A stretch of 32,342 nt of DNA from positions 1 through 32,342 of the IMG/VR virus record IMGVR_UViG_3300013093_000157; one strand, written 5' to 3'. The notes under the pieces were generated by a model that saw only the letters and a list, made by a program, of their open reading frames with translations, was not told where the DNA came from and did no database searches. Origin of the DNA: a virus. The position numbers were made by a program, and so were the translations under genes. Of this stretch, positions 1-32,342 are shown piece after piece. Positions within the stretch are counted from its first letter, which is position 1; every line of letters begins with the position of its first letter.

Positions 1-161
1 ACGGTAACACTGGAGGATCTTTATCCACCACTACTTACACAATGCCGTTAAGAAATGCCGATGGTATGACCTTGGATACGGTTAACACAAATATTTATGT
101 ATTGGTAAGATACACCGGAGACCCAACACCGATTTCAAACATAACAGTAACATTCTCATAA
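1..161 (+). CDS. 3' end of an upstream structural protein (partial)
   Basis: The window opens inside an open frame whose codons start at position 3 and which ends at TAA 159-161, directly followed by a second in-frame stop (TAG). The last 52 residues are Thr/Gly/Asn/Val-rich with short alternating hydrophobic stretches (for example NIYVLVRYTGDP and ISNITVTFS), consistent with a beta-rich C-terminal domain of a tail or fibre protein. It lies 9 bases before the next fibre-type gene on the same strand, so it probably belongs to the same late cluster. Nothing catalytic is visible and the function cannot be named from this fragment. Confidence 0.6.
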   Translation, partial: GNTGGSLSTTTYTMPLRNADGMTLDTVNTNIYVLVRYTGDPTPISNITVTFS

Positions 162-170
162 TAGTAACAG

Positions 171-1190
171 ATGGCAATTAATAGTACAGAAAAATCATCG
201 AGGTTCCTCCAAAGTAGAAGGTATACCCATGATTCTTTTACTGATGCCCAAGAAGCGTTCACCTCGGTTCTTGACATAAACTCCAATGAGGTATATACCG
301 ATCAGAGTTTAATTCCATCTGCGAGCTTGCCTTTTAGTGGAAGCTCTCAAAGTGGATCTGTGTACACTGCAAACGGTATAAACGTAATGCAGTACTACTA
401 CAGGTATCCGATGACAAGATCGAACCTTGTTAGCGGATCTGCAAACGAGGTGTGGTTCTTACTTTCTCCTACCGGTTCCGTATCTGGTATCGGTGCGCAG
501 ATCATTAGCGCCAATCAACAGACCAACTTTATTTCGCCTAAATACGCTACGCCTTCGTTGGCCAACTCTACTGCGGAAGATTCTCCTGCAGGTTATTTAG
601 CCAAAGTATTCGTATCGAACAATGCGGTGGCTCCGGCAGGTACAGACGTTGTGTCAGTTAACAACTACGCGTTCGATTACAAGACCGGTGTTTTGGAATT
701 TGCCACTAACGCAGTAGCTCCGACGACAAGCCAATATGTTTATATTACAGTTTATCAATATATTGGTAGAACTTTAAGCACGTCGTTAGGATCTTTGACC
801 GGATCTTTTAGCGGATCGTTCTTTGGAAACGGCGCAGGACTTATCAATATTTCTGCAAGCGCTATCGTTGGACTTAATCTTTTTCAGATAGCCACAGGAA
901 GCGTTACGGCAAGCGTTAACGTTGGCCCAAACATATTCACCGTAGCTTCTTCTAGTACTACTGTATTTAACTTGACCAATAGCGGAAGCTTAACAATCAA
1001 CGCTACTGGATCGGTTCCTTACTTCTTTTTGATAACTAGTGGAAGCAAAAACGTATTCAAAATAAACAACGAAGGTACTGTAGAGAACAAAGTTTTCGAA
1101 GGCGGTTACATTCCAACGGCACAGTACGGTGGAATCTACTTTTCTAGTCAATCAGTCTATATTGGATTGGATCAAGCTACTTTTAGCTAA
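171..1190 (+). CDS. Tail-fibre / virion appendage protein
   Basis: A 339-residue protein rich in Ser, Thr, Gly, Ala and Asn. The N-terminal half (about residues 1-205) looks globular, with phrases such as YYYRYPMTRSN and VYITVYQYIGRTLS. From about residue 210 it changes to the low-complexity style GSLTGSFSGSFFGNGAGL, followed by short beta-like segments (TGSVTASVNVGPNIFTV), a pattern shared with the next three genes. I infer a fibre or adaptor subunit whose N-terminal part docks to the virion and whose C-terminal part is a repetitive shaft. No signal peptide or catalytic motif is seen. ATG 171 follows the previous stop by 9 bases with no promoter motif, so it is probably co-transcribed from upstream. 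Confidence 0.6.
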   Translation: MAINSTEKSSRFLQSRRYTHDSFTDAQEAFTSVLDINSNEVYTDQSLIPSASLPFSGSSQSGSVYTANGINVMQYYYRYPMTRSNLVSGSANEVWFLLSPTGSVSGIGAQIISANQQTNFISPKYATPSLANSTAEDSPAGYLAKVFVSNNAVAPAGTDVVSVNNYAFDYKTGVLEFATNAVAPTTSQYVYITVYQYIGRTLSTSLGSLTGSFSGSFFGNGAGLINISASAIVGLNLFQIATGSVTASVNVGPNIFTVASSSTTVFNLTNSGSLTINATGSVPYFFLITSGSKNVFKINNEGTVENKVFEGGYIPTAQYGGIYFSSQSVYIGLDQATFS

Positions 1191-1200
1191 AATGTTACGA

Positions 1201-1208
1201 TATTTATA
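1201..1208 (+). promoter_or_regulatory. Late-promoter-like TATTTATA box
   Basis: TATTTATA preceded by GA, in the short gap before the fibre gene at 1230; 21 bases separate the box from that ATG. The leader is A-rich (AAAAACTAACAAAAG) without a Shine-Dalgarno sequence. One of 12 intergenic copies in the window. Confidence 0.5.
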
Positions 1209-1229
1209 AACAGTAAAAACTAACAAAAG

Positions 1230-2708
1230 ATGCCAGCAACCTGGAAAAAAGTCATTGTCAGTGGTTCGTCCGCTGAATTAGCCAATTTAAACGTCAACAC
1301 ACAGATCTTTGCTAGCGGTTCTATTAACGTAGCCAATTCATCTGGAGTTGTTAATCAAATAATCTCTTCTACTGCTGCTCAATTGACCGGTAGTTTTACA
1401 GGATCTTTCTCTGGTACTGTAACAGGTACTGTATCGGCTACGTCGTCTTACTCTGTTTCTTCTTCTTATGCGTATACAGCGTCAAGCGCGGTTAACGCTT
1501 CTGCATCACTTATCGCGGTTTCTGCTTCTTACGCTTACACTGCGAGTTCTGCTATCAACGCTTCTGCTTCTTTGATTGCGGTTTCCGCTTCTTACGCTTA
1601 CACAGCGAGCTCAGCAGTAAACGCAACTTCTGCATTAACGGCATCAAGTGCTGATAACTTTGTAGTTAGAAACTCTTTAACAGCTTCAAACGCTGTAATA
1701 CAAAATACTCTTACTGCTCAAACTTTAATAGTAACGACAGTAAGTTCTTCTGTAGAATTCAGCTCAGGATCTAATATCTTCGGTAACTCGACTGCGAATA
1801 CCCAAACAATGACGGGTAGTTTGAACGTTTCCGGAGCAGTAAACATAATAGGATCTATCAACGGAACCAACGGTGGCTTTACGGGTTCTTTTTCAGGATC
1901 TTTCTACGGAGCTTATACAGGTTCTTTATTCGGAACTTCTTCTCAAGCAATTTCTGCATCTTACGCTTACACTGCGAGTTCTGCCATAAATGCTTCAGCA
2001 TCATTAATAGCAGTTTCATCGTCTTACGCTTATACAGCAAGTTCTGCTATTAACGCATCTGCGTCTTTGATTGCTATATCGTCTTCTTACGCAGGAACTG
2101 CATCTTACGCCATACAAACTATTGCCGCATTAAGCCAAGGTAGTGGTATAACAGCGTTCTCTTACAACGGATCTTCTTCTGTGGCCATATCGGTATCTGG
2201 CGCTGCAGCTTTATCTTCCAACTACCTTCCAAAATGGACCGGCGCAGGATTTTCTAACTCCAATATTTCGGATTTAACTACTAGTATTTCCGTTGCAGTA
2301 CCTACTTTCTTTACTTCGGACGTTACAGTAGGAGGTAATATTACAGTAAACGGTACGGCATCTTTCATCAATACTCAAAACGTATTGATCAAGGACAAAT
2401 TTATTTTACTTGCTTCTGGATCTACATCTTTGACAGACGCAGGTATCGTAATAGCCTACTCTGGTAGCATGACCGGTAGTGCCTTCTATTTGAGTTCTAA
2501 CAATACAGGACCTTACGGTCGTTGGGCAGTGGCTTATAACCAAGGAGATTCGGTTCAATCAGTTACAGCAGACGAATATATGGTAACTACTAAAGTATCT
2601 GCAGCCGCTCCTTCTAACGCAGTGGCTCCAACTTGGGGTAGTGCATCTAACGGTGTTGGTAACATGTGGGTAAACACAACAACAGACGACATTTATATTT
2701 GGGCATAA
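1230..2708 (+). CDS. Repetitive tail-fibre protein
   Basis: A 492-residue Ser/Ala/Thr-rich protein. It begins MPATWKKVIVSGSSAEL, closely resembling the start of the fibre gene at 3615 (MPSWRKIISSGSAASL), which suggests a common N-terminal virion-attachment segment. Residues about 77-137 and 241-295 hold repeats of the type SYAYTASSAINASASLIA. Between them lies the module SGSNIFGNSTANTQTMTG, also present in the two following fibre genes. The C-terminal part (about residues 320-492) is less repetitive, contains FINTQNVLIKDKFILLAS, and ends NMWVNTTTDDIYIWA, a form common at the tip of bacteriophage fibres. Its own promoter-like box stands 21 bases upstream. I infer a trimeric adhesin-like fibre; the receptor cannot be told. 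Confidence 0.65.
   Translation: MPATWKKVIVSGSSAELANLNVNTQIFASGSINVANSSGVVNQIISSTAAQLTGSFTGSFSGTVTGTVSATSSYSVSSSYAYTASSAVNASASLIAVSASYAYTASSAINASASLIAVSASYAYTASSAVNATSALTASSADNFVVRNSLTASNAVIQNTLTAQTLIVTTVSSSVEFSSGSNIFGNSTANTQTMTGSLNVSGAVNIIGSINGTNGGFTGSFSGSFYGAYTGSLFGTSSQAISASYAYTASSAINASASLIAVSSSYAYTASSAINASASLIAISSSYAGTASYAIQTIAALSQGSGITAFSYNGSSSVAISVSGAAALSSNYLPKWTGAGFSNSNISDLTTSISVAVPTFFTSDVTVGGNITVNGTASFINTQNVLIKDKFILLASGSTSLTDAGIVIAYSGSMTGSAFYLSSNNTGPYGRWAVAYNQGDSVQSVTADEYMVTTKVSAAAPSNAVAPTWGSASNGVGNMWVNTTTDDIYIWA
1458..2120 (+). repeat. Fibre repeats of the SYAYTASSA-NASASLIA type
   Basis: Two blocks (about 1458-1640 and 1950-2120) each carry about three copies of a roughly 20-residue Ser/Ala repeat. 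Copies are nearly identical in protein but use different synonymous codons, so the DNA identity is lower than the protein identity. The blocks flank the module shared with other fibre genes. Confidence 0.65.
1711..1830 (+). repeat. Shared fibre module, copy 1
   Basis: Encodes TAQTLIVTTVSSSVEFSSG followed by SNIFGNSTANTQTMTGS. The same roughly 40-residue block recurs at 3895-4010 and 5714-5830 in different fibre genes, with many synonymous changes. Confidence 0.65.
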
Positions 2709-2726
2709 TAAAATTTTTAACACGTT

Positions 2727-2921
2727 ATGGGATTTTCATTTACAGCTAAAAAGGAACAGGAACTACAAACAGTTCAAGAGCCTCAATTGCAACTTACGCA
2801 AAGCGAAGTCGAGGCGATACTTACCATGATTAAGGACTCTAGCTTCAAGGGCGAACAAATAGAGTACGTTTACAATCTAGTATACAAACTTCAAGAGTAC
2901 TACAAGCTTTTAATCTCTTAG
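2727..2921 (+). CDS. Small hypothetical protein, helical
   Basis: A 64-residue protein starting MGFSFTAKKEQELQTVQ. A Gln/Glu-rich N-terminal part is followed by a predicted amphipathic helix with regularly spaced hydrophobic residues (EVEAILTMIKD, then IEYVYNLVYKLQEYYKLL). I recognise no family. It starts 18 bases after the preceding fibre gene and has no box of its own, so it is probably co-transcribed with it. It could be a small fibre chaperone or assembly helper, but this rests only on position. The next box (2927) begins just after its stop. Confidence 0.5.
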   Translation: MGFSFTAKKEQELQTVQEPQLQLTQSEVEAILTMIKDSSFKGEQIEYVYNLVYKLQEYYKLLIS

Positions 2922-2926
2922 TTTGA

Positions 2927-2934
2927 TATTTATA
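2927..2934 (+). promoter_or_regulatory. Late-promoter-like TATTTATA box
   Basis: TATTTATA preceded by GA, six bases after the stop of the small gene. The next ATG (HNH endonuclease, 3035) is 100 bases away, unlike the usual 10-22. The box may originally have served the fibre gene now at 3615 before the endonuclease was inserted. Confidence 0.5.
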
Positions 2935-2980
2935 TGTAGCAAACTTATTAATTAGTTTCTAGAGATAGAATCTTTTTATT

Positions 2981-3020
2981 GGCCACGAAAGTGGGAGTGG
3001 GCAGTATACACTGTAACCAA
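2981..3020 (+). promoter_or_regulatory. Hairpins in the leader of the HNH gene
   Basis: The leader between the box and the HNH start holds CCAC-GAAA-GTGG (2983-2994), a four-pair stem closed by a GNRA-type tetraloop, and shortly after it CAGT-ATAC-ACTG (a second four-pair stem). It is also richer in G than its surroundings. Hairpins ahead of phage homing endonuclease genes are known to restrict their translation; applying that here is inference. Confidence 0.3.
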
Positions 3021-3034
3021 CCGTAATTAGAAGA

Positions 3035-3631
3035 ATGGATTATTTGAAACATTATCAACTATTGTGTAATAGTAGAAAGGCCCTAAATCGCAAAAAAGAT
3101 TCTGAGCATTACTACGAAAAACATCATATACTACCCAAATCTTTAGGGTGTTCTAATAGTGTTGATAACCTCGTATTATTAACTTCCAAGGAGCATTACG
3201 TAGCCCACTTACTACTTTATTTTCATTATAAGAAAATAGGAGGCGCACCATTAAGAAAGATGGCGTTCGCTTTTGTTAGCATGCTATCAGATCTTAATGG
3301 TAATAGAATGCAAATTTATGGCTCAAGACAGTATAAAATTATACGAGAAGCAGCCATTGCAACTAAGTTAGGAGTTAAAATAGAGGATACAATAAACTAT
3401 AAAAAGCCAAAATCAGAATCTCATAAGGATAATATTAGATTAGCTAGAATTGGAACAATTAGATCCGAAGCTACTAAAATCAAAATATCTTTGAATAGAT
3501 CTGGAGTAGTGCCAAAACACAATAGCTTAAGAGTAGAGTGCCCTATTTGCAATAAAAAAGGACAACTTACCGCCATGAAAAGATGGCATTTTGATAACTG
3601 TAAACAAATAAGCCATGCCAAGTTGGCGTAA
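3035..3631 (+). CDS. HNH homing endonuclease, free-standing
   Basis: A 198-residue protein. The HNH core lies at residues 28-60: EKHHILPKSLG (His30-His31), DNLVLLTSKEH (Asn45) and the closing His54 and His58. The middle has Lys-rich helices resembling NUMOD3 DNA-binding modules (SESHKDNIRLARIGTIRSE). The C-terminus is a probable zinc finger, Cys169-x2-Cys172-x12-His185-x3-Cys189 (CPICNKKG ... RWHFDNC), almost the same as the finger ending the GIY-YIG enzyme at 7262. Base composition is more AT-rich than the fibre genes around it. Its last 17 bases overlap the start of the next fibre gene in another frame. Such enzymes cut homologous loci in competing phages and spread by repair. I see no intron, so I call it free-standing. 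Confidence 0.85.
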   Translation: MDYLKHYQLLCNSRKALNRKKDSEHYYEKHHILPKSLGCSNSVDNLVLLTSKEHYVAHLLLYFHYKKIGGAPLRKMAFAFVSMLSDLNGNRMQIYGSRQYKIIREAAIATKLGVKIEDTINYKKPKSESHKDNIRLARIGTIRSEATKIKISLNRSGVVPKHNSLRVECPICNKKGQLTAMKRWHFDNCKQISHAKLA

Positions 3632-5642
3632 AATCATATCATCTGGTTCAGCTGCCAGTTTGAGTTCCTTAACAGTAGACACATACGTAAGCGCAAGCAG
3701 CTTCAACGGAACCTTTACCGGATCTTTATTCGGAACTTCTTCTCAAGCAATATCGGCCTCTTACGCTGCAACTGCGTCTTATTTACTTGGGTATATCTCT
3801 CCTTTCCCATTCACAGGATCTGCACAGATCACCGGTAGTTTGGGTGTAACGGGAAGTATCAACACAGCGGGTAACATTACGACCACAGGAACCATTACTG
3901 CTCAAACGTTGGTGGTGAGTACGATAAGTTCTTCGATAGAGTACAGTTCTGGTTCGAATATCTTTGGAAATTCTACTTCCAACACACAAACCATGACGGG
4001 CTCCGTGAACATTACCGGAAGCCTTAACGTGGTTGGTAATTTGGTCTTCACAAACAGTTCATCTTACGTAGGTAACTTGGCCGGATATGGAGCAAACGCA
4101 ACTTCTTACTCTGTTTTCTTGGGAGAACAGGCGGGTTACAGTGCGTCTTTGTCCGCTAACGCGACCTTCCTAGGATCTTTTGCTGGCTTCAACAATACGA
4201 GTTCTTCTTTCACTACTGCAGTTGGTTACGGAGCTGGAATTTACGTTACTGCGTCTGGCAACTCTACAATGGTCGGTGCTTACGCCGGTTACAGCGCTTC
4301 TTACGCCGTGGGTAGTACTTTCTTGGGCATATACGCCGGAGCCGCTGCATCAGCGTCTTCTTACTCTACTTTTGTGGGACCTTACGCAGGTTATCAACTT
4401 TCTGGGTCTTCTTACTCAATTGCTTTGGGATACAATGCAGGAGTGAACAATCGCATAGGTAACAATAACATATTAATAGGTACCAACGTTCAATTGGCAA
4501 GCGGAAGCGTTAACTCAATGAACATCGGAGGTTTGATATTCGGATCCGGTTCTTACTTTAGCTCTACGAATCCTTCTTCTGGTTCTGCAAACGGTAAAAT
4601 CGGTATCAACCAGCCGAATCCACAATACGCATTGGACATCAGCGGTAGCGTAAACGTATCTTCTAGCATTGGATCTACTGCTTTCTTCGCAAATGCTGAT
4701 ACTTTGGTTATTACGGGCTCTATCTTCTTGACAGGATCTCAAAATATCACAGGATCGTTGAATGTAACCAACGGAGTTACGGCTTCTTTGTTCGGTACAT
4801 CTAGTCAGGCAATTACTGCATCTTACGCATTGACAGCATCTTACGCATTAAACGGTGGAAGCGGTGGAGGAAATTACTCTGGATTATTTGCTAACTTTAC
4901 TCAATCTAGTGCAGCAACTACTTGGTCGTTTACTCACAATCTTAACACTAAGACTCCACTAATACAAGTTTACGATACTTCTTACAATCAAATCATTCCT
5001 CAGTACATTTCTGGTTCTACGGTTAATACTGTAATATTACAATTCGGTATTCCAACCGCAGGTTACGCTGTAGCAACTAACGGTGGAGGACTTTATATTA
5101 CGGGTTCTACTTCTACTTTGGTTCAGGCAACTCCTGCAACTACTTGGTCCTTTGTACACAATCTAAACAATCAGTACAACACTTATCAAGTCTACGATAC
5201 GAACAACGAAGTAATAGTACCTTATAGAATTGTAGCCACAGATTTGACTTCTTCTGTAATTTACTTTGCATCGCCTATCGCCGGTAGAGCAGTAGCGCAG
5301 TACTCTGGAGTGAACGGAACTCCAAACGCATTGTCAGCTTCTTATTCTACTACAGCATCTTATAGTATCAGTAGTATTAGCTCATCTTATAGTACAACCG
5401 CGTCTTATATTAATGCGCTGAATCAAACGTTGACTTTGACAGGATCTTTGAACCAATCAGGAAGTTATTATATCACCGGTTCTTTATCTTTGACAGGAAG
5501 CTTTACTCAAACAGGTTATCACATATTGACTACCGTGTCTCAAAGCTTAAACTTTGCGGACGACGTTGCTGCTGCGGCAGGAGGCGTTCCTTTGGGAGGA
5601 CTTTACAGAAACGGTAACTTTATTCTTATCAGACTATCATAA
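3615..5642 (+). CDS. Large repetitive tail-fibre protein
   Basis: A 675-residue fibre protein. Parts in order: an attachment-like N-terminus (MPSWRKIISSGSAASL); a Ser/Thr-rich shaft with TGSLFGTSSQAISASYA; the shared module around residues 95-130; a region of six or more repeats built on FLG-x2-AG / AGY-x-A (about residues 150-285), like the YadA-type head repeats in bacterial trimeric adhesins and many phage fibres; an IGINQPNPQYALDISGS link; then two copies of a domain of about 60 residues opening ATTWSF-x-HNLN and ending AGYAVA or AGRAVA (about residues 433-565); and a Ser/Thr-rich tail ending in LNFADDVAAAAGGVPLGG. I infer a trimeric beta-rich fibre with two sugar- or virion-binding domains. 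The start overlaps the HNH gene by 17 bases. Confidence 0.7.
   Translation: MPSWRKIISSGSAASLSSLTVDTYVSASSFNGTFTGSLFGTSSQAISASYAATASYLLGYISPFPFTGSAQITGSLGVTGSINTAGNITTTGTITAQTLVVSTISSSIEYSSGSNIFGNSTSNTQTMTGSVNITGSLNVVGNLVFTNSSSYVGNLAGYGANATSYSVFLGEQAGYSASLSANATFLGSFAGFNNTSSSFTTAVGYGAGIYVTASGNSTMVGAYAGYSASYAVGSTFLGIYAGAAASASSYSTFVGPYAGYQLSGSSYSIALGYNAGVNNRIGNNNILIGTNVQLASGSVNSMNIGGLIFGSGSYFSSTNPSSGSANGKIGINQPNPQYALDISGSVNVSSSIGSTAFFANADTLVITGSIFLTGSQNITGSLNVTNGVTASLFGTSSQAITASYALTASYALNGGSGGGNYSGLFANFTQSSAATTWSFTHNLNTKTPLIQVYDTSYNQIIPQYISGSTVNTVILQFGIPTAGYAVATNGGGLYITGSTSTLVQATPATTWSFVHNLNNQYNTYQVYDTNNEVIVPYRIVATDLTSSVIYFASPIAGRAVAQYSGVNGTPNALSASYSTTASYSISSISSSYSTTASYINALNQTLTLTGSLNQSGSYYITGSLSLTGSFTQTGYHILTTVSQSLNFADDVAAAAGGVPLGGLYRNGNFILIRLS
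3895..4010 (+). repeat. Shared fibre module, copy 2
   Basis: Encodes TAQTLVVSTISSSIEYSSG and SNIFGNSTSNTQTMTGS, matching the blocks at 1711-1830 and 5714-5830. Confidence 0.65.
4060..4460 (+). repeat. FLG-AG head-type fibre repeats
   Basis: Successive units of roughly 22 residues carry FLGEQAGYSA, FLGSFAGFNN, AVGYGAGIY, MVGAYAGYSA, FLGIYAGAAA, FVGPYAGY and ALGYNAGV. Each unit pairs a G with an AG turn, the signature of a beta-roll in trimeric adhesins. Confidence 0.6.
4911..5310 (+). repeat. Duplicated ATTWSF-HNLN domain
   Basis: Two units, about 4911-5085 and 5134-5305, both run ATTWSF(T/V)HNLN, then QVYDT, then an I-x-P-x2-I segment, and end in P-x-AG-x-AVA. The spacing is about 220 bases. 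The two have diverged in between, so the duplication is not recent. Confidence 0.6.
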
Positions 5643-5651
5643 TTATAATAT

Positions 5652-7205
5652 ATGGCAATAGCACTATCTGGATCGTTGGTTTTAACTGGCTCGTTGACTA
5701 CTTCGGGAAACATCGTAGCGCAAACTTTGGTGGTGAGCACTATCAGTTCTTCTGTTGAGTACAGCTCTGGTAGTAATATCTTCGGAAACTCTACAGCTAA
5801 TACTCAAACATTTACAGGTTCGGTTAATATTACTGGTTCTGTTGGTATTAATACTGGAGTTCCTGCTTATACTTTAGACGTCAATGGTACAGGAAGATTT
5901 ACAGGAAGAGTCGGAATAAATGGTTCAGCAACAACGTACGGATTAACAGCCACTGGAAATACTTATTTAATTGGTCAAACAAGTGGAACATCTGATTATG
6001 GTTTAGTAGTTCAAAATTCAGGTTTTAATAATTTATTTTTGATAAGAAATGATGGACAAGCTACATTCTCAAGTAGTGTAACGGCAACTCAATATACAAG
6101 TACTGCAAATATTGCTTTTGTTCTTGGTAACGCTGCTAATAATGACTTTACAATGGGCGGTTCGAGTAGCAGTATGAGAATATTAAATAACACTCAAACT
6201 ACTGCTCTTTTCCAAATTACAAATGCAGGTGCAGCTACATTTGCAGGTATTGTAACAGCAAATGGTGGAAGATATAATGTACAAGGGGCAAATCAAAATA
6301 CGGTTTTTTTCAATCAAAATGCAGGAGGAACATCAACTGGATTTGTTATAGGCAGAAGTTATGGTTCAACAGATACGCAAGATTTTTTTATTTATGATGT
6401 TGCAGCATCTACTCCAAGAATGTTTATTTCTTCGGGAGGCAATGTAGGCATAGGAACAACAAGTCCAAATTCCATATTACATATTAAAGGTGCATTAAGT
6501 ATTCAAAGGAGTGTTAATAGTGATACTTCAACAATTAGTAATGAGGGGGGTAATTTTTATATTAATGCCGCAAGTGGGTATAATACAATATTCCAAAATG
6601 GCTCTACTGAATATATGCGTATTACAAGTGGAGGAAATGTGGGTATTAATAAAGCCAACCCAGGATCTATGTTAGATGTAAGTGGTAGTGGAACTGGTAT
6701 TTGTTGTGTACAAGCTACTTCTCCAAGTGGTACCACGGCCGCTGTTATTCAATCATCATCCCCAACTGCAGGATCAACATCATGGTATGCATATGTAGCT
6801 CAATCTGGAAATGGTTCAGTAGTAACAACAAATACTATGTTTGTTTATGGTAATGGTAATGTAGTAAACTTAAATAATAGTTATGGTACTTTATCAGATA
6901 TTAAATTAAAAGAAAACATTGTAGATGCTACTCCTAAATTAGCTGATATAATGAATTTAAAAGTTAGAAACTTTAATTTTATAGCAGATGAAAATAAAAC
7001 TAAGCAAATTGGTTTTATTGCTCAAGAAATAGAAGAAATATTTCCAGGACTGATAGAGGAAAATCCAGATAGAGATATAGACAATAATGATTTAGGAACA
7101 GTAACTAAAACAGTTAAAACATCAGTATTAGTACCTATGCTAGTAAAAGCTATTCAAGAACAACAAGCACAAATAGAAGAATTAAAATCACTTATAAATA
7201 AATAA
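5652..7205 (+). CDS. Tail fibre with C-terminal S74 self-cleaving chaperone
   Basis: A 517-residue fibre. Residues 1-65 repeat the shaft and shared module of the neighbouring fibres. The middle (about 70-410) has short beta-type repeats with phrases such as FISSGGNVGIGTTSPNS and YMRITSGGNVGINKANPGS, typical of receptor-binding tips. The last 100 residues match the intramolecular chaperone of endosialidase-type fibres (peptidase S74): LSDIKLKENI provides the Ser/Lys pair, followed by QIGFIAQEIEEIFPGL, and a coiled coil EQQAQIEELKSLI ends the protein. In this family the domain trimerises the fibre and then cuts itself off in front of the serine. From about 5850 on the codons become clearly more AT-rich than the first 70 codons, which suggests a swapped tip. 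The gene starts 9 bases after the previous one. Confidence 0.85.
   Translation: MAIALSGSLVLTGSLTTSGNIVAQTLVVSTISSSVEYSSGSNIFGNSTANTQTFTGSVNITGSVGINTGVPAYTLDVNGTGRFTGRVGINGSATTYGLTATGNTYLIGQTSGTSDYGLVVQNSGFNNLFLIRNDGQATFSSSVTATQYTSTANIAFVLGNAANNDFTMGGSSSSMRILNNTQTTALFQITNAGAATFAGIVTANGGRYNVQGANQNTVFFNQNAGGTSTGFVIGRSYGSTDTQDFFIYDVAASTPRMFISSGGNVGIGTTSPNSILHIKGALSIQRSVNSDTSTISNEGGNFYINAASGYNTIFQNGSTEYMRITSGGNVGINKANPGSMLDVSGSGTGICCVQATSPSGTTAAVIQSSSPTAGSTSWYAYVAQSGNGSVVTTNTMFVYGNGNVVNLNNSYGTLSDIKLKENIVDATPKLADIMNLKVRNFNFIADENKTKQIGFIAQEIEEIFPGLIEENPDRDIDNNDLGTVTKTVKTSVLVPMLVKAIQEQQAQIEELKSLINK
5714..5830 (+). repeat. Shared fibre module, copy 3
   Basis: Encodes VAQTLVVSTISSSVEYSSG and SNIFGNSTANTQTFTGS, matching copies at 1711 and 3895. 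The change in base composition inside this gene begins just downstream. Confidence 0.65.
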
Positions 7206-7206
7206 T

Positions 7207-7245
7207 ATGAAATACATCGTTTTAATGCAATTTATTCCTGGTTAA
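7207..7245 (+). pseudogene. Truncated duplicate of the start of the 7981 gene
   Basis: Starting one base after the fibre stop, this frame reads MKYIVLMQFIPG and then TAA. The gene at 7981, immediately after the GIY-YIG endonuclease, begins MKYIVLMEFISG. The match covers 10 of 12 residues, while the DNA differs at many third positions. It is best read as the stub of the gene, or of a homologue brought in from another phage, left when the endonuclease entered. Confidence 0.55.
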
Positions 7246-7249
7246 AAGA

Positions 7250-7257
7250 TATTTATA
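7250..7257 (+). promoter_or_regulatory. Late-promoter-like TATTTATA box
   Basis: TATTTATA preceded by GA, only 4 bases before the ATG of the GIY-YIG gene. If transcription starts about 6-7 bases downstream as in other late promoters, the message would lack this ATG, so the box may instead serve the downstream genes or an internal start. Confidence 0.4.
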
Positions 7258-7261
7258 CTAG

Positions 7262-7984
7262 ATGGCAATAGTATACAAACATACAAGACTGGATACAAAC
7301 GAAGTATTTTACATAGGTATAGGATCTAAAAAAAGAAGAGCATATTCTAGTTATAAGAGAAGTTCTCATTGGCATAACATAGTTAATAAAGCTGGATACG
7401 AAGTTGAATTATTACACGAAAATATAGATTGGAATAGAGCTTGTGAAATAGAGAAAGAGTTGATTAAGTTATATGGAAGAAAAGATCTTGGATTGGGAAC
7501 TTTGGTAAATTTAACAGACGGTGGAGACGGAAGATTTGGAGTGACTGCTTCTGATGAAACAAAGAAAAAAATGAGTCAATCTCATATTGGTTTGAATACT
7601 TGGTCAAAAGGAATAAAGAGACCAGAAGAGTTGGTTAAACAAATTACTGAAAGCGTAAGAAAATATTGGAAACATAATACTAGACGACCATTGACAGAAG
7701 AAACAAAAGAAAAACTTAGAATTCGTTTAGCTGGGAGACCTGGAACTTGGATAGGAAAAAAACACAGCGAAGAAAGCATAGAAAAAATGAAACGTTCGCA
7801 TGGAGTGGGAAAAGATAATAAAAGTTACGGTAGAAAAAATACTGCGGAAACATTAGAAAAAATGAGAGAGTCTGCGTTAAAGATACCTAACTCTACTTGT
7901 CCTCATTGCAATAAAGTGGGAAAAAGTAACGCTATGGTAAGATGGCATTTTGACAACTGTAAATTTAAACAAAAAAATATATGA
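7262..7984 (+). CDS. GIY-YIG homing endonuclease (Seg-like)
   Basis: A 240-residue protein. The catalytic module is at the N-terminus: IVYKHT, then FYIGIGSKKR (the YIG half, residues 17-19), and the later NLTDGGDG typical of phage GIY-YIG enzymes. It is followed by two or three NUMOD3-type DNA-binding segments (SDETKKKMSQSHIG, TEETKEKLRIRLAGR, SEESIEKMKRSHG, TAETLEKMRESA). It ends with a zinc finger CPHC ... VRWHFDNC shared with the HNH enzyme at 3035. Composition is AT-rich. It is flanked by two copies of the same gene start (7207 and 7981), and its last four bases overlap the intact copy. Members make site-specific cuts in related phages and so spread; the cut site here is probably near the start of the 7981 gene. 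Confidence 0.85.
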   Translation: MAIVYKHTRLDTNEVFYIGIGSKKRRAYSSYKRSSHWHNIVNKAGYEVELLHENIDWNRACEIEKELIKLYGRKDLGLGTLVNLTDGGDGRFGVTASDETKKKMSQSHIGLNTWSKGIKRPEELVKQITESVRKYWKHNTRRPLTEETKEKLRIRLAGRPGTWIGKKHSEESIEKMKRSHGVGKDNKSYGRKNTAETLEKMRESALKIPNSTCPHCNKVGKSNAMVRWHFDNCKFKQKNI

Positions 7985-8175
7985 AATATATAGTACTAAT
8001 GGAGTTCATCAGTGGGCTTTCGCAGATATGGGTAGCAAGATTAACTCCTGAAGATCCAATCTGGGAATTCGATACTTTAGAAGAAGCACAAGCTAAGGCA
8101 GCAGAACTTCAAGCGGCAGACACAACAGGACGTCAATACAAAGGAAGTCAAGAACAGCTTGGAGTAACGTACTAG
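7981..8175 (+). CDS. Small hypothetical virion-region protein
   Basis: A 64-residue protein, MKYIVLMEFISGLSQIW, with a beta-type N-terminal half (VLMEF, QIWVARL) and an Ala/Glu/Gln-rich helix (LEEAQAKAAELQAAD). The layout (short strand, strand, then a helix containing TLEEAQAKAAEL) is like other very small phage proteins of unknown role. It overlaps the GIY-YIG gene by 4 bases (ATGA) and precedes the Pro/Thr-rich protein by 19 bases. A truncated copy of its first 12 codons lies at 7207. I do not recognise a family. Confidence 0.5.
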   Translation: MKYIVLMEFISGLSQIWVARLTPEDPIWEFDTLEEAQAKAAELQAADTTGRQYKGSQEQLGVTY

Positions 8176-8194
8176 AGCTCACCCTTAACGCAAC

Positions 8195-9544
8195 ATGTCA
8201 ATAACGTTTGGTAACATACTAGGTTCCGGATCACTGGCCATGAGCAATAGAGGCTCACAGGGAGGAATTACGTTTATTACAAATTACTTTCCTCCTGTTG
8301 CACCGACGCCTTCGCCAACGTTTGCTCCAACAACTGCCCCAACTACGGCAGCTCCAACTACAGCTCCTACTCCTTCGCCAACGTTTGCGCCTACAACCGC
8401 AGCGCCTACAACAGCGCCTACCCCTGGACCAACGACAGCGCCAACAACTGCTGCGCCAACTACCGCTCCTACTCAAGCACCAACAACTGCACCAACGCCA
8501 AGCCCAACAACGGCTCCAACCACCGCTGCTCCTACTCAAGCGCCAACTACTTCTCCGACCACCGCTCCAACTACGGCAGCTCCAACTACGGCGCCTACTA
8601 CAGCTCCTACACCGGCTCCAACGAATGCGCCTACTCAAGCACCGACTACGGCACCAACAACAGCGCCGACTGCGGCTCCTACTACTTCTGCTCCTACTAC
8701 GGCTCCTACTACAGCACCAACTACCGCTCCTACGCCTAGTCCAACCACAGCACCTACTCCTGCTCCTACAACTGCACCTACAAGTGCACCAACAACAGCT
8801 CCTACCGCTGCGCCAACAACTAAAGCGCCTACGACTGCACCAACTACTGCGCCTACGACGGCTCCAACACCTAGTCCTACAACTGCTCCTACGACTGCAC
8901 CAACCACAGCTCCTACAACGGCGCCAACACCTAGTCCTACGACTGCTCCTACACCAAGTCCAACTACATCACCAACGCCTAGTCCTACTACTGCACCAAC
9001 GCCTAGTCCTACTACGGCACCAACGCCTAGCCCGACAGCTTCACCAACTACCGCACCAACTACGGCACCAACGCCGAGTCCTACTCCATCGCCTACGCCT
9101 AGTCCGACACCTAGTCCAACTCCGTCACCGACCCCAAGTCCAACACCGAGTCCTACTCCATCGCCTACGCCTAGTCCTACCCCTGCTCCAACAGCGGCTA
9201 CGACTAACGTATCTTACTACGCTAAGAAGTCTACAACAGCTGGTACTTACTACATGTATTGGAGTACAGACAACGCTACTTGGAACCAAAATACTACAGC
9301 GTTGAGTACGTCTTGTAACAACATCGGTTCAACACCAAGTTACGCAGTGGGTACAACGTTCTACTTCGTAATGTCGAACCCAACCGCAGGCGGTCCTTCA
9401 AATCAAGGTTGGTCAACTAACTTAACTTCTGGAGTAACATGTCCAGGCACTACAACAAGTTGTACTTCGAATAGAGTAACTACGGTAACTTCTGGTACAT
9501 TGACAGTAGCGTTAACCGGTAACACTGCATCTGGAATCTGTTAA
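8195..9544 (+). CDS. Pro/Thr-rich mucin- or extensin-like virion protein
   Basis: A 449-residue protein in three parts. Residues 1-34 ([16 protein letters not shown] ... [11 protein letters not shown]) form a short head with no signal peptide. Residues about 35-336 are almost only Ala, Thr, Ser and Pro in the dipeptides TP, AP and SP (TTAPTPSPT and relatives), with no Pro-Pro runs apart from the edge. Residues about 337-449 form a Thr/Ser/Asn-rich domain with several Cys and Trp ([24 protein letters not shown]) ending in IC. I infer an extended stalk carrying a terminal domain on the virion. In plants, clustered non-contiguous X-Pro is the known signal for hydroxylation and arabinogalactan addition. 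A prolyl-hydroxylase-like gene and glycosyltransferases follow directly, so this is the best candidate substrate. It has no box of its own. Confidence 0.7.
8297..9200 (+). repeat. Ala/Thr/Ser-Pro repeat tract
   Basis: About 300 codons of PT-based repeats. The first two thirds are mainly APT with interspersed TPSP; the last third shifts to almost pure (PTPS)n. Synonymous codons vary continually (CCA, CCT, CCG; ACT, ACA, ACG, ACC), so the DNA is far less repetitive than the protein. Long stop-free frames on both strands here are by-products. Confidence 0.85.
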
Positions 9545-9594
9545 TAGACTCTTCACATGGAACTTTAAGTCCATAGGAATCAGGGATTTGTGTA

Positions 9595-9602
9595 TATTTA
9601 TT
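9595..9602 (+). promoter_or_regulatory. Late-promoter-like TATTTATT box
   Basis: TATTTATT preceded by TA, 21 bases before the ATG at 9624. It is the only box before the next at 19055 that is intergenic, so it probably drives the whole hydroxylase-glycosyltransferase operon. Confidence 0.5.
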
Positions 9603-9623
9603 AGTAACTAAACACGGTTTTGC

Positions 9624-10916
9624 ATGGAAGAACAAGTAATACCTCAAGAAGATTGCGGATGTGGTCGTAAAAAACCGAAGAATTTTTTATTGAACAACGC
9701 TGGCCTGGAAATTTATACAGTAGACGACTTTTTAACCCCAGAAGAGTGCGATCATTTGGCCGCTTACATAGAAGAGCATAGTTATAGATCTCAGGTAGCC
9801 GGGTACGGAGACACAGCGAGCACTACGACCGAAGCAAGGACAAGTTCTACTTCTACTTTGTACAACACAGATCCAATCGTAGCGGACATCAACGCAAGAA
9901 TAAGCAACGATTTGGGAGTTCCTCAGGAAAACGGCGAGGACATGCAGGGCCAAATATATCAAGTTGGTCAAGAGTTCAGACATCATCACGATTACTTCAC
10001 TGGAGACGGTTATATCAATCATTGTCTGTCCAGCGGTCAACGTACTTACACTTTCATGATTTACTTGAACGACGTTGAAGCCGGTGGAGAAACAAACTTT
10101 TCTTCGTTAGAGAACTATTCGATCAAACCGAAAAAAGGAATGGCGGTAGTGTGGAAAAATTCCGACGGTAAAGGCTCAGAAGTTCCGGCCTCTATCCACG
10201 CAGGAATGCCGGTTATAGAAGGCAAAAAGATCATCATTACAAAATGGTTCAGAGAAAGAGCGTGGAATATAGCAGAAGACAGTAGATTGGCAAAAGAATA
10301 TCACGAAAACGCCAAAAATACTTTAGTGTTTAGGACCAAGGAAGACTTACCAAAACTTAGTGAATTGGGCTTCAAAGTAGTCAAAGTTCCCATCAATACA
10401 TGGAGATTGATTCAAGAGGCTTACATGCTATTACAAAATGTTAAGACTCCGGAAGTATGGGACGGCATGGAAACTTTTATCCACGACAAAGACGGTAAAC
10501 CTGCCGACCTAGATATATTCAACATGGACAACTGTTTCAGAATCAAAGAAATTATCATAGACGAACTACAACCGATTCACGAAGAGTTCATACAGAACAA
10601 GGCAAAATTAAAGCCCAAGTGGATCTACGGTATTAGATCGTACAAGAGCGGAGCAATACTAGAAAATCATACGGATACATTAGAAACACATCACGTATCT
10701 TCAATCATTATAGTCGACAAAAAAGTAGACAAGGATTGGCCTCTCGACATACAAGATCATAACGGAAACTGGCACAAAATTTATACCGAGCCAGGAGACA
10801 TGATATTGTACGAATCAGCCATTTGTTTACACGGTAGAACTGAGCCATTCGAAGGCGAGTACTACAGAAATTTCTTCACACATTACACTTTAGCCGATTA
10901 TAAATTTGTTCCGTAG
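9624..10916 (+). CDS. Double 2OG-Fe(II) oxygenase, prolyl 4-hydroxylase-like
   Basis: 430 residues with two oxygenase domains. Domain 1 (about 25-215) follows the prolyl 4-hydroxylase plan: EARTSSTSTLY (70-80, like the RTSSG element), iron ligands His121 and Asp123 in FRHHHDYF, TFMIYLNDVEAGGETNF (143-159), KPKKGMAVVW, and distal His192 in SIHAGMPVIEGKK with Lys202 ten residues on as the 2-oxoglutarate ligand. Domain 2 (about 240-430) has a second full set: His349-x-Asp351 (ENHTD), distal His403 (CLHGR) and Arg415. The N-terminus has a Cys-rich CGCGRKK. P4H enzymes hydroxylate proline in unstructured chains using O2 and 2-oxoglutarate in the cytosol or ER. The neighbour upstream is a Pro-rich tract, and two bases after the stop the glycosyltransferase starts. 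Substrate assignment is inference. Confidence 0.8.
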   Translation: MEEQVIPQEDCGCGRKKPKNFLLNNAGLEIYTVDDFLTPEECDHLAAYIEEHSYRSQVAGYGDTASTTTEARTSSTSTLYNTDPIVADINARISNDLGVPQENGEDMQGQIYQVGQEFRHHHDYFTGDGYINHCLSSGQRTYTFMIYLNDVEAGGETNFSSLENYSIKPKKGMAVVWKNSDGKGSEVPASIHAGMPVIEGKKIIITKWFRERAWNIAEDSRLAKEYHENAKNTLVFRTKEDLPKLSELGFKVVKVPINTWRLIQEAYMLLQNVKTPEVWDGMETFIHDKDGKPADLDIFNMDNCFRIKEIIIDELQPIHEEFIQNKAKLKPKWIYGIRSYKSGAILENHTDTLETHHVSSIIIVDKKVDKDWPLDIQDHNGNWHKIYTEPGDMILYESAICLHGRTEPFEGEYYRNFFTHYTLADYKFVP

Positions 10917-10918
10917 TT

Positions 10919-13507
10919 ATGGATTATGTCGTTTACAGTACTAGTAACTCTAACTATCAATCTTGGCAGTGTAGATTATTAGAGCATTCGTTTACAAGAG
11001 TAAATCAGCCAGGTAAATTAATTAGATTGTGTAGTCACAACTACCACGATCCGGATAGACCTTTTGATACGTCAGAGATATCGGAAATTATAAAGCTGCC
11101 CGATTACAGAACCAGATGGACCAAATATACCTCAAACGTAGATCTGGATTACGGAATAGTGAACAAGATCGAAAGCCTAAAATACTGGTTAAAACACTAC
11201 AAAGGTATAAAGGACTCGGACGTAGTTTTGTTCGTTGACCCTGACATGATATTCGCAAAAGCGGTCACACAAACTGTACAACAAGGTACGATATTGGGTC
11301 AAAGATGGATAGACGAAGGATCTCACGATGGCAAACCTTTTAGAACTTACGCAAGTCACATTAAGGACAGAGTTACTAGGGACACGGTATTCATGTATCC
11401 TTACATCGCGACCGTAGGGGATCTAAAAAAGATCGTCGACAGGTACGCTAGCCTTTGTTACAAGATGAGGTTAGAAAACTTCCCAGATCTTTGGGAGTCA
11501 GAGATGTATTCTTTGATTATCTCTGCGTTGGAACAAAACATAGAAGTAAAGACGATAGACAATCTAGGATTCTGTACAACTTGGGCAGACAGAGACGGAT
11601 TCACGAGCAAAGAGTTCGTAGATTCCATTCATCTGTATCACTATCCGTGGAGCATTCTAAACAAGGAAGGCGAGAGAATATTCAACAAGCAGGACTACAC
11701 TTACAAGACCAGACAAGAGCACTGGGATAGAATTAATCCAAACGAAGCTACGACTTATTTGGAACAACAGTTTCTACAGGCCATAGACAGTTACAACACT
11801 GAGAAGAAGATAGATTTTTACTGGAGAGAAAACGAAATGGTGGACGCTTTGTTCGATTATAAGCCAAAGAACAAGTATTTAGTGTTCAGACCTTGGCCCG
11901 GTGGATTCAACAATATCAGAATGTCTCTAGAGTTGGCCGCTTGTATTGCGTTTTTACAAAACAGAGTATTGGTACTTCCACCCGAGTATCGCATGTATCT
12001 GTTAAACAACACGAACTCTTTTTCTACTTTCTTCGATACGCAAGATTTGGGAATAAAAACAATTTCTTTCGAGGAGTTCGAGCAAGAATTTAACGTTCAA
12101 GGTTGGGAAGACATAGAAAAGATATCGTACACTTTCGACGGAGATGTAGTCGATACTTTGCTTACTACCGATATTCCACCCGATGACGTAATCAACGGTC
12201 GTAAGACTAGCGATCTAAATTTGCTTAACGAGTATCAAGTACTGTATTTCAAGGACAATTTACTTGGAAGCTTTTACTTGAACATATACTCCAAGCAATT
12301 ACCGCAGTTGTGTAAGTACGTAGCAAGACACATTCACTACAACACCGAAATATTCACTGAAGCTTACAAGGCCGTAGAATTCTTGAACGACTTCGGACGC
12401 TACTACGCAATACACATTAGACGCAACGATTTCCAGTACAAAGACCTATATTCTCCAATAGACGTAATATACGAAAACATCAAAGACGTAGTTCCTGAAG
12501 GATCTAAATTGTACGTATCTACGGACGAACAGGACAAGGCTTTCTTCGATCTACTAAGACAACATTACCAACTGTACTTCTACGACGACATTAAGCACCT
12601 AATCTACGCCAATATTAACGTGGACCTAATCGGTCCAATCGAGCAAATCGTTTGTACTTACGCCAAGACTTTTATCGGTAACAAACTATCGACTTTCTCT
12701 TCTTACATATATCGTTTGAGAGGATACATGAAGAATATTACAGACAAAAGATTTTTAACGTACCAAACAAAATGCCAACCGGACGAAGAAGAACCTTATT
12801 GGTGGGTTGCCGTATGGGCCAGAGAATATTCTCAAGTATGGGAGAGCATAAAGGACATCGAGTATTTTAACCCTGACATCAGCTTGGGACCAAAGACCGT
12901 GTTCGTATCGATAGCATCTTATAGAGACTCTCAATTGACCGATACCATAGACAGTTTATTCGCGAATCAAAGCGGAAAAAATACTATAATCGTCGGAGCC
13001 TGTATGCAGGACACGGAAGAAAACTACAATTCGTTCAAATACAAGGATCACCCTAACGTTAGAACTTATTTCATTCCTTATCAAGACGCAAAAGGCGTAG
13101 GGTTTGCAAGGAATTTAATTCAACAACAACTGTTCGATAACGAGGACTATTTTTTACAGATCGATTCTCACAGTCGTGCGTGCAAGAATTGGGATCAAAT
13201 TCTAATCGATCAAATAAAAGACTGTCCTTCGGACAAAGCAATTCTGTCCACTTATCCAAACGCTTTCGACGTATTGGACAACGAACAAAAATACTTCCAA
13301 TACGATACCTGCCCTTATTTAAAAGTACATCAAATAGACGAAAGCGGAAAGGTCCACGCCTGCAGCGCTGGAATAGTGGAGAAAGGAGCGCCGATGCTTG
13401 GATTCTGGATAGCTGCCGGATTTTTATTTACTAAAGGTCGTTGGTGCAGGGAAGTAGTGTACAGCAAGAATTGTATTTTGCCGGCGAAGAGGATCACATC
13501 TCTGTAA
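10919..13507 (+). CDS. Three-domain protein glycosyltransferase, 5' part of a frameshifted gene
   Basis: 862 residues before a stop. Domain 1 (1-260) resembles plant peptidyl-Ser galactosyltransferase and Hyp arabinosyltransferase: NYQSWQCRLLEHSF, QPGKLIRLCS, VNKIESLKYWLKH, the DxD motif FVDPDM (107-109), LWESEMYSL and HLYHYPW. Domain 2 (about 318-640) resembles GDP-fucose protein O-fucosyltransferases: PGGFNNIRMSLE, HIRRND (499-504), VSTDEQDKAFFDLL and FIGNKLSTFSSYIYRLRG. Domain 3 (from 658) is of the GT60 GlcNAc-transferase family, which includes the Skp1-hydroxyproline enzyme: VFVSIASYRD, FARNLIQQ, DYFLQIDSHSR (DxH), GFWIAAGFLF. At about 13466-13470 the frame breaks: VVYSK should run on as ELYFAGEEDHISV, which lies in the -1 frame. 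Nearby ORFs in the same operon suggest modification of a virion protein. Family calls are from motif memory. Confidence 0.75.
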   Translation: MDYVVYSTSNSNYQSWQCRLLEHSFTRVNQPGKLIRLCSHNYHDPDRPFDTSEISEIIKLPDYRTRWTKYTSNVDLDYGIVNKIESLKYWLKHYKGIKDSDVVLFVDPDMIFAKAVTQTVQQGTILGQRWIDEGSHDGKPFRTYASHIKDRVTRDTVFMYPYIATVGDLKKIVDRYASLCYKMRLENFPDLWESEMYSLIISALEQNIEVKTIDNLGFCTTWADRDGFTSKEFVDSIHLYHYPWSILNKEGERIFNKQDYTYKTRQEHWDRINPNEATTYLEQQFLQAIDSYNTEKKIDFYWRENEMVDALFDYKPKNKYLVFRPWPGGFNNIRMSLELAACIAFLQNRVLVLPPEYRMYLLNNTNSFSTFFDTQDLGIKTISFEEFEQEFNVQGWEDIEKISYTFDGDVVDTLLTTDIPPDDVINGRKTSDLNLLNEYQVLYFKDNLLGSFYLNIYSKQLPQLCKYVARHIHYNTEIFTEAYKAVEFLNDFGRYYAIHIRRNDFQYKDLYSPIDVIYENIKDVVPEGSKLYVSTDEQDKAFFDLLRQHYQLYFYDDIKHLIYANINVDLIGPIEQIVCTYAKTFIGNKLSTFSSYIYRLRGYMKNITDKRFLTYQTKCQPDEEEPYWWVAVWAREYSQVWESIKDIEYFNPDISLGPKTVFVSIASYRDSQLTDTIDSLFANQSGKNTIIVGACMQDTEENYNSFKYKDHPNVRTYFIPYQDAKGVGFARNLIQQQLFDNEDYFLQIDSHSRACKNWDQILIDQIKDCPSDKAILSTYPNAFDVLDNEQKYFQYDTCPYLKVHQIDESGKVHACSAGIVEKGAPMLGFWIAAGFLFTKGRWCREVVYSKNCILPAKRITSL

Positions 13508-14046
13508 TGTCCTACGCTAACGGTTGGGACGTATACGTTCCCGATACCTCTACTATATGGCACGATTATACAGACAACAGAATACAGAGCCCAACAAAAT
13601 ACAGACCGTTGCATTGGGAAGACCACCCGGGTGTGAGCGCTAATTTGGAACTGTTAAAAGATTTGTACAAAGACGCTTACGGCACAAAGACAGTAAGATC
13701 GGCAGAGCAATTCTTAGAGATCGCAAAAAAGATATCGAAATACGACGAGCACGTAGACATAGAAATACAATTCGACTATTCTAAAACTCCCGAACCAGAT
13801 CCTAGCAAAAAAGTCAAAGTAATTATATTCGCTTTATTGGACAGAAACAACAAAGAAATATTCAGACCTGACTTGTACGACGAAGAAATATTTACTAGAA
13901 CTTCTAACGTTAAAAAATTCCACATCTACAATCATGTGCACGAAAACGCAGTAAGTTGTTTGTGGTTCTACAAGTACGAGGACGATAGCTTTAGCGACAG
14001 GATAGATTTACCAATTACAAAAGAAGGCACTAAATACATACTATAA
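13441..14046 (+). CDS. 3' part of the frameshifted three-domain glycosyltransferase
   Basis: An open frame entered at a TTG; the biologically meaningful part starts at GAA 13468. It supplies the missing end of the GT60-type domain (ELYFAGEEDHISV, NGWDVYVPDTSTIWHDY, a region expected after the GFWIAAGF segment) and then a linker and a beta-rich C-terminal domain (VKVIIFALLDRNNKEIF, KFHIYNHVHENAVSCLWFY). Joining the two frames with one restored base gives about 1042 residues. An internal ATG at 13507 overlaps the upstream stop (TAATG), so re-initiation is possible, but it would omit the GEED segment. It ends in a TAATG overlap with the next gene. Whether the break is an assembly error, a real mutation or natural cannot be told. 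Confidence 0.65.
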   Translation: MVQGSSVQQELYFAGEEDHISVMSYANGWDVYVPDTSTIWHDYTDNRIQSPTKYRPLHWEDHPGVSANLELLKDLYKDAYGTKTVRSAEQFLEIAKKISKYDEHVDIEIQFDYSKTPEPDPSKKVKVIIFALLDRNNKEIFRPDLYDEEIFTRTSNVKKFHIYNHVHENAVSCLWFYKYEDDSFSDRIDLPITKEGTKYIL

Positions 14047-14954
14047 TGAATAAAATATTTATATCGATAGCGAGTTACCTGGATTACGAAATACGATACA
14101 CGATACTCGATTGCATAAACAAAGCAAAACACCCTGAGAATTTATATTTTTCTGTTTGTTTGCAGTACGACGAAAACGAAGGCACAGAAGAGGACTGCAT
14201 CGACGATTTGGTAAAAAGGTACAATATCAAGATGAGCAAGTATCACTACACTTTGTCCGAAGGCGGTTGTTGGGCAAGACACATAGCTCAGTTCAATTAC
14301 AACAACGAGGACTTTAGTTTACAAGTCGATTCTCACACACGATTCATTCAAAATTGGGACGAGATCGTTATACGCGACTACAACAAACTAAAAGAAACGG
14401 TAGAAAAACCATTGATATCTTTCTTGCCTCCGTCCTATTCTAGATTGGACAAAATAGGAATCGATTACGATCACAAGCACATATTCGATTTGGACAAGAT
14501 AAACATTCCAAAGATAAAGTATATTACTCAAGAATATTGGCCGATATACGGTGGGTACGACAACGAGCACAACATAGGGTTCGAACCAAAAAACGTAGTT
14601 ATTTTATACGGAGGCTTCATATTCACCGAAGGCAAATGGGTAAAAGAAGTAAAGCAGGACCCGGAGCACTATTATACTGGTGAAGAGTTTGCTTTGGCCA
14701 TAAGATCTTATACCAAAGGATACGATATATACACACCGAGTCAAGTGGTAGCATGGCACAGAGCGCATCCGCAAGTGAACAAAAAACATTTCAACAACAA
14801 TCCAGAAGAAGTAGCCAAAGCAAAACACGCACACGCTATTTCACGATTGATAAAACTAATCAAAGGCGGAGATTTGGGAGAGTACGGTCCAGGCAACGTA
14901 AGAACGGTAGAGGATTACATCAAATTCGCCGATATTAAATTCCCAGAGATCTAA
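14046..14954 (+). CDS. GT60-type GlcNAc-transferase-like glycosyltransferase
   Basis: 302 residues, a stand-alone relative of the third domain of the gene before. Shared landmarks: IFISIASYLDYEIRYTILDC at the start, CWARHIAQFNY, the metal-binding DxH in FSLQVDSHTRFIQNWDE, YGGFIFTEGKWVKEV, then YTGEEFALAIRSYTKGYDIYTP and VVAWHR. The family includes the enzyme that puts GlcNAc on hydroxyproline of Skp1 in Dictyostelium; most bacterial and viral members are uncharacterised. All landmarks are intact here, in contrast to the broken neighbour. The ATG overlaps the preceding stop by one base, as does the gene after it, indicating translational coupling. The donor sugar cannot be read from sequence. 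Confidence 0.75.
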   Translation: MNKIFISIASYLDYEIRYTILDCINKAKHPENLYFSVCLQYDENEGTEEDCIDDLVKRYNIKMSKYHYTLSEGGCWARHIAQFNYNNEDFSLQVDSHTRFIQNWDEIVIRDYNKLKETVEKPLISFLPPSYSRLDKIGIDYDHKHIFDLDKINIPKIKYITQEYWPIYGGYDNEHNIGFEPKNVVILYGGFIFTEGKWVKEVKQDPEHYYTGEEFALAIRSYTKGYDIYTPSQVVAWHRAHPQVNKKHFNNNPEEVAKAKHAHAISRLIKLIKGGDLGEYGPGNVRTVEDYIKFADIKFPEI

Positions 14955-15901
14955 TGACAAAGCGAGTTATAAAAGACAACAAGTTAATTTCTATGTTCGA
15001 TGCAGTTAGATTCATAACGTCGAACAAAGAGGATCTATTCGATGCCAAAATCGTAGAAGGGTTGGACGATTATAGAATTATCATAACTCATGGAGTTATG
15101 GGCGAATTGATCAATATCGTAGAAAACGACTACTACGGATTGGACAAATATAAGTTCGTTTTTCTTTGCAATAACATTGAGATAGTCAAGATGCTTCACT
15201 CGCTTAAATTGAGCGCGTATCTAATAAGCGAATACATCTTTTCTAACGAGGACGTGTACAGAATATACGAGGACATTGAGCAATATTGGGACTGTATATT
15301 TCCTGGCAGAGAATCAAAAACGCACGGTATATTCAACAGAAAGTACAGCGTGAATATCTACAAAATGTACCAACACTCAACGTACCCAGTACCGGCGGAA
15401 AACATGCCCTTATTTTTCAATCAATCGAAGTGCGGATTAATGACCACACTATCAGAAGGATCTTGTTTGTCCGTAGGCGAAATGTTGCTTTGTGGAATTC
15501 CAGTAATTTCCGTAAACGCGGCCAATAATTTACCCAACGAATCTTATTACCCTTTCAATAAACAAGCGTACAAAAATACTTACGACATAGTTTTACCTCA
15601 CACACTTGGAGGCCGCGAATTATTTTTGACCGATAGCAATTCTATATATTGCGATAGGGACGACGATAGCATAGAGGCAGCGATAGTAAAAGCAAACAAC
15701 AAACGTTGGAATCGCGTATCCATTAGAAGGGACTTTATATCCAAGTTGTATTTCGAAAGACTTCAATTAGTGTACTTGCTAAAGAGTCTATTGAAAGATC
15801 TACAATTTGAAAACGTAGATCCTCAAGAATTTATTAATTTACCTTACGGTAACAGTTCTATTACCACACATCAATGGCAAGAGATCTGGACAAAGTTATA
15901 A
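14954..15901 (+). CDS. GT4-like (GT-B fold) glycosyltransferase
   Basis: 315 residues. The C-terminal half has the characteristic donor-site stretch of GT-B glycosyltransferases: CGLMTTLSEGSCLSVGEM, with Glu residues spaced as in the E-x7-E motif, followed by LLCGIPVISV. The N-terminal half (VRFITSNKEDLF, IIITHGVMGELI, FVFLCNNIEIVKML) fits the acceptor-side Rossmann domain, though it is shorter than usual (whole GT4 enzymes are commonly 350-400 residues). It would extend the glycan from a nucleotide-sugar. It overlaps the preceding gene by one base and is followed after 3 bases by the carbamoyltransferase. Confidence 0.7.
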   Translation: MTKRVIKDNKLISMFDAVRFITSNKEDLFDAKIVEGLDDYRIIITHGVMGELINIVENDYYGLDKYKFVFLCNNIEIVKMLHSLKLSAYLISEYIFSNEDVYRIYEDIEQYWDCIFPGRESKTHGIFNRKYSVNIYKMYQHSTYPVPAENMPLFFNQSKCGLMTTLSEGSCLSVGEMLLCGIPVISVNAANNLPNESYYPFNKQAYKNTYDIVLPHTLGGRELFLTDSNSIYCDRDDDSIEAAIVKANNKRWNRVSIRRDFISKLYFERLQLVYLLKSLLKDLQFENVDPQEFINLPYGNSSITTHQWQEIWTKL

Positions 15902-15904
15902 TAT

Positions 15905-17470
15905 ATGTTTAATATCGCAGTATACTCAGGACACAACGCTTCTATTACTATAGCTCAAGACGATACGATCTTAGAAGTACTGGAGCTAGAAAGATTTACA
16001 AACTACAAAAACGCAGGGTTGATGTGGTTTAAACCAATGCACGATCCCGCTAAAACTATACAAGAGATACTTCTTTATTTCAAAATAAAATATGGAGCGC
16101 AAGAGTACGAAAATTTACTGTGCAATCAGGACGATACTGCAATGTACGAAAACGTATTCGATGGAAAGTCAAATTTCATCAAACTATTTAAAGCAAAAAA
16201 TCTCATAGAAATATATCACCAAGAAGCTCACGCTTACGGTGCGTTTTATCAATCCGATCTTCAAGACGCAACCATAATAACTTTCGACGGTGGAGGAAAC
16301 GATGGCTGTTTTAATTTTTACTCTGCGAATAGAAAAGATGGAGTGAAATTGACTCGCATGGATTACGATTATAATTTGGGAGAAAAGTACGCCGAGATAG
16401 GACACCATACGACCTCGATAAGAAGAGAGAATACTGTCAACATGTATCTAGAATATCCAGGAAAACTTATGGGACTCTGCGGTTACGGTAACATAAAAGA
16501 AGAGTACTTACCTGCCATGAGAAGTTTTTATACTGGTCATCACGGTCTACGAGAACTAAGGGACGAAAATTATAGAATCATGCAAAGAGCCCTAAACTTG
16601 CCTGACGAATTAAGTGGTAAAGTGGAGTTGGACATCGTAGCAACATCTCAAAAAGTATTCGAGGAAGTATTCTACAACGTTAGTAAAAAGGAGATAGAAG
16701 AATCGAACGATAAACTAATACTGTCTGGTGGTTGTGCTTTAAACATACTGAACAATACCAAGGTAAACGCAATATCCAAAACGTTCGTTCCACCGAATCC
16801 AAACGACGGTGGACTTTCTTTGGGATTCATGCTAAAGTACTTGAAACCAGAAAAAGCCTTCGATGCGACCTACATGGGCCCAGAAGTATGGGACAGATTT
16901 CAATTATCCGAGTACATTCACCAGTACGAAGGGAAAGCTTTGGACGAGACTAGATTGACTGAAGATATTATCATTGGCAAAATAGTCGGAATCGTACAAG
17001 GACGCTCTGAGATAGGTCCAAGAGCATTGGGAAATAGAAGCATAATATGTAACCCATGTTGGCCAGGAATGAAAGACATTTTAAACGCGAAAGTAAAGAA
17101 TAGAGAGTACTACAGACCTTTTGCGCCCATAGTTAGATTGGAAGACGTAAACAAATATTTCGAGTTCGATCAAGAGTCCAAGTGGATGAGTTATTGTCCA
17201 AAAGTTAGAGAGGAGTACAGGGACGTTCTAAAAGCTATAACACACGTGGACGGTACGGCCAGAGTTCAAACTGTGACCAAAGAACAGAACGAATTATTGT
17301 ACAACATGTTAACCATTATGGAAGACAAGACCAAGGTCGGAGTTTTGTTAAACACTTCTTTTAACATCGCCGGAAAGCCAATCTTGAATAGTTATAAAGA
17401 TGCAATATGGATGCTTGAAAATACCCAAATGGACGGGCTAGTATTGGAAAACTATTACATAAAGAAATGA
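15905..17470 (+). CDS. NodU/TobZ-type O-carbamoyltransferase
   Basis: 521 residues, close to the family's usual 550-600. N-terminal domain: IAVYSGHNASITIAQD opening, YHQEAHAYGAFYQS with the metal-binding His pair, IITFDGGGNDGCF, YPGKLMGLCGYG, LSGGCALNILNN and NPNDGGLSLGF. C-terminal domain: IVQGRSEIGPRALGNRS, REYYRPFAPIV, LNTSFNIAGKPI. These are the hallmarks of enzymes that activate carbamoyl phosphate with ATP and carbamoylate a hydroxyl, usually on a sugar (Nod factor, tobramycin). Placed among glycosyltransferases, it most likely caps a sugar of the glycan built by this operon. Overlaps the next gene by four bases (ATGA). Confidence 0.9.
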   Translation: MFNIAVYSGHNASITIAQDDTILEVLELERFTNYKNAGLMWFKPMHDPAKTIQEILLYFKIKYGAQEYENLLCNQDDTAMYENVFDGKSNFIKLFKAKNLIEIYHQEAHAYGAFYQSDLQDATIITFDGGGNDGCFNFYSANRKDGVKLTRMDYDYNLGEKYAEIGHHTTSIRRENTVNMYLEYPGKLMGLCGYGNIKEEYLPAMRSFYTGHHGLRELRDENYRIMQRALNLPDELSGKVELDIVATSQKVFEEVFYNVSKKEIEESNDKLILSGGCALNILNNTKVNAISKTFVPPNPNDGGLSLGFMLKYLKPEKAFDATYMGPEVWDRFQLSEYIHQYEGKALDETRLTEDIIIGKIVGIVQGRSEIGPRALGNRSIICNPCWPGMKDILNAKVKNREYYRPFAPIVRLEDVNKYFEFDQESKWMSYCPKVREEYRDVLKAITHVDGTARVQTVTKEQNELLYNMLTIMEDKTKVGVLLNTSFNIAGKPILNSYKDAIWMLENTQMDGLVLENYYIKK

Positions 17471-18276
17471 AAAACGTAGGATTTTACTATCAAGTTTGGC
17501 ACACGAATAAGTTATCTATATTCGAAGCAATGAAGCGACTGAGATCCGTGTATCCGGACAACGAAGTAGTGTTAGTAATTGCAGGGCTGAGTAAAGACTC
17601 GGTTACAGAATACGAAAACGACTTTGTTAATATAATTAAAAGTAAATTCAACATAACTACGATCGACTATCTTTTTATAGAGGACAGTCCTTACATGGCC
17701 AAATGCATCTTAAACGTACCAGAACAAGAAAGCAAACGAGAAGAGTACATGAAATTTTCTCATCTGTGGTTCGATAAGTTTGTTTCTTTACCCTCTGAAA
17801 ATATGGACGTAGTCGTTAACTGCTCTGACGATTGGTATCCAATAACACAAATTCCAATAGACTACGATGTGGACGTTTGCGGAAGATTGACTCCATGGAG
17901 CGATTGGATGGAAGAAGAGAAGATGAAGAGCAAATTCAATTTTAGCAAAAACGAACTTGTAACGTGGATACAACACGGTCACTACATGAACATAAAAAAA
18001 CTAAAGCAAAAATACACAGAAGAAAATAAAAAATACATAGACGATGTGGTAAGAGACGTATTTCCTTCTAATCTACCAATATTCTTGGATTACTTTCACA
18101 GCTTATGGAACGTAGTAGCTTTTGATACGTTTAAAAGCGCAGATCACATTCACGAAGTCGGAGCGTTTAAAATTAATTACGAAGAAGACAATCACGGTTT
18201 TCCTTCTATTCACGGTGGCAAAGGATTACACTTTCTTCCAATAAGCGAAGAAATGATACAATTAGGAATCAAATAA
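17467..18276 (+). CDS. Probable GT-A-fold glycosyltransferase, family unknown
   Basis: 269 residues. The start NVGFYYQVWHTNKLSIFEAM followed by RSVYPDNEVVLVIAG resembles the first strand-helix-strand of GT-A enzymes. An acidic cluster VVNCSDDWYPITQ (about residues 117-129) sits where a DxD metal site would be expected. Later parts (VTWIQHGHYMNIKKL, HIHEVGAFKINYEED, GFPSIHGGKGLHFLP) are rich in His and Trp. I cannot assign a CAZy family and it might have another function. The four-base overlap with the carbamoyltransferase and the GT31-like gene 8 bases downstream place it firmly in the glycan operon. Confidence 0.5.
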   Translation: MKNVGFYYQVWHTNKLSIFEAMKRLRSVYPDNEVVLVIAGLSKDSVTEYENDFVNIIKSKFNITTIDYLFIEDSPYMAKCILNVPEQESKREEYMKFSHLWFDKFVSLPSENMDVVVNCSDDWYPITQIPIDYDVDVCGRLTPWSDWMEEEKMKSKFNFSKNELVTWIQHGHYMNIKKLKQKYTEENKKYIDDVVRDVFPSNLPIFLDYFHSLWNVVAFDTFKSADHIHEVGAFKINYEEDNHGFPSIHGGKGLHFLPISEEMIQLGIK

Positions 18277-18284
18277 CTCAATAT

Positions 18285-19028
18285 ATGGCAAAAATTATTA
18301 TTTTAAATCAAGCAACTATTTTTCACAACTATTCTCAAATAGATGCTTTATCGAGAACTACATGGGGACTTTATAAACACCCCGATGTTAAGTGTATCCA
18401 CTACTATGGAGCTTACGACATAGACGATAGACCAGTTACAGGATTTCCAAGCATTCCTGCAAGGGGCGAAGTTCTAATGTTCGACGACGATAGAATGTTA
18501 GTCGGAGCAAACGATGGCAATGGACCTTATTTCGATCCAAGAGGGGAGAAAATGATGCTAGCTTACGAATACTGCTTAAAGCACTTTGAATTCGACTTCA
18601 TACTAAGAATATGCAATACGTCTTACATAGACATCGAAGCAATGGTAAAATACTTTAACTCTATTAGAAAGGAACGAATCTACGATGGTACAAGAAACAT
18701 GTACAACACAGAGATATTCTTCGTTACTGGGTTCAACAGCTACTTATCAAGGGACACAGTAGAAAAGGTAATAGAACACAAGCAGGATTATCTTGACATA
18801 AAATTACCCGAGGATTTGGCCCTAGGAAAACTACTAATGCACGATCTAAAGTACACGACCTTCGAAGATCAACCTCACGTAGACACTCACGTATTGGCCA
18901 CAGAGCCAGGATTCAAACCTGACTCTTTTGTGGGTTCGGAAAGATTCAACTACAGATTCAGATCCCATACTGTGGACGAATACGTGGCATTTCACAACTA
19001 TATGATAAGAAGATACCAAAAAGATTAA
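18285..19028 (+). CDS. GT31-like glycosyltransferase (tentative)
   Basis: 247 residues, last gene of the operon. ALSRTTWGLYKHPDVKC (residues 21-37) resembles the R-x-TW opening of beta-1,3-galactosyl/GlcNAc-transferases (GT31). MLAYEYCLKHFEFDFILR matches the position where the substrate-side helix leads into the metal site, though the canonical DDD is replaced by ICNTSYID. FFVTGFNSYLSRDTVEKV and LPEDLALGKLL correspond to the later G-x-Y-x-LS and ED-x-x-x-G elements. A degenerate metal site makes activity uncertain; DDDR at about 67-70 is an alternative acidic cluster. In plants GT31 enzymes start Hyp-galactosylation, an interesting parallel given the operon. The gap after it holds the next box. 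Confidence 0.5.
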   Translation: MAKIIILNQATIFHNYSQIDALSRTTWGLYKHPDVKCIHYYGAYDIDDRPVTGFPSIPARGEVLMFDDDRMLVGANDGNGPYFDPRGEKMMLAYEYCLKHFEFDFILRICNTSYIDIEAMVKYFNSIRKERIYDGTRNMYNTEIFFVTGFNSYLSRDTVEKVIEHKQDYLDIKLPEDLALGKLLMHDLKYTTFEDQPHVDTHVLATEPGFKPDSFVGSERFNYRFRSHTVDEYVAFHNYMIRRYQKD

Positions 19029-19054
19029 AATCCTAATTTATTCAATTTTTCGTA

Positions 19055-19062
19055 TATTTATA
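19055..19062 (+). promoter_or_regulatory. Late-promoter-like TATTTATA box
   Basis: TATTTATA preceded by TA, 22 bases before the ATG at 19085; A-rich leader with ACAACAATATAATTT. It separates the glycan operon from the small-protein unit. Confidence 0.55.
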
Positions 19063-19084
19063 TACATAAACAACAATATAATTT

Positions 19085-19399
19085 ATGATCACTATTATCA
19101 TTATTGCTCTTGTAGCTTTGGCAGGATACGTTATCTATAATAAGACCAAATCTAAAATCTCCCAATTCGAAAACGAATTCAAGTCAAAAATCGATCAAGT
19201 TTCTAACATTGTAGAAGACGCAACAAAAGAAGTTGAAGAAGTTATTACAAAAGCTGAGACTATCGCAAGCTCTGACGCAAAGAAAGTTTTAGCAGAAGCT
19301 AAAAAAACGACTAAGAAAGTAAAAGAAGAAGTTGCAGACATAAAAACTAAAGCAACTAAGATAACAGCGAAATCTAACCAAAAAACAAAAAAGAAATAG
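19085..19399 (+). CDS. Membrane-anchored Lys-rich coiled-coil protein
   Basis: 104 residues. Residues 1-18 (MITIIIIALVALAGYVIY) are a clear membrane helix. The rest is an acidic-then-basic helix with coiled-coil heptads (ISQFENEFKSKIDQVSNIV, then VEEVITKAETIA) and ends in a strongly basic Lys/Thr tail (KKTTKKVKEE, SNQKTKKK). The short N-terminus would be outside and the long basic part in the cytoplasm by the positive-inside rule. No known family is recognised. A holin or spanin would normally have more membrane segments or a lipobox, so I do not call either. It starts a transcription unit with the next gene, 3 bases downstream. Confidence 0.6.
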   Translation: MITIIIIALVALAGYVIYNKTKSKISQFENEFKSKIDQVSNIVEDATKEVEEVITKAETIASSDAKKVLAEAKKTTKKVKEEVADIKTKATKITAKSNQKTKKK

Positions 19400-19402
19400 T
19401 AT

Positions 19403-19864
19403 ATGGCAAAAATCACGTTAAAGCTTTACGAGTTCTATAGCTTGGAAGCGGAATTAAACGGAGTTATAGATCAACAAACTGGACAGAAAGTTTCCAACGG
19501 TTTGTTATTAGAAAGATTAAAAGTAACTACAAAGTACTGGTTACAAGAATTGGCTAAGAAAGCTGTAGCTGAAAAAGAAGCGTGCGAAGCTATTAGACAA
19601 GACCTAATCAAAAAGTACGGAGAAGAGGACGAACAAGGAAACATCGCTATTCAACAGTTTATCAATGTTGTTAAAGACGCAGACGGTAAACCAGTAAGCG
19701 GAGACATTAACCCTAAGTTCATCGAGTTCCAAACAGAATGGAACAACTTCTTAAACGAAGACAAAGACTTGGACTTCAGAGACTTTAAATTGTCAGAATT
19801 CGAAGAAACAAAATCGGACAGCGCTTTAACCACTTTCTTCAAGTTGGTAACAGCAGAAGATTAA
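19403..19864 (+). CDS. Hypothetical phage protein, helical, acidic
   Basis: 153 residues beginning AKITLKLYEFYSLEAELNG. The pattern (short strand, then helical KYWLQELAKKAVAEKEACEAI, then a Glu/Asp-rich C-terminal half ending FFKLVTAED) is like that of small proteins near tail genes in several phages, some grouped under DUF1617, but I am not certain of that relation. The helical LLLERLKVTTKYWLQEL suggests a protein-protein interface. It forms a two-gene unit with the membrane protein before it and is followed by an intrinsic terminator, which argues it is the last gene of that unit. Confidence 0.5.
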   Translation: MAKITLKLYEFYSLEAELNGVIDQQTGQKVSNGLLLERLKVTTKYWLQELAKKAVAEKEACEAIRQDLIKKYGEEDEQGNIAIQQFINVVKDADGKPVSGDINPKFIEFQTEWNNFLNEDKDLDFRDFKLSEFEETKSDSALTTFFKLVTAED

Positions 19865-19879
19865 TACACCCAGATTAAT

Positions 19880-19904
19880 GGCTCGCAACTAGCGGGCCGT
19901 TTTT
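19880..19904 (+). terminator. Intrinsic terminator
   Basis: Stem GGCTCGC (19880-19886), loop AACTA, stem GCGGGCC (19892-19898), with seven pairs including one G-T, followed by G and a T run. It closes the unit 19085-19864; the next box starts 7 bases later. Confidence 0.8.
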
Positions 19905-19910
19905 CTTACA

Positions 19911-19918
19911 TATTTATA
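19911..19918 (+). promoter_or_regulatory. Late-promoter-like TATTTATA box
   Basis: TATTTATA preceded by CA, right after the terminator, 10 bases before the ATG at 19929. Terminator followed at once by the box supports its role as a start of transcription. Confidence 0.6.
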
Positions 19919-19928
19919 ATACACAGTT

Positions 19929-20174
19929 ATGCCAGAAGCAAGTAAAATTACAGAGGACGAATTAGCAAGATTGAACCTCTTAAAACAGGACGCCTTAGAG
20001 GTAGCATCGGCGTTAGGAGAATTAAATTACCAAAAGACCATCTTAGAACTTCAGATAGACGATTTAACCAAGAAAATTAAAGACATTAGATCAAGAGAGT
20101 TCGATTTCTTCCAACAGTTAAAAGATACTTACGGAACAGTTTCCATAAATATTAATACCGGAGAATTTCAATAA
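19929..20174 (+). CDS. Small coiled-coil protein before the tail sheath
   Basis: 81 residues, almost entirely helical: ELARLNLLKQDALEVASALG, then a heptad run YQKTILELQIDDLTKKIKD, then a short beta end TVSININTGEFQ. Small coiled-coil proteins of this size are common next to phage tail genes and may be structural or assembly factors; I recognise no family. It has its own box 10 bases upstream and is followed by the box of the sheath gene, so it appears to be a single-gene unit. Confidence 0.55.
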   Translation: MPEASKITEDELARLNLLKQDALEVASALGELNYQKTILELQIDDLTKKIKDIRSREFDFFQQLKDTYGTVSININTGEFQ

Positions 20175-20196
20175 AGTGTTTTGATAAATAGGTCTA

Positions 20197-20204
20197 TATT
20201 TATT
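20197..20204 (+). promoter_or_regulatory. Late-promoter-like TATTTATT box
   Basis: TATTTATT preceded by TA, 22 bases before the tail-sheath ATG; the leader is A-rich (AAAAAATAACATTAA) and shares ATTAGTA(A/G)CTAA with the leader at 9600. Confidence 0.6.
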
Positions 20205-20226
20205 AGTAGCTAAAAAATAACATTAA

Positions 20227-21984
20227 ATGGCCGAAACACTCATTAGTCCAGGCGTTTTCTTAAACGAGAACGATCAAACACAGATAACAGCGGGACCAAT
20301 AACTGCAGGTGCAGCTATCGTAGGTCCAACAGTATTAGGACCGGTAAACAACCCAACTCTAGTAACTTCTTATTCACAATACAAGCAAATATTCGGTTCT
20401 ACCTTCGTTTCTGGAGGTGTTACTTTAGAATATTTAACAAGCGTTGCTGCGTTGAACTATTTCAACCAAGGCGGTGCGTCTTTATTAGTAACAAGAGTAG
20501 CTTCAGGTTCTTACACGGTAGCAACAGCGAGCGTAGCTTCTACAGGTGGAGCTCAAGCTTTCCAATTGAATACCCTTTCAGTTGGTACAATCATGAACAA
20601 CGCTACTGCATCAGGTAACCAAGGTTCTTTAATTTCAGGATCTGCTGCTAACGTTAGATGGGAGATCGTTGGATACAACACTGGATCTGGTACATTTACA
20701 TTGAATATCAGACGCGGTGATGACTACGAGAACAATAAGAACGTATTAGAAAGCTGGTCAAATCTATCTTTAGATCCAAATCAAACTAACTTTATCTCTT
20801 ACGTAATCGGTGATCAATATCAAACATTGACTCAGGACGCAAGTACAGGAGCTTATTACTTACAAAACACTGGTAGCTACGCTAACAAGTCTAAGTATGT
20901 ATACGTTGCTTCTGTTAACACAACTCCTAACTACTTCGATCAAACTGGTAAACCTCAAAACCAATATACAGCTTCTTTACCTCAATCTGGTTCAGGATCT
21001 TATAACGGTGGATTCGGCGGTGCAATTGGTCAGTATTGGGGATCTTACGGTCAAGCTGCGTTAAACATGTTTGAGAATATTCCTACAGTAACATCAATTT
21101 ATTCTAGCCCAACAAGCAATATTCAAGGAGTTTACGGTCCTGACTACGATACAGCTATTAGCTTATTAGCTAACCAAGATCAGTACGACTTCAATATCAT
21201 ATACGCACCAGGTTTAAACAACCAAAATGCTCCAACAGAAATCAACAACTTATTGACTTTATCAAGCACAAGAGGTGATAGTATTTCAGTGGTAGACTTG
21301 GTTGGATACAATCAACAATTGGCTACCGTAACTAGCGCGGCTACAAGCTTCGATAACTCTTACGGCGCTACTTATTGGCCTTGGATTCAAATCAAATCTG
21401 CAGAGACAGGAAGAATGAACTTTATACCAGCTTCAGTTTTAGTACCAGCTGTATACGAGTACAACGATAAGATTGCTGCAGAATGGTGGGCACCAGCAGG
21501 TTTAAATAGAGGTGGTTTGGCTACGGCTTTACAACCTGAAAGAAGATTATCTCTTACAGATAGAAACAACTTGTACGCTGCGAAAGTTAACCCAATTGCT
21601 ACCTTTACAGGAGTTGGTACGGTTATCTACGGTCAAAAGACATTGCAAGCGAAAGCAACTGCATTGGACAGAGTAAACGTAAGAAGATTATTGATCTCAT
21701 TGAAAAGATACATCAGACAAATTGGTCAAACTTTGGTATTCGAACCTAATACTCAAGTTACTTGGAACAAATTTGTTAACCAAGTTAACCCGTACTTAGA
21801 ATCAGTACAACAAAAGCAAGGATTGTACGCTTTCCAAGTAATTATGGACAGCACTAACAACACTCCTGACCAAATCGATAGAAACATTTTAGTGGGTAGC
21901 ATTTACTTACAACCTACAAGAGTGGCTGAATTTATCCAATTAGACTTCAACATTTTACCAACTGGCGCAACATTTGCCCAATAA
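20227..21984 (+). CDS. gp18: Contractile tail sheath protein (T4 gp18-type)
   Basis: 585 residues; T4 gp18 is about 660. The N-terminus ETLISPGVFLNENDQTQI and ITAGAAIVGPTVLGPVNNPT are the recognised opening of sheath subunits, followed by SYSQYKQIFGST. The conserved C-terminal domain contains LTDRNNLYAAKVNPIATF, VNVRRLLISLKRYIRQIG, FEPNTQVTWNKFVNQVNPYL and ends with VAEFIQLDFNILPTGATF. The middle is more variable and Ser/Thr/Gly-rich, as expected for surface-exposed insertions. Sheath subunits polymerise round the tube and contract to drive it through the cell envelope. The gene has a clear box and an A-rich leader, and is followed by the Lys-rich gene in the same unit. Confidence 0.92.
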   Translation: MAETLISPGVFLNENDQTQITAGPITAGAAIVGPTVLGPVNNPTLVTSYSQYKQIFGSTFVSGGVTLEYLTSVAALNYFNQGGASLLVTRVASGSYTVATASVASTGGAQAFQLNTLSVGTIMNNATASGNQGSLISGSAANVRWEIVGYNTGSGTFTLNIRRGDDYENNKNVLESWSNLSLDPNQTNFISYVIGDQYQTLTQDASTGAYYLQNTGSYANKSKYVYVASVNTTPNYFDQTGKPQNQYTASLPQSGSGSYNGGFGGAIGQYWGSYGQAALNMFENIPTVTSIYSSPTSNIQGVYGPDYDTAISLLANQDQYDFNIIYAPGLNNQNAPTEINNLLTLSSTRGDSISVVDLVGYNQQLATVTSAATSFDNSYGATYWPWIQIKSAETGRMNFIPASVLVPAVYEYNDKIAAEWWAPAGLNRGGLATALQPERRLSLTDRNNLYAAKVNPIATFTGVGTVIYGQKTLQAKATALDRVNVRRLLISLKRYIRQIGQTLVFEPNTQVTWNKFVNQVNPYLESVQQKQGLYAFQVIMDSTNNTPDQIDRNILVGSIYLQPTRVAEFIQLDFNILPTGATFAQ

Positions 21985-22006
21985 TAAACTATAACAAACA
22001 ACTATA

Positions 22007-22609
22007 ATGAAAAATAGTACATTAATTAGAATCAAAGTTCCTAAAGCTTTATACGAATCAGCTCTTAGAAAAGCATTATTAGAAGTTGCTGGAAAAGAAC
22101 CTAAAGTTGGTCACAAAGGCAATAAATTTGCTAAAGAGGACGACTACAGCAAAAAAGCTAAGACTCCAAAACCAACTGCAAAGCATACGGACAAAGAGCC
22201 TAAAAAAGGCGGTGGAGCTCACAAAGGAAAAGCTTTCGTTAAAGACGACGCGTATACTAACAAAGTAAGCGCTAAGAAATCTTTGGGTGAAACTAAGAAG
22301 AAGATGAAAGAAGCTACTGAAATTGAAAAATTCCGTACTTTGACTCCAAATAGAGAAATCGTTAAGGACGCAAGTAGAATGCAAGAAAGAAAGCGCAAAG
22401 TTGAAGAAAAGAAGAAGATGGAAGAGCGCAAGCACAAGATCAAAGAAACAAAAAAGCACGACGATACTGCAGCTGATACAAAGTTAATCAAGAAGTTAGT
22501 AGCTCCATCTGCGTTAAAAGCAGCAGGAAGCAAACACCCAGACGAAAAGGCTGACGTTACTTTAATGCACAAAAAGCTTAAACCATCTGCTTTCAAAGGT
22601 TCTAAATAA
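22007..22609 (+). CDS. Highly basic protein between sheath and tube
   Basis: 200 residues, about one quarter Lys, with hardly any hydrophobic core. An N-terminal segment ALYESALRKALLEVAGKE is a likely amphipathic helix. A repeat HKG-x2-F-x-K-x-D-x-Y occurs twice (HKGNKFAKEDDYSKK and HKGKAFVKDDAYTNK). A charged helix MQERKRKVEEKKKMEERKHK follows, then TKLIKKLVAPSALKA and a second KLKPSAFKG end. T4 has no such gene between 18 and 19. The composition resembles DNA- or RNA-binding tails or packaged internal proteins, but no family is recognised. It has no box, so it is presumably read from the sheath promoter. Confidence 0.6.
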   Translation: MKNSTLIRIKVPKALYESALRKALLEVAGKEPKVGHKGNKFAKEDDYSKKAKTPKPTAKHTDKEPKKGGGAHKGKAFVKDDAYTNKVSAKKSLGETKKKMKEATEIEKFRTLTPNREIVKDASRMQERKRKVEEKKKMEERKHKIKETKKHDDTAADTKLIKKLVAPSALKAAGSKHPDEKADVTLMHKKLKPSAFKGSK

Positions 22610-22621
22610 TTAGATCACAGA

Positions 22622-22629
22622 TATTTATA
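22622..22629 (+). promoter_or_regulatory. Late-promoter-like TATTTATA box
   Basis: TATTTATA preceded by GA, 14 bases before the tail-tube ATG; leader TAAAATAAGAACAA. Confidence 0.55.
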
Positions 22630-22643
22630 TAAAATAAGAACAA

Positions 22644-23129
22644 ATGCCAATTTTAGATCCTGCGGAAATAATGTTTACAAGCTTTGAACCAATTGTTCAG
22701 AATCGCTTCGTATTCTATATAGACGGTATCCCTTCATATTTGATCAAAAAAGCTGATGCTCCAGGCGTTACTTTAGGTGAGATCAAAATCGAACACATCA
22801 ACGTTTATCGTAAGTTAAAAGGTAAAGCAGAGTGGAAGGACATCGCCTTAGAATTATACAGTCCAATATCTCCATCAGGCCAACAAGCCGTAATGGAATG
22901 GGTGAGATTACATCACGAGTCAGTAACTGGCCGCGATGGTTACTCTGACTTCTATAAGAAAGACTGTAGCTTGACAATATTGGGTCCAGTTGGAGACGTA
23001 GTTTCCGAGTGGGTTATCAAAGGCGCTTTCATCAAAGAAACTGGCTTTGGTACATTTGATTGGGCTACTGCAGATCCTACTATGATAACTTTATCACTCG
23101 GAATGGATTATTGTGAATTGAATTATTGA
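22644..23129 (+). CDS. gp19: Tail tube protein (T4 gp19-type)
   Basis: 161 residues, matching the 160-170 of T4 gp19. Typical elements: FEPIVQNRFVFYIDGIPSYL at the start, KKADAPGVTLGEI, the central NVYRKLKGKAEWKDIALELY, then MEWVRLHH, and KDCSLTILGPVGDVVSEWVI near the end of the fold. The product stacks as hexameric rings to form the tube that carries the tape measure and delivers DNA. Its unit ends with the terminator at 23174. In T4-like phages gene 19 is normally next to 18 or one gene away, which agrees with the order here. Confidence 0.9.
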   Translation: MPILDPAEIMFTSFEPIVQNRFVFYIDGIPSYLIKKADAPGVTLGEIKIEHINVYRKLKGKAEWKDIALELYSPISPSGQQAVMEWVRLHHESVTGRDGYSDFYKKDCSLTILGPVGDVVSEWVIKGAFIKETGFGTFDWATADPTMITLSLGMDYCELNY

Positions 23130-23173
23130 GCTAAATTACTAGAACATTTATTGAACTTAATTTTTAATTTGTT

Positions 23174-23209
23174 AAAACCTCTGATATTTATAATAAAAGA
23201 GGTTTTTTT
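23174..23209 (+). terminator. Intrinsic terminator with a promoter box in its loop
   Basis: Stem AAAACCTC (23174-23181), a 17-base loop, stem GAGGTTTT (23199-23206) and a run of seven T ending at 23209. The loop holds TATTTATA (23185-23192), and the HNH gene's ATG follows the T run with no gap. It ends the tail-tube unit. Confidence 0.75.
23185..23192 (+). promoter_or_regulatory. Late-promoter-like TATTTATA box inside terminator loop
   Basis: TATTTATA preceded by GA, 17 bases before the HNH ATG. A transcript starting just downstream would lack the left stem arm, so it would escape this terminator. Confidence 0.5.
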
Positions 23210-23971
23210 ATGCTTACAAGTTACTTTCAAATTATTAGACAAGCTATCAAAGAAGATAGAACAAAAGACGGTGAAACTTATTATGAAGCTCACCACATAA
23301 TACCCAAATCTTTTGGTAAAAAAAGTTCAACAGTATTGCTCACAGCGGATGAACATTACAGAGTTCACAAAATACTAGTGGAGTGCTTTAAAGATCACTC
23401 ATTATACGCTTATAAAGTATATTGGGCTTTTCACAGAATGTCCTACGATGGATCAAAGACTTTAACAGAACAAGAATACAAAGAGGCAAGAGAATTATTA
23501 ATGCCACTATGGAAAAGAAAAAAATCTATAGAGCATAAAAAAAGAATTGGAAAATCTCACAAAGGAAAAAAACAAATCATTAATCCCAATACAGGAGAAT
23601 TTAAATTTATAGAATCATCAGAACTTCAAACTTATATAGATTTAGGATGGATAAATACCAATAAAAGTGTAGGAACAAAGAGATCAAATAAAAGTAAAAG
23701 TCTTATATCAATTAAAGCCACAGAATCTAAACTAGGAAAGATAGGAGAAGATTCCAGAGCAAGTAAAGGAATAGTTATATGTGAGAATATAGAAACAGGA
23801 GACAAAATAGAAGCGGGATCTGCTCTTCAAATGTCTAAAAAATTAGGCAATATCCATTATTCAGTTATACACGAAGCTTTAAATGGATCTAACTACACTA
23901 ATTATAAACCTAGATCAAAAGGCAGTAAGTACTATAATTTCCTTCAGACGCATAAGATATATTACAAATAA
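23210..23971 (+). CDS. HNH homing endonuclease with NUMOD-type repeats
   Basis: 253 residues. HNH core: YYEAHHIIPKSFGKKSS (His28-His29) and LTADEHYRVHKI (His49, His53); in place of the usual DN-L segment it has STVLLT, so the central Asn is not obvious. Downstream DNA-binding modules: KKSIEHKKRIGKSHKGKK (NUMOD3-like), a segment INPNTGEFKFIESSELQTYI, and GIVICENIETGDKIEAGSAL followed by LNGSNYTNYK (NUMOD1-like). It lacks the Cys4/His zinc finger of the other two endonucleases. AT-rich compared with tail genes. It sits between tail tube and gp26-type gene, where T4-like phages normally have none, together with the AT-rich gene at 24001. Confidence 0.8.
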   Translation: MLTSYFQIIRQAIKEDRTKDGETYYEAHHIIPKSFGKKSSTVLLTADEHYRVHKILVECFKDHSLYAYKVYWAFHRMSYDGSKTLTEQEYKEARELLMPLWKRKKSIEHKKRIGKSHKGKKQIINPNTGEFKFIESSELQTYIDLGWINTNKSVGTKRSNKSKSLISIKATESKLGKIGEDSRASKGIVICENIETGDKIEAGSALQMSKKLGNIHYSVIHEALNGSNYTNYKPRSKGSKYYNFLQTHKIYYK

Positions 23972-23980
23972 AACTCTATA

Positions 23981-23988
23981 TATTTATT
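23981..23988 (+). promoter_or_regulatory. Late-promoter-like TATTTATT box
   Basis: TATTTATT preceded by TA, 12 bases before the ATG at 24001; leader TAAAATTAAGAT. Confidence 0.45.
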
Positions 23989-24000
23989 TAAAATTAAGAT

Positions 24001-24555
24001 ATGATTAAATTAGAGACTCTATTAAAAGAAATAATTGACCAATCACAGTATCAATCTAAGTATGATACTTGGGAATTGGGTCTAATTAAAGCTTGGGGAC
24101 ATCTTTTATACCTTTCGTATCATAATATTCCTGATACAATTTCAAAAATAGTTGACGAAAAAATCACTAAAAAAACTTTTGAGGAGTATTATAGAAATGC
24201 AGACTCTGACGAAGATCTTCAAGATTGGATGAGTGATGAACCTCCAACAATGAATAAAGGCGTAGCAGTATTTGATAAAAATAGATTGTTTCAAATGATG
24301 ACTTCTGTTGCGAATAAAACAAAATTAAAAGATCCTTTAGTTATATACAGATACGATAATACTAATTACGATCAAGGTTGGAATTCTTATACTATAAATA
24401 AAAATGAATCAACCTATGGAGGAAAAGATAGGACTATGAGGTCTTATACACTACCTAAAGGATATCCTGTAATTTTTGCAGATGGAATTGCAGACGATGA
24501 CGAAGTGATTGTTAATCTATCAGCAGCAGAAAAAGCAAAATTTATAAATAAATAG
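24001..24555 (+). CDS. Possible ADP-ribosyltransferase-like protein, internal-protein leader
   Basis: 184 residues. The N-terminus MIKLETLLKEIIDQ resembles capsid-targeting leaders of T4 internal proteins, including an L-x-E site (LLKE, residues 7-10) like that cut by the head protease. The C-terminal half has the layout of mono-ADP-ribosyltransferases: PLVIYRYDN (Arg117 in the YR position), GWNSYTINKNESTYGG (residues 126-141, where STS would be; here SYT), LPKGYPVIFADGI and DDDEVIVNL (168 as catalytic Glu; Asp166 in place of the first Glu of E-x-E). The R-S-E order and spacing fit, but each motif is only partly conserved, so the protein may be diverged or inactive. T4 Alt is a packaged enzyme of this type. 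The gene is AT-rich and has its own box. Confidence 0.45.
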   Translation: MIKLETLLKEIIDQSQYQSKYDTWELGLIKAWGHLLYLSYHNIPDTISKIVDEKITKKTFEEYYRNADSDEDLQDWMSDEPPTMNKGVAVFDKNRLFQMMTSVANKTKLKDPLVIYRYDNTNYDQGWNSYTINKNESTYGGKDRTMRSYTLPKGYPVIFADGIADDDEVIVNLSAAEKAKFINK

Positions 24556-24561
24556 CTTTTC

Positions 24562-24580
24562 ACCGCGGTCTTTTTTTATG
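24562..24580 (+). terminator. Possible terminator right-arm remnant
   Basis: ACCGCGGTC followed by seven T. The palindrome ACCGCGGT is too short for a hairpin with a loop, and no left arm is present upstream. Its T run and following ATGC resemble those of the terminator at 23199-23212, so it may be half of an old terminator displaced by the inserted endonuclease gene. Confidence 0.25.
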
Positions 24581-24601
24581 CCGGAAAAAATTGTATTTGT
24601 A

Positions 24602-24609
24602 TATTTATA
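24602..24609 (+). promoter_or_regulatory. Late-promoter-like TATTTATA box
   Basis: TATTTATA preceded by TA, 16 bases before the gp26-type ATG; leader CTAAAATAAACAATTT. Confidence 0.55.
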
Positions 24610-24625
24610 CTAAAATAAACAATTT

Positions 24626-25387
24626 ATGGCAGAATCAAAGTTTACGGTACCCACAGAGATGGTGGATTTACCAAGCAAAGGATTACTATATCCTTCAACC
24701 AACGCTTTATCTTCGGGTAGTATAGAGTTAAAATATATGACCGCTAAAGAGGAGGATATATTGACCAACGTGAACCTGTTACGTCAGGGCATAGCTATTG
24801 AGAAGATGCTTAAGTCTATTATCAAATCCCCAATCAACTACGAGGATTTAGTCGTAGGAGACAGAAACGGATTGTTAGTTGCGGCTAGAATTTTGGCTTA
24901 CGGTAAAGATTACACTTTAAAGATCACAAATCCCAATACCGGAGAAGCGGAAGAGGTCAACGTAGATCTTCAAACTTTAAAGTACAAGGAAGTTGATTTC
25001 TCTGTGTTCCAAAACGGAGAAGTTACCTACGAGTTACCTTTCACCAAAAATGTGGTTACGTTCAAGATCCTTACGGTTGCAGACGACAAGCAAATCGACG
25101 AGGACATAAAAGCAATCAAAAAAACTTTGGGCTACGAACCAGGCGCAAGCGAGAGATTGAAGTACCAAATTACATCGGTTAACGGAGACAGAACTCAAAA
25201 GTCCATCAGAGACTTTATCGACTCGGGCGCTTTATTGGCAAGGGATTCCAACCCGTTGAGAAAGTACATGAACTCGGTTACTCCTGACATCGAAATGACC
25301 ACTACTGTAACTTTAAAGGACGGAACTACGTTGGACATCGACGTACCTATGACGTCGGAATTCTTTTTTCCCGGGCTCGGCGTATAG
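24626..25387 (+). CDS. gp26: Baseplate hub protein, T4 gp26-type
   Basis: 253 residues (T4 gp26 about 208). Landmarks of the family: VDLPSKGLLYPSTNALSSG, IELKYMTAKEEDILTNVNLL, IAIEKMLKSII, YEDLVVGDRNGLLVAARILA, YGKDYTLKITNP and the Phe-rich end TSEFFFPGLGV. In T4 relatives, gp26 belongs to the group that builds the baseplate hub and starts the tail. The next gene, 10 bases downstream, is short and resembles the accessory protein usually beside it. The unit is preceded by its own box. Confidence 0.8.
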   Translation: MAESKFTVPTEMVDLPSKGLLYPSTNALSSGSIELKYMTAKEEDILTNVNLLRQGIAIEKMLKSIIKSPINYEDLVVGDRNGLLVAARILAYGKDYTLKITNPNTGEAEEVNVDLQTLKYKEVDFSVFQNGEVTYELPFTKNVVTFKILTVADDKQIDEDIKAIKKTLGYEPGASERLKYQITSVNGDRTQKSIRDFIDSGALLARDSNPLRKYMNSVTPDIEMTTTVTLKDGTTLDIDVPMTSEFFFPGLGV

Positions 25388-25397
25388 AGCAGTCTTT

Positions 25398-25658
25398 ATG
25401 ACCGAAATCTTCGAGTTAGTTTATCACGGAGGTGGAGGTTTCAGTTACTCTGAAGTGTGGAACATGCCGGTTACACATAGACGTTTCAATCTAAAAAAGA
25501 TCAACGAGTACCTCGAGAAGGTAGAAGAGTACAAAGACCAACAAAAACAAACGTTAACGGATAAGTCCGATCTAACCGCCGTGAAAGTACCAGAACAGGT
25601 AAATAAGGCCAGTCAGAAACAACCTTCCTACGTATCCAAAGTAAAGCAAAAGAAATAG
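25398..25658 (+). CDS. Small gp51-like hub assembly protein (tentative)
   Basis: 86 residues. The start EIFELVYHGGGGFSYSEVWNMPVTHRR contains the phrase SYSEVWNMPV-x-HRR, as found in small chaperone or assembly proteins that follow the gp26-type gene in T4-like phages (T4 gp51, or the C-terminal extension of tail assembly chaperones in other phages). A helix LKKINEYLEKVEEYKDQQK and a Lys/Gln-rich tail follow. The position between gp26 and the tape measure fits a tape-measure or hub chaperone. I see no slippery site joining it to the gene before, which ends in its own stop 10 bases upstream. Confidence 0.55.
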   Translation: MTEIFELVYHGGGGFSYSEVWNMPVTHRRFNLKKINEYLEKVEEYKDQQKQTLTDKSDLTAVKVPEQVNKASQKQPSYVSKVKQKK

Positions 25659-25668
25659 GTAAGATCGA

Positions 25669-25676
25669 TATTTATA
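25669..25676 (+). promoter_or_regulatory. Late-promoter-like TATTTATA box
   Basis: TATTTATA preceded by GA, 17 bases before the tape-measure ATG; leader CCTAAGAAACGAACTAA. It is the last box in the window, so it probably drives all genes to the right edge. Confidence 0.55.
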
Positions 25677-25693
25677 CCTAAGAAACGAACTAA

Positions 25694-27985
25694 ATGGCCG
25701 ATAAAGATCCTAAAAGCGCAGTTGGTAGTGATTTGAAAGGGGCGATTTCAAACCTTAAATCATTTACCGACGCTACAGAAGCTCAAAACGCTGGGCTAAA
25801 AGATTCTATCAATCTGTTGAAGGACATGAGTAGGTCCTACGATAGAATAGCTGATAGAGTCTCTGCCATGAATAAGGCCACTATCAATACGAATAAGTTA
25901 GAGAAAGAATTAGAGAAGGTCAAACAACAGCAGAATCGTGCCGCCAGAGAATTGGCTGAGTGGGAAAAACAACAGTCGGAAACCGTTAAGATGTATAACA
26001 AGGATCTTAACGCAGAGTTGTTATTGCAACAAAAGATCAACAACAAAGAATTAGAGGGCACTCAATTAAAAAAGGCGAACAAATACCTTAGATCTTTGCA
26101 GAACGATCTTGAGTATCAATCGTACAAGACTTCCATTATGGCCGTTAACAAAGCCAGAGAAGAGGTAGACTTGATGCAAGAAAGAGTGGACGAAGAAAAG
26201 TTGATAGCGGAAAAAATCGGATTCACTGGTAACTTACTAAAACAGTCGAACAAATATTTAGGCATCGGTGGAGGACTTTACGGAAAAATAGTAGAAGAAG
26301 CAAGGGAAGGTGAAGTAAAAACCAAGGGCACCGTAATTGCTGTTGCCGCTTTGGCCGCTGGTTTAGCATTGGCCGCAAAAGTAGGAGGAAAGGTAATAAG
26401 CGGTACTACGGATCAAATGTCAAAATTGTCCGATTCCGATACTATTCAAAAAATGACGAGCGGAGTTTCGGGACTTCTTAAAAATATTCCATTTGTGGGA
26501 GGTCTTTTGGGTGGAATGGTTGATTCTGTATCTGCATTTTTGGATTTGACAATTAATGCTTCTAGTAAAGTGCAAAAAATGGGTCGTGAATTGGGTCTTA
26601 GTGCAGCTGAAGCCTTAAGATTAAATAATTCATTTAGTCAATTCTCCAGTAATACAAATGATGTTTTAGTAAATAGCGAAAAATTATTTCAAACTCAAAT
26701 AGAATTAGGCCAGCAATTAGGAGTTTTAAATACCGTATCTAATGATAGATTACAAACTGATATTCATTTAAAAGAAATAGCGGGATTAGATCTACAAACG
26801 AGAGGTTCTTTGGTAGAATCTTCTGTTATTCTTGGTCAAAATCAAAAAGACATCATGAATTCCGTGTTTGCTCAAGTCAAAGGACTTAAACAAGCCACAG
26901 GAATTCAATTGGATCAAAAAGGAGTTCTTAAGGAAGCATCGAATCTTGGAGGTTATCTAGGATTATCCTTTGCCAAATACCCAGCGCAATTGACCAAGAG
27001 CTTGATTTCTATCAAAGCCATGGGACTTGAGTTAAAACAACTTGACTCAATGGCCAGCTCTTTCTTGGACTTCGAGTCAAGCATATCCAGCGAGTTCGAA
27101 GCGCAGTTATTGACCGGCAAAGACATCAACTTAACCAAAGCCAGAGAGTTGTTCTTGAATAACGACTTGGCCGGCGCAGCCCAAGAAATTACGAGTCAAG
27201 TCGGTAGCTCTGCTGATTTCATGAAGATGAACAGAATCCAGGCAGAATCCTTAGCGAAAGCCATGGGAATGACCAGGGATCAAATGGGAGACATGTTGAA
27301 GAAGCAAGAGTATATGTCTAAGATCGGAGCCAAAGACACGGATAACGCTCAGAAACAGTACCAGTTAGCATTAGCAAAATACGGTACTCAAAAAGAAATG
27401 TCAGCAATGCTTGGAGAAGATACAGCTAATGCTATCATGAACGCGTCTGCTCAAGAAAAGATCGCAGGATTAATGGACAAAATTAAACAAGGATTTATTG
27501 ATTTAATATCAAATAGTAATATCACTGGTTTTATAGATAGAGCTATTAAGTGGCTTGGAGAAAAAGGAACTATTGAATATATAATTAGTAAAATAAAAGG
27601 ATTCTTTTCTACTGTCTTGACTGTTACTGGAAATGTAGTCGGTGGAATCATGAAATTTTTGAACTATATTCCTGGAATTAACATAGACGAAGGGTTGATA
27701 GAAACTGTTTCCAACTTGGGTAGATCTTTGGGTACGGCAACAATCGGTGGAGGAAACGCATTCGCAACTCCAGCTACTGTATCCGAAAACAAAGCAAAAT
27801 CCGAAGCTGGCAAAACACAAGTGACTCCACCTCAAAATCAATTTGCGGGCGGAGCTTCGCCAATAGTTAACCTTAACGTAACTAACAAACTTGATCCTAT
27901 TACCGGTAAATCCGTAGTGGAAGTAACTGACGTTAGTTATTCTCCAAATTTGGACAAAACTGCTAATCATTCAAACGGTCATTAA
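25694..27985 (+). CDS. Tail tape measure protein
   Basis: 763 residues. An N-terminal coiled coil (about 35-180: LEKELEKVKQQQNRAARELA, LQNDLEYQSYKTSI) is followed by an Ala/Gly hydrophobic segment, TVIAVAALAAGLALAAKVGG (about 210-230), a second hydrophobic region (about 255-280: KNIPFVGGLLGGMVDSVS), a helical middle with GLSAAEALRLNN, and another hydrophobic stretch near 640-660. The end is Asn/Pro-rich, INLNV-type beta. Coiled coil plus membrane-like segments is the usual mark of a tape measure, which sets tail length. In T4 gp29 does this together with hub functions. The length predicts a tail of about 110 nm if each residue spans 1.5 Angstrom. Codon use shifts to AT-rich at about 26500-26960 and 27470-27660. 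Confidence 0.8.
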   Translation: MADKDPKSAVGSDLKGAISNLKSFTDATEAQNAGLKDSINLLKDMSRSYDRIADRVSAMNKATINTNKLEKELEKVKQQQNRAARELAEWEKQQSETVKMYNKDLNAELLLQQKINNKELEGTQLKKANKYLRSLQNDLEYQSYKTSIMAVNKAREEVDLMQERVDEEKLIAEKIGFTGNLLKQSNKYLGIGGGLYGKIVEEAREGEVKTKGTVIAVAALAAGLALAAKVGGKVISGTTDQMSKLSDSDTIQKMTSGVSGLLKNIPFVGGLLGGMVDSVSAFLDLTINASSKVQKMGRELGLSAAEALRLNNSFSQFSSNTNDVLVNSEKLFQTQIELGQQLGVLNTVSNDRLQTDIHLKEIAGLDLQTRGSLVESSVILGQNQKDIMNSVFAQVKGLKQATGIQLDQKGVLKEASNLGGYLGLSFAKYPAQLTKSLISIKAMGLELKQLDSMASSFLDFESSISSEFEAQLLTGKDINLTKARELFLNNDLAGAAQEITSQVGSSADFMKMNRIQAESLAKAMGMTRDQMGDMLKKQEYMSKIGAKDTDNAQKQYQLALAKYGTQKEMSAMLGEDTANAIMNASAQEKIAGLMDKIKQGFIDLISNSNITGFIDRAIKWLGEKGTIEYIISKIKGFFSTVLTVTGNVVGGIMKFLNYIPGINIDEGLIETVSNLGRSLGTATIGGGNAFATPATVSENKAKSEAGKTQVTPPQNQFAGGASPIVNLNVTNKLDPITGKSVVEVTDVSYSPNLDKTANHSNGH

Positions 27986-28004
27986 TACCATAACAACTAA
28001 CTAA

Positions 28005-29858
28005 ATGCCAAAATTAGTCGACTTAAAAACATCGTTAAAGGACCTTAAATTCGGTAAGGATCAAATTGGTGGAGGAAACTCTGGTCAACCTTATCAAACT
28101 TTTTCCATACCAGACGATAATGCTACTCCACTAATTACGGACTTTTGGCAAAATAACAACTCTAGCTTGGACTACCCTATCAGAGGTGGTAGTTTAATTG
28201 GATCGGATATCGGTGCTTACACTTTAAACGGACAAATAGACAAGAACAGAATACAAAAGTTCTTAAAAGATCCAAACAGAGGTAGAAACTTCATACAAAA
28301 ACAGGTAGGATTACAGAGATCGAATCCTTTGATGGAGACCGGTAACGCGGACAGCAGCAACATTTTAAGCACGATTCAAAACATAATTGGTCCTATTCCA
28401 AGCGTTTTATTGGGATTGGGTTCAAATTTGGGAGGACTGTTCAATTTTACTGGAGCAGGAGGAAACAATCAAATTTACAACGACGGCAAAAATACTTTGG
28501 CTCAAGTCTTGGCTTCTGGCACAGGAGTGCACATAGAAAGAGCCGGAAAAATACCTTTCGATACCAACGCTAGATATTATACAGACGTAGTAGGAGCTCA
28601 GTTGTATTACAATACCAACGAAGTTTCTCAAGTGAATCGTTTGTTACTATTACAAAGTAGCAAATTGTCTTCTGGAATTTCGGGCAATCAGTATAAAAGT
28701 ATTCCTATCAACGCTCTTGGACTTGGTATATCCCCAAGAAATTTGATATTGTTCGATTATCCTGGAGGTCCTAACTCAACTTACGGCGTAGGCAATACTA
28801 CAATATTAAGATCAGTAAACAGTTCGGAAGCTTACGACCTAACGCAAGATCCTAGTTCCAATTCGCCTTTTCCTAACGTATTCACTATGGCTTACGAGCA
28901 AATAATGAATGCGCAAAACAACACTCCTCAAAGTTTGGCTTCTAACGGTCAAAATAGAAACGCAACTACTTTAAACGATTATAGAAAAGTTACGGGAGCT
29001 CCGGCAGGAAGTAACGTTTGGGACAAATCGGAAGGCGTAGACTATAGATTCTACAACAACGGTGTGGATAAAATGAACAGCGCAAACTTGGCAGCGTTAA
29101 TAGCAAACGATCCTTTCGAGAACATAACTCCAGGATCTGACTCTGACGACATCATAAAGTTTGGATTCGAATGTATGAGCAACGATTACGTTGGTCAATC
29201 CACTCCGCTTTTCTTTAGAGCGTTTTTGACCAATGGAATAAACGACAATAACAGCGGTGAATGGGGTTCTTTTAAATACATGGGTAGAGGTGAAACGTTT
29301 TACACTTATCAAGGATTCAATAGATCTATATCTTTTGGATTCAAGATAGCAGTATTTTCTCAACAAGAAATAAAACCTTTATACAATAAATTAAATTATT
29401 TAGTTTCACAGGTATATCCTGACTATTCAAGCGCTGGATACATGAGAGCGCCAATAGTTAAGTTAACAATAGGAGATTATTTGTACAGAGTTCCAGGAGT
29501 TTTAGAGAGCGTGAATTTGACAGTAGACAACGGTACTCCATGGGAGTTGACAAGTTACGGTACGAACAATCAAGACGTTGCTCAAGTTCCAAAAGTAATA
29601 GAAGTTGCCGTATCGTTCAAACCAATATTCGACGAGTTACCTAGAAGATCGGTTCCAGGAAGCGATCCTACTCAAACCGTTGGATCCGCGATTGTGGGTA
29701 GAAGAGGATTTTTGAACGTGACTACTGGTAGCTTACAAGTTCCTAAGCCTATATTGAATGCGCAACCGGTACAAACTACTAGAACTACTCCTACGACTTT
29801 CGATAAAACTAATTTGACATTACAATCAAATCCAACGGGTATAGTGCCTAAAAAATAA
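28005..29858 (+). CDS. Baseplate protein, probably tube-fold (gp48/gp54-like)
   Basis: 617 residues. The N-terminal two thirds are Asn/Gly/Ser-rich with no clear motifs. The C-terminal part (about 380-550) shows the order seen in tail-tube initiators: FFRAFLTNGI, FKYMGRGETFYTYQGFNRSI, FGFKIAVFSQQEIKPLYNK, a KLTIGDYLYRVPGVLESVNL strand pair, WELTSYGT, and PKVIEVAVSFKPIFD. T4 gp48 and gp54 are tube-like proteins that cap the baseplate and nucleate the tube; I infer a similar role. An Asn/Thr/Pro tail ends the protein. The gene begins 20 bases after the tape measure with leader AACAACTAACTAA and no box. Confidence 0.55.
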   Translation: MPKLVDLKTSLKDLKFGKDQIGGGNSGQPYQTFSIPDDNATPLITDFWQNNNSSLDYPIRGGSLIGSDIGAYTLNGQIDKNRIQKFLKDPNRGRNFIQKQVGLQRSNPLMETGNADSSNILSTIQNIIGPIPSVLLGLGSNLGGLFNFTGAGGNNQIYNDGKNTLAQVLASGTGVHIERAGKIPFDTNARYYTDVVGAQLYYNTNEVSQVNRLLLLQSSKLSSGISGNQYKSIPINALGLGISPRNLILFDYPGGPNSTYGVGNTTILRSVNSSEAYDLTQDPSSNSPFPNVFTMAYEQIMNAQNNTPQSLASNGQNRNATTLNDYRKVTGAPAGSNVWDKSEGVDYRFYNNGVDKMNSANLAALIANDPFENITPGSDSDDIIKFGFECMSNDYVGQSTPLFFRAFLTNGINDNNSGEWGSFKYMGRGETFYTYQGFNRSISFGFKIAVFSQQEIKPLYNKLNYLVSQVYPDYSSAGYMRAPIVKLTIGDYLYRVPGVLESVNLTVDNGTPWELTSYGTNNQDVAQVPKVIEVAVSFKPIFDELPRRSVPGSDPTQTVGSAIVGRRGFLNVTTGSLQVPKPILNAQPVQTTRTTPTTFDKTNLTLQSNPTGIVPKK

Positions 29859-29864
29859 TTTTAA

Positions 29865-30173
29865 ATGTTCAACAGATACCAAACCATATCAATACAGAGC
29901 GATCCGGTTAGCGGAAGTCAATTCTTTGCAAACGCAATCTACCCTGACATTCCCGTAACCGACGACGACGCTTACGTTGTTACTACGATGGGAGACAGAT
30001 TGGACATAATGGCCCAAAACTTTTACAACGACGTAGACTTTTGGTGGATCATAGCCTCAGCAAATTCTTTGACTGGAGATTCTTTATTTCCTCCAGTTGG
30101 AATGCAGTTAAGAATTCCTGCAAATTTGGTGAGCATAGTAAACAGTTACAAAAAAATAAACTCAATTAGATAA
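29865..30173 (+). CDS. gp53/LysM-type baseplate wedge protein
   Basis: 102 residues. After a short start (MFNRYQTISIQSDPVSGSQ), the core TMGDRLDIMAQNFYNDVDFWWIIASAN and the end VGMQLRIPANL form a LysM-like fold: GDRLD-x-x-A, WW-x-I-x-x-x-N and G-x-x-LRIP are its signature. The same signature occurs in T4 gp53 and in tail protein X of P2-type phages. It would bind either a glycan or a baseplate partner. It is about half the length of T4 gp53 (196 residues), so it holds little beyond the LysM unit. It overlaps the next gene by one base (TAATG). Confidence 0.75.
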   Translation: MFNRYQTISIQSDPVSGSQFFANAIYPDIPVTDDDAYVVTTMGDRLDIMAQNFYNDVDFWWIIASANSLTGDSLFPPVGMQLRIPANLVSIVNSYKKINSIR

Positions 30174-32342
30174 TGGCCGGATTGGACAATAAAATATCTA
30201 ACGTATTAGGCGCTGCGTTACCGTATTGGTTAAAGAAACAAATACAGTTAAGATCTCAATACAATAACCAAGCTAATAGAGACGACCTAAACATTTCTTA
30301 TCTTACGAATCAAACCGCATGGGTAAGATTGGTTTCTTCTATTAATATCAACGGAAAAAATGGAATGGACCAATTGAGCGATGACATGAGTTATTTTAAA
30401 AATACTCTTGGAATATCCGACTTAAATAGTCCTGCGGATTTGGCCAAAAAATACATGCTGTTCGGTGGAACTACACAATACATAAACGAGAATCAAAATA
30501 AATTACGATTCGGTCTTGGTCAGGACGGTGCTTACGGAATGCTTGGAGAACAGGAGATAAACAAATTCGGTTACAGACCAATGCCAGGTATTACGGACGT
30601 TAAGATAGACACACAAGGTAGATTGGGATCGGTTAGAATGGCCACAATCAATTTCAAAGTTTGGGACAAAATGCAGTTGGACATTATGGACGCACTGTAC
30701 TTCAAGCTTGGATACACAATGTTGTTGGAATGGGGCCACACAGTTTACATAAGTCAAGAAGCTAATTCTGACGTACAGTTTAACTACTCTGAATTCTACG
30801 CGATAGATCCTTTCCAACCAGGCATAACTAAAGAGAAGCTTAATTTACAATTGGCTCAAAACTCAAGAAAAGCGCAAGGAAATTACGACGGTATGTTGGG
30901 CATAGTTACCAACTTCAATTTTTCTTTTACGCAAGAGGGTGGATACGATTGTAGTTTAAAAATCGTAGGACTTGGTGCTATCGGAGATTCTTTAAAGATA
31001 AACAACCCATCTAGTTTACCCGACGTTGTTAAGTCGCAAGTAAGAGCTTATTTGGACTTGATCAATAAAAAACAACAAGAAGCTGCTGCTAAAGCTGCGC
31101 AAGATTCCGCTGATGCGCAAAGTGCAGTTTTAGCTGCGGACAAGAAAAACGCAGAAGGATTAGTCACAGGAGATTCTTACGTTGACGCTGTGTATAAAAA
31201 CAGAGGAGATAGCGATTTTATTTACGCGTACGATTCTAATTCTACCGTAGTATATTCTTCTCAAGGTGCAGCAGAAACTCCGCTAAACCAAAATCAAATA
31301 CTAAAAAACTTATTCTATTTCAACAATACGTTCGCCGTTCCTCAGGTAAAAAACTTTTTAGCCGGAACCAAAGCTGCAGCGGCTTCTACTACGATGTATT
31401 TGAATTTGGATCTGTTGAACAAAGAAGCAAACAACAATAAAATATTCGCTCAAACTAGAGCCAAGGATTATACGGATATTTTAGCGTACAACGAATCGTT
31501 AGATTACAAAACTATCAATAGTACTGGCGCTGTAGGATTCGAAACCGGTCTTTACGGTGTAAGATCGAGTAACATAGCAGGCGGACTTCAAGTTACATGG
31601 ATTCAATATCCTCAAACTTTTAATTCCGGCAAAAGCATTACGTATAGAGCGGAATTAACGATGCCCCAATTCTTAACGAACCAAAGCACTAACAATCGAG
31701 TTAATTTATTAAAGCTTAATTACATTAACGGTAATAGCAGCGTGTATTCTTTCTATAAAATTCACGATAAAATAGCTGCAGCGTTAAAGGACTATCAAAA
31801 TGGTTGGTTCGTAGACTCTGAAGGAAAATACAACGATCGTGCGATAAAAGCGTTCGCGCCTGGAATATACAAGGACACATTAACCAACGATACTCCTACT
31901 TTGGGATTATTGTTGTATAAAAAAATTACTGTACCTATACACATCATTATTAGCGATCAAACTAAAAACTCTTCAGGAACTGTATCGGTTAATACTTCAG
32001 ATCAACTTATAAATTACGATTTGTACATTGGACTAAGACTTAACGACGCTGCAATGATTACTAATTTCATTCAGACCGGTTACGTAGCCACCAAAGACGC
32101 GCAATTGGCCGCGATTCAAAGAGAGTTCGATCAAAAGGCAAAACAACTAAACGCGAGCTTACAACCAGGAGAAGCCGCAAATCAAGAATCGGTAGACGCT
32201 CAAATAGATTCTTCGTTAAGGTATCAATCTAACTTAGAGTTGGCAATAAAAGCCATAGAGTTGTATTCTTTAACTCAAGCCGTTAACGAGGCAAACTTAG
32301 ACCTTGGTAGAACTGTAAAGAGCTATTCTTTGTCTACTGATC
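30173..32342 (+). CDS. Large baseplate/tail structural protein (partial, runs off the window)
   Basis: 723 codons visible without a stop; the ATG (30173) overlaps the previous stop as TAATG. The start MAGLDNKISNVLGAALPYWL is followed by GAYGMLGEQEINKFGYRPMPG and the segment VRMATINFKVWDKMQLDIMD, then ALYFKLGYTMLLEWGHTVYI, which I take as a conserved structural domain of tail proteins of phages of this kind. An Ala/Lys/Gln coiled-coil stretch (NKKQQEAAAKAAQDSADAQS) lies at about residues 300-325, and another charged helix is near residues 640-700 (AIQREFDQKAKQLNASLQPG). Position after a gp53-like gene suggests a baseplate component, but I cannot name a T4 equivalent. The C-terminus lies beyond the window. 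Confidence 0.65.
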   Translation, partial: MAGLDNKISNVLGAALPYWLKKQIQLRSQYNNQANRDDLNISYLTNQTAWVRLVSSININGKNGMDQLSDDMSYFKNTLGISDLNSPADLAKKYMLFGGTTQYINENQNKLRFGLGQDGAYGMLGEQEINKFGYRPMPGITDVKIDTQGRLGSVRMATINFKVWDKMQLDIMDALYFKLGYTMLLEWGHTVYISQEANSDVQFNYSEFYAIDPFQPGITKEKLNLQLAQNSRKAQGNYDGMLGIVTNFNFSFTQEGGYDCSLKIVGLGAIGDSLKINNPSSLPDVVKSQVRAYLDLINKKQQEAAAKAAQDSADAQSAVLAADKKNAEGLVTGDSYVDAVYKNRGDSDFIYAYDSNSTVVYSSQGAAETPLNQNQILKNLFYFNNTFAVPQVKNFLAGTKAAAASTTMYLNLDLLNKEANNNKIFAQTRAKDYTDILAYNESLDYKTINSTGAVGFETGLYGVRSSNIAGGLQVTWIQYPQTFNSGKSITYRAELTMPQFLTNQSTNNRVNLLKLNYINGNSSVYSFYKIHDKIAAALKDYQNGWFVDSEGKYNDRAIKAFAPGIYKDTLTNDTPTLGLLLYKKITVPIHIIISDQTKNSSGTVSVNTSDQLINYDLYIGLRLNDAAMITNFIQTGYVATKDAQLAAIQREFDQKAKQLNASLQPGEAANQESVDAQIDSSLRYQSNLELAIKAIELYSLTQAVNEANLDLGRTVKSYSLSTD

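What the first reader, a model, noticed from the sequence alone, without database searches (positions are those of the whole stretch)
8195..19028. Candidate phage hydroxyproline-glycosylation system
A protein with about 300 residues of Ala/Thr/Ser-Pro repeats is followed by a prolyl-4-hydroxylase-like double oxygenase, then by domains like plant peptidyl-Ser/Hyp glycosyltransferases, protein O-fucosyltransferase, two Skp1-type (GT60) GlcNAc-transferase domains, a GT4-like enzyme, a NodU carbamoyltransferase, an unknown probable transferase and a GT31-like enzyme, all in one operon within tail genes. Established knowledge: P4H then GT60 acts on Skp1 in Dictyostelium, and P4H then GT95/GT96/GT31 enzymes act on plant extensins and arabinogalactan proteins. 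Inference: this phage hydroxylates and glycosylates its own Pro-rich virion protein. I know of no described phage counterpart, though I could not search.
Basis: partly seen in the sequence, partly recalled or inferred. Interest (0 to 1): 0.95.

Follow-up and report, generated by a model that had tools for sequence, protein, structure and literature searches.

The report
Phage prolyl-hydroxylase and glycosyltransferase island
A family of uncultured tailed phages carries a gene island that pairs a proline-rich, plant-cell-wall-like protein with the kind of enzymes that algae, plants and slime moulds use to hydroxylate proline and attach sugars to it, suggesting that the phages sugar-coat one of their own proteins in a way not yet described for any bacterial virus.

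Summary
ORF 8195 has a 297-residue tract with 96 prolines, all but one in Ala/Thr/Ser-Pro context. ORF 9624 is a true prolyl-4-hydroxylase-type enzyme: its N-domain is closest in sequence to B. anthracis and algal P4Hs, and in predicted fold to algal Cr-P4H-1 bound to (Ser-Pro)5 (Z 29.9, 1.5 Å over 196 residues). A second 2OG-oxygenase domain follows. ORF 10919 fuses HPAT, protein-O-fucosyltransferase and GT60 domains; the window copy is frameshifted, relatives are intact. A second GT60 and a NodU carbamoyltransferase follow. The GT4 label is weak and GT31 is unconfirmed.

The P4H + HPAT-FucT-GT60 module recurs in more than 50 phage loci, in different genome positions. Unrelated Pro/Thr/Ser-rich proteins sit beside it in 9 of 25 P4H clusters, against 1 of 101 control clusters (p about 1e-6). 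Sister phages without the island also lack the Pro-rich gene.

Two points stay open. No modified residue has been measured, and part of the sugar may sit on Thr/Ser: GT60 enzymes do both, and one cultured phage has GT60 + NodU + Pro-rich proteins but no detectable P4H. I found no paper describing such a phage system.

The parts
8195..9544 (+). Pro-rich protein (449 aa), the proposed substrate; repeat tract 8303-9193 (297 aa, 96 Pro), then a Cys-containing C-terminal domain
   Evidence: a homologue of the C-terminal domain (66% identity) opens contig L002, directly 5' of its P4H
9624..10916 (+). Prolyl-4-hydroxylase-type enzyme (430 aa): N-terminal P4H domain (Fe ligands H121, D123, H192; 2OG Lys K202) plus a second 2OG-Fe(II) domain (H349, D351, H403, R415)
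10919..13507 (+). HPAT (residues 4-257) + protein O-fucosyltransferase (320-604) + start of a GT60 domain (712-846)
13441..14046 (+). Remainder of the same gene in another frame (end of GT60 plus a C-terminal beta domain); frameshift relative to relatives
14046..14954 (+). Stand-alone GT60-type (GlcNAc) transferase
14954..15901 (+). Probable glycosyltransferase, GT4-like (weak)
   Evidence: relatives in islands L099 and L116
15905..17470 (+). NodU-type carbamoyltransferase
17467..18276 (+). Unknown protein of the island
   Evidence: no family; seen again only in the near-identical contig L147
18285..19028 (+). Conserved island family, probable glycosyltransferase; GT31 label unconfirmed
   Evidence: relatives in islands L006, L007, L084, L106, L116

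Best explanation
The island is a self-contained protein-modification system. The P4H domain of 9624 hydroxylates prolines in the Ala/Thr/Ser-Pro tract of protein 8195 and its relatives. The HPAT-FucT-GT60 enzyme, the second GT60 and the other transferases then attach sugars to hydroxyproline and probably to neighbouring Thr/Ser. NodU carbamoylates the glycan. The product would be a stiff, sugar-coated rod like an algal or plant hydroxyproline-rich glycoprotein, probably carried on the tail or fibre. Shown: enzyme families, P4H fold and catalytic residues, recurrence of the module, linkage to Pro-rich proteins. Inferred: substrate, order of steps, acceptor residue, location in the virion, purpose (shielding, stability or host contact).
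For: P4H identity: profile hits in the PDB are P4Hs of B. anthracis (1e-36), Chlamydomonas Cr-P4H-1 (5e-31), human C-P4H-II (3e-26) and chlorovirus PBCV-1 (2e-25). AlphaFold model pLDDT 91; best fold match is Cr-P4H-1 with bound (Ser-Pro)5, Z 29.9, 1.5 Å/196 residues, against about 18 for HIF hydroxylases. Fe and 2OG residues and four substrate-binding residues (R72, E105, R140, W208, matched by alignment to those named in PMC7948501) are invariant in 20 of 20 phage sequences. FucT domain: POFUT2 by sequence (5e-8) and fold (Z 18.9). Module recurs in 51 P4H-anchored and 31 HPAT-anchored viral loci, at other genome sites, e.g. beside DNA polymerase in L007. Pro-rich ORFs, mostly unlike each other outside the repeats, lie beside it in 9 of 25 P4H clusters against 1 of 101 sheath- or polymerase-anchored control clusters, Fisher p = 1e-6; loci with GT60 but no P4H/HPAT have none in 22. 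Module-bearing contigs over 90 kb that I checked all have one; in L123 it is about 110 kb from the P4H. Control genomes over 100 kb have T/S-Pro repeats in about 1 of 20 and HPAT/FucT in 0 of 20. Sister phages with 86%-identical sheath lack both island and Pro-rich gene. Related islands also hold a PLOD-type (hydroxylysine) transferase domain, UDP-galactopyranose mutase and a GDP-mannose epimerase/dehydratase-type gene.
Against: No measurement of Hyp or sugar. Phe replaces the conserved active-site Tyr140 of Cr-P4H in all 20 phage sequences (role of Tyr140 in PMC9676403). Several islands have no Pro-rich repeat protein in long sequence: L006 41 kb, L012 63 kb, L087 most of 36 kb. Only 1 of 40 records with [13 protein letters not shown] repeats holds a PF13640 enzyme. 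The L106 and L116 groups have HPAT and Pro-rich proteins but no PF13640 hit. The 1999 chlorovirus precedent never led to Hyp being found in virions (PMC7019647).
Confidence: 0.6

Rival explanations
1. Mucin-type reading: the transferases glycosylate Thr/Ser of the Pro-rich tract directly, and the P4H adds Hyp only to stiffen the rod or serves another protein. Hyp is not the sugar acceptor.
For: GT60 includes the T. cruzi polypeptide GlcNAc-transferase of mucin-type glycosylation as well as Skp1 Gnt1 (PMC6939170). The FucT domain is closest to POFUT2, a Ser/Thr enzyme. Thr is the commonest residue of the tract (112 of 297). Stenotrophomonas phage CM1 has GT60 + NodU and many TPTPS-rich proteins but no PF13640 hit; the L106 group is alike.
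Against: Does not explain why the P4H directly precedes the HPAT-FucT-GT60 gene in nearly all islands where both were found, nor why Pro-rich genes follow P4H/HPAT and not GT60 alone (0 of 22).
Confidence: 0.25
2. The island alters the host: the P4H hydroxylates a host protein such as EF-Tu, and the transferases and NodU change host surface glycans to block other phages.
For: Bacterial P4Hs of B. anthracis and P. putida that act on EF-Tu are among the fold matches (5v7y Z 23.1, 4iw3 Z 19.9). Cyanophage S-SCSM1 authors read a similar set of genes as host cell-wall modification (PMC9602691).
Against: The Cr-P4H-1/(Ser-Pro)5 structure matches clearly better. Linkage to Pro-rich genes and insertion among tail genes would be unexplained. 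Domains resemble protein-acting transferases.
Confidence: 0.12
3. DNA hypermodification: a 2OG oxygenase makes hydroxymethyl bases and the transferases add sugars to DNA.
For: 2OG oxygenase plus glycosyltransferase is the logic of known phage DNA hypermodification; one of 12 fusion proteins touches TAGT (TET-associated glycosyltransferase) at E 2e-4.
Against: The oxygenase aligns and folds with P4Hs; no TET/JBP enzyme is among the rows shown. HPAT fits 7 of 12 and O-FucT 12 of 12.
Confidence: 0.02

Closest known systems
Plant/algal extensin and arabinogalactan-protein pathway (P4H, then HPAT/SGT-type transferases)
   Same: P4H closest in fold to Chlamydomonas Cr-P4H-1; HPAT-family domain; substrate-like tract rich in AP, TP and SP
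   Different: Phage-encoded; HPAT fused to O-FucT and GT60; second 2OG domain; NodU; no secretion system seen; Tyr140 replaced by Phe; sugar donors unknown
Skp1 pathway (PhyA P4H, then Gnt1, GT60)
   Same: P4H plus GT60, cytoplasmic logic
   Different: Substrate would be a long Pro-rich tract, not one proline of Skp1; GT60 is fused and duplicated
Chlorovirus PBCV-1 prolyl 4-hydroxylase (vCPH)
   Same: Virus-encoded P4H that acts on Pro-rich peptides in vitro
   Different: Eukaryotic virus; no Hyp found in its virions (PMC7019647); I tested no linkage to Hyp transferases
T. cruzi mucin-type GT60 glycosylation
   Same: GT60 acting on a Thr/Pro-rich protein
   Different: No P4H or HPAT partner known to me
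Cyanophage S-SCSM1 2OG/O-FucT/NodU region
   Same: 2OG oxygenase, O-FucT, 2OG oxygenase, then NodU and GDP-fucose genes in a cultured phage
   Different: Separate genes; no HPAT-FucT-GT60 fusion; only polyproline, no Thr/Ser-Pro repeats found by pattern

Membership tests
Prolyl 4-hydroxylase (C-P4H/Cr-P4H type) | Double-stranded beta-helix fold closest to P4Hs | tested here: met
   3gze Z 29.9; all top 19 rows are prolyl hydroxylases
Prolyl 4-hydroxylase (C-P4H/Cr-P4H type) | HxD...H iron triad and 2OG-binding Lys | tested here: met
   H121, D123, H192, K202 invariant in 20 sequences
Prolyl 4-hydroxylase (C-P4H/Cr-P4H type) | Peptide-binding residues as named for P4H-TM/Cr-P4H (PMC7948501) | tested here: inconclusive
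   R72, E105, R140, W208 kept; Tyr140 is Phe118 in 20 of 20 and the Trp position is not kept
Prolyl 4-hydroxylase (C-P4H/Cr-P4H type) | Hydroxylation of peptidyl proline | not testable with these tools
   needs enzyme assay or mass spectrometry
HPAT family (PF23452) | Pfam score above curated cut-off | tested here: met
   window protein 31.9 bits against cut-off 23.9; 7 of 12 relatives match at E 0.01
HPAT family (PF23452) | Arabinosyl or galactosyl transfer to Hyp/Ser | not testable with these tools
   only a general GT-A fold match, e.g. glycogenin Z 15.8
Protein O-fucosyltransferase (PF10250) | Family profile and POFUT fold | tested here: met
   3.7e-26; POFUT2 Z 18.9, 3.5 Å/279 residues
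GT60 (PF11397 GlcNAc) | Family profile | tested here: met
   1.1e-36 and 2.4e-48; fold of this domain poorly predicted
GT31 | Galactosyl_T/Fringe profile for 18285 | tested here: inconclusive
   no Pfam hit in the window protein; one relative touches Fringe at 0.048
Hydroxyproline-rich glycoprotein | Pro-rich tract with clustered non-contiguous AP/SP/TP | tested here: met
Hydroxyproline-rich glycoprotein | Hyp and O-glycans on the protein | not testable with these tools
   needs mass spectrometry

The most novel reading that the evidence does not exclude
Phages of bacteria run a complete, mobile hydroxyproline O-glycosylation pathway (P4H, then HPAT, FucT and GT60, then carbamoylation) on dedicated Pro-rich virion proteins, producing extensin-like sugar-coated rods; the first such pathway outside eukaryotes.
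Probability: 0.45. Interest if true: 0.92.

Novelty: new variant of a known kind. Interest (0 to 1): 0.85.

Why it matters
Hydroxyproline glycosylation is treated as a eukaryotic trait (plant and algal walls, Skp1). A phage-borne, self-contained version would show that it works in bacteria without an ER. It would give a function to part of the large pool of unexplained phage 2OG oxygenases (Phold found prolyl-hydroxylase-like proteins to be the commonest human-type structural match in phages, PMC12774648), supply compact fused enzymes for making Hyp-glycoproteins in E. coli, and point to sugar-coated phage fibres as a shield or adhesin. The substrate, enzymes and controls are named here, so the question is testable in a laboratory strain.

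Tried and rejected
Reverse test: 40 records with exact [13 protein letters not shown] repeats hold PF13640 in only one, so such repeats occur often without a P4H nearby; L022 and L026, relatives by sheath, have the repeat protein but no island. PHROGs and Pfam scans of ten Pro-rich proteins gave no structural family, so virion location rests on context. NCBIfam gave only NodU. PDB search of 18285 and its family found nothing. One genome-contig scan with the fusion protein found a single distant HPAT-like gene in a bacterial MAG contig. S-SCSM1 has only polyproline stretches, so it is not a clear case. Salmonella phage Sen-NF has a P4H-like oxygenase but no transferase around it. Ten paper searches found no description of such a phage system (CC-licensed PMC only). 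The fusion-protein fold is poor over GT60, so no fold claim is made there, and no TET/JBP match in the rows shown is not proof of absence.

Full report
Setting. The window is a 32-kb IMG/VR fragment of a contractile-tailed phage: tail-fibre-like genes at 171-7205, sheath at 20227, tube at 22644, hub at 24626. The finding lies between the fibre genes and the sheath.

Observation. The Pro tract is residues 37-333 of the 449-aa ORF 8195: 96 Pro and 112 Thr in 297 residues, with almost every Pro after Ala, Thr or Ser and never next to another Pro. Codon position 2 is nearly fixed while position 3 is free, so the amino-acid pattern is what is kept. Pfam confirms P4H-type 2OG oxygenase, HPAT, O-FucT, two GT60 domains and a carbamoyltransferase, all above curated cut-offs. 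GT4 is weak, GT31 is unconfirmed and 17467 is unknown. Whether it is a real mutation or an assembly error cannot be told; the near-identical contig L147 starts just downstream.

The hydroxylase. A profile of the phage family finds, of natural proteins in the PDB, only prolyl 4-hydroxylases: B. anthracis, Chlamydomonas, human C-P4H-II and P4H-TM, and chlorovirus PBCV-1. The AlphaFold model (pLDDT 91) matches best the Chlamydomonas enzyme with its bound (Ser-Pro)5 substrate (Z 29.9, 1.5 Å over 196 residues), well ahead of HIF hydroxylases (about 18). Iron ligands, the 2OG lysine and four peptide-contacting residues are invariant in 20 phage sequences; the active-site tyrosine (Tyr140 in Cr-P4H) is phenylalanine in all 20 (residues as described in PMC7948501 and PMC9676403). 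The second domain keeps its own invariant HxD...H and Arg, so it is probably an active second oxygenase of unknown target.

The transferases. The FucT domain is nearest to POFUT2 by sequence and fold. The HPAT domain has a GT-A fold with no specific solved relative listed. The GT60 domain folded poorly. GT60 is a mixed family: Skp1 Gnt1 acts on hydroxyproline, a T. cruzi enzyme starts mucin-type glycosylation (PMC6939170). Relatives' islands add a PLOD-type transferase (the domain type attached to lysyl hydroxylases), GT17, DUF5672, methyltransferases, UDP-galactopyranose mutase and a GDP-mannose epimerase/dehydratase-type gene.

Recurrence. Searches gave 51 viral loci with the P4H and 31 with the fusion protein; 54 loci in the pooled set, some of them overlapping stretches of one contig, hold both. 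The module sits next to the sheath in the window, L002 and L004, and in L007 between a gene read by eye as dCTP-deaminase-like and DNA polymerase. In that second place the island ends with a 516-aa protein of APTTAPT repeats. Other lineages carry other Pro-rich proteins: TPAPTAAPV (L062 group), TPTATPT (L095), TPTPTP (L097), SPTDAPTP (L110), SPPTSPPT (L113), TPSPVTPSPV (L106, L116).

Controls. With one rule for a Pro-rich ORF, 9 of 25 P4H clusters (90% identity) have one in the fetched locus; several of the rest are contigs under about 5 kb, and among the 17 clusters with at least 11 kb it is 9 of 17. Loci anchored on sheath or DNA polymerase of related phages without the module have 1 in 101 clusters (Fisher p = 1e-6). 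Of 22 loci with GT60 but no P4H or HPAT, none has one. Limits: the rule was set after seeing the first examples, clusters are not fully independent, and locus lengths differ. At genome scale, module-bearing contigs over 90 kb that I checked all have Thr/Ser/Ala-Pro repeats; in L123 the gene lies about 110 kb from the P4H. Of 20 control genomes over 100 kb, none has HPAT/FucT and about one (G102, with GT60) has such repeats; other hits are polyproline. In sister phages L148 and L149 (sheath 86% identical) fibre genes run straight into the sheath: no island, no Pro-rich gene.

Against. L006 (41 kb), L012 (63 kb) and L087 (most of 36 kb) have the P4H but no Pro-rich repeat protein found. Repeat proteins often lack a P4H nearby. 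The L106 and L116 groups have HPAT and Pro-rich proteins but no PF13640 hit, only a smaller 2OG gene. Cultured Stenotrophomonas phage CM1 has GT60 next to NodU and many TPTPS-rich proteins but no PF13640 hit, so sugar on Thr/Ser without Hyp is plausible there.

Conclusion. The island most likely modifies its own Pro/Thr/Ser-rich protein. That it glycosylates such a protein at all I put at about 0.75; that hydroxyproline is an intermediate and at least one acceptor, about 0.6. The families are known from eukaryotes; a phage-borne combination with a dedicated substrate is not described in the papers I could search, though cyanophage S-SCSM1 shows a partial, cultured counterpart read by its authors as host cell-wall modification.

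Noticed in passing
window 13441-13507: One gene is split by a frameshift relative to four intact relatives; real mutation or assembly error not decided.
   Followed up: partly
window 3035-3631, 7262-7984, 23210-23971: Probable HNH and GIY-YIG-type homing endonuclease genes (read by eye, not searched) sit among the tail genes; similar genes recur near the sheath in relatives.
   Followed up: no
window 9624-10916, C-terminal half: PHROGs labels the second 2OG domain 'ferrochelatase' and parts of the first 'DNA endonuclease'; these look like wrong annotations carried through cyanophage records.
   Followed up: no
L306-L310 (Stenotrophomonas phage CM1, OP883945): Cultured jumbo phage with GT60 beside NodU and a row of TPTPS-rich proteins, no PF13640 hit: a practical test case.
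   Followed up: partly
L002 7066-7770, L004 17820-18521, L084 17035-17745: PLOD-type glycosyltransferase domain (PF25342, hydroxylysine-linked in animals) inside related islands; are lysines hydroxylated too?
   Followed up: no
L255-L272 and others, beside DNA polymerase: GT60 pairs with NodU near DNA polymerase but without P4H, HPAT or Pro-rich protein in many related phages; substrate unknown.
   Followed up: partly
L006 11085-11972, L009 4366-5244, L012 2985-3863: A protein family starting MPIT(F/L)SN.SGTGNF occupies the place of the Pro-rich gene in islands that lack it; possible alternative substrate.
   Followed up: no
window 1494-1624 and 1959-2092: 63-bp repeats coding SASYAYTASSAINA in a fibre-like gene.
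   Followed up: no
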